NCBI RefSeq assembly: GCF_003432035.1 | Contig: NZ_QOHO01000019.1 | Location: 1-64,000, forward strand | Direction: 5' to 3' | Length of the DNA: 64,000 nucleotides | Source of the DNA: Lacrimispora amygdalina | Lineage (GTDB): Bacteria > Bacillota > Clostridia > Lachnospirales > Lachnospiraceae | In this document: in pieces, positions 1 through 64,000 of the stretch | Layout of the letters: each line of letters begins with the position of its first letter | Numbering within the stretch: position 1 is the stretch's first letter | Made by a program: the position numbers and the translations under genes | The notes under the pieces: generated by a model | Databases searched by the model: none | What the model was told of the DNA's origin: nothing | The model's input: the letters and a program-made list of their open reading frames with translations, nothing else

Positions 1-353
1 CTTCCGTCACGGTTTCCCTGGTAGCCGCCCTGACCCTGCGGTCTGTTGCCCTGGTAACCGCCCTGACCCTGCGGTCTTCCGTCACGGTTTCCCTGATAGC
101 CGCCCTGGCCCTGGGGTCTGCTTCCCTGGTAACCGCCCTGACCCTGCGGTCTTCCGTCGCGGTTTCCCTGATAACTTCCCTGTGGTCTTCCGTCACGGTT
201 GCCCTGGTAACCACCCTGACCCTGCGGTCTTGCTTCACGGTTTCCCTGGTAGCCGCCCTGACCCTGAGGTCTTCCGTCGCGGTTTCCCTGATAACTTCCC
301 TGTGGTCTTTCCTCACGGGTTCCCTGATAGCCGCCCTGAGGTCTTTCTTCACG
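1..353 (-). repeat. In-gene tandem repeats encoding Arg/Gly/Gln-rich units of IF-2
   Basis: The coding strand repeats blocks of 27 to 42 bases that encode [41 protein letters not shown] and shorter variants. At least eight imperfect copies are visible, and the array continues past position 1. Variation is mostly by whole codons, so the reading frame is kept. This pattern is expected from slippage or unequal crossing-over inside a disordered protein segment. Confidence 0.9.
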
Positions 354-743
354 GGTTCCTGCACTGTGCTCTCTCACTGCGCCTTCTGATGTCTGCTCAT
401 TCCCCTGGCGGGTTCTTTGCATGTCATCTCTCTGTCCCATATTCTGGGCAGGTTTCTGGGCAGGTCTTGATGTTCCCTGTCCCTGCGGCTTCATCTGTGC
501 ATTCTGCGGTCTGAATACAGCCGCAATTTTTTTCTTTGGTGCTTCAGAATCATCACTGTTTGCTGCCTCAGGACGTGCAGGTGAAGTTCCCCTGCTGCCT
601 GCCACTTCCTTTTTTACAATTGCTGCCTGTTCATCGGTGATATTTGAAGAGCTTTTTAAATTTATATTATGTTTTTCCAATATGTCCAGTATCTCCTTAC
701 TCGTGTCTTTTCCCAGTTCTTTTGCCAGATCATATACTCTCAT
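1..743 (-). CDS. infB: Translation initiation factor IF-2, N-terminal part (cut by window edge)
   Basis: IF-2 brings initiator tRNA to the 30S subunit. Only the first 247 residues lie in the window; the GTPase core is beyond position 1. The start (ATG at 741-743) follows a perfect GGAGGAAAGC ribosome site and overlaps the end of ylxQ by 14 bases. Residues 1-47 form the small IF2_N-type helical domain ([20 protein letters not shown]). Residues 48-130 are a charged Pro/Gln linker. From about residue 131 the protein becomes repeats of units such as [14 protein letters not shown] that run off the window. Such disordered linkers between the N domain and the G domain are common in Firmicute IF-2, but the regularity here is striking. 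Position at the end of the nusA operon fits the classical gene order. Confidence 0.93.
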
Positions 744-1128
744 GCTTTCCTCCATTCTGTGCACATTCATCAGCACATACCGGTAGATGTGAAGGATCAT
801 TCTCACACTGACTACCTGCATTCGTATTCATTAGTTTCCCGATTGCCTTTGCAAACCCATTATCCACGACAGCAAGAGACGCCCTCATCTCCTTACCCAT
901 AGCGTGACCCAGTTCTTCCTTTCCTGCAAAGAAATAAATTGGTACCTTATAGTAAGTACACATATTGGTAAACATCTTCCTTGTATTGTCTGAGGCTTCC
1001 TCAGAAACGATCACTAACGATGCTTTTCCTGCCTTAACGGATTTCTCAGTCATGAACTCTCCGCTCGAGATCTTCCCGGCTTTTGTGGCCAGGCCGATCA
1101 GATTCAGGATCTTCTGTCTGTTATCCAA
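730..1128 (-). CDS. ylxQ: L7Ae-family RNA-binding protein YlxQ
   Basis: This 132-residue protein belongs to the L7Ae/L30e/Gadd45 fold family, which binds kink-turn RNA. The sequence starts [20 protein letters not shown] and carries the typical segment [17 protein letters not shown], followed by [21 protein letters not shown]. The last 30 residues (Asn/Cys/His-rich, ending KHESI) extend past the core domain and overlap the infB ribosome site. It sits between ylxR and infB as in Bacillus and Clostridia, overlapping ylxR by 8 bases and infB by 14, so translation is probably coupled. The exact role of YlxQ in the nusA operon is not settled. Confidence 0.9.
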
Positions 1129-1390
1129 ACTGCTCCATCTCCCTTTCCAACGCTTCGTAAACTTCTTTTGGAATCGACATTTTAAAGGAACGCTCCAGCC
1201 CCTTACCCTTTACTGCTTTTTTGAAGCATTCCATGGAAGGACATATATAAGCTCCCCGTCCATTCTTACGCCCGGTTCCATCAAGAACAAAGCTGTCTTC
1301 CGAAGTTTTTAAAACACGTATCATCTCTTTTTTATTTTTCATCTCACCGCAGCCGATACACTGTCTGAGCGGTACCTTTTTTGTACTCAC
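1121..1390 (-). CDS. rnpM: YlxR/RnpM (DUF448), RNase P modulator
   Basis: This 89-residue protein is the DUF448 family member always found between nusA and infB. Visible hallmarks are the N-terminal PLRQCIGCGEMKNKKEMIRV, the central GRKNGRGAYICPSMEC, and the conserved basic patch KGLERSFK. In Bacillus subtilis the homologue binds RNA and modulates RNase P. The length and all the conserved motifs are normal. It overlaps ylxQ by 8 bases and lies 34 bases downstream of nusA, so it is part of the same minus-strand operon. Confidence 0.93.
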   Translation of the reverse strand: MSTKKVPLRQCIGCGEMKNKKEMIRVLKTSEDSFVLDGTGRKNGRGAYICPSMECFKKAVKGKGLERSFKMSIPKEVYEALEREMEQFG

Positions 1391-1424
1391 GTCTCCACCA
1401 CATCCTAATTATTATTCCTGATCG

Positions 1425-2570
1425 CTACTCTTCGGACTCTTCTTCCTGATATTCGCTTTGAAACTCTTCTTCATAGTCACTGCTGCTGTTTGCGCTGTCC
1501 TGATATTCAAGACCAAGCTCTTCAAAGAGACCAAGCTCTCTTGCCTGTGTTTCACTCTTGATATCAATCTTGTAACCGGTAAGTCTTGCTGCTAGCCTTG
1601 CATTCTGGCCTTCCTTGCCAATTGCCAGAGACAGCTGGTAATCCGGTACAATCACCTGTGCCTCTTTGGATACTTCATCAGCCACAACGCAGATTACCTT
1701 TGCCGGACTGAGTGCATTCTCAATTAAGTAAGCCGGATTGTCATCCCAGTTGATAATGTCGATTTTTTCTCCCCTTAATTCATTGACGATGGAATTTACC
1801 CTGGCTCCGTTTAAACCAACACATGCACCTACCGGATCAACATTGGTATCGTTGGATTTTACGGCGATCTTGGTTCTGGAACCGGCTTCTCTTGCGATTG
1901 CCTTAATCTCTACTGTTCCGTCCTTTACTTCCGTTACTTCAGACTCAAACAGGCGTTTTACCAGATCCGGGTGTGTTCTTGATACGGAAATTCTCGGTCC
2001 CTTGGGAGTATCCTTCACTTCCAGGACAAAAACCTTGATTCGTTCGGTAGCCTTGAATACTTCTCCCTTGACCATCTCTGTTTCATTTAAAATGGCGTCT
2101 ACCTTGCCTAAGTTGATGCTGACGTTTCTTCCCAGATATCTCTGTACAATACCAGTAACGACTTCCCGTTCCTGACAGTACCAGTCATTAAACAATGATT
2201 TTCTGCCTTCCTCACGGATCTTCTGCAGAATCACGTTCTTAGCATTCTGTGTGGCAATTCTTCCGAACTTTTTCGAGTCTATAGGACAATGGATCACATC
2301 TCCGATATCGTATTTGGGATCTGTCATCTTCGCCTCTGCCAGGCTGATCTGCAGCAGAGGATCTTCAACTGTCTCCACCACTTCTTTTTCTGCGGAAACG
2401 TTAAAATCACAGGTATCACGGTTGATGCTGACTTTAATATTATCCGCTTTCCCAAAGTGGTTCTTGCACGCAGTAAGGAGAGAATTCTCAATTGCTTCCA
2501 ACAGGGTCTCCTTGCTGATACTGTTCTCCTTTTCCAGAATATTCAGTGCTTCTAACAGTTCCTTATTCAT
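1425..2570 (-). CDS. nusA: Transcription termination/antitermination factor NusA
   Basis: NusA binds RNA polymerase and nascent RNA and modulates pausing, termination and antitermination. The 381-residue protein has the N-terminal polymerase-binding domain (about 1-125, MNKELLEALNILEKENSISK), an S1 domain (about 130-200), and two KH domains. KH2 shows IGKEGQNARLAARLTGYKID near residues 318-337. The last 25 residues are very acidic (Ser/Glu/Tyr-rich), as in many Clostridia. It lacks the extra C-terminal acidic repeats of proteobacterial NusA. A GGAGG site lies just upstream. It follows rimP by 29 bases in the same operon. Confidence 0.96.
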   Translation of the reverse strand: MNKELLEALNILEKENSISKETLLEAIENSLLTACKNHFGKADNIKVSINRDTCDFNVSAEKEVVETVEDPLLQISLAEAKMTDPKYDIGDVIHCPIDSKKFGRIATQNAKNVILQKIREEGRKSLFNDWYCQEREVVTGIVQRYLGRNVSINLGKVDAILNETEMVKGEVFKATERIKVFVLEVKDTPKGPRISVSRTHPDLVKRLFESEVTEVKDGTVEIKAIAREAGSRTKIAVKSNDTNVDPVGACVGLNGARVNSIVNELRGEKIDIINWDDNPAYLIENALSPAKVICVVADEVSKEAQVIVPDYQLSLAIGKEGQNARLAARLTGYKIDIKSETQARELGLFEELGLEYQDSANSSSDYEEEFQSEYQEEESEE

Positions 2571-2599
2571 TTTTTTATCCTCCTAATATCTCTTACTGT

Positions 2600-3067
2600 T
2601 TAGAAATCAAATGCCAGCCGGATGAGTGCGATCTCCGGTCGGTTGAGCGTAAGCTCCGTTCCATCTTCCTGGGCAATGGTTACAGTATCCCTGTCATAGG
2701 ATATCAGCGTGCCAGTAAAATCCTTTTGTTTGTTCAAAGGCTTATACAGCTTAATGTCCACATCTTCTCCGATGCTTCTGTCAAAATCCTTATCTTTTTT
2801 TAAGGGTCTGCCAAGTCCCGGGGAACTGACCTCCAGAATGTAGCTGTCTGCAATAAAATCCTTTTCATCCAGCCAGTCTCCCAGCTTTCTGCTTATAATT
2901 TCACAGTCATCAACTGTAATTCCGCCTTTTTTATCAATATAAGCCCGTAAATACCAGTTTCCCGCTTCTTTTACATATTCCACGTCAACCAGTTCAAAAT
3001 CGTTCTCTTTCATAAGGGGCATTAAAAAGCTTTCTGTCTTTGCCTCATACTCTTCTCTTTTAGCCAT
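2600..3067 (-). CDS. rimP: Ribosome maturation factor RimP
   Basis: RimP assists 30S subunit maturation. I choose the ATG at 3065-3067 (MAKREEYEAK), giving 155 residues, because it follows a GGTGGGAAG ribosome site and matches family length. The longer reading to 3130 would translate the leader hairpin. The N-terminal domain contains FELVDVEYVKEAGNWYLRAYIDKKGGITVDDCE. The central LEVSSPGLGRPLKKDKDF is the family signature, and an SH3-like C-terminal domain follows. It is the first gene of the rimP-nusA-ylxR-ylxQ-infB operon. Confidence 0.94.
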   Translation of the reverse strand: MAKREEYEAKTESFLMPLMKENDFELVDVEYVKEAGNWYLRAYIDKKGGITVDDCEIISRKLGDWLDEKDFIADSYILEVSSPGLGRPLKKDKDFDRSIGEDVDIKLYKPLNKQKDFTGTLISYDRDTVTIAQEDGTELTLNRPEIALIRLAFDF

Positions 3068-3097
3068 TTTCTTCCCACCTTTCCAAACAAAATGGAA

Positions 3098-3119
3098 AGA
3101 GTGGACTTGCGCCCACTCT
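3098..3119 (-). promoter_or_regulatory. Leader hairpin with GCAA tetraloop before rimP
   Basis: On the minus strand AGAGTGGGC and GTCCACTCT pair over nine positions (one G-U) around a GCAA loop, a GNRA-type tetraloop. The hairpin lies in the 5' leader of the rimP-nusA operon, 30 bases before the chosen start, and is followed by a short T-rich stretch. It could be a structural leader element bound by an operon product. The stem is seen directly; the function is inferred. Confidence 0.7.
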
Positions 3120-3150
3120 CTATCAGTCAAACATGCTTGTTATCTTGAAT

Positions 3151-3179
3151 AGTATAACACCCTTTTCCTGGCATTGCAA
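3151..3179 (-). promoter_or_regulatory. Sigma-A promoter of the rimP-nusA-infB operon
   Basis: The minus strand carries TTGCAA (3174-3179), a 17-base spacer, and TATACT (3151-3156). A start of transcription near 3143 would place the GCAA hairpin in the 5' leader. Confidence 0.75.
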
Positions 3180-3334
3180 GGGTTTTTTCTCATTTTTTCT
3201 GATATTTCCATCTATTATTTGAATTTCTTAAATTGTTTCTATACCATGAGAGGACAAAGTTTTTCTCACACTCCTTTTTTTTGTACATATTATAACACTA
3301 TATCAGAGTTAATTCTGTCAAATAAGGAGGACCC

Positions 3335-4102
3335 ATGAAACCAAAACTGGAAGTTCGCGGGCTCAGTTACTCCTATCATTCCCTTGAGGGTGAGACACTG
3401 GCCCTTTCTAATATATCATTTACTGCTGACAACGGGGAATTCCTTGCTGTGGTCGGTCCCTCCGGCTGTGGAAAATCAACCCTGTTATCACTTTTATGCG
3501 GACTGCTGATTCCCGATGAGGGAGAGATCTTAATCGACGGCGTGCCGAAGGCCGAATCGGCTGTTAATATAGGTTACATGCTGCAGCGTGACCATCTCTT
3601 TGAATGGCGCACCATAATGGGAAATGCTGAGCTTGGACTGGAAATTCAGAAAAAACGAAACAGCAGTTCCAGAGAAAAGCTTCATAACATGCTTCATACT
3701 TACGGTCTTGGCAGTTTTGAAAATGCAAGACCGTCTGAATTGTCCGGCGGTATGCGCCAGCGTGCTGCTCTGGTCCGCACCCTGGCACTGGAGCCGGACC
3801 TTCTTTTATTAGATGAACCATTCTCCGCTCTGGACTATCAGACCAGACTTTCTGTCTGTGACGATATCAGTTCTATTATAAAAAGCACTCATAAAACCGC
3901 TATCCTGATTACCCATGACCTATCTGAAGCCATCAGTGTGGCGGACAGGGTGATTGTCCTGACAAAGAGACCTGGCAGAATCAAGGCCGTTGTTCCCATC
4001 TCGTTCGGCAGCCAGGACCTCCGGTCTCTGGACCGCAGAAATATGCCGGAATTTTCCGTTTATTTTAATCAGGTATGGAAGGAGCTGCAAAATCATGATT
4101 GA
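3335..4102 (+). CDS. ABC transporter ATP-binding protein, SsuB/TauB/ThiZ type
   Basis: This 255-residue ATPase energises a type I ABC importer. Visible motifs are Walker A GPSGCGKST (about 43-51), the signature LSGGMRQRAALVRTLALEP, Walker B LLLLDEPFSALD, and the switch His in ILITHDLSEA. The family imports nitrate, sulfonates, taurine or pyrimidine-like precursors. The membrane subunit gene overlaps its 3' end by 8 bases. No substrate-binding protein gene is adjacent, so the substrate cannot be named. The start has a strong AAGGAGG site. A divergent intergenic region of about 260 bases separates it from rimP. Confidence 0.88.
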   Translation: MKPKLEVRGLSYSYHSLEGETLALSNISFTADNGEFLAVVGPSGCGKSTLLSLLCGLLIPDEGEILIDGVPKAESAVNIGYMLQRDHLFEWRTIMGNAELGLEIQKKRNSSSREKLHNMLHTYGLGSFENARPSELSGGMRQRAALVRTLALEPDLLLLDEPFSALDYQTRLSVCDDISSIIKSTHKTAILITHDLSEAISVADRVIVLTKRPGRIKAVVPISFGSQDLRSLDRRNMPEFSVYFNQVWKELQNHD

Positions 4103-4892
4103 GACACATCCTACGTTAGCCCAGCAGGCATTTATTGAGAAAGAGAAGATACACCGCCGGAACGTAAGAGTCTGGCGTTTTATGCTGCTGGTCCTGCTGC
4201 TCGCAGTCTGGGAATTATGTGCCAGACTGGGCATTATCAATGACTTTATTTTCAGCTCCCCTTCCAGAGTTACCATCTGCTTTCTTGACATGGTAAAGGA
4301 TAAAAGCATCTTCATGCACATAGGAGTCACCGTCATGGAAACAATGGTCAGCTTTGTACTGGTGGTCCTGTGCGGCTTCCTGATTGCCGTTCTCCTCTGG
4401 TCAAGCCGCAGCATATCGGAAGTTCTGGAGCCGTACCTGGTCATGTTAAACAGTCTTCCCAAATCTGCGCTTGCCCCTATTTTAATCGTATGGCTGGGCA
4501 ATAACATCAAGACGATTATCGTAGCTTCCATCTCTGTCGCTGTATTTGGGTGCATTATGACACTCCATACAGGATTTTCCCAGACAGATCCGGATAAAAT
4601 CAAGCTGATTTATTCACTGGGGGGGAATAAAAAGGATGTGCTCTTAAAGGTGCTGCTTCCAGGATCGGTACCACTGATTATCAGTAATATGAAGGTAAAC
4701 ATCGGGCTTTGTCTGGTCGGGGTGATAATCGGAGAATTTCTGGCGGCGAATAAAGGGCTTGGATATCTGATCATTTATGGAAGCCAGGTGTTTAAGATGG
4801 ACCTGGTGGTGATGAGCATTGTGATCCTTTGTATTGTTTCGGCAATTTTGTATCAGGGGATTACTTTGCTGGAGAAGAAAATTAAGTTTTAA
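4095..4892 (+). CDS. ABC transporter permease, SsuC/TauC type
   Basis: This is the membrane partner of the preceding ATPase. I choose ATG 4095 (MIETHPTLAQQ, 265 residues), which overlaps the ATPase stop by 8 bases, over longer readings inside the ATPase gene. About six hydrophobic segments are visible, starting at VWRFMLLVLLLAVWELCARL. The cytoplasmic EAA loop is recognisable around LIYSLGGNKKDVLLKVLLPG, which contacts the ATPase. Binding-protein-dependent transport is expected, but the binding protein must be encoded elsewhere. A perfect 19-bp terminator follows directly. Confidence 0.87.
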   Translation: MIETHPTLAQQAFIEKEKIHRRNVRVWRFMLLVLLLAVWELCARLGIINDFIFSSPSRVTICFLDMVKDKSIFMHIGVTVMETMVSFVLVVLCGFLIAVLLWSSRSISEVLEPYLVMLNSLPKSALAPILIVWLGNNIKTIIVASISVAVFGCIMTLHTGFSQTDPDKIKLIYSLGGNKKDVLLKVLLPGSVPLIISNMKVNIGLCLVGVIIGEFLAANKGLGYLIIYGSQVFKMDLVVMSIVILCIVSAILYQGITLLEKKIKF

Positions 4893-4904
4893 CTGTTTCA
4901 TCTG

Positions 4905-4957
4905 AAAAAAGGAGTTTTTACAGCATAAAAATCAAATACTGTAAAAACTCCTTTTTT
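4905..4957. terminator. Bidirectional intrinsic terminator
   Basis: A perfect 19-bp stem (AAAAAAGGAGTTTTTACAG against its complement) encloses a 15-base loop and has T tracts on both strands. It separates the rightward ABC genes from the leftward pirin gene. Confidence 0.93.
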
Positions 4958-5015
4958 TCTATCCAGCTGTTTGCGAAGCTGATGCTTTTACCAAACTTAT
5001 TCTGCTGGCTGTATA

Positions 5016-6032
5016 TTACCTTTTTACTACACTTCCATCTGGATAACGGGCAAATCTTCCCATCTTTCTTTCATGAACCGGCTCATCATCCGGCCATGGC
5101 CAGCCTCCAAACTGCGTATTCTGATAATCCTCATATGCCTTTCGTATTTCCTCTTCGGAATTCATAACAAACGGTCCAAATTGCGCAACCGGCTCGTTAA
5201 TCGGTTCTCCTTCCAAGAGTAAAATATAACTGGTTGTATCCCCATTAACCACCGTAATCTGATCTTCTCCCGAAAGCCTGATTCGGGAAGACGGATCAAT
5301 ATTTTTACCATCTATGGTAATGTAACTGTCTCCCTTATAAAAATACAGGTTACGGTTTAAGGTCTTAGAACCTGCAGCGATATGAAACTCTGCCTCAGGC
5401 TCCAGTTCCACAAGCTGGATTCCTACATGATTTTCTTCCCTTGCTGCCCATGAATTTTCCGTTGGCTCCAGGCTCTTTTTGTCTTCATATTTCCCGGCAA
5501 TTAAACGAATGACTGCTGTCTTTCCCTTTTCATTTGTATGTCTGATCACTGGAATTTCTTCTGCCCAGAGCATTTTGTAATCCGGTTCTGTGAATTTACT
5601 CTCTGCCGGTAAATTCAGCCAGATTTGAAATAATTCCAGAGGATTTTCCTTATCCTGATGAACAAGCGGGAACATCTCTACATGCTGGCAGCCTGCACCG
5701 GTAGTCAGCCACTGGACGTCTCCATTTCCATAACGTCCTTCCGCTCCCTTGGAATCAAAGTGGTCAACAATCCCTTCCAGTACAACCGTGACAGTCTCAA
5801 AACCACGGTGAGGGTGAACCGGAAATCCCGGAACTTTTTCTCCATGGTACATACTGAAGCCGTCTTTTCCGGAAAAATCATTTCCCATATTTCTTCCTGC
5901 TAAAGAAACCGCAGGTCCCTGTACCTCATTCCCTGCCGGGAATTGATCTTTGTGATGCATACATGCCAGAAACGGACTGTCCATTCCCCATTGAAATCCT
6001 ATTTTTTCAATTGCCTTTATCTTTTTACTCAT
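5016..6032 (-). CDS. Pirin family protein
   Basis: Pirins are bicupin metal proteins; some act as quercetinases, others as redox-linked regulators. The 338-residue sequence contains HPHRGFETVTVVLEG and the paired metal-site region of pirins (WLTTGAGCQHVEM). The C-terminal cupin domain includes EGEPINEPVAQFGPFVMNS. I choose ATG 6032 because AAGGAG lies 8 bases upstream; the GTG at 6041 is too close to that site. The start overlaps marR by 8 bases, so the two genes are translationally coupled. This suggests MarR controls pirin in response to a small aromatic or oxidant signal. Confidence 0.9.
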   Translation of the reverse strand: MSKKIKAIEKIGFQWGMDSPFLACMHHKDQFPAGNEVQGPAVSLAGRNMGNDFSGKDGFSMYHGEKVPGFPVHPHRGFETVTVVLEGIVDHFDSKGAEGRYGNGDVQWLTTGAGCQHVEMFPLVHQDKENPLELFQIWLNLPAESKFTEPDYKMLWAEEIPVIRHTNEKGKTAVIRLIAGKYEDKKSLEPTENSWAAREENHVGIQLVELEPEAEFHIAAGSKTLNRNLYFYKGDSYITIDGKNIDPSSRIRLSGEDQITVVNGDTTSYILLLEGEPINEPVAQFGPFVMNSEEEIRKAYEDYQNTQFGGWPWPDDEPVHERKMGRFARYPDGSVVKR

Positions 6033-6486
6033 TTGATTCACTCCTTGTGTTTATTTTTTTCAACAGATGCACAAGCATTTCCTTTTCCTCTTGATTCAGT
6101 CCGGTAAAACACTCTGCTAAATCTTCCACATGCCTGGGGAAGATCTCTTCGATTTTTTTTCTCCCCTTTTGCGTGATTGCAATAATACAGGACCTTTTAT
6201 CGTTTGGATTCGGATGTCTTACTATCATGGCATCTTTTTCTAAGTTATTAATTACCACCGTCATATTCCCGGAGGTAGAAAGAATACTGTCGATGATCTC
6301 GTTAATTGTTAAATCCCCTTTGTGGTACAATGCCTCCAGCACAGCAAATTGCGCCGATGTAAGGCCGCCCTGGCTAAAGATGGCACCCGCTCTTCTGTGA
6401 AGTGCCTGGGTTGTTCTGCTAAGTCCAATGAATGCTTTTAAATTGCTATCATTTTCTTTTCCATAAGATATTGTGTTCTTTTTCAT
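6025..6486 (-). CDS. MarR-family transcriptional regulator
   Basis: This 153-residue winged-helix repressor matches MarR length. The DNA-binding region is ALYHKGDLTINEIIDSILST followed by GNMTVVINNLEKDAMIVRHPNPNDKRSCII, whose wing motif (PNDKRS) is diagnostic. It is the first gene of a two-gene operon with pirin. A perfect 20-bp palindrome sits between the -35 and -10 boxes of its own promoter, so autorepression is very likely. The inducer cannot be deduced from the sequence. Confidence 0.93.
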   Translation of the reverse strand: MKKNTISYGKENDSNLKAFIGLSRTTQALHRRAGAIFSQGGLTSAQFAVLEALYHKGDLTINEIIDSILSTSGNMTVVINNLEKDAMIVRHPNPNDKRSCIIAITQKGRKKIEEIFPRHVEDLAECFTGLNQEEKEMLVHLLKKINTRSESNE

Positions 6487-6492
6487 AATTTT

Positions 6493-6521
6493 AATATATC
6501 ACTAATTAGTGATATTGTCAA
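6493..6521 (-). promoter_or_regulatory. marR-pirin promoter with internal MarR operator
   Basis: The minus strand reads TTGACA (6516-6521), a 17-base spacer, then TATATT (6493-6498). The perfect palindrome ATATCACTAATTAGTGATAT (6496-6515) fills the spacer and touches the -10 box. This layout would let bound MarR exclude RNA polymerase. Confidence 0.88.
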
Positions 6522-6550
6522 CTTTGATCCGCATCATTGAGTGGGTATTA

Positions 6551-6567
6551 AATACAAGACTTGTATT
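6551..6567. promoter_or_regulatory. Palindrome upstream of the MATE promoter
   Basis: AATACAAG-A-CTTGTATT is a perfect 8+1+8 inverted repeat. It lies 51 bases upstream of the -35 box of the MATE gene and 30 bases from the marR -35 box. It could be an operator for an unlinked regulator. Confidence 0.45.
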
Positions 6568-6618
6568 ATATATTGTATCAGGGAATATTTTTAATAGAAA
6601 AAAAGTATTAGTTTTAGT

Positions 6619-6647
6619 TTGACTTTCCATTTCCTCAAGAGTATATT
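6619..6647 (+). promoter_or_regulatory. Sigma-A promoter of the MATE gene
   Basis: TTGACT (6619-6624), a 17-base spacer and TATATT (6642-6647) precede the MATE start by 61 bases. No other strong promoter was seen in this 222-base divergent region. Confidence 0.75.
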
Positions 6648-6708
6648 TTAAATTTGTACGGTACTGACCGAAACTCTACCGCAAATCTACTAAATCAGGT
6701 GAACCGAC

Positions 6709-8070
6709 ATGAAGTCAAACTTTTTAAAGCAAAGCACCGAGCAGCGGCGTGATTTAATTCTTAATGGCTCCGTCTTTGCAACCATATTATTTCTTTCCGT
6801 TCCCACCCTTATGATGGGACTCATCCAATCCGCCATACCAGTCATTGATGGCCTGTTTCTTAACAACCTTGTAGGTACTAATGCGGCAAGCGCCGTCACT
6901 TACTGCACCCCCATTGTAAACATGGTTTCTGCCCTGGCACAGGGCGTGAGTGTGGCTGGAATGGCCATTATCGGCCAGTCCAATGGAAACGGGGATTTTA
7001 AAAACAGCCGGAAAATTTCCACTCAAATCATCGTTTTTACTTTTTTATTGGGCTTTCTCCTTGCACCGATCCTGATTGCCCTTGCCTTTCCCATATCCGC
7101 CCATGTAAATAAAGATATTTCCCGCAATGTTTTTATCTATCTTGCATTGAACGCCTGTGTGACACCCTTTTCCTTCATGGAATCTATTTATAATTCCATA
7201 AAGAATGCCAACGGCAAGCCAGAAGATACGTTTGTCCGGATGGTGATCATGCTGATTCTAAAAATTGTTTTTAATGCCGTCTTTATTGCAGTATTCCGCT
7301 GGGGTCTTGTCGGCTCTGTCATGGCCTCCCTGGCATCCAACTTTTTAATTACGGGATGGATGTATTATGAATTATTCATCAAAAAAACAGGTGAACGCTT
7401 TGTTCTGACCGGCTTCCGATTTGACTGGACCATCATTCGCACCTTACTGCGGATCGGTTTTCCTGCCATGCTTTCCAGCCTGATGCTCAACTTAGGTTTC
7501 TTCCTGATCAACAATGAAGTGGAAAAATACGGGGCTGTTGTTTTAAACGGACAGGGAATTGCCAATAACATTACATCCATATGCTTTATACTCCCCTCTT
7601 CCTTCGGTTCCGCAGTCACCACCATGGTCAGCATGAATATCGGAGCGAAACAGCCGGAGAAGGCAAAAAAAGCCTGTCTGGATGGATGTGTCATTAGTGC
7701 CATTACTGCTGCTCTTTTAATCGCTCTGGTGGTACCTTTGTCATCAAAACTTACGGTGCTGTTTACCAGAGATGCCTCCGTCCTCGCCGTGGCAAACCAG
7801 GCGCTTCATATTTATACTTATTCCGTAATCGGCTTCGGTATCTGTATGGTTCAGCAGGGAGCCTTTATCGGTCTTGGAAAGACTCGGATTACGCTCTTCA
7901 TCAGCCTGCTGCGGGTATGGCTTCTGCGATACATATTTATATTGGCAACCGAACATTTTCTCAGCTTTTATTCGGTATTCTGGGGAAACCTGTTTTCCAA
8001 TTACATGGCTGCCCTCATTACCACCATCCTGATTTTGAGGGTAAAATGGGTTTCCGACATAAACTACTGA
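6709..8070 (+). CDS. MATE family efflux transporter
   Basis: This 453-residue membrane protein has the twelve hydrophobic segments and two-halved layout of MATE exporters, which expel cationic drugs or metabolites using a sodium or proton gradient. Family cues include the N-terminal VPTLMMGLIQSAIPVIDGLF and the motif around QGVSVAGMAIIGQ. The mid-protein repeat shows RIGFPAMLSSLMLNLGFF. The DinF-like branch is likely. An AGGTGA ribosome site precedes the ATG. It is a single-gene unit with its own promoter and a terminator just downstream. The substrate is unknown. Confidence 0.9.
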   Translation: MKSNFLKQSTEQRRDLILNGSVFATILFLSVPTLMMGLIQSAIPVIDGLFLNNLVGTNAASAVTYCTPIVNMVSALAQGVSVAGMAIIGQSNGNGDFKNSRKISTQIIVFTFLLGFLLAPILIALAFPISAHVNKDISRNVFIYLALNACVTPFSFMESIYNSIKNANGKPEDTFVRMVIMLILKIVFNAVFIAVFRWGLVGSVMASLASNFLITGWMYYELFIKKTGERFVLTGFRFDWTIIRTLLRIGFPAMLSSLMLNLGFFLINNEVEKYGAVVLNGQGIANNITSICFILPSSFGSAVTTMVSMNIGAKQPEKAKKACLDGCVISAITAALLIALVVPLSSKLTVLFTRDASVLAVANQALHIYTYSVIGFGICMVQQGAFIGLGKTRITLFISLLRVWLLRYIFILATEHFLSFYSVFWGNLFSNYMAALITTILILRVKWVSDINY

Positions 8071-8079
8071 CAATCTGAC

Positions 8080-8127
8080 AAAAGGAACTTCTGCCGCATA
8101 TCCAACATGCCGCAAAAGTTCCTTTTT
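8080..8127. terminator. Intrinsic terminator after the MATE gene
   Basis: An 11-bp stem (AAAAGGAACTT with AAGTTCCTTTT), extended by an inner GCAT/ATGC stem, is followed by a T tract. It can also serve the converging opp operon on the other strand. Confidence 0.88.
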
Positions 8128-8140
8128 CCAATTCCAGTGA

Positions 8141-8494
8141 CTAATGGTTTAACATAAATAAAATCTCATCTATTATGCATCCATATAACAAAATAGTAAT
8201 ACTCATGATTGCGATTGTTACTCTGTATGAAAATATTTTAAATCTCTTTTTCCACTCGTACCAGTCTTTTTCTTTTTCCCTGTCTCTTTTTAAGATAGAT
8301 ACAGCAGCAATCATAAGTCCTATGCTTCCCGATGCGAATAAAACTGCTTTTATGCATTCCAGGGCAGTAGTCAGACTTCCTCCTGAAATAATAAAACTGC
8401 ACAAACCACTTACCATCATGAATATAAGGCTTACCAGACTGCTGTACTTCAAACATTTATAAAAATCCACTCCCATATCTTTTAAACGTTCCAT
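8141..8494 (-). CDS. Small membrane protein of unknown function at the end of the opp operon
   Basis: I do not recognise this 117-residue protein. The ATG at 8494 lies one base after the oppF stop, so translation is probably coupled; a longer reading would start inside oppF. Three or four hydrophobic segments are visible (SLVSLIFMMVSGLCSFIISG, an Ala/Ile-rich segment, and TIAIMSITILLYGCIIDEIL). A strongly charged loop (KRDREKEKDWYEWKKR) lies between them. The position suggests an accessory role for, or passive transcription with, the peptide importer. It has no clear signal peptide. Confidence 0.6.
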   Translation of the reverse strand: MERLKDMGVDFYKCLKYSSLVSLIFMMVSGLCSFIISGGSLTTALECIKAVLFASGSIGLMIAAVSILKRDREKEKDWYEWKKRFKIFSYRVTIAIMSITILLYGCIIDEILFMLNH

Positions 8495-8495
8495 C

Positions 8496-9470
8496 CTATT
8501 CAACCTGCTTCTGATATAAGTGACAGGCAACAAAATGCCCCTGTTCTACTTCTGTTAATTTTGGTGCTTCGCATCTGCACTGACCGGTTGCTTTCCGGCA
8601 TCTTCCCTGGAACTTACAGCCCGGCGGTGTGTTAATGGGACTTGGAACATCACCTTCTAACATAATTCTCTGTCTGGAATCTTCAATCTTAGGATCAGCA
8701 ATGGGAATCGCCGACATTAATGCTTCCGTATAAGGATGAAACGGGTGCCGATAAAGAACTTCCGATTCTGCAAGTTCCACAATAGATCCCAGATACATGA
8801 CGGCGATACGGTCAGAAATGTGTTTTACCATCGCTAAATCATGGGCAATAAATAAATAAGTCAGTTTCATTTCCTGCTGGAATTTAATCAGCATATTGGC
8901 AATCTGCGCCTGAATGGATACATCTAATGCCGATATAGGCTCATCGCACATGATAAATTTAGGTTCAACTGCAAGAGCCCTTGCAATCCCGATCCTCTGC
9001 CTCTGCCCGCCTGAAAATTCATGGATAAAACGATTGGCATGTTCTTTATTCAAACCGACTAATTCCAAAAGATGAGCAATCTTTTCATCCTTTTCCTGCT
9101 TTGTCTTAGCCAGATCATGAATTTCAATCCCTTCACCAATAATCTCTGCCACTGTCATTCTTGGGTCTAAAGAAGCATAGGGGTCCTGAAAAATGATTTG
9201 GACTTCTTTGTTAAAAGCCTTTTTTTCTTTCCCTTTTAGTTTATGTACATTTTGTCCTTTATAGTATACTTCCCCTTCTGTTGCACGATACATGCCCACA
9301 ACAGTACGGCCGCAGGTGGTTTTTCCGCAGCCGGATTCACCCACAAGGCCTAAGGTTTCTCCTTCTTTTATGCTGAACGAGACATCATCTACCGCTTTTA
9401 AAAGATCGTGTTTTCCTACATTAAAATATTTCTTTAAATGTTTCACTTCTAAAATATCATGACTACTCAT
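8496..9470 (-). CDS. oppF: Oligopeptide ABC importer ATP-binding protein OppF
   Basis: OppF is one of two ATPases of the peptide importer. The 324-residue sequence has Walker [12 protein letters not shown], the signature [19 protein letters not shown], and Walker [13 protein letters not shown]. The C-terminal oligopeptide/dipeptide domain has Cys-rich ends ([19 protein letters not shown]) that can hold an iron-sulfur cluster in this family. I choose ATG 9470 ([14 protein letters not shown]), which overlaps the oppD stop by 8 bases; a longer reading would run backwards into oppD. It is in the operon oppA-B-C-D-F. Confidence 0.94.
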
Positions 9471-10542
9471 TTTCTTCACCCTCAACCGCTGTATTGCCAT
9501 TTTCGCTAACAGTTATTATCCTTCTGTCATCCTGGAACATTTTTTTAACAGACGCCGGCACTTCCTCATGGTGTAACCAGCAGCGTGTATGATGATCATC
9601 TTCAAAATCAGTTATCTCAGGCATCTCTTCCAAGCAGACATTCATGCAATAATTACAGCGTTTCGCAAATGCACAACCTTTCGGCGGAGAAATAAGGTCT
9701 GGCGGAGTTCCTTTTATTGTTTGTAAAAGCTGCTTATTCTTCCATTCTAATTTGGGCACACTGCCAAGAAGCGCCAGGGTGTACGGGTGCTGTGGATTAT
9801 AGAAAATCTCTTCTCTTGAACCGCTTTCAACAACCTGTCCTGCGTACATGACAGCAACTTTATTCGCAGAACCTGCTACAACGCCAAAATCATGAGTAAT
9901 TAAGATAACCGCAGTATTCAGTTTTTCTTTCAGACTTTTTATAAGCTCCATAATCTGTGCCTGAATCGTTACATCAAGAGCCGTAGTGGGCTCATCCGCA
10001 ATCAGGATCTTAGGATCACAGGCAATCGCTATCGCTATCATTGCCCTCTGCCTCATACCGCCTGAAAATTCAAACGGATACTGGTCAATTCTCTTGTCCG
10101 GGTTTGGTATCCCCACTGCCTCTAATAATTTTACAGCCTCCTGTCTTGCTTCTTTTCTGCTGATCTGTCTATGCTGGACAATGTTTTCAACAATCTGTTT
10201 TCCGATTTTCATGGTAGGATTTAAAGAAACCAGGGCATCCTGAAAAATCATGGAGCATTCACCGCCCCGAAAGGCTCTTTGCTCTTTTTTACTCATTTCT
10301 AATACGTTCTTTCCCTCATAGATAATCTTACTGCCCTTTTTAATCTCTCCCTGGGGAGTTTTCACAAGAGACATAATGGCTCTGGAGGTTACACTTTTGC
10401 CACAGCCTGATTCACCAATAATAGCTAATACTTCCCCTGCTTTTACATCAAAGGAAACGCCTCTTACAGCCTGCACTTCTCCCGCATAGGTGTGAAAAGA
10501 AACTTTTAAATCCTCAACTTTTAATAAGGTTTCCTGACTCAT
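9463..10542 (-). CDS. oppD: Oligopeptide ABC importer ATP-binding protein OppD
   Basis: OppD pairs with OppF. The 359-residue protein shows Walker A GESGCGKSVTSRA, the signature FSGGMRQRAMIAIAIACDP, Walker B ILIADEPTTALD, and the C-terminal Cys-rich region CAFAKRCNYCMNVC. Its last 35 residues, after CWLHHEEVPA, are a variable charged tail. It lies 12 bases downstream of oppC and overlaps oppF. Order and lengths are standard for an Opp/Dpp-type peptide importer. Confidence 0.95.
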   Translation of the reverse strand: MSQETLLKVEDLKVSFHTYAGEVQAVRGVSFDVKAGEVLAIIGESGCGKSVTSRAIMSLVKTPQGEIKKGSKIIYEGKNVLEMSKKEQRAFRGGECSMIFQDALVSLNPTMKIGKQIVENIVQHRQISRKEARQEAVKLLEAVGIPNPDKRIDQYPFEFSGGMRQRAMIAIAIACDPKILIADEPTTALDVTIQAQIMELIKSLKEKLNTAVILITHDFGVVAGSANKVAVMYAGQVVESGSREEIFYNPQHPYTLALLGSVPKLEWKNKQLLQTIKGTPPDLISPPKGCAFAKRCNYCMNVCLEEMPEITDFEDDHHTRCWLHHEEVPASVKKMFQDDRRIITVSENGNTAVEGEENE

Positions 10543-10554
10543 GATGATTCCCTC

Positions 10555-11472
10555 CTAGTCTCTAAGCTGCGGGTCAAGCGCATCCCTTAAACCGTCACCT
10601 AATATATTAAATGATAATACAAGTAAGCATAAAAGTAAGCTGGGATATAACAAATGAGCAGGATAAAATGCCATAGCCTCCTGACCTGCTGAAAGTAATG
10701 TTCCCAAACTGAAAGCAGGCGGCTGAAGGCCGATTCCTAAAAAAGAAAGCACGGTTTCGTCAAAAATTATGTAAGGAATCGATGTTGCCAGATCCAGAAT
10801 TAACAAACTTAAGGTATTGGGAATTAAATGCCTCACTATTACTCTTGCGGAAGAGGCTCCCAACGCCGCTGATGCCATTATGTATTCACTTTCTCTGAGT
10901 TTTAAAATCTGCCCCCTTACCATACGGGCTGTACTGGTCCAGTTGGTGATACATAATGCAAATAACAAGGGAAGATATCCATTTCCCAGTACAACTAAAA
11001 TGATTAAAGTGACAATCAGATGAGGAATGCTGTTTAATACCTCTACAATACGCATCATGATGTCATCAACAAAACCGCCCAGGTATGCCATAACAGCACC
11101 GTAAATACAACCGATAATCACTTTAAGGCTGGCTGCGACGACTGCAACTATAATCGAAAATCTTAAACCCTTCCACAAACGGGAAAAAAGGTCTCTTCCT
11201 AAATAATCAGTTCCCAGCCAATAGGTATTGCTCGGCGGCAGATTTTTTATTTCCGGCATTAATGTTGTATAATTCTGGCCGCTTAAGCCGGGTCCGATAA
11301 GAGACATAATAAAAAGAATCATGAGTACAGCCATTGATATCATGGCTAATTTATTTTTCTTTAATCTCCGCCATGCATCCTGCCAGTAACTGATATTGGG
11401 TCTGACGACCTCATCAGCATTAAACTTAGACTGGTCAGCGAGTTCAAATCTTTTATCTGCCAATGAATTCAT
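10555..11472 (-). CDS. oppC: Oligopeptide ABC importer permease OppC
   Basis: This 305-residue inner-membrane subunit has the OppC N-terminal extension (SYWQDAWRRLKKNKLAMISM) before the first helix. It also shows the WLGTDYLGRDLFSRLWKGLRFS motif typical of DppC/OppC, and the EAA loop (YIMASAALGASSARVIVRHLIPN) that docks on OppD/F. About six membrane segments are visible. It lies 17 bases downstream of oppB. Confidence 0.95.
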   Translation of the reverse strand: MNSLADKRFELADQSKFNADEVVRPNISYWQDAWRRLKKNKLAMISMAVLMILFIMSLIGPGLSGQNYTTLMPEIKNLPPSNTYWLGTDYLGRDLFSRLWKGLRFSIIVAVVAASLKVIIGCIYGAVMAYLGGFVDDIMMRIVEVLNSIPHLIVTLIILVVLGNGYLPLLFALCITNWTSTARMVRGQILKLRESEYIMASAALGASSARVIVRHLIPNTLSLLILDLATSIPYIIFDETVLSFLGIGLQPPAFSLGTLLSAGQEAMAFYPAHLLYPSLLLCLLVLSFNILGDGLRDALDPQLRD

Positions 11473-11489
11473 ACTAGTTCTCCTCTCCG

Positions 11490-12449
11490 TTATTTCCCGG
11501 CACCGATTTTAATTCGGGGATCGACAATAACATATAAAATATCTGTTATCAACATTGTTATAACCGTAATAATGGCATAAAATGTTGTTCCTGCCAGGAC
11601 AATGGGAATATCTCTTCCCTGAATCGCTTCTATGTAATATCGTCCCATTCCCGGAATGGAGAAAACGCGCTCTATGAACAGAGAACCCGTCAGAATACCT
11701 GCCACAGTTGTAGGCAGTACGGTGATAATCGGAATAAAAGAATTACGTACAACATGATTTTTTACAATCTGCATTTCAGAAAGTCCTTTTGCTCTTGCTG
11801 TAAGGGTATATTCCTGGTTAATGCTTTCCAGCATGCTGGTTTTCGTCAGTCTTGAATAATAGGCGATGAAGCTGCAGGAACCGGCAATGGTCGGCAGAAT
11901 CGTATACTTCCAGCCCCCAAACCACAATTCTTTTCCTTTTGGCCAGCCAATAATAGGCAGCTTCATCAGTTCTCCATTTGCACAATATTTTTGAAGCAGA
12001 AGTGATATAACCAGCGAAGGCATGGATACTAAAATCATTGCTCCGACTAATATGAGCTTATCCCAGAAACTTCCTCTCTTCATGGCTGCTATAATGCCCA
12101 GTAAAATACCTAATGTCACACCTAATAAAATCTGCTGAACACTAAGCCTGACTGTCACCGGAAGCTTTGCCTTCAGATTTTTGTTAAATGTTTCCCCTGG
12201 TCTGATGATCGATTCTCCAAAGTCACCATTGATAATCAACCCCTTCATGGTAATCACATAACGTTCTATAACCGGTTTGTCATATCCGTATTTTTCTATA
12301 ATCTTCGTCTGCACCGTTTGTGGTAATTTGGCAATCTTTGAAGTCAGTGCATTTCCAGGTATTGCCGACAGTAAGAAGAAAGTAGCTGTCACAATCAAAA
12401 ACAGGGTAACAAGCATTTCCAATACTCTTCGGACGATGTATTTTGCCAT
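11490..12449 (-). CDS. oppB: Oligopeptide ABC importer permease OppB
   Basis: This subunit forms the peptide channel with OppC. I choose the ATG at 12449 (MAKYIVRRVLEML), 7 bases after GGAG; an upstream in-frame ATG is too close to that site. The 319-residue sequence shows the OppB N-terminal helix, the six-helix core, and the EAA region YTLTARAKGLSEMQIVKNHV. FIERVFSIPGMGRYYIEAI is a family landmark. A stem-loop separates it from oppA. Confidence 0.94.
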   Translation of the reverse strand: MAKYIVRRVLEMLVTLFLIVTATFFLLSAIPGNALTSKIAKLPQTVQTKIIEKYGYDKPVIERYVITMKGLIINGDFGESIIRPGETFNKNLKAKLPVTVRLSVQQILLGVTLGILLGIIAAMKRGSFWDKLILVGAMILVSMPSLVISLLLQKYCANGELMKLPIIGWPKGKELWFGGWKYTILPTIAGSCSFIAYYSRLTKTSMLESINQEYTLTARAKGLSEMQIVKNHVVRNSFIPIITVLPTTVAGILTGSLFIERVFSIPGMGRYYIEAIQGRDIPIVLAGTTFYAIITVITMLITDILYVIVDPRIKIGAGK

Positions 12450-12473
12450 ATTCATTCTCCTACTCTATAAAGG

Positions 12474-12518
12474 ATACCACACAGACACATAGACTTTTGC
12501 CGATGCGCTATGTGGTAT
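12474..12518 (-). promoter_or_regulatory. Intercistronic stem-loop between oppA and oppB
   Basis: On the minus strand ATACCACATAG can pair with downstream CTATG and TGGTAT segments across a bulge, closing a loop of about 15 bases. There is no T tract. Such stem-loops after binding-protein genes often protect the upstream mRNA and let the binding protein be made in excess. The pairing is seen directly; the role is inferred. Confidence 0.55.
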
Positions 12519-12533
12519 GACCTTTCACTCTAT

Positions 12534-14276
12534 CTATTCTTCCACAATATAAGCATATTTGAATTCATATTTACCACCAAAAACAGGATATTGAAAACCA
12601 TGAAGACGATTATTAATATAGCTGTGTTTATCACGATAAAGGAGAGGTTTGATTGCTGCGTCGTCTTTGATTAACATGGTCTCAGCTTCACCATACAGTT
12701 TCAAACGTTTGTCATTGTCCTGTTCTGTCGCTAACTGGTCCAGGATCTGATCATATTTTTCACTTGAATACTTGCCATAATTACTGCTACCGCCGGTTCT
12801 GAAAACATCTATAAATGTCATCGGATCATTATAATCTGCTCCCCATACCTGCATACAAATATCAAATTCACCAGCACGCTGTGCTGCAGTTGCAAGTCCA
12901 AAGTCACCCACAACATTAAGATCAACCTTAATGCCTAAATTATCCTGTATCCGTTGTACCGTATATTGCTCAATATCTTTTTCTATGGTGGTTTCGCCGT
13001 AACCTAAGTATTGAATCGTAATCGTGCTTAAATCATTGGTATCTTTTCCAAGTTCTTTTAATCCCTCATGGAATAATGCCTGTAATTTTTCCGGATTATT
13101 AGCGTATTCCTTATATTCTTCTTTAATCGGCTCTGCTACTTCTGTCCGGTATTCTTTATCTCCGACTTTAATATTAGGTGTTACAAGGCCATAAGCCGCT
13201 GTATATCTGCTATTATAAACGGAATCGATAAAAGTCTGACTGTCAAATGTATAAGCGATTGCTTTTCTTATTTTTGCATTCTGCATGATACCGCTGGGGC
13301 ATGATTCCTGTGTATTAAATGCAAAATATTGTGAACGAACATCCCCATCCGTATAAAGCTGGCATTTGCCTTCACTTGCTGCCTGATCCCATTGTTTTAA
13401 ATAATCACCGGAAGCTGCCACAAAATCTAACTGGCCTGCTTCAAATAACTGAAACTGGGTAGCGGTTTCATCTACCTGCTGTAAGTCGATCTCATCTAAC
13501 AATACATTTTCTGCATCCCAATACTCGGGATTTTTTACGAAAACAGTACTTTGATTCGCTGTATATTCCTGTACCATATACGGTCCGCAGGATAAAGTCT
13601 GCATTGCATCCGTACCATATGTATCACCATATTTTTCAATATTATCAACACGGATCGGATTAAACATTGTATAAGCTAATTTATCAACAAAATACGGTTC
13701 TGGTGTTTCCAGCGTAAACTTTAACGTATAATCATCAACAGCTTCTACACCAACCTCATCAAAACCACATTTACCATTGTAATAGTTCTCAGCATTTTTA
13801 ATGGGAAATGCAAAAAAAGAATATGGACATGCTAAATTCACGTTCAGCACTCTTTCTACTGCATCTTTATACTGGCTGGCAACTACTTCTTTCCCATCTG
13901 ACCATTTGTTTTTTCTTAAATGAAACGTATAGGTAAGACCATCATCAGAAATTTCATATTTTTCACAGCCTGCATTTTCCAGAATCCCGTTATTCTCTCT
14001 GAATAAACCCTCGCATGTCGCTAAGAAAAACGAACCTGACTCAGCATCTCCAACCTGTGCGGTGTCAAACGTAACCACATTAAATTGCATGCCATGTGCA
14101 ATCTGTTCGGATGCAAGTGTCTCTCCGTTTGGTCCTTTTTTCCCATTTTCTGATGTTTTCTGAGTACCTGCAGCATCTCCGCCTGCAGTTTTACTGCCAG
14201 ATCCGCCGCACCCGGCTAAACTGGAAGCAACTAGTCCTGATACAATTAACATACTACAAAATTTTCTTAATTTCAT
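12534..14276 (-). CDS. oppA: Peptide-binding lipoprotein OppA
   Basis: This 580-residue solute-binding protein captures peptides at the cell surface for the OppBCDF importer. The N terminus is a lipoprotein signal (MKLRKFCSMLIVSGLVASSL, then the lipobox AGCG), so the mature protein is anchored at about Cys23. The SBP_5 fold is clear from the start of the mature domain (YEISDDGLTYTFHLRKNKWSDGKEV) and from YMVQEYTANQSTVFVKNPEYWD. It lies between pepF and oppB, 75 bases from pepF, and could have its own promoter there. Confidence 0.94.
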   Translation of the reverse strand: MKLRKFCSMLIVSGLVASSLAGCGGSGSKTAGGDAAGTQKTSENGKKGPNGETLASEQIAHGMQFNVVTFDTAQVGDAESGSFFLATCEGLFRENNGILENAGCEKYEISDDGLTYTFHLRKNKWSDGKEVVASQYKDAVERVLNVNLACPYSFFAFPIKNAENYYNGKCGFDEVGVEAVDDYTLKFTLETPEPYFVDKLAYTMFNPIRVDNIEKYGDTYGTDAMQTLSCGPYMVQEYTANQSTVFVKNPEYWDAENVLLDEIDLQQVDETATQFQLFEAGQLDFVAASGDYLKQWDQAASEGKCQLYTDGDVRSQYFAFNTQESCPSGIMQNAKIRKAIAYTFDSQTFIDSVYNSRYTAAYGLVTPNIKVGDKEYRTEVAEPIKEEYKEYANNPEKLQALFHEGLKELGKDTNDLSTITIQYLGYGETTIEKDIEQYTVQRIQDNLGIKVDLNVVGDFGLATAAQRAGEFDICMQVWGADYNDPMTFIDVFRTGGSSNYGKYSSEKYDQILDQLATEQDNDKRLKLYGEAETMLIKDDAAIKPLLYRDKHSYINNRLHGFQYPVFGGKYEFKYAYIVEE

Positions 14277-14337
14277 AAATATCCATCCCTTTCTCTTAAA
14301 AATATTTTATAGATTTAACGATCAGCTGACAGCTTCT

Positions 14338-14350
14338 CGTATACTATACG
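14338..14350. promoter_or_regulatory. Palindrome in the pepF-oppA gap
   Basis: CGTATA-C-TATACG is a perfect 6+1+6 palindrome located just after the pepF stop and 62 bases before the oppA start. It could be an operator for an internal oppA promoter, or part of a processing site. Confidence 0.35.
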
Positions 14351-14351
14351 G

Positions 14352-16034
14352 TTATGACCTTGTAATATACAATTGTTCCAGTTTTTCTACGATTTTCTTC
14401 ACACAGCCATCTTCAAACGGACTGGCTAACCCCGTTTCTTTCAGCATATTTGTAAAGAAATCACTGGCTGATAAGTTGCAAAGCTTTAAGTAGCTGTTCC
14501 AGGCCTCCTGGTAATTTTCATCCATTCTTATTTTGAACTGGAATGCGCAAATCTGGGCAATACAGTAATCAATATAATAGAAGGGGTCGTCATAGATGTG
14601 AGGCTGCTTTTGCCAGAATCCCCCTTTTTCAAAGTATGGAAATCCCGTATAATCCAAATGCGGCCGATATTCCTTTTCTAACTGCTTCCACGCATCATGC
14701 CTTTCATCCGGTGTCATGCCAGGATTTTCATATACCATGTGCTGGAATTCATCTACCATACATCCATAGGGAATAAATATGGCAGCGTCTTCTAAATGCA
14801 TGGAAAGGTAATCATCGGTTCGGTCCCCAAAGAATTGATTCATCCAAGGTTCAGTAAAAAATTCCATAGACATGGAGTGAATCTCAGCTGTTTCCATAGT
14901 GACATCAGCATGTTCTCTGATGGGATCCTTTCCTGATAGAAATCCCTGGAACGCATGACCGCATTCATGAGTAATTACGTTAATATCTCCGCTGGTTCCA
15001 TTAAAATTTGCAAAAATGAAGGGGGACTTATAAACAGGAAGGTAGGTCATGTATCCTCCCGCCCGTTTTTTCTTTCTGCCCAGCACGTCAAATAATTCAT
15101 TCTCAGACATAAAATCAAAGAATTCCTTTGTTTCTCTGGAAAGTTCTCCATACATATTCCGGGCATTAGCCATGATCTCTTCCGGAGAGCCAATTGGCTC
15201 CGGATTACCATCCGCAAAGAAAACACCTTCATCTGCACAGGATAATTTCTCCAGACCTAACCGTTTTTTTCTTCTTTCGTGAAGCTTTTCTGCAAACGGC
15301 ACAAAATATTCCTTTACCTGGTTTCTGAAATTTTCTACCATATCTTTGCCATAGCAATTTCTCTTTACACGATGATAACCTAATTCGATGAAATTATCAT
15401 AACCTAATTCCCTGGCCTGATTTGTACGATTTTCTACCAGCTTATCATAGATGGAATCAAGCTCCTCACCGTTGGCTTCAAAAAAGGCGCAATATTTTGT
15501 ATATGCTTTCTGACGTACTTCTTTATCCCTATGGGTTAAATATTTTCTTAATAACGAAAGGTTCAGTATCTCCCCATCCCAGTCGATTTCTGCACTGGCG
15601 ATCAGCTTATCGTATTCCGTTGTCAGAGCATTTTCTTCCTGTTTAAGCGGAATCAGCTTTTTATCAAATGATCTTATGCTCAGTTCAATATTCTTAAATG
15701 CTACAGCTCCTGTTTTTTCTTCTAAACAGGTTCTATACGGAGATTCATACATCTGCCGTTCATAGTTTACGATCATATCAAGGAGTTCAGGCTCTGTTTC
15801 ATCGTAATAAGTTTGTTCTTTTTCATAGAAATCATCTGTGGTATCTATGTCATGTCTGATTTTTGCAATTGTAATCATTGTTTCAATTTCATCTTTGAAT
15901 TTATAATACTTTTTATGAACCTCGAACTGGGTTTCTCCACTTTCTGCAGATGCGAACTCTTTCATAAGTTCTTCAAACTGAGCCTTTTTTTCTTCGAAAT
16001 CAACTCTCTGATATGGCATTTCTTTAAACTTCAT
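14352..16034 (-). CDS. pepF: M3 family oligoendopeptidase (PepF-like)
   Basis: PepF-type peptidases are cytoplasmic zinc enzymes that cut imported oligopeptides. The 560-residue protein has the zinc motif HECGH in INVITHECGHAFQGFLS near residue 355, and the third ligand region MTMETAEIHSMSMEFFTEPW. FANFNGTSGDINVITHE precedes the motif as in M3 enzymes. It is co-directional with the opp genes and begins one base after the regulator gene stop, with a GGAGGAATGA ribosome site. The linkage implies uptake and hydrolysis of peptides as one unit. Confidence 0.93.
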   Translation of the reverse strand: MKFKEMPYQRVDFEEKKAQFEELMKEFASAESGETQFEVHKKYYKFKDEIETMITIAKIRHDIDTTDDFYEKEQTYYDETEPELLDMIVNYERQMYESPYRTCLEEKTGAVAFKNIELSIRSFDKKLIPLKQEENALTTEYDKLIASAEIDWDGEILNLSLLRKYLTHRDKEVRQKAYTKYCAFFEANGEELDSIYDKLVENRTNQARELGYDNFIELGYHRVKRNCYGKDMVENFRNQVKEYFVPFAEKLHERRKKRLGLEKLSCADEGVFFADGNPEPIGSPEEIMANARNMYGELSRETKEFFDFMSENELFDVLGRKKKRAGGYMTYLPVYKSPFIFANFNGTSGDINVITHECGHAFQGFLSGKDPIREHADVTMETAEIHSMSMEFFTEPWMNQFFGDRTDDYLSMHLEDAAIFIPYGCMVDEFQHMVYENPGMTPDERHDAWKQLEKEYRPHLDYTGFPYFEKGGFWQKQPHIYDDPFYYIDYCIAQICAFQFKIRMDENYQEAWNSYLKLCNLSASDFFTNMLKETGLASPFEDGCVKKIVEKLEQLYITRS

Positions 16035-16035
16035 T

Positions 16036-17148
16036 TCATTCCTCCAATAATTTATTTTTCGTTACTTCTAATAAATAATTGACAGCTTCCTTGTTCAATT
16101 GATAATAAACCCGGTTGTCTGATTTTTCTATATTAATTAGACCCATCTTCATAAGCGTATTCATATGATGGGAAATGGTAGCAGTGGTAAGTTTCAGTTC
16201 TGCTGCAATTTCCTGTCCATATGCTTTTTTGTTCCGTATAAACCGTAAAATCTCAAATTTACTTGGATCAGATAACAGCTTTAATCCATTGCTCAGTTCC
16301 TGATTTGTCAATTGTCTTTTTGTAACCTGATAGTTACAGTCAAACAGTATTCCCACATCTAATATATGGTAATCTCCCATATTTTCATCATTGCCATAAA
16401 AAATGACCCGGTTGCAGCACATAATTTGTGTTCGGATGAACGTAGGCTTGCTGGGATAACTATCTTCACTGATGTTATAAAAACTATTCATTAACTTATG
16501 AAAATTATGCTGCTCAAAATATTCCACCCAATACTCAGTGGCTGCTTCTTTTAATTCCACTAATGTTTCTTCATGCTTTTTTAAGGCTGCAACGGTCTGA
16601 TCAAGGATTTCATAAAGAATATCCAGGTGTCTGCCGGAATGCTCTATTAATTCTAACAATTGCCACTTTTGCGCTGGTTCGCATTCCAGGCTGCCGATTC
16701 TGTCTGTAAATGAAACCCTCTGACCATTTTCATAGACAGAAGTCTTCAAATCGATATCATCAAATGATAGTTCTAAAGTATTGTTATTTTTAATAGAATC
16801 AAATGATTGTTCAATATAACTTTTTATATCTTTCCTGCTGCCTGAAAATATGGAATGCCTCATACATTGATATAATATTTTTGCGATACATATATTATCC
16901 GATATGAATTTGGTAAAATAAAACTTAATATCAGGATTGTTCATATCTGTATGTTTCTCAATGTCTTCCTGAATAAAGAATAACTTATCTAATTGATAGC
17001 AAATCTTTGCATGCTTCTCTTCATCCGTGCGTTTTAGAAGATCAATTTTTAAATTTTGATAAGAATTTTTATTGACTATTCGAAACAATAATTCGATGCT
17101 TTCTGTATAATAATCAATCTCTTTTATTACCGTACACTCTATGCTCAT
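16036..17148 (-). CDS. ArsR-type winged-helix regulator of the pepF-opp operon
   Basis: This 370-residue protein ends in an ArsR-like winged helix (GLKLLSDPSKFEILRFIRNK, then AAELKLTTATISHHMNTLMK, wing SDNRVYYQLN). The first 280 or so residues are an N-terminal region I cannot assign. ArsR metal-site cysteines are not evident, so a metabolite or peptide ligand is more likely than a metal. It is the first gene of the operon with pepF and opp. A strong promoter with inverted repeats lies upstream, which fits autoregulation. Confidence 0.8.
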   Translation of the reverse strand: MSIECTVIKEIDYYTESIELLFRIVNKNSYQNLKIDLLKRTDEEKHAKICYQLDKLFFIQEDIEKHTDMNNPDIKFYFTKFISDNICIAKILYQCMRHSIFSGSRKDIKSYIEQSFDSIKNNNTLELSFDDIDLKTSVYENGQRVSFTDRIGSLECEPAQKWQLLELIEHSGRHLDILYEILDQTVAALKKHEETLVELKEAATEYWVEYFEQHNFHKLMNSFYNISEDSYPSKPTFIRTQIMCCNRVIFYGNDENMGDYHILDVGILFDCNYQVTKRQLTNQELSNGLKLLSDPSKFEILRFIRNKKAYGQEIAAELKLTTATISHHMNTLMKMGLINIEKSDNRVYYQLNKEAVNYLLEVTKNKLLEE

Positions 17149-17215
17149 TTATTACCTCATCACTTTAAAAGTATAATCCATCAACTCGATATATAAATAA
17201 AGTTTGATTTTTTTT

Positions 17216-17248
17216 ATTATAACATCAATTAGAAGGTTGTCAATTGAT
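17216..17248 (-). promoter_or_regulatory. Promoter and inverted repeat of the regulator-pepF-opp operon
   Basis: The minus strand has TTGACA (17238-17243), a 16-base spacer and TATAAT (17216-17221). An inverted repeat ATCAATT (17224-17230) and AATTGAT (17242-17248) spans the spacer and the -35 box, so it is a good operator candidate. Confidence 0.8.
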
Positions 17249-17259
17249 ATGTTAGATAA

Positions 17260-17275
17260 GTATCAAATATGATAC
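17260..17275. promoter_or_regulatory. Second inverted repeat upstream of the regulator promoter
   Basis: GTATCA-AATA-TGATAC is a perfect 6+4+6 repeat 12 bases upstream of the first repeat. The rest of the 299-base region 17149-17447 is AT-rich; no other gene or strong signal was found. Confidence 0.5.
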
Positions 17276-17447
17276 AATTAACTTTATTTATGAAAGTATT
17301 TTGTTTATTTATGCATCCATTTCCTTAAAAATAGTCAGATGCACTGAATTCATGCTGTAAAAGTTGGGATTTTTGTGTTATAAAAGAATTTGAAGTAAAG
17401 CATCAAAATAAAAAGCTTCAGACAAGGCGAAAGGAATAAATAAATAT

Positions 17448-18008
17448 ATGAAAGATATTATATATAAAAATGTCCCAATCATAACCAAAAGATTATGTAT
17501 TAAAAAGATCACTGCAGATGAGTTAATTCTCATCAGAGAGGAAACAAAATATGAAGAATTTTATAAAATGACATGCAGACCTATCTTTAAAATGGATAAA
17601 AATGAGTTAGAGGAATTTTATAAGAATATGATTCAAAAAGAAAATACTGTAATCTTCTCAATAACCAGAATAGAAGATGGGGCTTTGATTGGTAAAGTAT
17701 CATTTAACGATTATAATCCAAGAAACAATAGTATGGAATTAGGATATTATATAATTCCCCGATATAGAAAAAACGGATATATGAGTGAAGCTCTTACGAA
17801 TCTTTTTAATGTTCTATTTGGGATTATCAGGATAAACAAAATATATGCCCAGACTGCAAGCTTTAATGCGCAATCAATCGGATTATTGAAAAAGATGAAT
17901 TTTAAGAAAGATGCTATTTTAAGAGATCACCATGAATTGGATGGAAAACTTTATGATGAGTATATTTTTTCAGTGCTGTACAAAGAATGGGAGTGTTTTA
18001 AGTCTTAG
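17448..18008 (+). CDS. GNAT-family N-acetyltransferase (RimJ/RimL type)
   Basis: This 186-residue protein fits acetyl-CoA-dependent acetyltransferases that modify protein N termini or small molecules. The N-terminal TKRLCIKKITADEL, the strand ELGYYIIPRYRKNGYMSEAL containing the acetyl-CoA loop (RYRKNGY) and the C-terminal NAQSIGLLKKMNFKKDAILR are typical. The gene is clearly more AT-rich than its neighbours, with many AAA and ATA codons, so it may have been acquired. Its stop overlaps the end of the converging VapD-like fragment by 11 bases. The substrate is unknown. Confidence 0.85.
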   Translation: MKDIIYKNVPIITKRLCIKKITADELILIREETKYEEFYKMTCRPIFKMDKNELEEFYKNMIQKENTVIFSITRIEDGALIGKVSFNDYNPRNNSMELGYYIIPRYRKNGYMSEALTNLFNVLFGIIRINKIYAQTASFNAQSIGLLKKMNFKKDAILRDHHELDGKLYDEYIFSVLYKEWECFKS

Positions 18009-18294
18009 TGAGTGCTTTTGAGAGAATAGGTTCTATAACCCCCTGTTCAAACAGATTCATCAAATCATGGTACTCCCCGACATTTGTAACTTCAAAATGA
18101 TTTAAGCACTGCGAAAGCCATGGTAATTCTAAAGTCATTGCTCTAATTAAATCAAAGACCTCCAAATCTGTTGTCTGGTTACATGAATGATATCCTGAAT
18201 ACTGTTCATGAGAAAAATTACGTTTTACCAGGTACTCCTGTATTTTACGATATGCCCCATTAGGATTAGTTCTTTCCTTACCATTATGCAACAC
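17998..18294 (-). pseudogene. VapD-like protein, apparently with internal N-terminal deletion
   Basis: The 98-residue frame (GTG start) resembles the C-terminal two thirds of small VapD-like proteins: GAYRKIQEYLVKRNFSHEQY, then LELPWLSQCLNHFEVTNVGE. VapD proteins are Cas2-like ribonucleases, often toxins. The usual N-terminal RKAINFDL-type strand with its catalytic Asp is missing. An ATG in another frame at 18285 begins MVRKE, exactly how such proteins start, and overlaps the upstream stop as TAATG. A deletion of roughly 20 codons with a frame change would explain this. I judge it a decayed toxin gene; family assignment is moderate. Confidence 0.45.
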
Positions 18295-18408
18295 TCATCC
18301 TCTTTGTATAGTGATACAGTACATCCTCAACAACAAAATCTTCCTCATGTTCACCATCATTGCTATTATACCAGACCCATTTTGTAATATAATCCAAATG
18401 TTTTACAA
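18284..18408 (-). pseudogene. Partner-gene fragment upstream of the VapD-like remnant
   Basis: An open frame without ATG runs from the end of the merR-type gene to the stop at 18284-18286. It encodes about 40 residues with an ordered, acidic composition (KHLDYITKWVWYNSNDGEHE, then EDFVVEDVLYHYTKRMSVA). Its stop overlaps the MVRKE start of the VapD-like gene, as expected for an antitoxin-toxin pair. The 5' part is lost, probably replaced when the merR gene arrived. I do not recognise the family. Confidence 0.35.
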
Positions 18409-19236
18409 TTAAATTATACTGATAGGTATTTGAATTTCTGTCACAAACTTTTTTGTATCATCAGTCATTCCATAATCAATCATCGTAATTTCTTTGGAAA
18501 ATCCCGTAATATGATATTTATGTTCGGAAATAAAATCGGCCATCTTTTCATACTGTACGACAGAGTTCATATGGCTTCCGCAAAACCTCAGCGTCACACA
18601 GGTTTCTTCTGGCAATTCCTCAATTGGTCCTGAATAAACATCTTCTTTGTCTAAAAGCAGAAAAACCATATCGTATCTGTCATATTGCTCCTTTAATAAT
18701 CTGTCCTTTGCTATACCTACACCCACTTTTCCGAGAAAAACAACCGTATCCCGCTGATCCTGCTCCAGCCGCCGAATCGAAGATTCTAAATCAAGATATG
18801 ATTCTATGGATAACGTACTCTCAATCCATGCAATCCGCCGTGGAGCAATGTGCTTCACCTTAATGATATCAAGTTCAGAGGAAAGCGCATCCTCAATCTG
18901 TTTTAGCCGGTGCTCTATCTTCCTCTCAATTATTTTCAATTCCTTTTGCTTGTTAATAACAGCTTCTTTTTGCTGCCGCAACATCATCTGCATTTTATCA
19001 ATATCACGGTTGTTTAAGAAATCTGCAATTTGTTCTAATGGCATATCCAGTACACGTAAATACCGGATTGTGTTAAGACATTCAAACTGGCGTGTACTGT
19101 AATAGCGGTAACCTGTTTCATGGTCTGTATATTCCGGCTTCAGCAGTCCTGCTTTCTCGTAGTGGCGCAGGGTACCTACGCTTATATGAAACAGCTTCGC
19201 TACATCTCCAATTTTAAAAAACCCGCCTTTTTCCAT
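18409..19236 (-). CDS. MerR-family regulator with GyrI-like effector domain (BmrR type)
   Basis: This 275-residue activator has the MerR DNA-binding start (FFKIGDVAKLFHISVGTLRH, YEKAGLLKPEYTDHETGYRYY), a dimerising coiled coil around residues 80-120, and a C-terminal ligand domain of the GyrI/BmrR type. BmrR-like proteins bind cationic drugs and activate an exporter. The gene lies 19 bases downstream of a MATE exporter gene on the same strand. The promoter of that operon has the 19-bp spacer that only MerR-type activators can use, so the regulator and its target are both visible. Confidence 0.93.
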   Translation of the reverse strand: MEKGGFFKIGDVAKLFHISVGTLRHYEKAGLLKPEYTDHETGYRYYSTRQFECLNTIRYLRVLDMPLEQIADFLNNRDIDKMQMMLRQQKEAVINKQKELKIIERKIEHRLKQIEDALSSELDIIKVKHIAPRRIAWIESTLSIESYLDLESSIRRLEQDQRDTVVFLGKVGVGIAKDRLLKEQYDRYDMVFLLLDKEDVYSGPIEELPEETCVTLRFCGSHMNSVVQYEKMADFISEHKYHITGFSKEITMIDYGMTDDTKKFVTEIQIPISII

Positions 19237-19255
19237 CTGCTTTTCCCTCCAACAT

Positions 19256-20599
19256 TCATAAGCGGCCGGTTAATTTATCAGGATGCTTACTCATCCAGAT
19301 AAATACACTGACACAGATAATAACTGACAGAACTGATCCTGCGGGAGCTGCAATCCCCATGGGGTAAAGAGTATCTGCAAAATATACGGATGCCAGATAT
19401 GCAAGGGGGATACGTGCACAAATAATTGAAACTAAATTGTGTATAAACGATATTCCCGATAAACCATATGCACAAAAATACCCGCTGAAACAAAAATGAA
19501 TCCCGGCAAAAATGCAGTCCCAGACATAACTGCTCATATATTGCCCGCCAAGCAGAATTACTTTGCTATTATCTGTAAACAGCCCGATTGCCGGTTCAGC
19601 TAATAATTGCATCATAACTGCTGATATTGTGCCGAAAGAAACTGCTGTTATTATTCCAATCCAAAGCGTCTGGCGGGCACGTTCATGCTTATCAGCCCCT
19701 GCATTTTGTGCGGAAAGTACAGAAACCGTGGACAGCATAGAGGAGGGAACCAGAAATAAAATGCCGATAATTTTTTCCACAATGCCCACTGCTGCCGCAT
19801 CATTTAATCCCCTGCTATTTGCAATTACAGCAATTACAATAAATGCGATCTGAATAAATCCATCCTGTAATGCCACCGGTATACCAACTTTAAGTATATT
19901 TTGCATTACTGCTATCTGTGGTTTCAAGTCCTTCAGAGAAAGACTTACCATGTTCCGTTTTTTTATAAATACCAGTGAGACAATCACGCTGATTGTCTGG
20001 GATAATGTTGTCCCCAGTGCTGCTCCAGCTGCTCCAAGTTTCAATATACCGATAAACAGATAATCCAGTACGATGTTTGCCACACAGGCTACCGCAATAA
20101 AACACATAGGGCTTTTAGAATCACCCATTCCCCGAAAAACAGAACTGATGATATTATATCCGGTAATAAATGGTATACCAATCATGCAGATTGTAAGGTA
20201 TGTAACCGTCTCTGAATAAGCTTCGGCAGGTGTTAACATAATGGCAGCGATTGGATTTACCGCCATGAGCAATACGATCATGATCATGACTGATAAAGCC
20301 ATAAAAAGAGTAATCGTGTTGCCGATGGCAGCAGATGTCTGTTCATGATCTCCTGCGCCAACACAACGGCCAATCATCACGGTTGCCCCCATGGCCAGAC
20401 CGACAAGCATAACCGTCACCATATGCATAACCTGGCTTGCGATTGAAACCGCTGTAATACTGTCTACTCCGTTAAATTGCCCGATAATAAACAGATCAGC
20501 CATACCGTACAGCGTCTGAAGAAAATAAGATAATAAATAGGGTAATGAGAAATATAAAACAGTCTTAAATACACTGCCTGTGGTTAAATTCTTTTCCAT
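19256..20599 (-). CDS. MATE family multidrug efflux transporter, MerR-controlled
   Basis: This 447-residue protein has twelve hydrophobic segments with MATE landmarks: YGMADLFIIGQFNGVDSITAV, GLAMGATVMIGRCVGAGD, VSSVFRGMGDSKSPM, and VPSSMLSTVSVLSAQNAGAD. It exports cationic compounds using an ion gradient. It is the first gene of the MATE-merR operon. Its promoter is a MerR-type promoter, so export is predicted to be induced by the ligand of the encoded regulator. It is not closely similar to the MATE protein at 6709-8070. Confidence 0.93.
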   Translation of the reverse strand: MEKNLTTGSVFKTVLYFSLPYLLSYFLQTLYGMADLFIIGQFNGVDSITAVSIASQVMHMVTVMLVGLAMGATVMIGRCVGAGDHEQTSAAIGNTITLFMALSVMIMIVLLMAVNPIAAIMLTPAEAYSETVTYLTICMIGIPFITGYNIISSVFRGMGDSKSPMCFIAVACVANIVLDYLFIGILKLGAAGAALGTTLSQTISVIVSLVFIKKRNMVSLSLKDLKPQIAVMQNILKVGIPVALQDGFIQIAFIVIAVIANSRGLNDAAAVGIVEKIIGILFLVPSSMLSTVSVLSAQNAGADKHERARQTLWIGIITAVSFGTISAVMMQLLAEPAIGLFTDNSKVILLGGQYMSSYVWDCIFAGIHFCFSGYFCAYGLSGISFIHNLVSIICARIPLAYLASVYFADTLYPMGIAAPAGSVLSVIICVSVFIWMSKHPDKLTGRL

Positions 20600-20637
20600 A
20601 AATAAATTCGCATCCTTTACCTGATTAAGATAAGTAT

Positions 20638-20668
20638 ATCATAATGTCTACAATGGTTGTAGAGTCAA
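20638..20668 (-). promoter_or_regulatory. MerR-type promoter and operator of the MATE-merR operon
   Basis: The minus strand reads TTGACT (20663-20668), a 19-base spacer, and TATGAT (20638-20643). The spacer holds the perfect dyad CTACAA-CCA-TTGTAG (20648-20662). A 19-bp spacer with a central dyad is the hallmark of promoters distorted and activated by MerR-family proteins. Confidence 0.93.
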
Positions 20669-20774
20669 TCAATTTCCCAGAAACTTGTTCAGACCGTACT
20701 GGGGAAAGCAGCCTGTCCAATTTAAAGAATACATTAAGGAACTATATGGAAGTATAGGGATTCTGTTAAGATTA

Positions 20775-20803
20775 TTGAGAGGCTAATTCATAAGGTATAC
20801 AAT
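20775..20803 (+). promoter_or_regulatory. Candidate promoter of the P-type ATPase-trkA operon
   Basis: TTGAGA (20775-20780), a 17-base spacer and TACAAT (20798-20803) lie 71 bases before the ATPase start. AGAAAGAAGGA precedes the ATG. The rest of 20669-20774 shows no convincing gene. Confidence 0.55.
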
Positions 20804-20874
20804 TATTTTCTCAGAAACAATTCAGTTATAAAATTTTTGAAATCATTTTGTAAGAGAAAGAAGGATATCTCATA

Positions 20875-23691
20875 ATGGTTACAGAAAATGCGGTAAAAGA
20901 AGAAACTATAGCAAAACTGCCTGCAGATAAGGTTTATGCTGCACTTGGCAGTAATGTGGGGGGGCTGAGCCGGTCACAGGCAGAAGAAAGGCAAAAAAAA
21001 CTTGGTAAAAATCTGATCGAAGAAAAAAAGAAAAAATCAATCATACTTATCTTTCTGGGGAACTTTGTACATCTGATGGCGATCCTGCTCTGGATTGGCG
21101 GTGCTGTGGCTTTTCTTGCAGGGATGCCCCAGCTGGGAATTGCCGTATGGCTGGTAAACGTCATTAACGGCGTATTCAGCTTCTGGCAGGAACACCGGGC
21201 CGGTAAGGCTACGGATGCATTAAGAAATATGCTTCCTTCCTATGCGCGCGTAATCCGCGACGGGGAAGAGCAGAAAATTCTGGCGGAAGATCTGATCATC
21301 GGCGATATTATATTATTGGAGGAAGGGGATAAGATTTCTGCCGATGCCAGATTAGTAGAAAGCAGTGATTTGCAGGTGGATCAATCCACTCTTACCGGAG
21401 AATCCAATCCGGTACGTAAAATAAAAGATGCTGTACTAAAAGACGATCTTACAAAAGCAGAGACACCCAATTTAATATTTGCAGGTACCAGTGTATCAGA
21501 AGGCAACGGGAAAGCCGTTGTAATGGAAATCGGCATGCGGACGGAATTTGGTAAAATTGCCGGATTAACACAAAATATGAAAGAAGTTCAGAGTCCCCTG
21601 CAAAAAGAACTAAACCGTTTAACAAAACAAATTTCTGTCATTGCCATCTCATTTGGCGTGTTTTTCTTTGTAGCAGCATTATTGTTAGTAAAGGAGCCCA
21701 TGGCTTCCTCTTTCATCTTTGCGCTTGGCATGATTGTAGCCTTTATTCCGGAAGGTCTTCTTCCTACCGTCACTTTATCTCTTGCCATGGCGGTTCAAAG
21801 AATGTCAAAACGGAATGCATTGGTAAAAAAACTTTCTTCAGTGGAAGCACTGGGAAGTACTACGGTAATATGTACAGATAAAACAGGGACTTTAACCCAG
21901 AATGAAATGACTGTGAACCATTTATGGCTGGCCGGCCGGGAATATGAAGTAACAGGTGTGGGATACAGCCCCAACGGGAAAATCATGACAGGTGGAAAAA
22001 CGGTAAGTGCCAGTGAAGATAACGATATGAATCTTTTACTGACCGGTGCCGCCTTGTGCAGCAATGCCAGACTGCTTCCGCCGGGGGAAGAATCCGCCCG
22101 GTACACGGTGCTTGGAGATCCTACGGAAGCCTGTCTGGGCGTTGCTGCAGAGAAAGCAGGTATAAATGTAGCAAAGCAGTCAGAGTTGACGCCAAGATTA
22201 AGAGAATTGCCTTTTGAATCACGCCGTAAGAGGATGACGACCGTACATCGGCTTCAAAAACCCATAGAGGGAACCAGACTGATTGCCTATGTGAAAGGTG
22301 CTCCCAAAGAAATCATGAAACTAAGTAATACCATTCGCATAAATGGAACTGTCACTCCCATGGAAGAAGAAATGCGCAGTAGAATTATGGATGCCAATGA
22401 CAATTATGCCAGACAGGGATTACGTGTTCTTGCTGTGGCATACCGCCTTCTGAAAAAAGAAGATAATATTCCAGCAGCCATGAGCGCCTATACACCCGAA
22501 ATCATTGAACAGAATATGACCTTTGTCGGATTGGTTGTCATGGCAGATCCTCCAAGGCCGGAAGTCGCTGCGGCTGTAGAAGAATGCCGTCATGCCGGTA
22601 TCCGGATTATCATGATAACAGGCGACTACGGACTAACGGCAGAAAGCATCGCAAAACGGATCGGCATTGTAAAAGGGGCAAACCCAAGGGTTGTATCAGG
22701 ACTGGAACTGGAAGAAATGTCTGATGAGCAGTTAAAAAAATACTTAAAGGATGAAATTATATTTGCCCGTGTGGCTCCCGAGCAAAAACTCAGGGTTGTA
22801 TCGAATTTACAGGAACTGGGAGAAATTGTAGCAGTGACCGGAGATGGTGTAAATGATTCTCCCGCCCTGAAAAAAGCAGATATCGGTGTGGCAATGGGAA
22901 TTGCCGGAACCGATGTGGCAAAAGAGGCAGCGGATATGATTTTAACCGATGACAACTTCGCTTCCATCGTCCATGCTATTGAAGAGGGCCGGGCTGTTTA
23001 CAGTAATATCAGGAAGTTCTTACTGTATATCCTAAACTCCAACATGCCGGAAGCAGTTCCCTCCGCATTGTTTCTCTTTTCCCGCGGCGCAATTCCCCTG
23101 CCCCTGACTGTCATGCAGATTCTCACCATTGACTTAGGAACGGATATGATGCCTGCTCTGGGGTTAGGTACGGAGAAACCTGAAAAAGGTATTATGGATC
23201 AGCCACCCCGCGATCCAAAAGAAACCCTGTTAAATAAAAAACTGATCATTAAAGCTTTTTTATGGTATGGAATGCTGGGTTCCCTGGCTTCTGCCTTTTC
23301 TTATTTCTTTGTCAATATACAGAACGGCTGGCCTGATATTCGGCTGGCCAGCGGAAATAACCCGGTTTATTTCAGAGCCACTACCATGGCACTGGCAGCT
23401 ATTGTATTCAGCCAGATCGGCGCTGTGTTCAACTGCCGGACCGAAAAACAGTCTGCTTTTAAAGTCGGATTATTTAAGAATAAACAGGTTAACCTGGGTA
23501 TCATCATCGAAATTATATTAATTTTTGCCTTAGTTTACCTGCCTCCATTACAATCTGTTTTCCATACGGCCCCCCTCCTGTTATCCGACTGGCTTCTGTT
23601 ATGCATCTGGCCGCCGCTGGTATTACTGTTTGAAGAAGTAAGGAAATTATGGCTGCGCAATAAAAAGCAGGCTGGAAGCAAAAATTTATAG
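20875..23691 (+). CDS. Cation-transporting P-type ATPase, Na,K-ATPase-like (P-II group)
   Basis: This 938-residue pump has the Cation_ATPase_N domain, the actuator motif TGES (174-177), the phosphorylation motif DKTGTLT (Asp335), the nucleotide-domain KGAPKEIMKL, and the hinge GDGVNDSPALKKADIGVAMG. The membrane motifs are closer to Na,K- and H,K-ATPases than to calcium pumps: PEGLLPTVT (Glu293, M4), NSNMPEAVPS (Glu726, M5) and IDLGTDMMPAL (Asp753 and Asp757, M6). All are positions that bind Na or K in Na,K-ATPase. No beta subunit gene is present. Two TrkA/RCK genes follow at once, which implies control by NAD(H), nucleotide or cyclic di-AMP and a link to potassium or sodium balance. Ion specificity is inferred. 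Confidence 0.9.
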   Translation: MVTENAVKEETIAKLPADKVYAALGSNVGGLSRSQAEERQKKLGKNLIEEKKKKSIILIFLGNFVHLMAILLWIGGAVAFLAGMPQLGIAVWLVNVINGVFSFWQEHRAGKATDALRNMLPSYARVIRDGEEQKILAEDLIIGDIILLEEGDKISADARLVESSDLQVDQSTLTGESNPVRKIKDAVLKDDLTKAETPNLIFAGTSVSEGNGKAVVMEIGMRTEFGKIAGLTQNMKEVQSPLQKELNRLTKQISVIAISFGVFFFVAALLLVKEPMASSFIFALGMIVAFIPEGLLPTVTLSLAMAVQRMSKRNALVKKLSSVEALGSTTVICTDKTGTLTQNEMTVNHLWLAGREYEVTGVGYSPNGKIMTGGKTVSASEDNDMNLLLTGAALCSNARLLPPGEESARYTVLGDPTEACLGVAAEKAGINVAKQSELTPRLRELPFESRRKRMTTVHRLQKPIEGTRLIAYVKGAPKEIMKLSNTIRINGTVTPMEEEMRSRIMDANDNYARQGLRVLAVAYRLLKKEDNIPAAMSAYTPEIIEQNMTFVGLVVMADPPRPEVAAAVEECRHAGIRIIMITGDYGLTAESIAKRIGIVKGANPRVVSGLELEEMSDEQLKKYLKDEIIFARVAPEQKLRVVSNLQELGEIVAVTGDGVNDSPALKKADIGVAMGIAGTDVAKEAADMILTDDNFASIVHAIEEGRAVYSNIRKFLLYILNSNMPEAVPSALFLFSRGAIPLPLTVMQILTIDLGTDMMPALGLGTEKPEKGIMDQPPRDPKETLLNKKLIIKAFLWYGMLGSLASAFSYFFVNIQNGWPDIRLASGNNPVYFRATTMALAAIVFSQIGAVFNCRTEKQSAFKVGLFKNKQVNLGIIIEIILIFALVYLPPLQSVFHTAPLLLSDWLLLCIWPPLVLLFEEVRKLWLRNKKQAGSKNL

Positions 23692-23704
23692 AGAGGTGAT
23701 TGTT

Positions 23705-24355
23705 ATGAAAGTGATTGTTGTTGGCTTAGGGAAAATGGGGATAGGTTTGTCCCATAATTTAATTAAGAAGGGGCATCAGGTAACCGTGATTGACTCAAAT
23801 CCGGAAGTTTTAGACAGCCTGGGCAGTGATTTTGAGGGAATAAAGGTTTTGGGATTTGGGTTTGACCGGGACGTTTTAAGCAAAGCCAGAATCGACAAGG
23901 TGGATGCTGTGGTATCCTGTACAGAGAGTGATGAAATCAATGCTGTAATAGCCAGAATAGCAAGAACGATTTACCGTGTGCCCCATGTGGTTGCCCGATT
24001 ATACGATACGAAAAAGGCAGAGATCTATCACAGACTGGGCATTCAGACTATATCCACAACTTCCTGGGGTATTGAAAGAGCAACCCAGTTTTTAACCTAC
24101 CATCAATTGGACAGTGTCTATGACATTGGAAATGGTACCGTGAATCTGGTTCGAATTGAAGTTCCTTCTCTTTTGGTCGGGCATCAGGTAAATGAGATAA
24201 CAGTTTTGGGTGAAATACAGATTGTTTCCATCAGCCGGAATAACAAAACTTTTTTACCAACTCTGGGAACAATTCTGGAAGCAGAGGATATCCTGTACAT
24301 TTCAGTTATTGTAGCTGCAACGGATAAATTAAAAGCGATGCTGGATCTGGTATAG
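23705..24355 (+). CDS. TrkA-like RCK protein 1 (NAD-binding, potassium-transport regulator)
   Basis: This 216-residue protein has an N-terminal Rossmann RCK_N domain (MKVIVVGLGKMGIGLSHNLI, acidic Asp after the second strand in VTVIDSNPE) and a C-terminal RCK_C/TrkA_C domain (about 140-216). Such proteins form gating rings on Trk/Ktr channels. The glycine motif GxGxxG is intact. I choose ATG 23705, 7 bases after GAGAGGTG; an upstream GTG lies inside that site. The gene starts 13 bases after the P-type ATPase stop, and no TrkH/KtrB channel gene is near. Confidence 0.88.
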   Translation: MKVIVVGLGKMGIGLSHNLIKKGHQVTVIDSNPEVLDSLGSDFEGIKVLGFGFDRDVLSKARIDKVDAVVSCTESDEINAVIARIARTIYRVPHVVARLYDTKKAEIYHRLGIQTISTTSWGIERATQFLTYHQLDSVYDIGNGTVNLVRIEVPSLLVGHQVNEITVLGEIQIVSISRNNKTFLPTLGTILEAEDILYISVIVAATDKLKAMLDLV

Positions 24356-24407
24356 AAAAGTTTAATCAAATGTCATAAAATTTTCAAGAAAGGATGCCGC
24401 GAAAGCT

Positions 24408-25067
24408 ATGAAAGTAATTATTGTAGGGGGAGGTCAGGTCGGTACCTACCTCGCTTCCCTGTTATTATCCAACGGACATGAAATAAAAGTAATTGAACAT
24501 CGGAATAAGAATTTTAATAAGCTGTTAAAAGAACTGCCTCCTGAAGTATTAATTAACGGTTTCGGATCGGACCCTGCCGTACTGGAGCAGGCAGGAATTG
24601 ACTCTGCTGATGTGATCGCAGCAGTAACGGATGCAGACGAAATTAATCTGGTCGTTTCCACTCTTGCTAAAATGGAATTTGGTGTTCCAAGAGTGGTTGC
24701 AAGAGTTAATAATCCGAAAAATGCCTGGCTTTATAACAGCAGCATGGGAGTGGATGTTGGCGTCAATCAGGCCGATTTAATGGCGCACTTCGTAGTGGAG
24801 GAAATGGATTTAGAGGATATGTTCACCATATTAAAATTAAAACGCGGTGATTATTCCATTATCCAGATGAAAGTCGGCGAATCTGCCAGAGCCGCAAACC
24901 AGTTACTCAAAAACTTATCAATACCGAAAAAAACAGTACTGATTGCGATTACCAGAGATGATGCCTTAGTCATTCCAAAAGGTGATTCCCAAATCCTGGT
25001 TGGAGATGATATATTGGCTTTAACCGATGAGGGAAGCCGGAAAGAATTAAAAGAAATATTTGGCTGA
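24408..25067 (+). CDS. TrkA-like RCK protein 2
   Basis: This second RCK protein (219 residues) begins MKVIIVGGGQVGTYLASLLL, with an intact GxGxxG motif and IKVIEHRN at the acidic position. The C-terminal half (about 140-219) is a TrkA_C-type domain. It is diverged from RCK protein 1, so a hetero-oligomer is possible. The ribosome site (AAGAAAGGA) is 15 bases upstream, unusually far, so lower expression or coupling to the upstream gene is likely. The gap to protein 1 is 52 bases. The three genes form one operon ended by a terminator. Confidence 0.88.
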   Translation: MKVIIVGGGQVGTYLASLLLSNGHEIKVIEHRNKNFNKLLKELPPEVLINGFGSDPAVLEQAGIDSADVIAAVTDADEINLVVSTLAKMEFGVPRVVARVNNPKNAWLYNSSMGVDVGVNQADLMAHFVVEEMDLEDMFTILKLKRGDYSIIQMKVGESARAANQLLKNLSIPKKTVLIAITRDDALVIPKGDSQILVGDDILALTDEGSRKELKEIFG

Positions 25068-25076
25068 ATTATTTTT

Positions 25077-25124
25077 AAAGGAGCTGCCGCCCTGATAATA
25101 TTTTTTCAGAGCAGAGCTCCTTTT
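25077..25124. terminator. Intrinsic terminator after the ATPase-trkA operon
   Basis: AAAGGAGCT pairs with AGCTCCTTT across a 29-base loop, followed by T residues. The long loop makes it weaker than its neighbours. Confidence 0.65.
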
Positions 25125-25180
25125 GAGTGTTACTGATACCACTTGGCACGATAAGTTTCATTGTCTTTTAACGTTTCTAC

Positions 25181-25209
25181 TTGTAAATCACAAAATCCCG
25201 GCTTATACT
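25181..25209 (+). promoter_or_regulatory. Sigma-A promoter of the cupin gene
   Basis: TTGTAA (25181-25186), a 17-base spacer and TATACT (25204-25209) precede the cupin start by 48 bases. Confidence 0.75.
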
Positions 25210-25257
25210 GTAAAAAACGAATCTCTGTTTTAGCTAGAGTACAAGGGAGTGTTTATA

Positions 25258-25638
25258 ATGAATTTAGAAATTTATGATACTGCAGACTCAATCTACGTGG
25301 AAAAAGAAAACCAGACAAAGGTCAATTATTTCATTTTTGATGAATATGAAATTCATCTCAATACCCTTCCTCCTCACTCCATTCAGGAATGGCATAAGCA
25401 TCACCAGATCGAAGAAGTTATCTTCGTAATTTCCGGTAAGTTAAAAATCTTATGGAAAGAAGCGGGACAGACCGAAAGCCGGATAGTTTCGGAAAATTCA
25501 ATCGTTAGAGTGAAAGATTCCATACATACACTGGAAAATGATTCCGATTGGGATGTCCGGTTCCTGGTTTACAGAATGGTGCCTGATGGCATTAATAAGA
25601 GAACTATAATAAAAAATGATAAAGAACTCATCATCTAG
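25258..25638 (+). CDS. Small cupin-domain protein
   Basis: This 126-residue protein is a single cupin barrel. The first metal motif is recognisable in PPHSIQEWHKHHQIEEVIFVIS (His, His, Glu), followed by SGKLKILWKE. The second motif is IHTLENDSDWDVRFLVYR, with a single His. The ATG at 25258 is 7 bases after AAGGGAGTG; an upstream in-frame GTG is part of that site. It has its own promoter and terminator. The substrate or ligand cannot be predicted from the sequence. Confidence 0.8.
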   Translation: MNLEIYDTADSIYVEKENQTKVNYFIFDEYEIHLNTLPPHSIQEWHKHHQIEEVIFVISGKLKILWKEAGQTESRIVSENSIVRVKDSIHTLENDSDWDVRFLVYRMVPDGINKRTIIKNDKELII

Positions 25639-25642
25639 AAGC

Positions 25643-25706
25643 AAAAAGGAGTTTCCGCCTTACAGACCGCCACGCCTGCTGCCTGTCCGGCAGAATCTCC
25701 TTTTTT
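25643..25706. terminator. Bidirectional terminator between cupin and the flavin reductase gene
   Basis: AAAAAGGAG pairs with CTCCTTTTTT. An inner GC-rich part (GCC and GGC segments) extends the stem. T tracts are present on both strands, serving converging genes. Confidence 0.75.
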
Positions 25707-25714
25707 ATCCCATA

Positions 25715-27709
25715 TTAAATATTCGATGCCACCTCAAATGCATCCCATATGGCATACATAATATTGGAAACCTTTCTTGCATCTCCAAGTATGTAAAGAT
25801 CCCTGACTTCATGCTTTAATTCATTATAAAGTCTGTTTTCCGAATCATAACCCACTGCAAGTACGACAGAATCTGCACTTAGTTCCTGTTCTCCCGCGCC
25901 AGTTTCAATTAAAACGCCCTGCTCAGTCGTTCGGACCGCCCTGGAATCTGTATAAACGGCAATATCTTTCTTTTGAATCAGTGATAAAAGCATGCTGATA
26001 TTGGCAAAGCACAGCGGACCATTTAATTTTAACAGACTGTCCTGGGCTTCCACAATGGAAACATCTTTTCCGTTATTTTTCATCCACAAAGCCAGCTCAC
26101 ACCCAACCAGCCCTCCGCCTAAAACCACCACACGGCTGCCCGGATCCCTGCTTCCAAGAAACACCTCTTCGGCAGTAAAAACCTTGCTGTCATCTCCAAG
26201 ACCAAAAACCTTAGGCCTTGAGCCGGTTGCAACAATTACAGTGTCCGGATTCACGGTGCGTATCATTTCAGGAGTTACCTCCGTATTATAATAAACCGGT
26301 ACTGAAAGATCTTTCAGCGTGTTTTCATACCAGTTTGCCAGTGCATGATCATCTTCTTTAAAATCCGGTGTTCCTCCGGGAATTAAATTTCCTCCCAGGC
26401 GGTTTGTCTTTTCGTAAACCACAGGCTGATGACCTCTCATACTGAGAACCCTGGCAGCTTCACATCCGGCCACTCCTGCGCCGATAATCATTACCTTTTT
26501 CTTTTTCAGGACAGGCTTCAATTCTGTAATCCGTTCTCTTGCGCAGGAAGGGTTAACCGCGCAGTTAAGCCAGCCATAATGAACCATGCGGCCCAGACAG
26601 CCCTCATGGCAGGAAAGACATGGGCGGATCAGTTCTGTCTGACCGAACCGCAGCTTGTTTACATAATCAGGATCCGCAAGCAGCGGACGTCCAAGTCCGA
26701 TTAAATCACAGCTTCCGTCTTCAATGGCGGAAAGGGCCAGATCCGGATTATCCATACGGCCGGCACAGATAACAGGACCATTTACCGCTTCCTTAATTGC
26801 TTTTGCGTAAGGGATGTAAAGTCCTTTCTTTTGATACATCGGAGGATGATTCCAGAACCACGCATCGTAACAGCCTACATCCACATCCAAAGAATCATAT
26901 CCATACTGCTCCAGCAGCTGTGCGGCTTCAATCCCTTCCGGCAGGTCACGTCCCTTTTCTTCGAACACCTCACCAGGAAGAGCTCCGACACGCCAATCCT
27001 TAATAAATGATTTGGGACTGTAGCGGAGCGTAACAGTGAAATCTTCTCCGCAGGTTTTCTTTATTTCCTCCACGATTTCTCTCGCGAAACGAAGGCGGTT
27101 TTCCAGGCTTCCGCCGTATTCATCCGTTCTGTTGTTAAAAAATGAGATTGCAAACTGGTCAAGAAGGTACCCCTCATGGACTGCATGAATCTGGATTCCG
27201 TCAAACCCGGCATTTTTGGCAATTGCCGCTCCTTCACCAAACCGTTTTACAATGCGGTGGATCTCTTCCTTTGTCAAAGCCCGGCAGGGTATGTCAACCC
27301 AGCGGTTCATGATTTCCGAGGCAGATACCGGCTTTAAATCCGGATCAACAGGAGGCGCCACACGGCCAAATCCTGCACTTAACTGGAGAAATACTCTGGC
27401 ATCATAAGCATGAATCCGTTCTGTCATCTCTCTTGCAGTCCGGGTAAAATGCACCGGGTTTATGGTCGGACATGGAGTGCTTGGCATAGAGTGATGTTCT
27501 GCCTCATTATCAACAAAGCATACGCCTGTAATGATAAGCCCGGTTCCGCCCTTTGCCCGCTCCACATAATAATCAACGCCTCTCTGGTTAAATCCTCCCA
27601 CGGAGTCTCCCAGACCCTGGGGACCCATAGGCGCCATAACAAAGCGGTTTTTCAATGTGACACTCCCGATTTTAACCGGTTCGAAAAGCTTTTCATATTT
27701 GTTGTGCAT
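25715..27709 (-). CDS. NADH:flavin oxidoreductase, Old Yellow Enzyme / 2,4-dienoyl-CoA reductase family
   Basis: This 664-residue enzyme reduces activated C=C bonds. The N-terminal TIM barrel (about 1-350) binds FMN and shows NRFVMAPMGPQGLGD, GFDGIQIHAVHEGYLLDQF and SFFNNRTDEYGGSLENRLRF. The iron-sulfur motif CLSCHEGCLGRMVHYG, then NCAVNPSC, lies near 362-383. The C-terminal half has the FAD site VMIIGAGVAGCEAARVLS and the second dinucleotide site VVVLGGGLVGCELALWMK. This is the FadH/BaiH-type layout. The physiological substrate may be an enoyl-CoA, enoate or steroid-like compound. It is divergent from a PucR-type regulator gene, its likely controller. Confidence 0.93.
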   Translation of the reverse strand: MHNKYEKLFEPVKIGSVTLKNRFVMAPMGPQGLGDSVGGFNQRGVDYYVERAKGGTGLIITGVCFVDNEAEHHSMPSTPCPTINPVHFTRTAREMTERIHAYDARVFLQLSAGFGRVAPPVDPDLKPVSASEIMNRWVDIPCRALTKEEIHRIVKRFGEGAAIAKNAGFDGIQIHAVHEGYLLDQFAISFFNNRTDEYGGSLENRLRFAREIVEEIKKTCGEDFTVTLRYSPKSFIKDWRVGALPGEVFEEKGRDLPEGIEAAQLLEQYGYDSLDVDVGCYDAWFWNHPPMYQKKGLYIPYAKAIKEAVNGPVICAGRMDNPDLALSAIEDGSCDLIGLGRPLLADPDYVNKLRFGQTELIRPCLSCHEGCLGRMVHYGWLNCAVNPSCARERITELKPVLKKKKVMIIGAGVAGCEAARVLSMRGHQPVVYEKTNRLGGNLIPGGTPDFKEDDHALANWYENTLKDLSVPVYYNTEVTPEMIRTVNPDTVIVATGSRPKVFGLGDDSKVFTAEEVFLGSRDPGSRVVVLGGGLVGCELALWMKNNGKDVSIVEAQDSLLKLNGPLCFANISMLLSLIQKKDIAVYTDSRAVRTTEQGVLIETGAGEQELSADSVVLAVGYDSENRLYNELKHEVRDLYILGDARKVSNIMYAIWDAFEVASNI

Positions 27710-27901
27710 ATTCGTCTTCTCCTTTTATTGATAGTATGGAAAAATAGTATCAAATACAAAAGGAAAAGGGTATGTCTGAATCCATAAATTTTTATTTGTT
27801 TCTTATCGGTTTTACTAAGATTTCTTTTGTTAAATTAAACAATTTCATCTGCATTTTTTATTCATTTATAACAATTCATTCTGGAAGCCACATAAAATCG
27901 G

Positions 27902-27910
27902 TGTTATAAT
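27902..27910 (+). promoter_or_regulatory. Extended -10 promoter of the PucR-type regulator gene
   Basis: TG-T-TATAAT (TATAAT at 27905-27910) is an extended -10 element, 45 bases before the ATG at 27955. No good -35 was recognised. The remaining 245-base divergent region is AT-rich and probably also holds the leftward promoter. Confidence 0.6.
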
Positions 27911-27954
27911 ACTACTCATAATGATTCATTAATAAAGACGAAAAGAGGACGCTT

Positions 27955-29511
27955 ATGGCAAAGCACATGAAAAATCTGGCGGAGTTTTTAAAAAATTACA
28001 GCTGTCATTGTCATATCAGTAATGATTACATCATCAGATCATGCCGTTGTCTGGATGGTTTCCCTGAGTCATTCTGCTCAGATATCATTTACATCGCATA
28101 TGTCTCAGACCTGCCTGATTCTCCCCCGCTTTCAGAAGCTGTCAATCTTTTACTCATTGGTAATAAGGAACTGCCCCGCTCCTATGGCGCCGATAATAAA
28201 ATCAACTGGATTGTCTGTGATCCCAGTCTGGTAACACTGCCAAAGTTAATTAACCTGACAGAGGAATTCTTTTTCGAGGAACTGACCCTCTATCAGTACA
28301 AGGAAGAGATGATCCGCGCGTTAAACGATCCGGATGCCATGAAGAAGATGCTGGAAGTGACTTATAAGTATGTCGGAAACCCGTTGAGAGTAATCGATTC
28401 CGCCCATAATCCCGTGGTTTCCTGCTGGGATGAAGAGCCGCTTGATGAGCCCCAGTGGATGGAATATAAGGAGAATCAGACTTTCTCCCAGAAATACAAC
28501 GATATATGCAACGCTGATTACGCATTTCAACGTCATATGCTCAATTCCCCCACACCGTATATTATGAATTATCCTGAAATTTATAAACACCGCCAGCGCA
28601 TCCTGCGTATCAGACAGAGCCATATGAATATTGCTTTTGTCAGCGAGCTGGAATACAACCGGCCCTTCACAGAGTTCACCAGTGAAATATTACAGGTCTT
28701 CGCCCATTTTGCAGGAATCCGGCTATGTAATGATGCACATTTTTACTGCTCCTACGATTCCCCATTATCAGAAATACTTCTTTATGTTTTAAAAACACAG
28801 CATCCCAATCCGGAAAAGATCAGGCAGCTGATAAAAAAATCCGGTCTTCATTTTAAAAAATACTTATACTTATTCTATATTACAGACAACGGCCTTTTTG
28901 ACTCCAGGGAGAAAATGGTTTATATTTGTACACTGCTGGATAAATTCTTTACCGGGGGACTGACTCAGGTGATCGAAGGTAAAATAGTGATCCTTTTGGA
29001 TTCTGACCAATGCATGAAGTCTCCTCTTGATGATGACCGCCTTAAGAACTTTCTGCAGATACTAAGTGCAAATCATATGTTAGCCGGAGTGAGCCGCGCC
29101 TTTTTGGACCTTTCACAGGCAGGCCATGCCTTAGAGCAGGCAAAAAAAGCCTTTGATTTTTCAAGACAAAAGAAAGGCCTGGGGCAATTGTTTTTTTATG
29201 AAGATTATATCTTACAAGATCTGGCAGAAACTTATCTGCTTCAAAACCCCCCTGTTCACATGGTTGAGCCGGGTATGAATGATCTGATTGAATATGACAG
29301 GGTTCATGGTACAGCCTTAATGGAGACACTCACCTGCTACCTGGATCATCAGCTGGATCTGCACACTGCTTCGGATTGTCTGCATATCCATTTTAATACA
29401 CTAAAGTACCGCATACAAAAGATTAAAGATATCACCGGCCTTGATTTAAACAAAATTGATATTATTATAAGAGTCAGGCTCTCCCTGATTATCCTTAAAG
29501 CCATAGAATGA
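27955..29511 (+). CDS. PucR/CdaR-family transcriptional regulator
   Basis: This 518-residue protein ends in the PucR-type helix-turn-helix (SDCLHIHFNTLKYRIQKIKD, then ITGLDLN). The middle contains a GGDEF-like/CdaR-type domain (about 290-420, SRAFLDLSQAGHALEQAKKA). The N-terminal part (1-280) resembles the sensory region of this family. Members often control catabolic genes divergent from themselves. Here the neighbour is an Old Yellow Enzyme-type reductase, so the ligand may be its substrate. An AAGAGGACG site precedes the start. Confidence 0.87.
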   Translation: MAKHMKNLAEFLKNYSCHCHISNDYIIRSCRCLDGFPESFCSDIIYIAYVSDLPDSPPLSEAVNLLLIGNKELPRSYGADNKINWIVCDPSLVTLPKLINLTEEFFFEELTLYQYKEEMIRALNDPDAMKKMLEVTYKYVGNPLRVIDSAHNPVVSCWDEEPLDEPQWMEYKENQTFSQKYNDICNADYAFQRHMLNSPTPYIMNYPEIYKHRQRILRIRQSHMNIAFVSELEYNRPFTEFTSEILQVFAHFAGIRLCNDAHFYCSYDSPLSEILLYVLKTQHPNPEKIRQLIKKSGLHFKKYLYLFYITDNGLFDSREKMVYICTLLDKFFTGGLTQVIEGKIVILLDSDQCMKSPLDDDRLKNFLQILSANHMLAGVSRAFLDLSQAGHALEQAKKAFDFSRQKKGLGQLFFYEDYILQDLAETYLLQNPPVHMVEPGMNDLIEYDRVHGTALMETLTCYLDHQLDLHTASDCLHIHFNTLKYRIQKIKDITGLDLNKIDIIIRVRLSLIILKAIE

Positions 29512-29515
29512 CGCA

Positions 29516-29791
29516 TCAGGATGATGCGGAGGCCTGAAAACGCTCTATGGGCAGGCTACTATATTCTCCTGCTGTCTTTTTATAAATTCCCCTTGGTATA
29601 ATACTGCCTTGTTCCAGTATTTCAAGAGCTTTCGGGCAGTCTCCCTCCGGCAGACGAAGGCATAGTCCACAGCCGGCCGTAATAGCCTCCGGCATGGGCA
29701 TAACCTTAACCGGTATCTTTTCACCCAGCAATAGTGTCTCAGCCATAATTGAATGGTGTGTGTTTTGAAATGTTAACAAAATATCTTCCAT
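29516..29791 (-). CDS. DUF3343 protein, putative Se/S carrier-like
   Basis: This 91-residue protein matches the DUF3343 family: MEDILLTFQNTHHSIMAETL, then KVMPMPEAITAGCGLCLRLP with the GCGLCL cysteines. Members are described as putative selenium or sulfur carriers and are usually near selD, yedF or double-cubane reductase genes. Here it is the last gene of the selenium operon, 17 bases downstream of yedF. The pair of cysteines (about 41 and 44) could carry persulfide or perselenide. Confidence 0.87.
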   Translation of the reverse strand: MEDILLTFQNTHHSIMAETLLLGEKIPVKVMPMPEAITAGCGLCLRLPEGDCPKALEILEQGSIIPRGIYKKTAGEYSSLPIERFQASASS

Positions 29792-29808
29792 AAGGCATTC
29801 CTTCCAGT

Positions 29809-30435
29809 TTATATGTTAATGACCGAGCCTGCAAAAGCCATACGCTCTGTAATTGTCATCATGTTAACAATCTTACCAACACCAACGGAGTCTTTCACAG
29901 AATAGTAATCCGCACATGTTCCGCAGATTTCAATCTGGGTACCTGCTTGTTCCAGTTCACGCAGATCATCTAATGTATTGGATCCTTCTACCGTGAGGAG
30001 GACTCCTGAATTGAAAAATAAAACAACCTTTGGCGGAGTCTTTAACTGGGTGAGCGAAAACAAGAACCCTTTTATAAGTATTTTCCCCAGTTCTTCACTT
30101 CCCTGCCCCATAGAATCTTTACTGATGACAACGACCAGTCCGCTCTCCTCCCTTTTTACAGGATTCTGCTCTCCGACAGACTGGACCTGCATCTGTTCTT
30201 TCATCTGTTCCTGTACCGGAACCCCTATTGTAACACGGTAACTGCCGGGCTCAATCTTTTCTTCCCTGACGGTATAGCCCTTTCCTTCTGCCATACTTCT
30301 TAAATTATCGCATGCAGGCTGATTATCCACCAACACCTGTAATTCCCCACCCTCTAAAGCAAGTTCCGCTGCTGCTTTCTTAGCCAGGACTACCGGAACC
30401 GGACAGGCCTTTCCCATAGCATCAATTATTTTCAT
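29809..30435 (-). CDS. yedF: Sulfurtransferase-like selenium metabolism protein YedF
   Basis: This 208-residue protein fuses a TusA/SirA-type domain (MKIIDAMGKACPVPVVLAKK, Cys11 in the CPxP motif) to a DsrE-like domain ending CGTCADYYSVKDSVGVGKIV. YedF proteins are linked to selenium use in anaerobes. I choose ATG 30435 (9 bases after AGGAG). The upstream in-frame ATG directly abuts the site. It lies 51 bases downstream of the cysteine desulfurase gene, in the order selD, lysR, desulfurase, yedF, DUF3343. Confidence 0.93.
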   Translation of the reverse strand: MKIIDAMGKACPVPVVLAKKAAAELALEGGELQVLVDNQPACDNLRSMAEGKGYTVREEKIEPGSYRVTIGVPVQEQMKEQMQVQSVGEQNPVKREESGLVVVISKDSMGQGSEELGKILIKGFLFSLTQLKTPPKVVLFFNSGVLLTVEGSNTLDDLRELEQAGTQIEICGTCADYYSVKDSVGVGKIVNMMTITERMAFAGSVINI

Positions 30436-30486
30436 ACCAGTCATCTCCTATTCAATGTTATTTCTATTATGGGTAATATCAATACA

Positions 30487-31593
30487 TCAACTGCATAAAT
30501 CCCGAAGAGCCTTAACGGCCAATTCCACTTCTTCTAAGGTATTCATATGTGAAAAGGAAAAACGTACCGCCCCCTTGTCCTTTGTTCCCAGAGCTTCATG
30601 CATAAGAGGTGCACAATGAGCTCCCGCACGGACGCAGATATCATACTTTTCATTAAGCTCAAAGGCCAACTCACTGCTTCCAATATGGGCTGCATTTAAA
30701 GCCACTACCGGAGTACGTGTGGTGCTCTCCAAATCACCATAAACCCGGATAGAAGGTATTTTTCTTAACTCTTCCAGAAAATAATCTGTCAATTCCATGG
30801 CCTGGTTTAAAAACAATTCTCTATTACCGCCTACATACCGGACGCCTGCCAGAAGTCCTGCAATCCCGTGGCTATTTTGTGTGCCGGCCTCCAGCCGCTC
30901 TGGCATTTCCTCCGGACCGGTTCTCGAATATGTATTGCTCCCGCTTCCGCCCGTCATCATCGGTGATATGGAAAATTCCGGTTTTACACATATGCCGCCT
31001 GTTCCCTGAGGACCATACAGAGATTTATGTCCGCTAAAACAAAGTGCAGTTATGTTCATTGCTTTCATATCAATGGGCAAAAGCCCTGCAGACTGGGAAG
31101 CATCAACAATAAAAAAGATCCCTTTTCGCTTACAAATTTCTCCAACTGCCGAAATATCATAACTATTTCCAGTCACATTGGAAGCGTGCGTCATTACAAC
31201 CGCCCCGGTATCCGGACGAATTGCTTCCTCCACCTGTTTTATATCCAGTCTTCCTTTTGTATCCACTGGAACAATGGTATAATTTCCCGTCCGGTAAACC
31301 GGCCGAAGTACACTATTGTGTTCTGCCGCAGTAGTGACAATATGTTTATGGACGGAACCAATTGCCTGATTCAGTGCCATGGTGGCATTTTGGCAGAATG
31401 CCACATGAACCTCATTCTCACCGCCAAAAAAACGGGCAATCTCCTGTCTTGCATTTGTTATACATCTGAGTCCGGCAAGGGAAGCTTTGTTCACCCCTCT
31501 TGATGGATTACCTTGGGTAAGCATTGCGGCTGTAACCGCATCAATTACACATTGCGGTTTAGGCAATGAAGTAGCAGCGCTATCAAAATACAT
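30487..31593 (-). CDS. Class V aminotransferase, cysteine desulfurase family
   Basis: This 368-residue PLP enzyme fits cysteine desulfurase/selenocysteine lyase-like proteins that release S or Se from amino acids. It begins MYFDSAATSLPKPQCVIDAV. The PLP lysine lies in ALCFSGHKSLYGPQGTGGI, and the catalytic Cys loop is VRAGAHCAPLMHEALGT. I choose ATG 31593 with AGAAAGGA 8 bases upstream; the longer frame adds 17 residues without a ribosome site. Its place in the selenium operon suggests it supplies selenium to SelD. Confidence 0.92.
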   Translation of the reverse strand: MYFDSAATSLPKPQCVIDAVTAAMLTQGNPSRGVNKASLAGLRCITNARQEIARFFGGENEVHVAFCQNATMALNQAIGSVHKHIVTTAAEHNSVLRPVYRTGNYTIVPVDTKGRLDIKQVEEAIRPDTGAVVMTHASNVTGNSYDISAVGEICKRKGIFFIVDASQSAGLLPIDMKAMNITALCFSGHKSLYGPQGTGGICVKPEFSISPMMTGGSGSNTYSRTGPEEMPERLEAGTQNSHGIAGLLAGVRYVGGNRELFLNQAMELTDYFLEELRKIPSIRVYGDLESTTRTPVVALNAAHIGSSELAFELNEKYDICVRAGAHCAPLMHEALGTKDKGAVRFSFSHMNTLEEVELAVKALRDLCS

Positions 31594-31660
31594 AATATAA
31601 TCCTTTCTGGCACCAGTTAAAATACCGATATCACCGTCATTCATATGGAATCCGAAATTA

Positions 31661-32569
31661 CTACTGCAGTTCCTTATAATAATTAAGAAGGTATGTCTGA
31701 AACAATTTCTGAACAGGCTGTAAAATCATTTCTTTTTTTGACAGCAAATAAAAGTTTCGTTTAAAAACAAAATCATTTAATTCAATGGTTTTTATTAGTC
31801 CCATTTGTGTATACATGGCTGTAGATGCCCGGGATACAAATGAGATACCGGCTCCGCTGGAGACAGCCTGTAAAACGCCATGAGTATTATTAAAGCAGCA
31901 GACCGTATTTAAATGTTCCAGAGTCAGATTGAGATGAAGAAGGAAATTCTCCAGTTCCTTCTTTGTCCCGGACCCATCTTCCCTCATAATAAACGGCTGC
32001 GTCCGGAGCAGCTTTTTCAACGTTTCTGGTGACAGATTCTGTGGAGTTGAATAACAGGCAGGAACTGCAAGTACCAGCGTATCATGATAAAATGGTACCT
32101 GAACAAACTTGTTTCCGGAAAGTTTTGTACCTGTAATACCAAAATCATAAATGCAGTTAGAAAGCAGCTTTCCTACCTGTTCGCTGTCACTTTGCCTGAC
32201 TTTGAACAGGATATCCGGGTAGCTTTTCTGAAATGCTGCAATCAGAGAAGGCAGCAAATACTGTGCCGGAACACTGGAAGCCAGTAACGATATTTCACCT
32301 TTGATACTGCAGCCTCCCTGTGCCACCGAATGAATGGCCTCATCACGAAGCGCCAGCATATTCTGAGCATATACGAAAAAATCCAACCCGCTTTTGGTAG
32401 GATAAACTTCCTTTGTGGATCGTATTAACAGCTGTGTGCCCAATTCTTTTTCCAAAGCATTAATATGGGAACTAATCGTAGGCTGAGATAAATAAATTGT
32501 ATCAGCCGCTTTAGAAAAACTATTCAACTTAGCCACATAAACAAATGCTTCGAGTTGTTTTAAATCCAT
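31661..32569 (-). CDS. LysR-family regulator of the selenium operon
   Basis: This 302-residue protein has the LysR N-terminal helix-turn-helix (MDLKQLEAFVYVAKLNSFSK, then TIYLSQPTISSHINALEKEL) and a C-terminal effector domain of the periplasmic-binding fold. I choose ATG 32569 (MDLKQ), the normal LysR start, after AAAGG. It is embedded between selD and the desulfurase. LysR proteins in this position are known as selenium metabolism-associated regulators. A 24-bp palindrome at the selD promoter is a possible target. Confidence 0.92.
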   Translation of the reverse strand: MDLKQLEAFVYVAKLNSFSKAADTIYLSQPTISSHINALEKELGTQLLIRSTKEVYPTKSGLDFFVYAQNMLALRDEAIHSVAQGGCSIKGEISLLASSVPAQYLLPSLIAAFQKSYPDILFKVRQSDSEQVGKLLSNCIYDFGITGTKLSGNKFVQVPFYHDTLVLAVPACYSTPQNLSPETLKKLLRTQPFIMREDGSGTKKELENFLLHLNLTLEHLNTVCCFNNTHGVLQAVSSGAGISFVSRASTAMYTQMGLIKTIELNDFVFKRNFYLLSKKEMILQPVQKLFQTYLLNYYKELQ

Positions 32570-32614
32570 AGTGACACAACCTTTCAACCAAGATTCATTC
32601 CAGTATGAAGGTGA

Positions 32615-33646
32615 TTATCCAAGGACAATCATGTTCTTATCCTGACGTGAAATTACAGAGGCAACCTTAGAGCTTACTATACTTAAATCAGCCAAATCCT
32701 TTAATAACCCTTCCGTATCCCGGGGATCTACACTAAGCAGCAGACCTCCTGAAGTCTGAGGATCAAATAATATTTCCTGCATAGGTTGAGATACCTGTTC
32801 AAACCGCAGTTTGTCCTGCAAAAACTTCCGGTTTTTCTTACCTCCGCCCGTAATCAGATATTCCTCCGCCAAGCGGTACGCTTCTTTTATATAAGGAATT
32901 TCTGAGCATTCTACCTGAATGGTATATTCATCTGTAACCATTTCATTTAAATGTCCTAAAAAGCCAAATCCAGTCACATCTGTACAAGCGTGCAGCCGAT
33001 ATTTTTTTCCTGCATCTGCCGCATACTTATTTAGTGTCTGCATGCTGTTTACCGCCTGCTCATAGCTTTCCAGGGAGGCTTCTCCAGCTTTATAGGAGGA
33101 TGTTACAAGTCCCACTCCCAGGGGCTTGGTAAGTATGATATCATCACCTATACAGCAGGAATTGTTTCTCATGATTTTCCGGGGATGGACAATCCCTGTC
33201 ACAGAAAGACCATATTTGGGTTCCTTATCCGTAATGGAATGTCCTCCGCAGAGAACCCCTCCTGCTTCTTTTACCTTTTCGGCTCCTCCCCTAAGAATCT
33301 CACCTAATATAGCCGGGTCTTCATCCTCAGGAAAGCAGACAATATTAAGGGCAACCTTAACTTCTCCACCCATTGCATAAATATCACTTAATGCATTCGC
33401 TGCCGCAATTTTTCCAAATAAATAAGGATCCTCCACCATAGGAGGGAAAAAATCAAGAGTCTGAATAATCGCCAGATCATCTGCCAGGCGATAGACTGCC
33501 CCATCATCAGAAGTATCAAATCCCACAATAAGATTCTGGTCGTCAAAAAGAGGTATGTTTAATAACGCTTCTTTTAACATACCCTGAGGCAGTTTAGCAA
33601 TACATCCTCCACAAGAGGTAAACTTATTAATCTTACGTATGTCCAT
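32615..33646 (-). CDS. selD: Selenide, water dikinase SelD
   Basis: SelD makes selenophosphate from selenide and ATP, for selenocysteine, 2-selenouridine or the labile selenium cofactor of molybdenum hydroxylases. The 343-residue protein carries the catalytic region FTSCGGCIAKL (Cys12, Cys15, Lys18). The Sec/Cys position is Cys, so no recoding is needed. Also seen are GFDTSDDGAVYRL, the metal/ATP motif GGHSITDKEPKYGLSVTG, and the ending FDPQTSGGLLLSV. It is the first gene of the operon and has a recognisable promoter and palindrome. Confidence 0.95.
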   Translation of the reverse strand: MDIRKINKFTSCGGCIAKLPQGMLKEALLNIPLFDDQNLIVGFDTSDDGAVYRLADDLAIIQTLDFFPPMVEDPYLFGKIAAANALSDIYAMGGEVKVALNIVCFPEDEDPAILGEILRGGAEKVKEAGGVLCGGHSITDKEPKYGLSVTGIVHPRKIMRNNSCCIGDDIILTKPLGVGLVTSSYKAGEASLESYEQAVNSMQTLNKYAADAGKKYRLHACTDVTGFGFLGHLNEMVTDEYTIQVECSEIPYIKEAYRLAEEYLITGGGKKNRKFLQDKLRFEQVSQPMQEILFDPQTSGGLLLSVDPRDTEGLLKDLADLSIVSSKVASVISRQDKNMIVLG

Positions 33647-33676
33647 AGCTTCTCCTTCTCCTTAAACCAGTCAGCA

Positions 33677-33700
33677 TTGTAGATTGTCTACAATCTACAA
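33677..33700. promoter_or_regulatory. 24-bp palindrome at the selD transcription start
   Basis: TTGTAGATTGT-CT-ACAATCTACAA is a perfect 11+2+11 inverted repeat. It lies directly downstream of the -10 box and 30 bases before selD. It could be a repressor operator, or a 5' hairpin in the RNA. Confidence 0.8.
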
Positions 33701-33704
33701 TTAA

Positions 33705-33733
33705 ATCATAATGGAAACCATGATATTTTACAA
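33705..33733 (-). promoter_or_regulatory. Sigma-A promoter of the selenium operon
   Basis: The minus strand has TTGTAA (33728-33733), a 17-base spacer and TATGAT (33705-33710), placing transcription start about at the palindrome edge. Confidence 0.72.
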
Positions 33734-33853
33734 GCAAATATTGGTTATATAATTGTTCGTATTTATTAATTTTATCTATAAAGCAACCATATTTCAATAA
33801 CAATGTATCTATTTTCCATAAAACCCATGAAAATCAGCTAAAAATACAAACAA

Positions 33854-33889
33854 AAAATGCACAGTTACGCAAAAGTAACTGTGCATTTT
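33854..33889. terminator. Perfect 15-bp bidirectional terminator
   Basis: AAAATGCACAGTTAC pairs perfectly with GTAACTGTGCATTTT around GCAAAA. It ends the double-cubane operon upstream of selD. T tracts are short (four), so strength is uncertain. Confidence 0.8.
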
Positions 33890-33919
33890 AACTTCACATA
33901 TGATATCTTGTTATAACAT

Positions 33920-34675
33920 TTACACTTTTAATGCTGCTCCAATTGCTCCTGCATAGCGGGACAAATGAGAAACATTTACGGGACATCCGGTTTGCAATTC
34001 CAGCTCTTTACGAATTCCTTCCATTTGTGCCAGCCCTCCGGTTAAAAGAATGGGAGACTCTGTCCCGATTCTTCCTGCCAGTGCCATCACTCTTGTCACC
34101 ACGGACTGAATAATTCCTCCGGCGATTTCCTCACGGGTTTTCCCTGCTGCCAGCAATGATACGATTTCTGAATCGGCAAAAACTGCGCACATACTGCTTA
34201 GAGTACAACATTTTCCTTCGGTTAACAGCTTTTGAAAATCAGACAAATCCACTCCCATGCGGTGAGCAGACATCTCAAGAAATCTTCCTGTCCCGGCGGC
34301 ACATTTATCATTCATTTGAAAGGACAGCACCTTACCATTTTCCACCGAAATCACCTTGGAGTCCTGGCCTCCAATATCAATGATTGTGCGAACCCCCTGC
34401 AAAAGGTAATCTGCCCCTGACGCATGGCAGGTAATCTCTGTTATTTTTTTATGAGCAAAGTCAATTCCCACTCTTCCGTATCCAGTTGCTCCCACTCGTA
34501 TTTCATGTTCCTTTGTTTCTGTCTGTTCCAGAAGCTCCCGAAAGACGGTTCTGGCAGTTTCTTTTGGGTTCCAGCCTGTGGGTTTTACGCAGACTGCGGC
34601 AATGGAATCTTCTTTTAACAGGACTCCCTTGCAGGCGGCTGATCCACAGTCAATTCCTACTGATATCTGTTTCAT
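33920..34675 (-). CDS. Acyl-CoA dehydratase activase / double-cubane reductase ATPase
   Basis: This 251-residue ATPase belongs to the BadF/BadG/HgdC family of archerases that drive low-potential electron transfer by ATP hydrolysis. It begins MKQISVGIDCGSAACKGVLL (phosphate-1 loop). DIGGQDSKVI and FQMNDKCAAGTGRFLEM (cluster-binding Cys), then CAVFADSEIVSLLA (second Cys), are diagnostic. It lies 3 bases downstream of the double-cubane protein gene, its partner. It is one of the shorter, single-domain versions. Confidence 0.93.
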   Translation of the reverse strand: MKQISVGIDCGSAACKGVLLKEDSIAAVCVKPTGWNPKETARTVFRELLEQTETKEHEIRVGATGYGRVGIDFAHKKITEITCHASGADYLLQGVRTIIDIGGQDSKVISVENGKVLSFQMNDKCAAGTGRFLEMSAHRMGVDLSDFQKLLTEGKCCTLSSMCAVFADSEIVSLLAAGKTREEIAGGIIQSVVTRVMALAGRIGTESPILLTGGLAQMEGIRKELELQTGCPVNVSHLSRYAGAIGAALKV

Positions 34676-34678
34676 TGT

Positions 34679-35836
34679 TTACAACATCTCCACAAACGCA
34701 CCGGCTCTTGTTGAAAGCTGTCCGATATCTGCTGTTCCATAATCTGTTTCTAATTGGAGGTAAGGAATGTTTTTCTCTTTTAAAAATGTCTTTACGGTAT
34801 GAGATTCTACCGCATATGTATGACACGCCTGAAGAGTCATTTCCACTACCCCATCCACATGGAACTGTTCACACAGCCTTCCTAACAGTTCAAACCGGTT
34901 CGGATTGGGTGTCATAATGGAGCAGCCAATCTGCAGGTAGTGCTCTGCAATGTTGGTGATCGGATCTCCTTCTTCCAAACACTGCCGATCCATCTGCTTG
35001 GCTCCGGTACAGTTTTCATAAGCAACGACTACACCGCCTGCTTCTTCAATAACTTTAACCACCTTCTCCGTTACTCCTCCCATGGGGCATCCGGTGATGA
35101 GAATCCGGGGGGCATCTATAGATACCGGCCGTTCTCCTGCTTCATAGTCTGACTTTATTTGATTGATTGCATTTTGGATTTCTTCTGTTTTTTCCTTCCA
35201 GTCAAATTTAAACTGAGAACCAAATAGAATCTGAAGCTGGCGCAGACCCGTAATCGGAGGGGGACACAAGGTGCTTAACTCATACAGCTCTTTTAGAAGT
35301 CTCCGTTCTTCGTTGCGTTTATGAATGGCGTCTCTCAGCATATCATCGGTAATTGTGACACCAAAGTCTTTTTCTACCCGCTCTTTTAAGCGGACAATTT
35401 CTGACCGCCAAAGTGCCTTTGATTCCGGGGTAAACTGATTGCGGGGAAGCTGTAAAATATGTAAATTTTTCTTCTTGGCCAGCAGTTCATACATCTTTAC
35501 CTTGCCGTCACAGGTTGTTTCTCCTACCACCAGATCTGCAAAATACATATAAGGACATTTATCCGTAACTGCAAAGCCATAGCTTGATTTAATGAGCGGA
35601 CACAGATTGCCTGGCAGATCTTTTTCCGCATCAGGTATTGTCTCGTCACTGGTGGAACAAAGGCTTACGGATACCAGCCCCGCCGCCATGAATATCTCAA
35701 GAGGTGTGTAAGTACAAAACTGTCCCACCACTCCCTTGCCTGAATCTTTAATTCTCTTTACTGCAAGAAACCCGTTTTTTCTGGCCTCAGCAAAACTATC
35801 AAATACCTGGGGCAGTTCCTTTTTCATCTCTATCAT
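34679..35836 (-). CDS. Double-cubane-cluster anaerobic reductase (2-hydroxyacyl-CoA dehydratase-like)
   Basis: This 385-residue protein resembles the HgdB/YjiM-type family, members of which carry an [8Fe-9S] double-cubane cluster and take electrons from the activase next door. Cysteines appear at expected places: GQFCTYTPLEIFMAAG, LPGNLCPLIKSSYG, DKCPYMYFADLVVGETTC, and TLQACHTYAVE. It differs from true CoA dehydratases, which need two such subunits. The substrate of this class is not established. Start ATG 35836 has AAAGGAG 7 bases upstream. A polar amino acid ABC importer lies just upstream on the same strand. Confidence 0.88.
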   Translation of the reverse strand: MIEMKKELPQVFDSFAEARKNGFLAVKRIKDSGKGVVGQFCTYTPLEIFMAAGLVSVSLCSTSDETIPDAEKDLPGNLCPLIKSSYGFAVTDKCPYMYFADLVVGETTCDGKVKMYELLAKKKNLHILQLPRNQFTPESKALWRSEIVRLKERVEKDFGVTITDDMLRDAIHKRNEERRLLKELYELSTLCPPPITGLRQLQILFGSQFKFDWKEKTEEIQNAINQIKSDYEAGERPVSIDAPRILITGCPMGGVTEKVVKVIEEAGGVVVAYENCTGAKQMDRQCLEEGDPITNIAEHYLQIGCSIMTPNPNRFELLGRLCEQFHVDGVVEMTLQACHTYAVESHTVKTFLKEKNIPYLQLETDYGTADIGQLSTRAGAFVEML

Positions 35837-35888
35837 TGTAAGACTCCTTTCAAAAATGACCCTCTGATTCCCATAACAGAGAGATAAT

Positions 35889-36626
35889 TTATTTCAGATT
35901 ATAATCCAGAAAACGTTTCACTCTCTCATCTTCCGGGTTATCCAGTATCTCCTTTGGTGTCCCATCCGCAATGATGGTACCCTCTGCCATAAACAGGATT
36001 CTGGTGGCTATCCTCCGTGCAAACATAATCTCATGAGTAACAAGAATCATGGTAGAGCCATCTTCCGCTACTTTCTGAATGGTGTTTAACACCTCTCCTA
36101 CCAGCTCCGGGTCCAGCGCTGAGGTAGGTTCATCCAATAACAGCACCTCCGGATTAACAGCCAGAGCCCTGGCTATGCCTACCCGCTGCTGCTGGCCTCC
36201 GGAAAGCCTGGAAGGGAAAAAATCCTTCCGTTCCAGCATTCCAACCTTATCAAGCAGCCTTAAACTGATTTCCTGTGCTTCTTTTTTACTTTTTCCAGCC
36301 ACGGTTATCAAGGCTTCCATAATATTCTCAATGGCTGTTTTATTTTTGAATAAATTATAATTCTGAAAAACCATGGCAGAATGACTTCTCAGCTCCATAA
36401 TCTCTTTTTTAGAATGTTTCTTTGCATCAATCGAATGGCTGCCGATGCGGATGATTCCACCGGTTGGCTTTGTTAAATAGTTCAGGCACCGGAGCAATGT
36501 TGATTTTCCGGTTCCCGAGGGACCTAGTATCGCTACAATCTCACCTTTGTCAATGGATATATTAATATCTTTTAGAATATCTGTCTCTCCGTCAAACGAC
36601 TTCCATAAATGACTTATTTCAATCAT
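35889..36626 (-). CDS. Polar amino acid ABC importer ATP-binding protein
   Basis: This 245-residue ATPase of the GlnQ/HisP type has Walker A GPSGTGKSTLLRCLNYL, the signature [19 protein letters not shown], Walker B LLLDEPTSALDPELVGEVL, and the His switch VTHEIMFARRIA. It powers the importer formed with the TTG-started permease and the lipoprotein upstream. It lies 21 bases after the binding-protein gene and 52 bases before the double-cubane gene. Confidence 0.94.
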   Translation of the reverse strand: MIEISHLWKSFDGETDILKDINISIDKGEIVAILGPSGTGKSTLLRCLNYLTKPTGGIIRIGSHSIDAKKHSKKEIMELRSHSAMVFQNYNLFKNKTAIENIMEALITVAGKSKKEAQEISLRLLDKVGMLERKDFFPSRLSGGQQQRVGIARALAVNPEVLLLDEPTSALDPELVGEVLNTIQKVAEDGSTMILVTHEIMFARRIATRILFMAEGTIIADGTPKEILDNPEDERVKRFLDYNLK

Positions 36627-36647
36627 TTTCAGTACCTTTCCATCTGC

Positions 36648-37520
36648 TTATTCGTGTATCATCTTTGTCATATCGGAATACATCCATTTCGTAACAATTT
36701 TTGAAGTGGTTCCATCCTCCATCATTTTATCAAGTACCTGATTAACTTCCTCACAAAGCTCATTTCCTTTGTCATTTTTTTGAAAATAATAGGCCACGTT
36801 ATTGGCTAACAGTCTGTTATCCAGAATATGAAACTTCATGTTTTGAGTCTTTTCATATTTATGTACCAGGCTGTCTGTGGTAGCCATGGCATCGATCCGC
36901 TTTAGATACAGATCCTGATATCCGGTATCACTTGTTTCATAAACGACTACGTTCCAACCATATGTATCTGCCATTTTTTCCACAGACACCTGAGAGGCCT
37001 GCCCCTGTGTCACTCCAATAGTGACGTCTTTCAATGCTTCAAAAGTGTTGACATCTGACTTATCTTCGTTGACAATCACACACTGGGCATCACCATAATA
37101 TGGATGAGACGTGGTATACTTGTCCATTCTGGCTTTTGTAGTTGCAAAACAATTTGCTGCCACGTCTACACGTCCGGCATCCAGTTCGCCAAATAAAGAG
37201 GAAAATTCTGTCTGCTTAACTTCAATATCCCACCCAGTACGTTTTGCAATCTCACTCCACATCTCTGCATCAATTCCGGTCCAATCTTTTCCATCACTGC
37301 TCAGCAGACTGTAGGGCTCTCCTGTGCCTCCGGTAGCAATAATAACTTTACGCTTCCCTGCAGTACTCTCATTTGAACTGCTTTCTGCCACTGTGGCTTC
37401 TGATTTTACGCTTTCTTCTGCTGATTTCTTTCCATCTGCTGCTTTGGAAACAGCCTGACTGCTGCAACCAGAAAGGGTCACTGCCACAGCAGTGAAGAGA
37501 ATCGGTATCATTTTTTTCAT
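36648..37520 (-). CDS. Polar amino acid-binding lipoprotein
   Basis: This 290-residue SBP_bac_3 protein captures an amino acid or related solute. I choose ATG 37520, which gives a lipoprotein signal MKKMIPILFTAVAVTLSGCS with the lipid-modified Cys at about 19. The longer reading would add 16 residues from the upstream gene. GGAGG lies just upstream. A Ser/Glu/Lys linker (22-52) precedes the domain starting RKVIIATGGTGEPYS. The ligand is unknown. The order permease-SBP-ATPase is normal for this family. Confidence 0.92.
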   Translation of the reverse strand: MKKMIPILFTAVAVTLSGCSSQAVSKAADGKKSAEESVKSEATVAESSSNESTAGKRKVIIATGGTGEPYSLLSSDGKDWTGIDAEMWSEIAKRTGWDIEVKQTEFSSLFGELDAGRVDVAANCFATTKARMDKYTTSHPYYGDAQCVIVNEDKSDVNTFEALKDVTIGVTQGQASQVSVEKMADTYGWNVVVYETSDTGYQDLYLKRIDAMATTDSLVHKYEKTQNMKFHILDNRLLANNVAYYFQKNDKGNELCEEVNQVLDKMMEDGTTSKIVTKWMYSDMTKMIHE

Positions 37521-37549
37521 TTCCATTTCCTCCCAATTTAAATTCATCA

Positions 37550-38212
37550 TTAGTACATTTCCATGCATTTTCTATCCATAATCTTATGAAGATGAGAAAA
37601 TCCCAGCACTAAAAGCCAGTAAATAATCATGACCGCCAGATAAATCTCAAAGTAACGAAAGGACTGCGCGCCCTCGCTCTTGGCCTGCCCCATGATATCT
37701 CTGACACCAAGCATGAATGCAAGAGATGTGGCTTTTAAAAGATTAATCAAATCATTAAACAGTGCCGGCAATGAAACACGAAATGCCTGAGGCAGAACGA
37801 TTCTTCTGATTGTCTGAAGTTCTGACATGCCTAACATAGCGGCGGCTTCCTTCTGACCTGAATCAACCGAAAGAAGGGCTCCCCGAATGCTTTCTGACAT
37901 AAAGGCACCGGTATTCAGACTTAAAACCAATGCCACTGCCGTCAACGGCTTCATGTTCAGAATAATTTCACTGACCCGCGCCAGTCCATAGTAAAAAAAA
38001 TATAGCTGGGCCACCAGAGGAGTCCCTCTTAATATCGACAAATAAAAACGGGTAATCGGATAAAAAATCCTGATCTTGTAATATGCGATCACTGCTATTG
38101 TAACGCCAATGATAATGGAAAAAACGGCAGCCGTCAGGGTCAGCAAAAGCGTCACCTGTAATTTTGATGCAATAATTGGAAATACGCTAAAAAAATAAGA
38201 TAAGTCAAACAA
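37550..38212 (-). CDS. Polar amino acid ABC importer permease
   Basis: This 220-residue HisM/GlnP-type membrane subunit has about five hydrophobic segments and the EAA loop GQKEAAAMLGMSELQTIRRIVL. Family signature: YLSILRGTPLVAQLYFFYYG. The start is TTG at 38210-38212 (first residues MFDLSYFF), supported by AAGGAG 8 bases upstream; no ATG fits. The 3' end runs past the SBP ribosome site, so the genes are coupled. Confidence 0.92.
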   Translation of the reverse strand: MFDLSYFFSVFPIIASKLQVTLLLTLTAAVFSIIIGVTIAVIAYYKIRIFYPITRFYLSILRGTPLVAQLYFFYYGLARVSEIILNMKPLTAVALVLSLNTGAFMSESIRGALLSVDSGQKEAAAMLGMSELQTIRRIVLPQAFRVSLPALFNDLINLLKATSLAFMLGVRDIMGQAKSEGAQSFRYFEIYLAVMIIYWLLVLGFSHLHKIMDRKCMEMY

Positions 38213-38248
38213 ATTATGGGCTCCTTAATCTTTTTTCAATTTAGCATA

Positions 38249-38277
38249 ATTATAGCATTACACCATATGCGAAACAA
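38249..38277 (-). promoter_or_regulatory. Sigma-A promoter of the amino acid ABC / double-cubane operon
   Basis: The minus strand has TTGTTT (38272-38277), a 17-base spacer and TATAAT (38249-38254), 37 bases before the TTG start. Confidence 0.78.
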
Positions 38278-38363
38278 ATTCAAAATATGTATTAATCTTT
38301 CTCCTATCTATACGGAATACCAATATATAAAAGTGTCTTCACTTCAAAGCCATAGAATAACGC

Positions 38364-38393
38364 AAAAAGAGCGTGCTGCAAACAGCACGTTCT
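38364..38393 (-). terminator. Intrinsic terminator of the truncated regulator gene
   Basis: The minus strand forms AGAACGTGCTG paired with CAGCACGCTCT around a TTTG loop and then runs into TTTTT. It lies downstream of the 38410-38976 frame. Confidence 0.82.
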
Positions 38394-38409
38394 ATTTGAA
38401 TGATACGAT

Positions 38410-38976
38410 TTACCCGCGGGTAACTTCTGATTTGTGCCCCTCTTCGTCGAGAAACAACAGCTCGTAATATTTTTTTGGCCGCCCTTTGCTGTTGTCCCGT
38501 TTTTCAAATACCGTTTGTACGTATTTTTTTTCTTCGATTTTGTTAAGGATACGGTTTGCACCTCTGACGGTGATGGACAGGCATTGGGCAACATCCTCTG
38601 AGGATAATTTATTTGTTCTCATAATTTCTGCATAGGATATAATTCTCTGTAAATTGATGTTGTTTATTCCCATACGTTTGATGGTCTCCTTTATGGTCTC
38701 TTTCACGTTTTCCAAAGTGGGCCGTATTAAGATGTACCTTACCCCGTGCTTTTTAAGTTCAGGAACAAAGTGGCCAAACGCCGTGATGGACAGGTCTGTT
38801 TTCTTCTCTTCCCACAAAGTTATATGGTTTTCCAGCATTGTTTCCACCCGTTCCAGCAGATCGCCGCTGTCAACAGGCTTTCCTTCATGAGTCAGATATT
38901 TTTGGAATTCACTGAAAGAATCGATAACATATGCATGGCAGGCAGCCAATCCCGAAGTCTGGAAAACAAAATTCAT
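38410..38976 (-). pseudogene. N-terminally truncated helix-turn-helix regulator
   Basis: This 188-residue frame carries a middle segment (LENHITLWEEKKTDLSITAF) and a C-terminal winged helix (NKLSSEDVAQCLSITVRGAN, RGRPKKYYELL-like end). Similar regulators I recall are clearly longer at the N terminus. The frame begins where the oppositely oriented crotonase fragment starts, so the 5' part seems lost. The remaining DNA-binding half could still be expressed. No confident ribosome site was seen before its ATG. Confidence 0.55.
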
Positions 38977-39382
38977 GGATTGGCCGAAGAAACGTAAACT
39001 GGAAATGTATCAGGAATCGTTGAGAATGATTGAAAATATGATCTTTTGTATAGACATCCCCACAATTGGGGCGATTAATGGATCAGGATCACATTGGCAA
39101 ATGGGAACATTATGCGATATTACAATTTGTGCTGAAGGTACAGACTTTTTTGATGCTCATTACCTGGGCGGTGTATCTCCTGGTGATGGAATCGTCTTAA
39201 CACTTCAGAATTTAACAGGCATCAAAAGAGCTGCATTTTGCGCATATACCGGTAGGAATATGAATTCCCAGACGGCATTAGACCTGGGTATAGTCAGTGA
39301 AGTACTGCCGAATGAAAAGCTTCTTACACGCGCCTGGGAACTCGCAGAGATGATAATGCAGGGAGCCGTTGCAAATAAGTAA
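38975..39382 (+). pseudogene. Crotonase (enoyl-CoA hydratase family) fragment
   Basis: This 135-residue frame matches the middle of crotonase-fold proteins: LRMIENMIFCIDIPTIGAIN, then CDITICAEGTDFFDAHYLGG, VSPGDGIVL and ALDLGIVSEVLPNEKLLTRA. Complete members are about 250-280 residues, so both the first 60-80 residues, with the first oxyanion-hole strand, and the C-terminal helices are missing. The 5' end abuts the truncated regulator and the 3' end runs into a long hairpin. It is a non-functional remnant. Confidence 0.75.
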
Positions 39383-39407
39383 TATCACTTATTTTGCAAC
39401 GGCTCCC
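39361..39407. repeat. Long near-perfect hairpin after the citC gene
   Basis: GGGAGCCGTTGCAAATAAGT pairs with a 21-base right arm across AATATC, with one bulged base. It lies between the crotonase fragment and the citC end. No T tract follows on either strand, so it may be a factor-dependent or RNA-stabilising end of the cit operon transcript. Confidence 0.8.
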
Positions 39408-39415
39408 CGTTATAC

Positions 39416-40411
39416 TTATGATCTTCGTGTTAAAAAATTCCATGTCGTTTCCGGCACCAGTCTTTGCACGTCCTGGAACCTGCCTTTCCTGACAGCTTCT
39501 CTGACTCTCGAAGCGCTGATGACTTCTTCTCCCTGTGTTTTTCGTTCAATTTCTATGACTTCTATACCATACTCAGGAAGAATCTGTTTCATTGCTGTAT
39601 TATAAGAGCCGGTTACCCTGCATATAGGCTCTGTTCCTGCAAAGCGTCTGGTTATGCTAAGAGGAGGGGCAATCTTTTGTGCAAACAGTTCCAAATCAAA
39701 TTCACAATTGGCTTCATTGGCAAACACTTTTTCTTTCAAATAATAAGTGGGAAAAGTGGCAGCAGAAACCATATAATCAGACGCCTGATGAACAATGACT
39801 CTCTTTAAATCTTCCGTTCCCTTTAAAACCATCTGATATCGGTCTTTCGCGCTGTAAAAGGTCCGCTTATCCGATAATACAAACACATGCAAATAGTCAC
39901 ACTGCTTCAAAGCTTCTTCTATTAAATACCGGTGTCCAAGTGTAAACGGATTACAGTTGGCTACAACAGCGCCAACTATTTTCCCATAATCTTTGGCATC
40001 GATTGGTGTTATTTTCTGTATTGCCTGTATGAATTTTTCAAATCCCTGTTTTTCATTCTCCATAAACAATACAGATTTTGTACGGAACACGGTATAAAAT
40101 CCTAAACTTTTAAACATTTCCTCATTCTTTGGTTTTGTATATAGGACAAGCCTGCTTCTTCCATGCTCAAACTCATACTGAATCAGCTGGGAAACCACGC
40201 TGCCGGATAATCCTTCTCCAAGATGAAGAGGATCCACTGCAATGCACTTTAACACATTCTCTTCCACGGAACCTGCTGCAATGATTTTGTAATCATCATC
40301 AAGTACACACGCACTATATTCAATCCCCTCATCATAATTAAGATCCTGACCGGCTAAAAATTGTTTTAATTCTTCCAGTGCACGGCCCTGAAACGGTCTT
40401 CCTTCCAGCAT
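39416..40411 (-). CDS. citC: [Citrate (pro-3S)-lyase] ligase
   Basis: CitC acetylates the prosthetic group of CitD to make the lyase active. I choose ATG 40411 (MLEGRPFQGRALEELKQF, 331 residues) downstream of AGCAGG and 10 bases after citG. A GNAT-like N-terminal half is followed by a nucleotidyltransferase domain with VGAVVANCNPFTLGHRYLIE (TLGH motif) and ASRVREAVRKG. It is the last gene of the operon. Confidence 0.93.
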   Translation of the reverse strand: MLEGRPFQGRALEELKQFLAGQDLNYDEGIEYSACVLDDDYKIIAAGSVEENVLKCIAVDPLHLGEGLSGSVVSQLIQYEFEHGRSRLVLYTKPKNEEMFKSLGFYTVFRTKSVLFMENEKQGFEKFIQAIQKITPIDAKDYGKIVGAVVANCNPFTLGHRYLIEEALKQCDYLHVFVLSDKRTFYSAKDRYQMVLKGTEDLKRVIVHQASDYMVSAATFPTYYLKEKVFANEANCEFDLELFAQKIAPPLSITRRFAGTEPICRVTGSYNTAMKQILPEYGIEVIEIERKTQGEEVISASRVREAVRKGRFQDVQRLVPETTWNFLTRRS

Positions 40412-40421
40412 AGTTACCTGC

Positions 40422-41312
40422 TCACTTTCCTGCCCAGGCCTCCTCAATTTCAGATAAAAAGATAGCGGCCGCCAGCAAATCGGCACACCCGCCGCTGCTA
40501 TAATTTTTGTGAATAAAATAGGTGTCCAGCTTTGTCAGCTCCTCTATTGCACCTTTGGAATAGGCACCGCCCGAGAGCAAAAACTCCTTTGACAGCTTCT
40601 GCACTTCCTTAAGCCCCTCACTCTTGCACCTGGACAGGATATTTCCATCCTCCACCTGACTCATCAGGGTAAACAGCGCCTGGATTTTCACCAGATTCCA
40701 GTTCCTTCCTTCTTTCTTTCCCTGTCTTATAACCGGTAAAGCCAGGTTTATGACTGAAGGATAACCATCTGCCGCCTCTCCCCTGATTCCTCTGGAGCCA
40801 TAAGTACATAAATTCTTTTTGCCATGGGTATCTCCGCTGTTCTGGATCTGAATCAGGTCAAGTTCATTTAATAAAATATTCTTAACCATTTTTTGTTCCT
40901 GCACAATCAGACTGCTGATGGACACCTGACCATACTTTTTATAACAGATTCCAGCAGCCGCACATAAGATACCCATGGTGAACACGGCTCCTTTATGGGT
41001 ATTGATCTGTCCAGTTGCTTCATACATCGCCTCTTCCGCCTGAATACCAATTTGCCGGATCTTCAGAAAGCAGCCTTCTGGTTTTTCAGACATCTGAATC
41101 CCTGTTTCGGCGAATTTCCAGAAATATGGGATCAGAGCATCTGCACTTCTCTGAAAAGTAAGCAGATTCATATCCCGATGAGCTCCATTACTCAATGAAT
41201 CCACCAGTCCCGGCTTTGGAGCTGTATCAACTTCCTCTAACAGTGCCAGTCCCGCCATATTCCCCAGCCAGACGGTATAATTTTCCCATTTCTTCTTATC
41301 TGTTTCTATCAT
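40422..41312 (-). CDS. citG: Triphosphoribosyl-dephospho-CoA synthase
   Basis: CitG makes the precursor of the acyl-carrier prosthetic group. This 296-residue protein has family motifs TAPKPGLVDSLSNGAHRDMN, INTHKGAVFTMGILCAAAGI, and DTHGKKNLCTYGSRGIRGEA. Its start (ATG 41312) directly follows the citF stop as TAGATG, with no clear ribosome site, so translation is coupled. A separate citX gene was not found in the window. Confidence 0.93.
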   Translation of the reverse strand: MIETDKKKWENYTVWLGNMAGLALLEEVDTAPKPGLVDSLSNGAHRDMNLLTFQRSADALIPYFWKFAETGIQMSEKPEGCFLKIRQIGIQAEEAMYEATGQINTHKGAVFTMGILCAAAGICYKKYGQVSISSLIVQEQKMVKNILLNELDLIQIQNSGDTHGKKNLCTYGSRGIRGEAADGYPSVINLALPVIRQGKKEGRNWNLVKIQALFTLMSQVEDGNILSRCKSEGLKEVQKLSKEFLLSGGAYSKGAIEELTKLDTYFIHKNYSSGGCADLLAAAIFLSEIEEAWAGK

Positions 41313-42875
41313 CTAATTATCAGCAAAGGTATATTCTTTCACCTTGCGTACTACATCTAATATGGTTCCATCACGGCTTTCGATAATACCCACAACCTTA
41401 TCATCAAATTCCACTTTTTCAGGTTCTCCTGCTATGGAATAGGCAATATCACGGAGTTCCTCAATTGTTTTAAAAGGAAGATCGACTCCTTTCATGCAGT
41501 CAATTAAATCCTGCCGCTTCGGATTGATGGCAATTCCATAATCAGTCACTACTACATCAATACTTTCCCCCGGAGTGGTCACCGCAGTAACTTCCGTGCA
41601 GACAGCCGGAATTCTCCCCTGTAACAGAGGAACGATGACTATGGCACACTTGGCACCGGCAGCAGTGTCCGGATGGCCTCCCTGTGCTCCGGTTATCTCT
41701 CCGTCTGATCCAACCACTACATTGCAGTTGAAATTCACATCTACTTCAAGAGCAGCCAGTATAACAAAATCCAGTTTATTGACAACCGCACCTTTATTAA
41801 AGGGATTTGCATATTCTCCGGCAGAAATACGGAAGTGTTTCAAATCTTTTACCGACTCTACTGCATCAAGATCAAAATCCTGGGTATCCAGAAGACAGTC
41901 TACCTGATTATTTGCTAACAGATCACACATCGGCTTCGTCAGACCCCCAACACCGAAACGCATGCGGATGTTGCGTTCCTTCATGATTTTAGCAAGTGAA
42001 ATAGTAGAAGCAATGGATGCACCTCCCACACCGGTCTGATAAGAAAATCCATCTTTAAAATATGGAGTATTTACAACAAACCGGGTGCAGTAATCAGCCA
42101 TCATCAGCTTTCTCATATCGGTGGTGGGTTTTGCAGCACCTGTGGCAATTTTTTCCGGATTTCCAATGGCATCTACCACCACTACATAATCAACTTTTGT
42201 CATGCTGATATGTGCAGGAAAATTGGGGAAAGGTACCAGGCAGTCTGTAATTGCTACGACCTGATCCGCATAATCTCCATCTACAAGTGCATAAGAAAGT
42301 ACACCGCAGTTACTCTTGCCTCCGATTCCCCGGCAATTGCCGTAATCGTCGCAGGTAGGTGCGCCGATAAATGCAATGTCAATTCTGGTTTCTCCGCTTT
42401 CAATGGCACGGACACGGCCTCCATGAGAACGCATGATAGCCAATCCTTTTAATTTACCCGAGGAAATTGCCTGTCCGATTTTTCCTCTGACTCCGGAGGA
42501 CTGGATATTCGTTATGGTTCCATCTTCAATATATGGAACAATTGGGTCGTGGGCTTTCCCAAGGGAGCTGGCACAAATGGTGATATCTTTAATCCCCAGC
42601 CGGTGTACCTCTTCCATTACCATATTAACGATGTAGTCGCCTTCCCGGAAGTGATGATGAAAGCCAAGAGTCATACCGTCTTTTATGTTGCATTTAATCA
42701 GTACATCATGAATACTGTCTGCTAATTTACTCTTTGTATTATCACTCACGCATCTGGTTACCGGACCATCCTTTTTATAAGTATATCCGTCTCTGTAGTG
42801 AATACCCTGGAATACTTCCTTTCCAGTGGCTTTTAGAATTTCATCCGGGATATCCCTTCCTACTGCATTTATCAT
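41313..42875 (-). CDS. citF: Citrate lyase-type alpha subunit (CoA-transferase)
   Basis: This 520-residue subunit swaps the acetyl group on the carrier protein for the hydroxy acid substrate. I choose ATG 42875 (MINAVGRDIPDEILKATG), just after GGGGGATTTG and the citE stop. Landmarks are MTLGFHHHFREGDYIVNMVM, IGAPTCDDYGNCRG, and EITGAQGGHPDTAAGAKC. It may act on citrate or on a related hydroxy acid such as citramalate. Neighbours are citE and citG. Confidence 0.92.
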   Translation of the reverse strand: MINAVGRDIPDEILKATGKEVFQGIHYRDGYTYKKDGPVTRCVSDNTKSKLADSIHDVLIKCNIKDGMTLGFHHHFREGDYIVNMVMEEVHRLGIKDITICASSLGKAHDPIVPYIEDGTITNIQSSGVRGKIGQAISSGKLKGLAIMRSHGGRVRAIESGETRIDIAFIGAPTCDDYGNCRGIGGKSNCGVLSYALVDGDYADQVVAITDCLVPFPNFPAHISMTKVDYVVVVDAIGNPEKIATGAAKPTTDMRKLMMADYCTRFVVNTPYFKDGFSYQTGVGGASIASTISLAKIMKERNIRMRFGVGGLTKPMCDLLANNQVDCLLDTQDFDLDAVESVKDLKHFRISAGEYANPFNKGAVVNKLDFVILAALEVDVNFNCNVVVGSDGEITGAQGGHPDTAAGAKCAIVIVPLLQGRIPAVCTEVTAVTTPGESIDVVVTDYGIAINPKRQDLIDCMKGVDLPFKTIEELRDIAYSIAGEPEKVEFDDKVVGIIESRDGTILDVVRKVKEYTFADN

Positions 42876-42876
42876 T

Positions 42877-43779
42877 TTACAAATCCCCCTTATATACGCC
42901 CGACGCTTTAGCCATATAAATGGTACGTATTGCACCGTCATAAAATGCGATATCTATCATTTTTCCGTCAACGGTAAATACACCGATTCCCTTTGCCTTC
43001 TTATCATCTATTTCTTTTACTACCTTTTCTGCAAAGATAATGTCCTTAAGCGTCGGTGTGAATATTTCATGTACGATGCTGATCTGTCTTGGATTTATAA
43101 TTGATTTTCCGTCAAATCCCATCAAATGAATAGATTCAACTTCTTTGCGGAAGCCTTCCATATCATTTAGATTGGTATACACGGTATCAAAGCACTGGAC
43201 ACCAGCCGCTCTTGCTGCTATGATCATGTTCTGCCTTGCACCCATGAGTTCCAGACCGGTTCCGGTAATATGTGTCTGTAAATCTTTGGTGTAATCACCG
43301 CCGGAAAGGGCGATGCCAAAAAGTCTTTCTGAGGACTCACAGATCTCAAGAACCTTCATTACTCCCCTGGCTGATTCAATGGCTGCCATGATAAGAGTTT
43401 TTCCTTCCGGAATATGAAACTCTTTTTCTGCTGCAGCCACAGCTTCCTCAACCAGCTTCACATCCTCAGCCCGTTCCGTTTTTGGTATCCGGATGGAATC
43501 GCATCCGCCTGCTACCGCACAGCGGATATCTTCCTTCCAATAAGGGGTATCCAGAGCATTGATGCGGACCACCCGTTCACACCCGTGGTAATTTATTTCT
43601 TTCAGTGCATGATAAAGGGAAAAACGTGCAGCATCCTTTTGGTTTTCGGCCACTGCATCCTCTAAATCCAGCATAATGGAATCCGGCTTATAAATATAGG
43701 GATCTTTGATTAAACCCGGCTTCTGGGCATTTAAAAACATCATGGTTCTTCTTAATCGTTTCTTTTCCGGATTCCTCAT
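42877..43779 (-). CDS. citE: Citrate lyase-type beta subunit
   Basis: This 300-residue protein is the aldol-cleaving subunit (CitE/HpcH-aldolase family). I choose ATG 43779 (MRNPEKKRLRRTMMFLNAQK), overlapping citD by 4 bases (ATGA) after GGGGAGGAGC. The active-site region shows DSIMLDLEDAVAENQKDAAR and AAIESARGVMKVLEI, then ALSGGDYTKDLQ. It splits acyl-carrier hydroxy acid into a 2-oxoacid and acetyl-carrier. Confidence 0.93.
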   Translation of the reverse strand: MRNPEKKRLRRTMMFLNAQKPGLIKDPYIYKPDSIMLDLEDAVAENQKDAARFSLYHALKEINYHGCERVVRINALDTPYWKEDIRCAVAGGCDSIRIPKTERAEDVKLVEEAVAAAEKEFHIPEGKTLIMAAIESARGVMKVLEICESSERLFGIALSGGDYTKDLQTHITGTGLELMGARQNMIIAARAAGVQCFDTVYTNLNDMEGFRKEVESIHLMGFDGKSIINPRQISIVHEIFTPTLKDIIFAEKVVKEIDDKKAKGIGVFTVDGKMIDIAFYDGAIRTIYMAKASGVYKGDL

Positions 43780-44075
43780 CGAACAGCTCCTCCCCATGGA
43801 AGATTATCAAATTGCCCGGCAGAACGGAACAGTGCCCCTTCCACACGCGCTTTTATTGTACAATCCAGTGCTCCTTTGTCTACGATAGAGATTTTCACCT
43901 GACCGACTTCCAGATTTTTAAGCGTTTCCATCACAACCTTTTTTATCTGATTACCATACTGGTTGATAACCACACTTTCCAGGTTAAATTCTATGCCATT
44001 ATTGCAAGGTTCTACCGTAACCTGGCAGTCGCTGGATTCCAGTGTTCCGGCCATTGCCGGCTGCACGATTTCCAT
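43776..44075 (-). CDS. citD: Citrate lyase acyl carrier protein (gamma subunit)
   Basis: This 99-residue protein starts MEIVQPAMAGTLESSDCQVT. Ser14 in LESSD is the site for the 2'-(5''-phosphoribosyl)-3'-dephospho-CoA group. The length is normal. It overlaps citE by 4 bases and follows the hydratase gene by 13 bases. Confidence 0.94.
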   Translation of the reverse strand: MEIVQPAMAGTLESSDCQVTVEPCNNGIEFNLESVVINQYGNQIKKVVMETLKNLEVGQVKISIVDKGALDCTIKARVEGALFRSAGQFDNLPWGGAVR

Positions 44076-44088
44076 ATCGTTCCTCCTC

Positions 44089-46383
44089 TTATTTCCGTTT
44101 TCTGTTGTAATTGATTAAGCTTCCTGCCTTTACAATCTCACGTTCTTCCTGTGTCATATCCGTGATATATAAATGAATTTCTTCGGCTGAATCTTTTTTT
44201 ATCACATATGCTTTGATATCTGACATATTACCGCTTTCCAATGCAGTGCGTACTCCGGGGACAAAAATATAATCGCCTGTCTCGAATTCCGGTTCATCCT
44301 TCATCTGAAACGGCAGCATTCCCCAGTTCATTACATTAGAACGATAGCGTTTTGTTGCATATTCTCTGGTTATGTTTGCAAGTCCGCCAATGACTCTCTG
44401 ACAGCTGGCCGCCTGTTCTCTGGCTGAACCATCTCCCGGCTTGATTGCATAAATCATACTTCCGATTTCCGTATCAGCTATTTCAATCGATTCCATACCA
44501 GGTATTTTCTTAATTGTATCATAAATCTTTATAAGCTCTGGTTCTAATTCTGCCGGAGATTTTCCTGCAGTTCTTGCTTTTTCCAGACGGTCGGCACATT
44601 TACTTCTTTCCACATAAGCCGGATCTCTTCTGGATAAGGTAAATTCAGCAAGTCCCAATGGATTGGAGCGGTAAGAAGCGGTTTCACCGGAAGGAATCAA
44701 CTCATCTGTAGTTGTAACCTCATCCATAATCTTAGAACACACTTTTAAAAGAATGTTCTCTGTCAAGGCACTCATTTCAGGCCAGTCTTTAATATTGGGT
44801 CCGCATACCAGCTCTTTCTCTTTTTGTTCCTGATTAAATCCCTGGTATATTCTCTTTTTATATACAGTGCCGTCAAACTGATAATCCGGTATATTTTCCC
44901 AGCAGTCAAACGCTTCTGCAGAGGTAAGCACACCTCCATTTGCTGCAGTAGCTGCAATGGAACGTGCATCCATCAGTGCAACGGCTGCCATCTGACCATT
45001 TCCAGGCTTTGAGCCTTCCCGGTTGGGGAAGTTTCTGGTGGTGTGGCGGATACTCAGCCCGTTATGAGCAGGGGTATCACCGGCTCCAAAGCACGGTCCG
45101 CAGAACGCAGTCTTTAACACGGCTCCAGCTTCCATTAAGTCTGTTACAGCACCTTTCCGTACCAGATCCATGTAAACCGGCTGTGATGACGGATAAACTG
45201 ACAGGGAAAACTCACCATAGCCGCAGTCTTTTCCCTTCAGAGCATTCGCAGCTTCGATGACATTCGTATAATTGCCTCCGGCGCATCCGGCTATAATTCC
45301 CTGCTGAACCTGAAGCTTTCCATTGACAATTTTATCAGTCAGCGTAAATCCAGCCCGTCCCTTACTTACTTTTTCCGCCTCTATCTCTACCAGCCGCAGG
45401 ATATCGCCCAGATTTTCATTCAGCTCATCAATTTCATATGTATTGCTGGGATGAAATGGCAGCGCAATCATTGGCTTTACTGTACTTAAATCCACATAAA
45501 CGCAGCCATCATAATAAGCTGCAGCTGCAGGTTTTAATTCCTGATAATCCGCCTCTCTGCCATGGGCTGTCAAATAACTTCTTGTATCCTCATCCGTACT
45601 CCATATGGAGCTTAAGCAGGTAGTTTCTGTTGTCATTACATCAATGCCATTACGGAAATCCGTACTCATGGAGGCAATGCCCGGTCCCACAAATTCCATC
45701 ACTTTATTTTTCACATAACCATTTTTAAACACTGCTCCGATAATTGCCAGCGCAATATCCTGAGGGCCTGCTCCCGGATTTGGCTTTCCAGTCAGATAGA
45801 CGGCAATAATATCAGGATAATCAAGATCGTAGGTATCGGAAAGGAGTTGTTTCACCAGCTCACCGCCGCCCTCTCCGATTGCCATGGTTCCTAATGCACC
45901 ATACCGCGTATGGGAATCTGATCCTAATATCATCTGACCTCCGCCTGCGTGCATTTCCCTCATATACTGATGAATCACCGCAATATGGGGGGGAACATAA
46001 ATGCCTCCATACTTTTGCGCTGCAGACAAACCAAACACATGATCATCTTCATTAATGGTACCTCCAACTGCACACAGAGAATTGTGGCAGTTGGTCAGTA
46101 CGTAAGGAATCGGAAATTTCTCCATTCCAGATGCTTTGGCAGTCTGGATGACTCCTACAAAAGTAAGATCATGGGAGGTCATGGCATCAAATTTAATTTT
46201 TAAATGAGACATATCATCAGAAGTGTTATGCTGTTTTAAAATGCCATAGGAAATTGTCCCCTTTTTTGCTTCTTCCCGGTCTGCAGGGGCCCCTGTTACG
46301 GCCCCCGCTTTCGAGTATTCTTCTTCTGGAACAATCTCCCTTTCATTGATCAGATACACACCACTGTCATAAAGTTTTACCAC
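44089..46383 (-). CDS. Divergent aconitase-family hydratase
   Basis: This 764-residue protein has the aconitase fold: [34 protein letters not shown] near the N terminus, and [15 protein letters not shown] around residue 430. The usual GSCTN cluster motif is replaced by GCAGGNYTN near 364-372. The normal substrate-binding SxNRNFxGR segment reads [14 protein letters not shown]. It therefore resembles the YbhJ-type branch, whose reactions are not well known, more than housekeeping AcnA/B. It likely adds or removes water from an unsaturated di- or tricarboxylate supplied by the adjacent isomerase. Three possible cluster cysteines remain. Confidence 0.83.
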
Positions 46384-46431
46384 GTCTATATCCTCCTGCT
46401 TTTAACAATTAAGCTTTTTCATCATTTCCGG

Positions 46432-47574
46432 TCAGCAATATGTAAATCCCTCCAGTAAAAGATTTGCAGTCCTGAATCCAAATGTATCTTCCACAACTGT
46501 TTCATTTCCTTCTACATGAAAATCAACACCAGCTTCCAAAATGCCGCCCGCATGACCGATACGGATAAATTTCGTATCTGCTCCCGGTCTTAAAACCTGA
46601 TTTACCACACTGCCTGGAATAATGGCAGCCGCCGCTGTGCACATGGCACCAGTCATGGCGTAAGTGGGATGAGTCTTCTGCATTGACATCATACGTGATA
46701 ATAGATCTATGCTGTCCCCCTTTATAGTCCGGCCTGAGGTGGTCTCATACTCATCCGGTTCTGCAACAAACGTCATTTTAGGAACTCCCGGCATCTCCCA
46801 GGCTGATTTCTTATAGTCGGTTATTAATCCCATTTTAACAGCTGCCAGGCCTCTTACCGTCTCTAAAAGATCCAGTTTTTTCTGGTCAGAATCAAGTTCC
46901 TTTGGAAGTTCTTTCCCTGTCAGCCCTAAGTCAGAGGCCTTTACAAATACCAGGGGATTGGCTGCATCTACAATGGATACTTCAACCTGGCCAATGTCTG
47001 GAACTTCCAGCACATCTACAGCATTTCCTGTTGGCAGAAGCTTTCCTGAAACACTTCCTGCAGGGTCCAGAAACTTCAGCTTAACAGGAGAACCCGTTCC
47101 AGGAACTCCGGCAATGGCAAAATCACCATCGTATTTAACTGCTCCGTTTTTTACTTCCACTTCTTCTTCAATAATTTTTCCGGTGTTTGTATTAAACACT
47201 TTAACAGTTGTCACCGGCTCTGTGATTTTTACAAGCCCCTGTTCGATTGCAAACGGCCCGACTCCTGAAGAAATATTACCACAGTTGCCCTTATAGCTTA
47301 CCAGCGGTTTATCCACAGATACCTGTGCAAAGGTGTAATCCACATCTGCATCCTCTCGTTTGGATACTCCTATGATCGCAACTTTACTGGTAACAGAAGC
47401 CGCACCTCCCAGCCCATTAATCTGCTTTATATCGGGGCTTCCCATGATTCTCATGAGAAGCTCATTTCTTGCCTGTTCATCCGGGGGAAGATAATTTTCC
47501 AGTATATATACGCCTTTACTGGTACCTCCCCGCAGTATGGAACAGGGAATTCTTTTTCTATGCTGATCTAACAT
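46432..47574 (-). CDS. PrpF-family cis-trans isomerase (2-methylaconitate/aconitate isomerase-like)
   Basis: This 380-residue protein matches the PrpF family, diaminopimelate epimerase-like enzymes that move a double bond or isomerise 2-methylaconitate or aconitate. I choose ATG 47574 (MLDQHRKRIPCSILRGGTSK), after GGAGGAAG. Landmarks include GNCGNISSGVGPFAIEQGL and QKTHPTYAMTGAMCTAAAAI. It lies 48 bases upstream of the hydratase gene and 14 bases after the carrier gene. In this context a cis/trans or delta isomerase activity on aconitate-like acids is more likely than propionate metabolism, since prpB/C/D are absent. Confidence 0.85.
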   Translation of the reverse strand: MLDQHRKRIPCSILRGGTSKGVYILENYLPPDEQARNELLMRIMGSPDIKQINGLGGAASVTSKVAIIGVSKREDADVDYTFAQVSVDKPLVSYKGNCGNISSGVGPFAIEQGLVKITEPVTTVKVFNTNTGKIIEEEVEVKNGAVKYDGDFAIAGVPGTGSPVKLKFLDPAGSVSGKLLPTGNAVDVLEVPDIGQVEVSIVDAANPLVFVKASDLGLTGKELPKELDSDQKKLDLLETVRGLAAVKMGLITDYKKSAWEMPGVPKMTFVAEPDEYETTSGRTIKGDSIDLLSRMMSMQKTHPTYAMTGAMCTAAAAIIPGSVVNQVLRPGADTKFIRIGHAGGILEAGVDFHVEGNETVVEDTFGFRTANLLLEGFTYC

Positions 47575-47588
47575 TAAACTTCCTCCAT

Positions 47589-48863
47589 TTAACAAATAAT
47601 TCCATAAATTCCGATTGTTGCTAAAATAGCATTTGCTACTACACATACCAGTGCAATGATAAACAGCTGGCCAAAAAGTTTATTCTGCTCCTGATCCTTA
47701 TTCTCAGAATTTGATGCTGTCATGTATGCGGCCAGAATCAGTCCGCCACCGGTGGATGCCGGGCTGAACGCGGCTGATAAAGAGGAAGTAATTACAACAC
47801 TGGCTAACTCTGCAAATCCGGCATTACCAGTTCCTAATGACTGGACAATCGGTCCAACGGTAGGAATCATGGAAGGCATTACCACACCGGTAGTAGAACT
47901 GAAGAATGATAAAATAGAAGAAGTTACACCGATAATCGGTGCGGCTGTCTTTGGTGTCATGATAGATAAAAGTCCCTTAGACATCAGATCCAGTCCACCC
48001 AGTTCTATAACAACGTTCATCAGTACACCTACACCGCAGATCAGAATAAGGGTTCCCCATGGTACCTTTACCAAAGCTTTCTTTTCATCCGTTACGCCCA
48101 ATATTACTAATACTGCTGCTGCAAAAAAGGAAGCAAGACCTACATTGATATCTAAACCTACAACCATAACAACCATGGCCAGAACACCAAGGATTGTAAT
48201 CCACTGCTGTTTATTGAGATGCTCTTTCACTTCCAGTGATGTATTTTTTTTATCTGCAGGTTTAATCTTCCAAATCTTATAATAAATGGAGAATCCTATC
48301 ATCAGAATTGTTGCCCATATAATACAATTCCACATAACCGGAAGCTCGAATCCGGTAAAACCGGCTTCTGTTCCTAATTTCTCCATTAATACTCCAGGAG
48401 GTGTCAGAGGAGATAAGGTAAAACCATTTGCCGCTACTTTGGCAGCCAGTGCAAACAACAGAGGATTTTCTCCCATGCTGACCGCAACAGTCACTGCAAC
48501 GACAGTCATTAAGTTTCCTACCGGAATATTACCTGGTCCAATAATAGTCAGAATACCAGATACCAGAAAAATGATAATTGGTACCAGATAAGTTCTCTTA
48601 CCTGCAAGTCCGATTCCCTTTTTCGCAACAAGTTCCAACGTACCGTTCACCTGCGCAACACTAAACAGAAACGATACGCCCACAAGTGTAATAAAAAGTT
48701 TTGCATCAAAACCAGCCAGTACCTTACTGTCACTCAAGCCCCCCATCCTTGCCAGAATCAATGCTGATCCGATTGCCAAAACACCAATATTGCATTTTTT
48801 TACAAATCCAATTGCCACTACTACAAACAAAAATATAATAGATATAATATTTATGTAGTTCAT
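47589..48863 (-). CDS. Anion (di/tricarboxylate) carrier, MatC/SLC13-like
   Basis: This 424-residue membrane protein has about eleven hydrophobic segments, the start MNYINIISIIFLFVVVAIGF, and motifs GPGNIPVGNLMTVVAV and SFFSSTTGVVMPSMIPTVGP, typical of ion-transporter (IT) superfamily carboxylate carriers such as MatC. It is the first gene of the operon and probably brings in the substrate of the isomerase, hydratase and lyase. Specificity is unknown. Confidence 0.87.
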   Translation of the reverse strand: MNYINIISIIFLFVVVAIGFVKKCNIGVLAIGSALILARMGGLSDSKVLAGFDAKLFITLVGVSFLFSVAQVNGTLELVAKKGIGLAGKRTYLVPIIIFLVSGILTIIGPGNIPVGNLMTVVAVTVAVSMGENPLLFALAAKVAANGFTLSPLTPPGVLMEKLGTEAGFTGFELPVMWNCIIWATILMIGFSIYYKIWKIKPADKKNTSLEVKEHLNKQQWITILGVLAMVVMVVGLDINVGLASFFAAAVLVILGVTDEKKALVKVPWGTLILICGVGVLMNVVIELGGLDLMSKGLLSIMTPKTAAPIIGVTSSILSFFSSTTGVVMPSMIPTVGPIVQSLGTGNAGFAELASVVITSSLSAAFSPASTGGGLILAAYMTASNSENKDQEQNKLFGQLFIIALVCVVANAILATIGIYGIIC

Positions 48864-48982
48864 GCCTGTTCCACCTCATTATTTAATTTTTCTTTACGGT
48901 TACCATCTCTGAATTATATAATCCTATCGATATAACCAATATAACATGTCGGTAACTATAAGTCTAATTCATGTTTTCCATA

Positions 48983-49009
48983 AAAATTATAGTTTTCAGC
49001 TATAATTTT
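48983..49009. promoter_or_regulatory. LysR-type inverted repeat in the cit divergent region
   Basis: AAAATTATAG and CTATAATTTT form a perfect 10-base inverted repeat with a 7-base centre. It lies 47 bases before the LysR start. T-N11-A pairs can be drawn within it, as expected for a LysR site. A second GTTACC/GGTAAC repeat lies at about 48899-48956. Clear promoters could not be chosen in this region (48864-49056). Confidence 0.65.
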
Positions 49010-49056
49010 CTTGTATTTTTTAAAGATTTCAGGTAAAATTATTACGAGGTGATACC

Positions 49057-49965
49057 ATGGATTTTAAAGATTTGAATTATGTATTAGCTGTTGCCAAGCA
49101 TCAGAATATAACCAAAGCTGCTAATTCCTTATATATTTCCCAGCCTACGCTTACAAAATTCCTGCAAAGCCTGGAAAGCAGCCTTGGACAGAGACTGTTT
49201 AAAAAAATCGGAAACCGTTTCATACTTACTTATGCCGGAGAGAGATACGTAAAAAAAGCCGGGGAAATTCTCCAGCTGAAAAAAGAATTAGACAATGAAC
49301 TGTCAGACATTATTAAAAGCAATATCGGTGTATTAAACATTGCTTTTCCTGTTATGCGTGGAACCTACATGCTTCCGTGTACGCTCCCTATCTTCCGGAG
49401 CCTGTATCCAAATGTGATTATTAATATTAAGGAATCCGCTTCAGCTACCCTGGAGAATATGATTCTTTCCGGTGAGACAGACCTGGCGTTTTTTAACAAA
49501 CCCGTGAAAAGCGCAGATGTAGAATATGAAGTAATCAGTCATGAAGAGATGCTTCTGATCATGTCAGTTAATCATCCTCTGGCAGATCAGGGCATAACGA
49601 AAGAGGGATGTACCCGTCAATGGTATGACTTATCACTCCTGCAGGACGAACGTTTCATTCTTCAGGAAACTAACCAGCGTTCACGCCAGACGGTAGACCG
49701 TGTTTTTCAGCAGATCGGATTTCAGCCCAATAAGATGATGATTACAAGCAATATCAGAGCCGGCGCAGAGTTGGTTTCAAAAAACTACGGTGTTGCCTTT
49801 GTTACTGATACACACTTAAAACATATGAATTTCCTTGATAAGCTGGCGTGTTTTTCCTTTGGTACACCTAATACAATGGTTGATTTTGTGGCCGCTTACC
49901 GTAAAGGATCGTATCTGAATTACCATGCAAACGAATATATAAAAATTGTGAAAGAATTTACTTAA
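49057..49965 (+). CDS. LysR-family regulator, divergent from the cit-like operon
   Basis: This 302-residue protein has the LysR helix-turn-helix (MDFKDLNYVLAVAKHQNITK, then SLYISQPTLTKFLQSLESSL) and a C-terminal effector domain. The divergent arrangement with the carrier-isomerase-hydratase-lyase operon is classical for a LysR activator whose ligand is the pathway substrate or an intermediate. The start has a GAGGTGAT ribosome site. An inverted repeat with LysR features lies in the shared upstream region. Confidence 0.93.
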   Translation: MDFKDLNYVLAVAKHQNITKAANSLYISQPTLTKFLQSLESSLGQRLFKKIGNRFILTYAGERYVKKAGEILQLKKELDNELSDIIKSNIGVLNIAFPVMRGTYMLPCTLPIFRSLYPNVIINIKESASATLENMILSGETDLAFFNKPVKSADVEYEVISHEEMLLIMSVNHPLADQGITKEGCTRQWYDLSLLQDERFILQETNQRSRQTVDRVFQQIGFQPNKMMITSNIRAGAELVSKNYGVAFVTDTHLKHMNFLDKLACFSFGTPNTMVDFVAAYRKGSYLNYHANEYIKIVKEFT

Positions 49966-49981
49966 TATATGTGACAATGAC

Positions 49982-50019
49982 AAAAAGCTGCCAGGCAAAT
50001 GAATGCCGGACAGCTTTTC
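49982..50019. terminator. Bidirectional terminator between lysR and nitroreductase
   Basis: AAAAGCTG pairs with CAGCTTTT, with an inner GC-rich extension (CCAGGC/GCCGG). T tracts are present on both sides of converging genes. Confidence 0.82.
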
Positions 50020-50024
50020 TATCT

Positions 50025-50597
50025 TTATTTCTTTACAATAACTCTTTTCTCAATGTCTTCCTTCTCTTTCGCATCCGGCTCTGCGCCGATGCCGCCAAAT
50101 GGCATCTGTGCGATGAGCTTCCAGTGATCCGGAATATGAAACAGCCTGGAAACTGTTTCATTAATTACCGGATTATAATGCTGAAGTGATGCTCCCACTC
50201 CTGCTTCCCTTAAAGCAGTCCAGATATTGGACTGAAGCATTCCGTTCGCCTGATTGGCCCAGACCGGGAAGTTATCTGCATAGAGTGCAAACTGTTCCTG
50301 ATAGGATTTAATAACCGCCTCATCGATAAAATACAAAACCGTACCATATCCACTCTTAAATGTGTTGATCTTATCCCTGTCTATCTGTCCTCCGAAAGCA
50401 TCGTAGACACCGTCCCACAGCTGATCCTGCTTCTCTCCCAGTGCGACTGCAACTCTTGCGCTCTTCATATTGAATGCGTCCGGTGTAGCTTCTGTCACCT
50501 TTCTGATCATATCCAGAACTTCCTCTTCGGATACAGGAAGGTCACGGTTGATATTATAATAAGTTCTTCTCTTCTCAAGGCTCTGAATAAATGACAT
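50025..50597 (-). CDS. Nitroreductase family protein (Frm2/HBN1-like)
   Basis: This 190-residue FMN-binding protein fits the nitroreductase superfamily, Frm2-like branch: RRTYYNINRDLPVSEEEVLD, PDAFNMKSARVAVALGEKQD, and FPVWANQANGMLQSNIWTAL, then AEPDAKEKEDIEKRVIVK at the end. It probably reduces nitro or quinone compounds using NAD(P)H, or serves a stress role. A single-gene unit with its own promoter and terminator. Confidence 0.9.
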   Translation of the reverse strand: MSFIQSLEKRRTYYNINRDLPVSEEEVLDMIRKVTEATPDAFNMKSARVAVALGEKQDQLWDGVYDAFGGQIDRDKINTFKSGYGTVLYFIDEAVIKSYQEQFALYADNFPVWANQANGMLQSNIWTALREAGVGASLQHYNPVINETVSRLFHIPDHWKLIAQMPFGGIGAEPDAKEKEDIEKRVIVKK

Positions 50598-50690
50598 AAT
50601 ATCTGTTCCTCCTTTATTTTATTTGAAACCACTATGGAAATCATCTCTAATCCTGTGTGTTTTATTCATATAATCTGTTTTGTTATTAAA

Positions 50691-50719
50691 ATACTACCAC
50701 ATTATTCCACAGAAGTCAA
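50691..50719 (-). promoter_or_regulatory. Sigma-A promoter of the nitroreductase gene
   Basis: The minus strand has TTGACT (50714-50719), a 17-base spacer and TAGTAT (50691-50696). Confidence 0.78.
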
Positions 50720-50756
50720 TATAGTTTTAATAAATTATATTTAGCAAAATCAATTA

Positions 50757-52289
50757 TCAATAAGAACTGATATCAATCACTCTGTCAACCCAGTCTTTAT
50801 AAAATGATACTTCATGGGAGACCAGTAAAACAGTACCGGGAAATTCAGATAATGCTGCCTTAAGCGCCAGTTTCGCCTGTACATCCAGATGATTGGTGGG
50901 CTCATCCAGGATGAGGAAATTATAAGTTCTTCCTGCCAGCAGACACAGCTTTACTTTTGCCTGCTCTCCTCCGCTTAAGGTTCTGATGGGCTGCTGGGCA
51001 TGCTTCCCCGATATTCCATTTAAAGCCAGCTTTTTTCTTACCTCCTTTGTCTCCAGCGATGGAAAATGATCCGACACGATCTCTATGGGAGTCAGACAGT
51101 CATCTTCCCATATCTGATCCTGCTCATAATATCCGATGACCGCTTTTGCAGAAAAACAATACCCGCCGCTTAAGGCAGGAATCTCATTCATCATGGTTTT
51201 TAACAGCGTGGATTTGCCCACTCCGTTAAAACCCGTTATGACAACTTTTTCTCCCTCTTTCATAGAAAAATTTACACAGGTCAAAACTGGAAAGCTATAG
51301 CCTACAGTCAGATTTGATACTTTCACTTTTCCCGCCGAAGACAGCGTCCCCTGATCGAACCGGAAAAAAGGTCTGATTTCCTTTTGCTCCAGCGCCTCCA
51401 GCCTCTCCATATGGTCAAGCTGCTTTTGTCTGCCTCTTGCCATTTTTGATTTTCTACCGGCTATATTTTTGCGGATAAATTCTTCCGTCTTTTTAATCTC
51501 TTTCTGCTGTGCTGAATATTGTTTTGTATAATTTTCCCGTAACTGTATTTTCTTTTTTAAGAATTCTCCGTAGGAACCAAAGTATTTTACTATCTTTTTA
51601 TGATCAATATCACAAATCCAGTTTGTCGTTTTAGTAAGAAACCCCTCGTCATGAGAAATAATTATAAATGCCTGCCCGATACTGCACAGATAATCCTGAA
51701 GCCAGACAATATGTCCGTGATCCAGAAAGTTTGTCGGCTCGTCTAAAAGCAATACATCCGGCTTTTCAATTAAAAGTTTTGCCATAATGACTTTTGCCCT
51801 CTGGCCTCCGCTCATTTCTCCAATTGGACGGGTAAGCCCAATAGATGAGAGCCCCAGTCCCTGGCAAACCAGATCAATCTGTGAATCGATCCGGTAAAAA
51901 TCACGCTGTTCCAAAATTTCCTGATATTTGGCAGCTGCCTTAAGAGCACTTTCCTGTCCCTGAGCTGCACGGTCATACAGCTCATTCATCGTTTTCTCCA
52001 TGATGTAGAGTTCTTCAAATGCTGTTTTTAAAAATGCTTTCATTGTCACACTACTGTCTATGCTGGCATATTGATCCAGATAACCGATTTTTATGCCCGG
52101 CTGCCACACCACTCTTCCTTTATCCGGTATGATTTCTTCAGTACAAATTTTAATTAAGGTACTTTTTCCTGTACCATTCTGTCCCGTAATTCCAATATGT
52201 TCTCCTTTATTAAGAATCAATTCTGTTTCATGAAACAACTCATTATCTCCAAATGAATGAGATAAGCCTGTAATCTCTAATAAACTCAC
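50757..52289 (-). CDS. ABC-F family ATPase (possible ribosome-protection antibiotic resistance)
   Basis: This 510-residue protein has two ABC domains and no membrane segments, the ABC-F layout. Walker A motifs are GQNGTGKST (36-44) and GFNGVGKST (353-361). Signatures are MSGGQ (159-163) and LSGGEQ (438-443), with LLLDEPTNFLD and LILDEPTNHLD. The linker between them (about 240-315) is Lys/Arg-rich, the part that reaches the ribosomal exit or peptidyl-transferase site in resistance types. ABC-F resistance proteins dislodge macrolides, lincosamides or pleuromutilins. Upstream are a leader peptide and a terminator, as known for inducible resistance ABC-F genes. Housekeeping EttA-like function is less likely. 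Confidence 0.88.
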   Translation of the reverse strand: MSLLEITGLSHSFGDNELFHETELILNKGEHIGITGQNGTGKSTLIKICTEEIIPDKGRVVWQPGIKIGYLDQYASIDSSVTMKAFLKTAFEELYIMEKTMNELYDRAAQGQESALKAAAKYQEILEQRDFYRIDSQIDLVCQGLGLSSIGLTRPIGEMSGGQRAKVIMAKLLIEKPDVLLLDEPTNFLDHGHIVWLQDYLCSIGQAFIIISHDEGFLTKTTNWICDIDHKKIVKYFGSYGEFLKKKIQLRENYTKQYSAQQKEIKKTEEFIRKNIAGRKSKMARGRQKQLDHMERLEALEQKEIRPFFRFDQGTLSSAGKVKVSNLTVGYSFPVLTCVNFSMKEGEKVVITGFNGVGKSTLLKTMMNEIPALSGGYCFSAKAVIGYYEQDQIWEDDCLTPIEIVSDHFPSLETKEVRKKLALNGISGKHAQQPIRTLSGGEQAKVKLCLLAGRTYNFLILDEPTNHLDVQAKLALKAALSEFPGTVLLVSHEVSFYKDWVDRVIDISSY

Positions 52290-52380
52290 GTCTATATTCC
52301 TTCTTTCCTGTGTTCATTTCAGATACAGACGTATTTCCTCTTTCTATCCCAATATCCCTGTTGCTGATTTTTTAAATAAA

Positions 52381-52418
52381 AAACAGAAGACAAGGATACA
52401 ATCTCCTCTGCCTTCTGT
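52381..52418 (-). terminator. Attenuator terminator in the ABC-F leader
   Basis: The minus strand pairs ACAGAAG with CTTCTGT, extended inward by GAGGA with TCCTT, then runs into TTTTTT at about 52376-52382. It lies about 90 bases before the ABC-F start and downstream of the leader peptide, so read-through would be needed to express ABC-F. Confidence 0.85.
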
Positions 52419-52436
52419 CCGGATTTTCTACAACAA

Positions 52437-52472
52437 AAGGCCATGAACAAACAAAACATTGTCCATGACCTT
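52437..52472 (-). promoter_or_regulatory. Leader hairpin upstream of the attenuator
   Basis: AAGGTCATGGACAA pairs with TTGTTCATGGCCTT (14 bp, two G-U pairs) around an 8-base loop, on the minus strand. It lies between the leader peptide and the terminator. It could be an alternative or anti-attenuator structure. Confidence 0.7.
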
Positions 52473-52573
52473 AAAGCGCAAAAAGAAGCAGGGAAAACAG
52501 GCATCAAAAGAAGAAACAGCCTGTAACGCTGTTCTTATTGCTGCACTGTCTCCCGATGAATTCTATAAGCGTA

Positions 52574-52666
52574 TCAGTAACCGCCATACTCTGTACAATG
52601 TTTCACCGGGTTGATTTGTACAGAGCTCATTCGTCTTGTCAATTGATCGCTAATAAAAAAACTCAT
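52574..52666 (-). CDS. Leader peptide (30 residues) of the ABC-F gene
   Basis: A short frame starts at ATG 52664-52666 behind TAAGGAGAGCAGAT, an excellent ribosome site, and ends at TGA 52574-52576. It begins MSFFISDQLTRRMSSVQINP and ends HCTEYGGY. The sequence from Ser14 to the end folds into a hairpin in the RNA (CTCTGTACAA with TTGTACAGAG, 52589-52598 and 52616-52625). It lies between the MFS gene and ABC-F, with a terminator further downstream. This is the arrangement of drug-sensing leader peptides; drug-stalled ribosomes would alter the hairpins. It is too short for routine gene finding. Confidence 0.72.
   Translation of the reverse strand: MSFFISDQLTRRMSSVQINPVKHCTEYGGY
52589..52625 (-). 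promoter_or_regulatory. RNA stem within the leader peptide gene
   Basis: CTCTGTACAA and TTGTACAGAG form a perfect 10-bp stem with a 17-base loop inside the leader coding region. Ribosome stalling on the leader would open this stem. Confidence 0.75.
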
Positions 52667-52687
52667 ATCTGCTCTCCTTACATTTGA

Positions 52688-53875
52688 TTATCTGACTATA
52701 TCACCATCTGGTTTTTCTGTCAACCCAGACGTTTCTATTTTAAGCTTCCCCTTGGCGGGTATCAGCCTCCACACAAGAACACCAATCACAGCGAGGAAAG
52801 CAGAACAGACAAAATAGGGTGCTCTCCCGCCAGCCAGTTGAAATACACTTCCACCGATAAAGGGACCAATGATTCCGCCCAGACTGGTGCCGAACATATA
52901 CTTTCCGTAAAAATTCCCCATTACCTGTTCCGGAACTCCTTTTGCAAACAGGGCATCCAGAGAATAATCCTGGGCAGTAAGGGCTAACTGATACGTTGTC
53001 CAGATAAGTGCAAATATCCACAGATCCGGGCTGAAAACCATTAAAACTATAAGTACAGCAGCAATCAGCGTGAATGAAAGAATGGTTTTCTTATATCCCA
53101 GCCTGTCTCCGATTTGTCCGATTTTGGGACTAAGAAAGGCAGAAATCATCACCGGCAATATAAACACAAATGCAATGGCTTCCATATCCACATGATATAC
53201 CTCCATCATATACGGAATAATCAGCACTCCTGCCATCCTCACCGGTATGCAGTAAAGGAAATTTAAAATCCAGATCTTCTGTTCCAGCGCGGTATAGACA
53301 ACCTTTTCAGACTGGGAAACCGGTTCTTTCGTGAGTGACGGTCTTTGGGTAAATGTATACACCAGTGAAACCATGGCAAAAGCAGCACTGATTAAAAACA
53401 GCTGATTCCATCCTTCTAAAAAATCAGAGCGGCTGAACACGTAAAATGTCAGACCGATTCCCAGGATTCCTCCGAATTGCCGGTTACCGCTATATCTTCC
53501 AAGTCCTTGGGCAAAGCTGGTTTTTTCCGCCGTAACCAGACTGAATGCAGAAATTGTTAAAAGAATTCCTGCCGCCCCCTGTACCATTCTTGCAGCCAGT
53601 AAGTATCCCAGACTTCTTGCCTGGGCGAAAAGAAAATAAGCAAGTCCATACAGGAACAAGGCACAGCATATTACCGCGTAACGGCTGTAACGGTCGGAAA
53701 CCTTTCCAATCACAAGCCTCATGATCAATTCTGAAAATGAATAAACAGAATACAGAATGCTTAATTGAAATACGGTATACCCCAGTTCTTTTGTATAAGC
53801 AGGCAGCATCACGTCGAAAACCAGGAAAGGCAGTGAGACCAGCACAATGGATAATGCAACTTTTTCATACTTCAT
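52688..53875 (-). CDS. MFS efflux transporter
   Basis: This 395-residue protein has twelve hydrophobic segments. The family motif in the loop between helices 2 and 3 reads VIGKVSDRYSRYAVIC. ARMVQGAAGILLTISAFSLV and QIGDRLGYKKTILSF are further landmarks. It likely exports a drug or metabolite. It lies 14 bases downstream of the HD-GYP gene and 22 bases before the ABC-F leader, so one transcript may cover all. An exporter followed by an ABC-F gene with a leader recalls mef-msr(D) macrolide cassettes. Confidence 0.88.
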   Translation of the reverse strand: MKYEKVALSIVLVSLPFLVFDVMLPAYTKELGYTVFQLSILYSVYSFSELIMRLVIGKVSDRYSRYAVICCALFLYGLAYFLFAQARSLGYLLAARMVQGAAGILLTISAFSLVTAEKTSFAQGLGRYSGNRQFGGILGIGLTFYVFSRSDFLEGWNQLFLISAAFAMVSLVYTFTQRPSLTKEPVSQSEKVVYTALEQKIWILNFLYCIPVRMAGVLIIPYMMEVYHVDMEAIAFVFILPVMISAFLSPKIGQIGDRLGYKKTILSFTLIAAVLIVLMVFSPDLWIFALIWTTYQLALTAQDYSLDALFAKGVPEQVMGNFYGKYMFGTSLGGIIGPFIGGSVFQLAGGRAPYFVCSAFLAVIGVLVWRLIPAKGKLKIETSGLTEKPDGDIVR

Positions 53876-53888
53876 ATTTCATTTCCCC

Positions 53889-55103
53889 CTATATCACGAA
53901 ACCAAATGCCTGGTCTATATCTTTTGTAATTGAGTTATCCACAAAACCATTTTTTGCCATATCAGAAAGAACCTTAATGGCCTGACTGTGTGCCATTCCC
54001 TTCCGGTAGGGACGGTCTTCTGTAAGAGCCTGATATACATCAAGGCACCCCATCAGGCGGGAATTGAAATCCAGTTCATCCCCTGTCTTACCGAAGGGAT
54101 ATCCCTTCCCGTTCAGTTTTTCATGGTGGTTGGCTGCCCATTCCGTAATATCTTCAAAGCCTCTGATGTTCTCAAGCGCAACTCTTGTATAATACACATG
54201 TCTCTTAACTGTCTCAAATTCCTCCGGAGTCAGGGCACGTGGAACATCAAGAATACTGTTTGGCACAGCCAGCTTTCCTAAATCATGTAAGTCAGCCGCA
54301 ATGACCAGCCGGGCTGTCTCCTCCTGTCCTTTTTTATAATATTCCGCCATTCTGGCCGCTTTTTCTGCCAGACCTTTGGAATGGCGTCTGGTAAAGCTGG
54401 ATTTAGAGTCAACAATTCTGGAAAATACACCGGTAACCTGGCGGATTTTATCCAGGGGCACCTCCATCTCAAAAGATGGAACGAGAGCATCAAGGGCCGG
54501 CTCAATTCTGTCATTGCTTAGATTTTCCCAGACAGACTGATCCTCCGCCATCTGGTGAAGGATTGCAGCAAGCTGCGGTGAAACCATGCCTGCCTCACAA
54601 CTGTTCACCCATTCAAGCACCTTTTCGTGGGAATAATCTCCGCCTGCGTACTTAAAATAGTTTTCAAAGCTGTCAGCTGCCGCTATAATCAGGGAAATAA
54701 GCGGTATCTCATCACCCTTTAACCCGAAAAAACCATTTCCGTCATAGCGCTCATGATGATAGAGAATCACACCCTCAGGCTCTGTCAGAAACGGGTAGTC
54801 TTTTACATTCTTTTCTCCAATCACACAATGACCTCTGGAACCTTCAAATCTCGTCACTGCATGATTCCATTCCTGGGGAAGCTGTTCATAGAGACTTGAT
54901 TCACTTAAACCGTTATCATGGAGAATGGAAAGCGCGGCGGCATCATAAACCTCTTCTTCCGATAAATCCAGTCTCCTGGCTATACATAAGGTCAGATAAG
55001 CAGTTCTCTTTCCATGATTCGACTGCATTCCCAGCCGGTCCATCTCAACAAAGTCCAATGCAAATGAGACAGCTATCAGGAAATCATTTAAGCTGAATTG
55101 CAT
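53889..55103 (-). CDS. HD-GYP domain protein (cyclic di-GMP phosphodiesterase type)
   Basis: This 404-residue protein has a C-terminal HD-GYP domain: AADLHDLGKLAVPNSIL (HD pair near 270) and ANHHEKLNGKGYPFGKTGDELD (GYP motif, about 317-320). The N-terminal half holds a second HD-like region (SILHDNGLSESSLYEQLPQ, VILYHHERYDGNGFFG), so two tandem domains are present. It likely hydrolyses cyclic di-GMP or another cyclic dinucleotide. It heads the segment with MFS and ABC-F. A terminator separates it from the zinc operon. Confidence 0.88.
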   Translation of the reverse strand: MQFSLNDFLIAVSFALDFVEMDRLGMQSNHGKRTAYLTLCIARRLDLSEEEVYDAAALSILHDNGLSESSLYEQLPQEWNHAVTRFEGSRGHCVIGEKNVKDYPFLTEPEGVILYHHERYDGNGFFGLKGDEIPLISLIIAAADSFENYFKYAGGDYSHEKVLEWVNSCEAGMVSPQLAAILHQMAEDQSVWENLSNDRIEPALDALVPSFEMEVPLDKIRQVTGVFSRIVDSKSSFTRRHSKGLAEKAARMAEYYKKGQEETARLVIAADLHDLGKLAVPNSILDVPRALTPEEFETVKRHVYYTRVALENIRGFEDITEWAANHHEKLNGKGYPFGKTGDELDFNSRLMGCLDVYQALTEDRPYRKGMAHSQAIKVLSDMAKNGFVDNSITKDIDQAFGFVI

Positions 55104-55221
55104 GTTGTATCGGCTCCTTCCGTATCCATTCCAGTTGAATACTAATATGCTATTAATAATTGTATCATAAGATGATTGTAAATCAGCGTGAAATGTCTGT
55201 CAACCGGATTGCGTTTAAACC

Positions 55222-55263
55222 AAAACAGGAGAAGCATGCATTCACGCACCTTTCTCCTGTTTT
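55222..55263 (-). terminator. Terminator of the zinc operon
   Basis: A perfect 12-bp stem AAAACAGGAGAA with TTCTCCTGTTTT encloses 18 bases, followed by a T tract on the minus strand, three bases after the DUF1980 gene. Confidence 0.9.
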
Positions 55264-55265
55264 CA

Positions 55266-56084
55266 TCAGTAATTAGGGTAAACATACTCCTGCTGCGGTT
55301 TCTCCGCTGCCGCCATAGTTTCCGCATCAATGGTGGGATATCCGTCTTTTACCGACAGCTTTCCGGTAACCGTCACCCAGTCATTTTCTTTAAAGCTCAG
55401 CCCTTTTGAGTCATATGCCATCAGCCCCATAGGCGCCATATCGGCAGAACAGCACCACATAGACAGACGGACCAGGGCGAATTCATTTTCCTGCCGGTTT
55501 TCCAGATCCAGAAATACAAACCCCTTCATGGTAACTGTATATCCCTGGTATTTGTCTGCATGCGCTCCAAGCTCTGTCATCCACGCATAATAATCATCGT
55601 CTGCAATGGTAATCGTTCTGGCATTCTCATCAAGCCCGTTCAAGCCGGCACTGTCATCCGGTTCTTCCGCAGCTGTTTCATCTTCATAATAATCAAATCC
55701 ACTTGTTTCCTGTTCACTGGCACTGTAATCGATCCCATCACCGCCCGAAGAAGAACCAGGTATACTGGAACTGGAATAGTTCTTAATCACCGCACTTCCT
55801 GCAGGAGGGGCTGGCGGTACTGTTAATATCAGAATCGGGATTCCAAGAACAAGACAATGAAACAGCCTGCCCTTATATTTCGGGCGGAAAATCTTCCCTG
55901 CTCCCATGGCGGCCCACAGTACCATAAGTGCAGACAGGCCATATAAATAAGGCTTCATTCTCGGCGTCACATAAGAGAGATAACCGCCTGTAACAGTCAG
56001 CCGGAAAAGCTGAAATCCAAAAAGCAGATAACAGGCAGACTCCGTCAATGCCTGAACATTGATTCCTTTCCCTTTCAGCTTCAT
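55266..56084 (-). CDS. DUF1980/TIGR03943-type permease subunit (YcgQ-like)
   Basis: This 272-residue protein pairs with UPF0718-type permeases. I choose ATG 56084 (MKLKGKGINVQALTESACYL), overlapping the fusion gene by 4 bases (ATGA); a longer reading is out of register with it. Three hydrophobic segments are visible near the N terminus, then an acidic/Ser-rich linker (about 115-160), then a globular C-terminal domain (YTVTMKGFVFLDLENRQENE, DNDWVTVTGKLSV-like). It lies directly after the GTPase-permease fusion, the usual partner order. Confidence 0.85.
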   Translation of the reverse strand: MKLKGKGINVQALTESACYLLFGFQLFRLTVTGGYLSYVTPRMKPYLYGLSALMVLWAAMGAGKIFRPKYKGRLFHCLVLGIPILILTVPPAPPAGSAVIKNYSSSSIPGSSSGGDGIDYSASEQETSGFDYYEDETAAEEPDDSAGLNGLDENARTITIADDDYYAWMTELGAHADKYQGYTVTMKGFVFLDLENRQENEFALVRLSMWCCSADMAPMGLMAYDSKGLSFKENDWVTVTGKLSVKDGYPTIDAETMAAAEKPQQEYVYPNY

Positions 56085-57628
56085 ATCCGGATCCCTCCGC
56101 TTCCAAGCAATGCAAACATACCCACAACACCAAAGCAAATCAGGAATGTTGTAACAAAAAGACGGACAATAAATTTTTTCTCAAATCCGCCAAGAAGCAT
56201 TGCTCCATTTTTCAAATCAATCATGGGACCAAACACCAGAAATCCCATCAGCGCCCCTGCCGGGAAAACACCTGCCATGGTTCTTGCCACCACCGCATCC
56301 GATGAAGAACACAAAGACAGGATAAATGCCATTGCCATCATAAACGCCACCGAACCCAGAATCGGAATTCCAGCTCCCGACCGGGTCATTCCCGGCCAGA
56401 CTTCCTGCAGTACAGTGGAAACAAAAATACCGGTAAGCAGATATTTCCCAACTGTAAAAAATTCATTCTGGGCGTGACGCATCATGAGAAAAAAGCGGGA
56501 AGCTTTCGTCTCATCCGCCGCAGGGATCTCATAATCTCCGTACGTTTCTCCTCCCTGTATGGACGGATCCGCTAACAGTATCTTTTGGGGCTGGGATACA
56601 AGATAAGTAAGACCAGTCAAAACTGCACATAAAATCCCCAGACCGCATCTGGCTGCAATAATCTTAAGGTTTCCATTAAAGGCATACCAGGTAGACAGAA
56701 TCACCACCGGGTTAATCACCGGGGATACCAGCATAAAGGTAACTGCTGCAGACAGTGGTACTCCCTTTTTTACAAGACCCTTAAAAACCGGTACGGAAGC
56801 ACAGTCACAAACCGGAAGACAAAATCCGGCCGCAATGGCAAAGAGCTGCCCCAGAACCACATTCTTTGGAAACTTACTCCGGATCCAGTCTGCAGGCACG
56901 TAAACCTGAATAGCAGAAGAAAGCAGCACTCCGATAACAAGAAAGGGCACCGCCTGTAAAAACACACCCAGAAACAACGTGACAAATGATCCCAGGAACG
57001 AATTTGCAATCAGATAAATTATGGCCGCAGCTGCAGCCAAAAGCAGCAGCAGCTGAGATTTCACTTCATACCGGAACATATTTTTCTTAATACGGTCCCA
57101 TTTTCCCTCTGTAAATACACGGATATCCGGATTAATGTGGAAAAGTGCCTGGGCACTCTGCTCCGCCTTTTTCAAATCCTCTGTTCTTAAATATGCCATA
57201 TCACTGGCTGCGATCTGGGACATGGAAATCAGACCGGAGTCTGTGATCCTGAGCTTCAGCTCTTTTTCCTCTCCCACATAAACAACCTTTTCCACATTGA
57301 TGGCCGGTTTCATGTGAAATTGCAGAAACATCTCCTCAAATTTGTGAAAATGCTCCATTCCATTCCACTCAATCAAGATTAAATCGGCAGGATCAGCCAG
57401 AATCTCTTCGCAAATCGAGTCAGCCACCAAAAACGGTGACTCCTCTATTTCTGCCTTAGAATAATAAAGGGAGCGCACGCCTTCCCCTTCGGCAAGGGGC
57501 GTATCGCCCCGTTCAAATTGAATCACCAGGACTTCCTGTTCAGAAAGTTCTTCCCGGATTAACCGGTTTATCAGCGTTGTTTTGCCGGAATCAAGAAATC
57601 CTGTGATTACCCATGCAGGAACCACCAT
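56081..57628 (-). CDS. Fusion of a CobW-like GTPase domain with a UPF0718/DUF318 permease
   Basis: This 515-residue protein starts with a G3E GTPase domain (about 1-185): Walker A GFLDSGKTT (10-18), then LILIEWNGMEHFHKFEEMF. The rest is a membrane permease with about eight helices. FCLPVCDCASVPVFKGLVKKG and FMLVSPVINPVVILSTWYAF are the two-repeat hallmarks of the UPF0718 family, and SLCSSSDAVVARTMAGVFPA is its second-half equivalent. Normally these two activities are separate proteins. The gene lies 3 bases downstream of a stand-alone CobW GTPase and overlaps its DUF1980 partner. The CxC motif in the membrane part may bind the transported metal. Confidence 0.85.
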   Translation of the reverse strand: MVVPAWVITGFLDSGKTTLINRLIREELSEQEVLVIQFERGDTPLAEGEGVRSLYYSKAEIEESPFLVADSICEEILADPADLILIEWNGMEHFHKFEEMFLQFHMKPAINVEKVVYVGEEKELKLRITDSGLISMSQIAASDMAYLRTEDLKKAEQSAQALFHINPDIRVFTEGKWDRIKKNMFRYEVKSQLLLLLAAAAAIIYLIANSFLGSFVTLFLGVFLQAVPFLVIGVLLSSAIQVYVPADWIRSKFPKNVVLGQLFAIAAGFCLPVCDCASVPVFKGLVKKGVPLSAAVTFMLVSPVINPVVILSTWYAFNGNLKIIAARCGLGILCAVLTGLTYLVSQPQKILLADPSIQGGETYGDYEIPAADETKASRFFLMMRHAQNEFFTVGKYLLTGIFVSTVLQEVWPGMTRSGAGIPILGSVAFMMAMAFILSLCSSSDAVVARTMAGVFPAGALMGFLVFGPMIDLKNGAMLLGGFEKKFIVRLFVTTFLICFGVVGMFALLGSGGIRI

Positions 57629-57631
57629 GCG

Positions 57632-58594
57632 TCATTCTCCTTTAAACAATGTTATGATCTGCTGTTCCTTTATTCCTGTTCCTATGAAACACACACTGTT
57701 TCCCTCTCCCCGGTAACTTTGAATCTTAAGCATACCGGGTATGTAATGAAAAGAAATGCTTCCCTCCGGACCTTTCACAATCCCTTTTCCTCTGAGAATC
57801 ATTCCATCTGCCTGTCCGGTTACCCTGTTGATTTTCACCTTCAGTTCGGCTTCTGACAGAAGTTCATCACACGCAAAGGTAACTGATGAAAAGATCTCTC
57901 TGGCAAAATGAAACAGGGGACGTACGGCAGATTCTCCCTTTCCACCGGAACGGATCTTCCGGTTCAAAGCGGCGGGCTTATTAAGCTCTTCCTGTAAGGT
58001 CTCCGCCAAAGTTACCCGTTTTCCTTCAAGAAATATCTCTGCAGGAATGCTGTCCCAGAAATCCGCTTCAATTCTGGCCTCAGGATTCAGTTTCCTGATT
58101 TTCCCCATAACGCCTTCTGTCTCTCCTGCTTTTTCGCTTATATGGCTTAAAAGAATTAAATCACCGAACTGAATCTGGTTGATGAACACTTCTCCGAAAT
58201 TTTCTCTGTATTTATCAAAATTCATCACATCTACCACAGTGATGCAGCGGCAAATCTTCACAATGTCCTTCCGGTTCATGCACACCTTAATGATGTCCGA
58301 CAGCCGCCCCGCTCCGGACGGCTCTACTATAATCACATCAGGTGCATATTCCTCTGCAATCTGCCCCATGGCTCTGTTAAAATCTCCGGTCAGACTGCAG
58401 CAGATACACCCTGAATTTAAGCTGGTCACAGTTAAACTGTCACCTTTTAAAAGCTCCGCATCGATTTCGGAATCACCGAAATCATTTTCAATCACTACAA
58501 CCTTCCGGTTCTGAAAAACAGCGGGGACCATCGTCTGAATCAATGTGGTCTTACCTGCCCCCAGAAAGCCGGAAATGATATACAAATCTATCAT
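57632..58594 (-). CDS. CobW/G3E-family GTPase (zinc metallochaperone type)
   Basis: This 320-residue protein has Walker A GFLGAGKTT (9-17), the metal motif CICC (Cys63, Cys65, Cys66 in SGCICCSLTGDF) and the C-terminal CobW domain ending in the YRGEGNSVCFIGTGI region. CxCC proteins in zinc operons (ZagA/YciC type) hand zinc to apo-enzymes in starvation. Here it follows the zinc importer genes by 22 bases, and precedes the fused GTPase-permease. The context supports a zinc role over cobalt or nickel. Confidence 0.92.
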   Translation of the reverse strand: MIDLYIISGFLGAGKTTLIQTMVPAVFQNRKVVVIENDFGDSEIDAELLKGDSLTVTSLNSGCICCSLTGDFNRAMGQIAEEYAPDVIIVEPSGAGRLSDIIKVCMNRKDIVKICRCITVVDVMNFDKYRENFGEVFINQIQFGDLILLSHISEKAGETEGVMGKIRKLNPEARIEADFWDSIPAEIFLEGKRVTLAETLQEELNKPAALNRKIRSGGKGESAVRPLFHFAREIFSSVTFACDELLSEAELKVKINRVTGQADGMILRGKGIVKGPEGSISFHYIPGMLKIQSYRGEGNSVCFIGTGIKEQQIITLFKGE

Positions 58595-58616
58595 CTTATC
58601 TACTCCTTATCGTGAC

Positions 58617-59423
58617 CTAGCCTTTCACTCCGAGCAGCTTCTTTCCAATAAATATAAGCAGAAGAAAAACGACCCCCACTAATACAATGGTTCCTCCCGG
58701 TTTTAATCCCAGATAATAGGCCGCAAAAAGGCCGATTATCATAAATATCACATCAAAACCGATGGCATAAAGAACCGTCTGCCTGTAATTTTTTGAAAAC
58801 TGCATGGAACAGGCTGTGGGAATTACCATCATGGAAGAAACAATTAACGCTCCTACGGTCCTTGCCGCAATGGATACTGTAACCGCTGTTAATACGGTAA
58901 ATATAAAATTCACTATTTTTACCGGAACTCCGGCAAGTCTGGCACTCCTCTCATCAAGAGCGATATAAAACAGCTCCTTATAAAGGAGTAAAAACAGCAG
59001 GAGTACCGTTAAGGACACTCCAATCACCAGAAACATCTCCATATCGCTGATTGCTACAATACTGCCAAACAGAAAGCTGTTAAAATTGGCAGAATTCTTC
59101 ACAAAACCGGAAAGCACACCTGCCAGACCGATTCCTGCAGACATGATAATTGCAATGGACATTTCTGAATAACGGGGCAGTTTTCTCCGTATGGCCTCGA
59201 TTCCAAGGGCTGCCATGATACAGGCAGCCACAGCTCCGGCTACCGGATTGATCCCCATTATAAGCCCGAAGGCAACTCCGGCAAGGGAAGTATGGGAAAG
59301 TGCATCTCCGATCATGGAAAGCCTTTTTAAGACAATCACGACACCGATACAGGGAATCACCATAGCAAGCAGGATTCCGACCACAAAGGCCCTCTGCATA
59401 AAGGCATAATTAAATATCTCCAT
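58617..59423 (-). CDS. znuB: Zinc ABC importer permease
   Basis: This 268-residue membrane protein has about eight hydrophobic segments and the ABC-3 family start MEIFNYAFMQRAFVVGILLA. I choose ATG 59423, 9 bases after GGGGGAGG; a TTG just upstream is also in frame. The conserved segment GDALSHTSLAGVAFG is characteristic of metal ABC permeases. It overlaps the ATPase gene by 14 bases. Confidence 0.93.
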   Translation of the reverse strand: MEIFNYAFMQRAFVVGILLAMVIPCIGVVIVLKRLSMIGDALSHTSLAGVAFGLIMGINPVAGAVAACIMAALGIEAIRRKLPRYSEMSIAIIMSAGIGLAGVLSGFVKNSANFNSFLFGSIVAISDMEMFLVIGVSLTVLLLFLLLYKELFYIALDERSARLAGVPVKIVNFIFTVLTAVTVSIAARTVGALIVSSMMVIPTACSMQFSKNYRQTVLYAIGFDVIFMIIGLFAAYYLGLKPGGTIVLVGVVFLLLIFIGKKLLGVKG

Positions 59424-60117
59424 CAAAGCCAGCCTCCCCCGGAATTGTTATTTGTCTCATTACGCCGTTCTCCAGACGAAAGATGGTATCCGCCAGTCCA
59501 GCCAGCCGCTTCCGGTCATGTGTTACCATAAAAACAGTCATATGATCATCGCGATTGAAATTCTTTATCAGGCGGTAGAACTCTTCCGTATTCTTTTCAT
59601 CCACACCGGTGGTCGGCTCGTCAAGAATCAGAAGATGAGGCCTGTTAACCAGGGCTCTCGCCAGCAGAACCCGCTGCTGCTGTCCGCCTGAAAGCTTTCC
59701 GATCAGGCGCTTTCTGTAAGGTTCCATTCCCACCTCGCAGAGCGCTTCCGTCACTTTTTCCTTCTCTTTTTTTCCTGCAAAACGAAAAAGCCCGATCTGG
59801 CTGTATAAATTTGCCTGAATGATCTCCTCAACAGAGGCCGGAAAGTCTTTGTAGGCATCCATTCCGTTCTGGGGAACATACCCCACTTCCTTCCAGTCAC
59901 CAAACTGACGGATGTCCTTTCCCAGCATTTGAAAGCTTCCTGTTTCTCCGGTTAAAGACAACTCACCCAAAAGTATCCGGATCAGCGTACTCTTCCCCGC
60001 TCCATTATCACCGGTGAGTGCGGCAAAACCGCCTTGGGGAACCGTTAGATCCACTCCGTTTAAAACCCGTGTGCCTCCATAGGAAAATGTCAATCCTTTC
60101 ATTTCAATCGCGTTCAC
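59410..60117 (-). CDS. znuC: Zinc ABC importer ATP-binding protein
   Basis: This 235-residue ATPase of the metal importer family has Walker A GDNGAGKSTLIRILLGELS, the signature LSGGQQQRVLLARALVNRP, Walker B HLLILDEPTTGVD, and His switch MVTHDRKRLAG. It lies 19 bases downstream of the binding protein gene and overlaps the permease gene. Confidence 0.93.
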   Translation of the reverse strand: MNAIEMKGLTFSYGGTRVLNGVDLTVPQGGFAALTGDNGAGKSTLIRILLGELSLTGETGSFQMLGKDIRQFGDWKEVGYVPQNGMDAYKDFPASVEEIIQANLYSQIGLFRFAGKKEKEKVTEALCEVGMEPYRKRLIGKLSGGQQQRVLLARALVNRPHLLILDEPTTGVDEKNTEEFYRLIKNFNRDDHMTVFMVTHDRKRLAGLADTIFRLENGVMRQITIPGEAGFDGDI

Positions 60118-60136
60118 ATGCTTACTCCTGTCCTTT

Positions 60137-61087
60137 TTATTCCAGCGCTTCTTTTAATACGGTAAGATTCTTCTCCATAACAGAAAAGTAATCATCCCCA
60201 TCTTTTAACTGTTCATCCGTCAGTCCTTCTAAAGGATTTAAAACCTCTGTTTTTGCGCCGGTTTCTTTTGCAATGGTCTCCGCCACTTTAGGGCTGACCA
60301 GATCTTCAAAGAATATGGTTTTTACTTTATTTTCCTTAACAAAGTCAATGACTTCAGCCATTCTTGCAGGATCTGGCTCTGAATCCGGTGACAGTCCCTC
60401 AATGCCCATCTGAGTCAGTCCATAAGCATTGCAAAGATATCCGAATGCCTCATGGGCAACGACTACCGACTTGTTCGGAAGAGGAGACAAGGTGTCTTTA
60501 AATTTCTTATCCAGCTCGTCAAATTTACCGGCATAGGTTTCATAATTAGCCTGGTAGTATGCTTCGTTCTCCGGATCTGCCTTCACAAAGGCATCCTTGA
60601 TATTCTCCATCTCTTTTTTCGCGTTCACCGGGCTGAGCCATACATGAGGGTCAAATTCTCCGTGTTCCTCACTTTCAGCTTCCTGGCTTTCCCCCTCCTC
60701 ACGTTCGTGCCCCTTCATTAAAGTGATTCCCGAAGATGCCTCTGCAACAGTCAGATTTTTATTTTTAAGAGTTTTTAACACATCCTCCGCCCAGTGTTCC
60801 ATTCCGGCTCCGCTGTATACAAATACATCGGCTTTTTCCAGACTTGTGATATCCTTTGTTGCCGGTTCCCAGTCGTGAGGCTCTGTTCCTGCCGGAACCA
60901 TATTGGTAACATCTACTTTATCCCCGCCTATTTTCACGGCAAAATCATACATCGGATAAAAGCTTGCCATTACACTCAGCTTTCCGCTGTTATCTGCTTC
61001 CTTTTTTTGTCCGCAGCCTGATAACAGTGCTGCAGAAACTGCAGCTGTAAAAAGAACTGCTTTCACTGTTCTGTTTGTCTTATTCAT
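60137..61087 (-). CDS. znuA: Zinc-binding lipoprotein ZnuA/AdcA-like
   Basis: This 316-residue cluster A-I binding protein has a lipoprotein signal (MNKTNRTVKAVLFTAAVSAA, then LLSGCGQ). Metal-site regions are AGTEPHDWEPATKD, the Glu/His-rich loop GHEREEGESQEAESEE, EFDPHVWLSPVNAKKEMENI, and VVAHEAFGYLCNAYGL. The flexible loop has fewer His residues than typical ZnuA. It follows the small Cys/His membrane protein gene. Confidence 0.92.
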   Translation of the reverse strand: MNKTNRTVKAVLFTAAVSAALLSGCGQKKEADNSGKLSVMASFYPMYDFAVKIGGDKVDVTNMVPAGTEPHDWEPATKDITSLEKADVFVYSGAGMEHWAEDVLKTLKNKNLTVAEASSGITLMKGHEREEGESQEAESEEHGEFDPHVWLSPVNAKKEMENIKDAFVKADPENEAYYQANYETYAGKFDELDKKFKDTLSPLPNKSVVVAHEAFGYLCNAYGLTQMGIEGLSPDSEPDPARMAEVIDFVKENKVKTIFFEDLVSPKVAETIAKETGAKTEVLNPLEGLTDEQLKDGDDYFSVMEKNLTVLKEALE

Positions 61088-61141
61088 TTATAAAATCCTC
61101 CGGTTTTTTATTTTTTCTGATCCCTGTATGTATCATCATAT

Positions 61142-61453
61142 TCAATTATCCATACGGATCTTTAAATCCACCAGAGAAACCGGACACAGAAAACGTCCTG
61201 CAAAATAAGGCAGTACTGTATATTTTGTAATCTGGCAGGAAACAGCCGCCACTGCAGCTGTTCCGATTGCCTCAGAAATAACGCTGATCGCCGAAATACA
61301 TATCTCAAGCTCGTGGCAGACACTGCAATGTCTGCCTGTGCATTCGTGGGAAAGATGGGTGAATACAAAAAACGAGGAGCTCCATAAAACCACTGTGAGG
61401 ATCAAAGCTGTCACAAGGGCTGCCCATTGTCTGAGATTGAATCTGCCTTTCAT
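61142..61453 (-). CDS. Small membrane protein with Cys/His motif, in the zinc operon
   Basis: I do not recognise this 103-residue protein. A hydrophobic N-terminal helix (WAALVTALILTVVLWSSSFF) is followed by SHECTGRHCSVCHELEICIS, where one His-Cys and two Cys pairs could bind metal. Two more hydrophobic stretches follow. It lies between the Fur-family gene (24 bases upstream) and znuA (54 bases downstream), so it is in the zinc operon. A role in zinc sensing, surface capture or a membrane partner for ZnuABC is possible. Confidence 0.65.
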   Translation of the reverse strand: MKGRFNLRQWAALVTALILTVVLWSSSFFVFTHLSHECTGRHCSVCHELEICISAISVISEAIGTAAVAAVSCQITKYTVLPYFAGRFLCPVSLVDLKIRMDN

Positions 61454-61477
61454 AATAAATCCTTTCTTACCTGTCTG

Positions 61478-61885
61478 TTACTGCTGGCATCCGCTGCAAT
61501 AGCCATAAAGCACCATGTGCTTCTGGTCCAGCTTAAATCCATGATCTTCATGGATATGGCGGTAAAATTCATCAAGCCTTGAGCATTCCAGGGGAATCAT
61601 GGATCCGCATTTTAAACAGACAAGCTTTCCTACATTCCTGTTTATTTCCTCACCAATATATCGAAACTGGGCCTTCGACCCGTCAACAGACGGAATCTTT
61701 ACAACCACTCCATCCTCACATAAACGTTCCAGGGCACGGTATACCGTAGTCTGTCCTACATGAATCCCGTCCTTTCGAAGACGTTCCATAAATTCTTCCA
61801 CTGTACAGAATATTTCTTTTTGTTTTTTTAAGCAGCTAACAATCATTTCCTGCTGCCTGGTCCGGTATCTTCCACGTTCTGCCAT
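61478..61885 (-). CDS. zur: Fur-family zinc regulator (Zur-like)
   Basis: This 135-residue protein has the Fur DNA-binding fold (FCTVEEFMERLRKDGIHVGQ, then TTVYRALERLCEDGVVVKIP) and the structural zinc motifs CLKCG and CSGC near the C terminus. The regulatory-site segment IHEDHGFKLDQKHMVLYG fits Zur. I choose ATG 61885, 6 bases after GGGG; the ATG 6 bases earlier is adjacent to the site. The linked zinc importer and GTPases support Zur over Fur or PerR. Candidate operators lie in its promoter. Confidence 0.9.
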   Translation of the reverse strand: MAERGRYRTRQQEMIVSCLKKQKEIFCTVEEFMERLRKDGIHVGQTTVYRALERLCEDGVVVKIPSVDGSKAQFRYIGEEINRNVGKLVCLKCGSMIPLECSRLDEFYRHIHEDHGFKLDQKHMVLYGYCSGCQQ

Positions 61886-61923
61886 ATTCATCCCCTATTT
61901 TCGAAATCAGAAATCATTTTCAT

Positions 61924-61951
61924 ATTATAGCACTCTTCCATTAAATGTCAA
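61924..61951 (-). promoter_or_regulatory. Promoter of the zur-znu operon
   Basis: The minus strand has TTGACA (61946-61951), a 16-base spacer and TATAAT (61924-61929). Just downstream, GAAAATGATTTC (about 61912-61923) is an imperfect Fur/Zur-type dyad overlapping the transcription start. Confidence 0.85.
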
Positions 61952-61960
61952 GGCGAATTC

Positions 61961-61973
61961 GAAAACCATTTTC
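61961..61973. promoter_or_regulatory. Candidate Zur operator
   Basis: GAAAA-CCA-TTTTC is a perfect 5+3+5 repeat, 10 bases upstream of the -35 box. It resembles the half-sites seen downstream of -10. It also lies in the divergent promoter region of the cytidylyltransferase fusion gene. Confidence 0.45.
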
Positions 61974-62014
61974 TATTTCCATTGATAAAATTCATCTTTT
62001 ACCTCTCCATGCTC

Positions 62015-62043
62015 TTGACAATTGATTTTTAAACTGCTATTAT
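62015..62043 (+). promoter_or_regulatory. Promoter of the nucleotidyltransferase-aminotransferase gene
   Basis: TTGACA (62015-62020), a 17-base spacer and TATTAT (62038-62043) lie 50 bases before ATG 62093. The upstream in-frame ATG at 62042 falls inside the -10 box, which rules it out as the start. Confidence 0.85.
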
Positions 62044-62092
62044 GTTCATAAATTTAGAAATATTTTACTTTTTGAACAAAAAGGAGGAGCCT

Positions 62093-63901
62093 ATGCAAGC
62101 AATCATCCTGGCTGCCGGTATGGGACGGCGACTGAAACAGTTAACCGAGCATCAGCCCAAATGTATGGTACCCGTCAACAAAATTCCGCTAATTGAACGA
62201 ATGTTAAAGCAGCTTGACCAATATGATCTGGAAAAGATCATTCTTGTGACTGGTCACAAGGGGGAGCTACTGCGTACCTATGTGGAATCCCTTTCTCTTC
62301 ATACTCCGGTAGTTTTTATTGATAATCCGGTTTATGAAACAACCAACAATATCTACTCACTTTATCTGGCAAAGGAGTATCTCCTGGAAGATGACACTCT
62401 GCTCCTGGAATCAGACCTGATATTTGAACAGGAAGTATTAACCCAGATCATTAAGGACCCACGTCCCAATCTGGCCCTGACCGCTCCCTTTGAAAGCTGG
62501 ATGGACGGTACGGTGGTGCTCATAGACCAGCAGGACAATATCATGAAGTTTTTAACCAGAAAAGACTTCCGCTTTGAAGACATCCATTCCTATTATAAAA
62601 CGGTTAACATATACAAATTCAGCCAGAACTTCTCCTCCACCCATTATGTTCCCTTCTTAGAGGCATACAGCAAGGCATTAGGAAATAATGCCTACTATGA
62701 GCAGGTCCTGAAAGTCATCTCCCTTCTGGATGATCACGATTTAAAAGCCTCCCGTTTGGAAAATGGATTCTGGTACGAAATCGATGACGAACAGGATCTG
62801 GATATTGCGGAATCCATTTTCACAGACTCCCAAAGCAGACTGCTCCGCCTGTCCGAGCGGTACGGAGGATACTGGCGCTATCCGGGACTGTTGGATTTCT
62901 GCTATCTGGTAAATCCCTATTTTCCTAACAGCCGTCTCATGGGAGAGATCAAAGCCAGTTTTGAGATACTGACAACCAGCTATCCTTCGGGACTGGATAT
63001 CAACAATCTCCTTGCCGCAAAGTCTCTGGGACTTGATAAAAACCAGGTATTAACAGGAAATGGAGCCACGGAACTGATCAAGCCCCTTCTTCGCAGTTTT
63101 AAAAAACCGGTTGGTGTCCTCCGCCCTTCTTTCTCGGAATATGAAAACTGCGCTGGTTCTGCTATCCCGTATCCCATACCCACCAGGGATTTCACTTATA
63201 CGGCACAGGATCTCATGGATTTTTACAGTGACAGGGAAATTGACGCTCTGGTTTTAGTGAACCCGGATAATCCGACAGGAAATTACATAAAAAAAGAAGA
63301 TGTTCTTAAACTCGTACGGTTTTGCGGGGAAAGAAACGCTCTGCTGATTCTGGATGAATCATTTCTGGATTTTTCAGATAAGGAAGAAACACCGTCACTT
63401 ATGACACCGGAGCTGTTAAACGCCAACCAGAATCTGGTTCTCATAAAAAGTATATCAAAATCCTACGGTGTACCGGGATTGCGGCTTGGAATCATGGCCT
63501 GTGCCAATCCGGATATTATCGCTCTTGTACGCAAAGAGCTTCCCATCTGGAACATCAATTCTCTTGCGGAATATTTTCTTCAGATATTTGAAAAGTACCA
63601 GGGGGATTACCACGATGCCTTAAAGCAGTTTCAGGAGACGAAAGATGAGATGTACGGAATGCTGGGCCACATAAGACAGCTGACCTTATACCCGTCCCAG
63701 GCTAATTTCATTCTCTGCGAAGTAAAGGACGGCTGCTCTGCCCATCAGATTGCCGAACTGCTTTTAAACCGCTACAACATTCTTGTGAAGGATCTCTCCC
63801 ATAAACCGGGAATGGAAGGCAGAGAATGTATCCGGATTGCAGTCAGAACCAAAGAGGATAATAAACGTCTATGCGACGCTTTAAAACATATATTACGATA
63901 A
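62093..63901 (+). CDS. Fusion of a LicC/PntC-like cytidylyltransferase and a HisC/CobD-like PLP enzyme
   Basis: This 602-residue protein has an N-terminal nucleotidyltransferase domain (about 1-235): LAAGMGRRLKQLTEHQPKCM, then VYETTNNIYSLYLAKEYL and YEIDDEQDLDIAE. This is typical of CTP:phosphocholine or phosphonate cytidylyltransferases. The C-terminal part (about 250-602) is an aspartate aminotransferase-fold domain: LVNPDNPTGNYIKKEDVLKL, ALLILDESFLDFSD, and SISKSYGVPGLRLGIM with the PLP lysine. It resembles histidinol-phosphate aminotransferase and threonine-phosphate decarboxylase. The pair could make and activate an amino alcohol headgroup. AAAAAGGAGGAGCC precedes the start. Confidence 0.82.
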   Translation: MQAIILAAGMGRRLKQLTEHQPKCMVPVNKIPLIERMLKQLDQYDLEKIILVTGHKGELLRTYVESLSLHTPVVFIDNPVYETTNNIYSLYLAKEYLLEDDTLLLESDLIFEQEVLTQIIKDPRPNLALTAPFESWMDGTVVLIDQQDNIMKFLTRKDFRFEDIHSYYKTVNIYKFSQNFSSTHYVPFLEAYSKALGNNAYYEQVLKVISLLDDHDLKASRLENGFWYEIDDEQDLDIAESIFTDSQSRLLRLSERYGGYWRYPGLLDFCYLVNPYFPNSRLMGEIKASFEILTTSYPSGLDINNLLAAKSLGLDKNQVLTGNGATELIKPLLRSFKKPVGVLRPSFSEYENCAGSAIPYPIPTRDFTYTAQDLMDFYSDREIDALVLVNPDNPTGNYIKKEDVLKLVRFCGERNALLILDESFLDFSDKEETPSLMTPELLNANQNLVLIKSISKSYGVPGLRLGIMACANPDIIALVRKELPIWNINSLAEYFLQIFEKYQGDYHDALKQFQETKDEMYGMLGHIRQLTLYPSQANFILCEVKDGCSAHQIAELLLNRYNILVKDLSHKPGMEGRECIRIAVRTKEDNKRLCDALKHILR

Positions 63902-63919
63902 TTTCAGGAGGTAATCAAG

Positions 63920-64000
63920 ATGAATGCACAGGAAACAGCAAACGAAACATGGAAACAGATTTGGGTAAGAAAAGGAAAGGCAGAAGGAAATGACTTACTC
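63920..64000 (+). CDS. Start of a probable SAM-dependent methyltransferase (cut by window edge)
   Basis: The ATG at 63920 follows CAGGAGGTAATCAAG, a strong ribosome site, 18 bases after the fusion gene. The visible 27 residues (MNAQETANETWKQIWVRKGK, then AEGNDLL) resemble the N-terminal cap of class I SAM-dependent methyltransferases. Assignment is weak because the SAM motif lies outside the window. It is likely in one operon with the fusion gene. Confidence 0.5.
   Translation, partial: MNAQETANETWKQIWVRKGKAEGNDLL

Follow-up and report, generated by a model that had tools for sequence, protein, structure and literature searches.

A candidate operon for anaerobic trans-aconitate use in Lacrimispora amygdalina joins a PrpF-family isomerase and a YbhJ-family hydratase to citrate lyase

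The locus analysed here lies in a 64,000-nucleotide stretch of Lacrimispora amygdalina DNA (the window) and raises the question of which acid is consumed by an operon that sets a PrpF-type isomerase and an aconitase-family hydratase beside a citrate lyase system. An earlier sequence-only reading had described a carrier, the isomerase, the hydratase, citD-E-F, citG and citC running in one direction with short gaps or overlaps. It proposed two possible routes, namely from trans-aconitate through cis-aconitate and citrate to acetate and oxaloacetate, or from a mesaconate- or citraconate-type acid through citramalate. Profile searches recovered all eight genes on the minus strand between positions 39416 and 48863, in the order described. 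The features of the locus are as follows:

47589-48863, minus strand: MatC/CitMHS-type carrier, predicted trans-aconitate importer (PF07158 (MatC_N), 1.3e-25; PF03600 (CitMHS), 7.2e-24)
46432-47646, minus strand: PrpF-family isomerase, predicted aconitate isomerase (PF04303, 8.4e-136; possible start 47574)
44089-46383, minus strand: YbhJ-family Fe-S hydratase, predicted aconitase yielding citrate (PF00330, 3.1e-90; NF008503, 1393.5 bits, cut-off 641)
43776-44075, minus strand: citD, citrate lyase acyl carrier (gamma) subunit (TIGR01608, 112.9 bits, cut-off 63.5)
42877-43797, minus strand: citE, citrate lyase beta subunit (TIGR01588, 355 bits, below the equivalog cut-off of 443.4)
41313-42941, minus strand: citF, citrate lyase alpha subunit (TIGR01584, 660 bits, cut-off 501; possible start 42875)
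40422-41312, minus strand: citG, triphosphoribosyl-dephospho-CoA synthase (TIGR03125, 279.5 bits, cut-off 272.3)
39416-40486, minus strand: citC, citrate lyase ligase (TIGR00124, 333 bits, cut-off 262; possible start 40411)
49057-49965, plus strand: divergently oriented LysR-type gene, predicted regulator of the operon (PF00126, PF03466)
48989-49003, no strand: ATAG-N7-CTAT palindrome between the LysR and carrier genes, candidate regulator site, kept in the aligned intergenic regions

Gaps between genes of the operon do not exceed 48 bp, and the longest reading frames overlap at carrier/prpF, citE/citF and citG/citC; these overlaps disappear if the internal ATGs listed above as candidate starts of prpF, citF and citC are the actual ones. 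The LysR gene falls beyond the interval covered by the sequence-only reading. The palindrome, which we take to resemble LysR boxes, is present in the form AT[AG]G-N7-CTAT in 8 of 8 aligned LysR/carrier intergenic regions (the window and L036-L042, all of them close relatives; L036 is the operon of Lacrimispora xylanisolvens DSM 3808). Promoter-like matches occur at about the level of shuffled sequence (26 versus 23.6), and terminator-like matches somewhat above it (13 versus 8.2, sd 2.9). A single PrpF and three CitF copies were found in the 5.94 Mb genome, and the one genomic copy of CitX that was found lies outside the operon, on contig C95.

The hydratase had been called a divergent aconitase, which is correct as a description of its sequence, but it belongs to an already named family, that of E. 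coli YbhJ (NF008503), whose profile it covers from position 1 to 752 of 753; with 71% identity to YbhJ as well, the idea of an uncharacterised divergent aconitase was dropped. Alignment to pig aconitase (1aco) shows that the cluster cysteines C367, C428 and C431 are present and places D156, S157, H158, R450, R455, S653 and R655 opposite Asp165, Ser166, His167, Arg447, Arg452, Ser642 and Arg644, respectively. This aligned set of cysteine, aspartate, serine, histidine and arginine residues is invariant across the window, C101 and C13 copies and E. coli YbhJ. The positions of pig Gln72 and Ser643, which we take to be substrate-binding (the roles of the other aligned pig residues are likewise assumed), are occupied by His71 and Ala654 in the window protein, and the same substitutions are seen in a paralogue linked to citrate synthase. 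The latter is one of two further YbhJ-type copies in the genome, is separated by 3 bp from a preceding citrate synthase gene (NF010635, 628 bits) and is 71% identical to the window hydratase; in the class sample, citrate synthase was found within 1.5 kb in just 2 of 30 YbhJ-family loci. We predict from these sequence features that the window hydratase is an aconitase that forms citrate from cis-aconitate.

The copy on contig C101 (77% identity to the window hydratase) stands first in a second hydratase-citD-E-F-G-C operon that has neither PrpF nor a carrier, and the hydratase-lyase module therefore exists without isomerisation. This bears on the contrast drawn earlier with ordinary citrate loci, said to pair the lyase with a citrate carrier and not with an isomerase and a hydratase: the citrate locus on C95 shows neither PrpF nor hydratase in the 16 kb read, but hydratase and citDEF without the isomerase occur in C101 and also in three genomes of the class sample (G179, G269, G339).

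To survey the neighbourhood, the best 80 PrpF relatives were kept, and the carrier, hydratase and citF were sought up to 8 kb away on the PrpF strand. A carrier relative is present in 71 of the 80 loci, a YbhJ-type hydratase in 40 and citF in 17, and a LysR relative lies within 8 kb on either strand in 68, making PrpF-carrier-LysR the most constant portion among relatives. All 17 loci with citF also contain the hydratase, so the full combination that the earlier reading suggested looking for does recur, although the other 63 show no citF nearby, a count that includes loci with short flanks (in 41 of the 80 at least one flank is shorter than 8 kb); among the 39 loci with full flanks, 24 show no citF either. 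The loci with all three genes come in at least 4 gene orders, and the PrpF tree requires 7 changes of the citF label, of which well-supported branches force no fewer than 4. Two of the 17 (L041 and L050) have the hydratase split into separate pieces, and the gene may therefore be interrupted there. A more distant Clostridia genome (G168) has PrpF and citFED beside an aconitase of another family (PRK07229, 972 bits, cut-off 612). A TctC-type receptor gene is found within 400 bp of PrpF in 12 of the 80 loci, and 15 Synergistaceae-type loci have only PrpF-carrier-LysR in common with the window operon.

The C101 sister operon, with its hydratase and citDEFGC but no PrpF or carrier, would suit an operon of wider tricarboxylate use, with citrate, isocitrate or cis-aconitate as its principal substrate and with PrpF only rescuing trans-aconitate that arises or enters by chance. 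We consider this improbable, given that a citrate-type locus is already present on C95, that the window amounts to the C101 gene set plus exactly PrpF and a carrier, and that PrpF, carrier and LysR are the very genes most constantly retained.

The alpha, beta and gamma subunits of the lyase are all present together with CitC and CitG, and all of these except CitE score above their NCBIfam cut-offs. In a CitF tree of 50 rows the window protein falls on the side of E. coli citrate lyase, with SH-aLRT 97 for the split, and on the opposite side are 13 lyases linked to methylaspartase, along with 3 unlinked rows; E. coli CitF itself forms a long branch of odd composition. Forcing the window lyase to the methylaspartase side gave an AU p of 0.052, so that this grouping is not formally rejected, and the deepest split of the CitE tree is weak (support 71). 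The C95 locus in the same genome encodes a CitF with 85% identity to that of the window, alongside citX, genes for a response regulator and a histidine kinase, and the citrate symporter gene citMHS. Methylaspartase (methylaspartate ammonia-lyase) lies within 6.4 kb of the CitF relative in 13 of the 47 class-sample loci with a full-length CitF, and the lyases so linked are presumably citramalate lyases; a search of the Lacrimispora genome for methylaspartase, with 4 candidates scored, gave no match.

The window PrpF scores below the equivalog cut-offs of both 2-methylaconitate isomerase (TIGR02334, 342 bits, cut-off 440.55) and 4-oxalomesaconate (OMA) tautomerase (NF033377, 358 bits, cut-off 440), and the columns of the SoPrpF/Mii active-site lysine and cysteine are invariant in 88 of 88 aligned PrpF rows. 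Its closest solved structure is 3-methylitaconate isomerase (379 bits), followed by SoPrpF (287 bits). The PrpF tree took SoPrpF as its aconitate-isomerising reference, TarA and TbrA being outside its sampling. Within it Mii (3g7k) sits in another branch, with the PrpFs of L029, L030 and L032; each of these loci has a 420-450 aa aconitase-domain protein missing the C-terminal domain, and L029 has a PEP-mutase/isocitrate-lyase-family protein in place of citrate lyase. E. coli YbhH sits at the end of a very long branch, and its placement is unsure. SoPrpF converts cis- and trans-aconitate into one another in vitro (PMC5690661), and TarA and TbrA are described as aconitate isomerases of the PrpF superfamily (PMC11495376).

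These data also bear on the second route of the earlier reading, here widened to itaconate-type acids, in which an itaconate-, mesaconate- or citraconate-type C5 acid would be imported, isomerised by PrpF, hydrated to citramalate and cleaved by a citramalate lyase to acetate and pyruvate. While the nearest solved PrpF relative, the methylaspartase-linked loci of the class and the borderline AU value are in its favour, it is weakened by the lack of a detectable methylaspartase in the genome, by the position of CitF on the citrate-lyase side and by a hydratase of the kind encoded after citrate synthase elsewhere in this genome. A route of the Mii (methylitaconate) type is weakened in turn by the separate branch of Mii and the domain-only hydratases of the loci grouping with it, and we regard a C5-dicarboxylate operon as quite improbable. 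Least probable is a route through substituted compounds, with PrpF isomerising a methyl-, homo- or oxalo-type aconitate and the lyase cleaving the corresponding citrate: PrpF relatives do act on methylaconitate and 4-oxalomesaconate, judging from their molecule names, and the window PrpF lies under both named cut-offs, but the nine proteins scanned include no methylcitrate or gallate-pathway gene, and the 85% identity of CitF to that of the citrate-type C95 locus also speaks against it.

The trans-aconitate route is thus the option supported by the paralogues, the conserved neighbourhoods and the lyase trees, and the operon is likely to be catabolic, serving the anaerobic use of trans-aconitate, the presumed substrate. 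The MatC-type carrier would bring in trans-aconitate, the PrpF-family enzyme would shift its double bond to give cis-aconitate, and the YbhJ-family hydratase would add water to form citrate. CitDEF, activated by CitC and CitG together with CitX from contig C95, would then split citrate into acetate and oxaloacetate, the latter being decarboxylated to pyruvate and fermented, and the divergent LysR protein may sense the substrate or a product. The direction of flux, the specificity of the carrier, the regulation and the fate of oxaloacetate are proposed parts of this scheme.

More tentatively, with a likelihood that we would place slightly short of even, this could be a self-contained trans-aconitate fermentation operon that was repeatedly assembled in gut and rumen Clostridia from a PrpF-LysR-carrier core, an aconitase from one of two families, and citrate lyase. 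If so, it would identify genes for the unassigned isomerase and hydratase steps by which trans-aconitate is broken down anaerobically, and the uncharacterised orphan genes ybhH, ybhI and ybhJ of E. coli would gain a concrete, testable function in aconitate use. The operon would also serve as a marker in the search for Lachnospiraceae and Oscillospiraceae of gut and rumen that ferment trans-aconitate. This acid is abundant in some plants, reaching 3.5-12.2% of dry weight in three of them (PMC11495376). Its fermentation is known as chemistry, and in the portions of the literature covered no dedicated isomerase-hydratase-lyase gene set was found assigned to it; likewise, among titles and abstract openings, with most subscription journals outside the coverage, PrpF, hydratase and citrate lyase were not found described as one trans-aconitate operon. 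Within that coverage PrpF, citrate lyase and aconitate occur together in only two papers, one of which deals with the methylcitrate cycle.

Among known systems, the citrate-fermentation locus on C95 shares with the window a citD-E-F-G-C set of the same clade, but its further genes are citX, citMHS and those for a regulator and a kinase, and no PrpF or hydratase lies within the 16 kb read. In the nicotinate-fermentation module, a PrpF-family isomerase (Mii, 3g7k), a hydratase of the aconitase superfamily and a C-C lyase act one after another. The window resembles it in this series of activities, but the hydratases of Mii-branch loci are aconitase-domain-only proteins of the LeuC/DmdA type, whereas that of the window is of the single-chain NF008503 type.

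The E. coli ybhD/ybhHIJ locus is similarly composed of a divergent regulator, a PrpF-family protein (YbhH), an organic-acid carrier (YbhI) and the hydratase YbhJ (71% identity, as above). It differs in having no citrate lyase genes, in the score of YbhH above the 4-oxalomesaconate tautomerase cut-off (515 against 440), which the window PrpF does not reach, and in its carrier, which is of the TIGR00785 DASS family and not of the MatC_N/CitMHS type. YbhD has been linked to L-malate use, ybhH expression rises strongly in a ybhD deletion mutant, and no word in "aconit-" appears in the main text of that source (PMC9068703). TarRAB of Bacillus velezensis and TbrA of B. thuringiensis likewise combine an aconitate isomerase of the PrpF superfamily with a carrier and a neighbouring regulator, but the importer TarB is treated as MFS, the cis-aconitate formed belongs to the TCA cycle, and the available part of the source mentions no dedicated hydratase or citrate lyase (PMC11495376); no MFS family is found among the Pfam matches of the window carrier. 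The portion of the Acidaminococcus fermentans gene table examined contains no aconitate isomerase, and the citrate lyase of this organism (Acfer_0408-0410) is distant in locus number from its MatC and aconitase genes (PMC3035267). In the presence of MatC carriers and aconitase genes A. fermentans is nonetheless like the window, and its route, in which trans-aconitate is fermented through citrate, oxaloacetate and pyruvate, is the one we propose for the Lacrimispora operon (PMC3035267).

The operon of the window is real and conserved, and its best reading, which we regard as probable, is the fermentation of trans-aconitate. The sequence-only reading described a one-directional set of carrier, PrpF, hydratase and cit genes with short gaps, and this is borne out, with all of the genes on the minus strand and no intergenic gap longer than 48 bp. 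The features of the region are as follows:

29809-33646, minus strand: selenium cluster of YedF, a cysteine desulfurase/SclA-like protein, a selenium-associated LysR and SelD
33920-35836, minus strand: acyl-CoA dehydratase activase adjoining a double-cubane-cluster reductase
35889-38212, minus strand: amino-acid-type ABC transporter
38410-38976: regulator-like frame, between citC and the ABC transporter
38975-39382, plus strand: crotonase-like stretch of 135 aa, apparently a remnant; it aligns with the central part of enoyl-CoA hydratase models only
39288-39267, minus strand: terminator-like 7-pair stem, some 130 bp beyond the citC end; shuffled sequences give only somewhat fewer matches of this kind
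48863 down to 39416, minus strand: MatC/CitMHS-type carrier, PrpF-family isomerase, aconitase-family hydratase, citD, citE, citF, citG, citC
48989-49003: palindrome, a candidate regulator site, shared by all 8 intergenics compared from close relatives
49057: start of a divergent LysR gene, beside the carrier end of the operon

In the operon of a Lacrimispora relative (L036), frames resembling the ABC transporter genes come directly after citC, unlike in the window with its intervening regulator-like frame.

In the proposed pathway, trans-aconitate would be imported by the carrier, isomerised to cis-aconitate, hydrated to citrate and cleaved to acetate and oxaloacetate. The genome (5.94 Mb in 174 contigs) encodes two OAD-beta-type membrane decarboxylases, which might consume the oxaloacetate.

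The hydratase matches NCBIfam NF008503, the E. coli YbhJ family, over its full length (1393.5 bits against a cut-off of 641), and is one of three such copies in the genome. One of the others lies 3 bp downstream of a citrate synthase gene on contig C13 (L008:9309-12956), while the other belongs to a second operon on contig C101 (L009:8145-16353) with the order hydratase-citD-E-F-G-C and a divergent LysR gene. Neither PrpF nor a carrier was found in the 20 kb read around this second operon, which is possibly for isocitrate or cis-aconitate. The window hydratase shares 77% identity with the C101 copy and 71% with both the C13 copy and YbhJ. It retains the aconitase cluster cysteines and most of the substrate residues, and the two altered substrate positions (pig Gln72 to His71 and Ser643 to Ala654) are shared with the citrate synthase-linked copy; hence, a role of the YbhJ family as a normal aconitase in this genome is plausible. 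Citrate synthase lies within 1.5 kb of the YbhJ-family gene in 2 of 30 class-sample members, which counts against over-reading this role.

PrpF (PF04303) is rare, being found in 7 of the 391 genomes of the class sample, and single-copy in this genome. The closest solved structure is 3-methylitaconate isomerase (Mii, 379 bits), followed by SoPrpF (287) and E. coli YbhH (235). In an 88-row alignment, from which 5 Lacrimispora near-copies were dropped, the columns of the catalytic Lys and Cys do not vary in any row. In the corresponding tree Mii groups with three loci (L029, L030 and L032), and the window belongs to another group, of 78 rows, with a support of 93. Each of these three loci encodes a 420-450 aa aconitase-domain protein lacking the C-terminal domain; L029 additionally encodes a PEP-mutase/isocitrate-lyase-family protein and a B12-binding protein, a set which presumably resembles the nicotinate pathway. 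A PrpF-family gene on the Haladaptatus plasmid NZ_CP085305.1 (166056-167204) is covered by one match together with tcuA (tricarballylate dehydrogenase).

Methylaspartase (PF05034), used as the marker separating citramalate lyase from citrate lyase, is present in 23 of the 391 sampled genomes and was not found in that of the window. It lies within 6.4 kb of 13 of the 47 full-length CitF matches of the class sample. A CitF tree was built on 50 of 68 extracted rows, after removal of 18 duplicates or near-copies. It sets these 13, together with three unlinked rows, opposite the CitF of the window, of C101, of C95 and of E. coli (SH-aLRT 97); the E. coli sequence forms a long branch. The CitE tree gives the same grouping, with a weak deepest split (71), and constraining the window clade to join the methylaspartase-linked lyases comes at a cost of 32 log units (AU p 0.052, near but not below 0.05). 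The third of the genome's three CitF genes, on contig C95, is 85% identical to that of the window. Beside it lie the only citX found in the genome, genes for a response regulator and a histidine kinase, and a citMHS citrate:proton symporter gene, the content expected of an ordinary citrate locus.

Neighbourhoods were surveyed within 8 kb of PrpF for the best 80 of 185 relatives, with identity thresholds set in this analysis; the nearest named ones, at up to 93% identity, come from Lacrimispora and similar MAGs. The expectation that PrpF, hydratase and citF stay together holds in part: all three co-occur in 17 of the 80 loci, and 8 lack carrier, hydratase and CitF alike. On the PrpF strand a carrier is present in 71, a YbhJ-type hydratase in 40 and CitF in 17, always with the hydratase; a LysR relative occurs on either strand in 68. 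Among the 39 loci whose flanks reach 8 kb in both directions, the counts are LysR 35, carrier 34, hydratase 22, CitF 15 and none 5. With short-flank loci scored as lacking cit, the distribution of cit genes on the PrpF tree needs 7 changes, at least 4 of them forced, and none of 500 shuffles was as low. TctC-type receptor genes within 400 bp of PrpF in 12 of the 80 (family tested on three) fit a tricarboxylate substrate. All 15 loci titled Synergistaceae, Synergistales or Fretibacterium have PrpF and a carrier, with no hydratase or citF within 8 kb, several having short flanks. Gene order varies:

Gene order in PrpF loci with cit genes
Lacrimispora: carrier-PrpF-hydratase-cit
Oribacterium: PrpF-carrier-hydratase-cit
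L082, L103: hydratase-PrpF-carrier-cit
L064: hydratase-TctC-PrpF-carrier-cit
L050: hydratase-PrpF-TctC-carrier-cit

The hydratase matches of L041 and L050 are in separate pieces and the genes may be interrupted. In L050 the two pieces lie about 2.4 kb apart (5268-9969), and a stretch of about 2.2 kb lies between citE and citF (14795-17009), both possible insertions.

In the class sample, a YbhJ-type hydratase lies within 5 kb of full-length CitF in at least 5 of 47 cases (two hydratase candidates scored per genome) and PrpF in 2, namely the window and genome G168. In the latter, PrpF is joined with citFED and a PRK07229-type aconitase, a combination that by gene content appears to supply the same functions through another hydratase family.

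Our literature search found no paper pointing to PrpF, hydratase and citrate lyase as a single operon, and the portions consulted of PMC13188880 and PMC2147049 hold nothing on one. Published sources report trans-aconitate fermentation through citrate, oxaloacetate and pyruvate in Acidaminococcus fermentans (PMC3035267), the PrpF-superfamily aconitate isomerases TarA and TbrA (PMC11495376), and isomerisation of aconitate by SoPrpF (PMC5690661). The chemistry is already known and the novelty is the gene arrangement. E. coli ybhD/ybhHIJ, for which the main text of PMC9068703 gives no aconitate link, shares with the window the set of regulator, PrpF, carrier and hydratase, but lacks the lyase.
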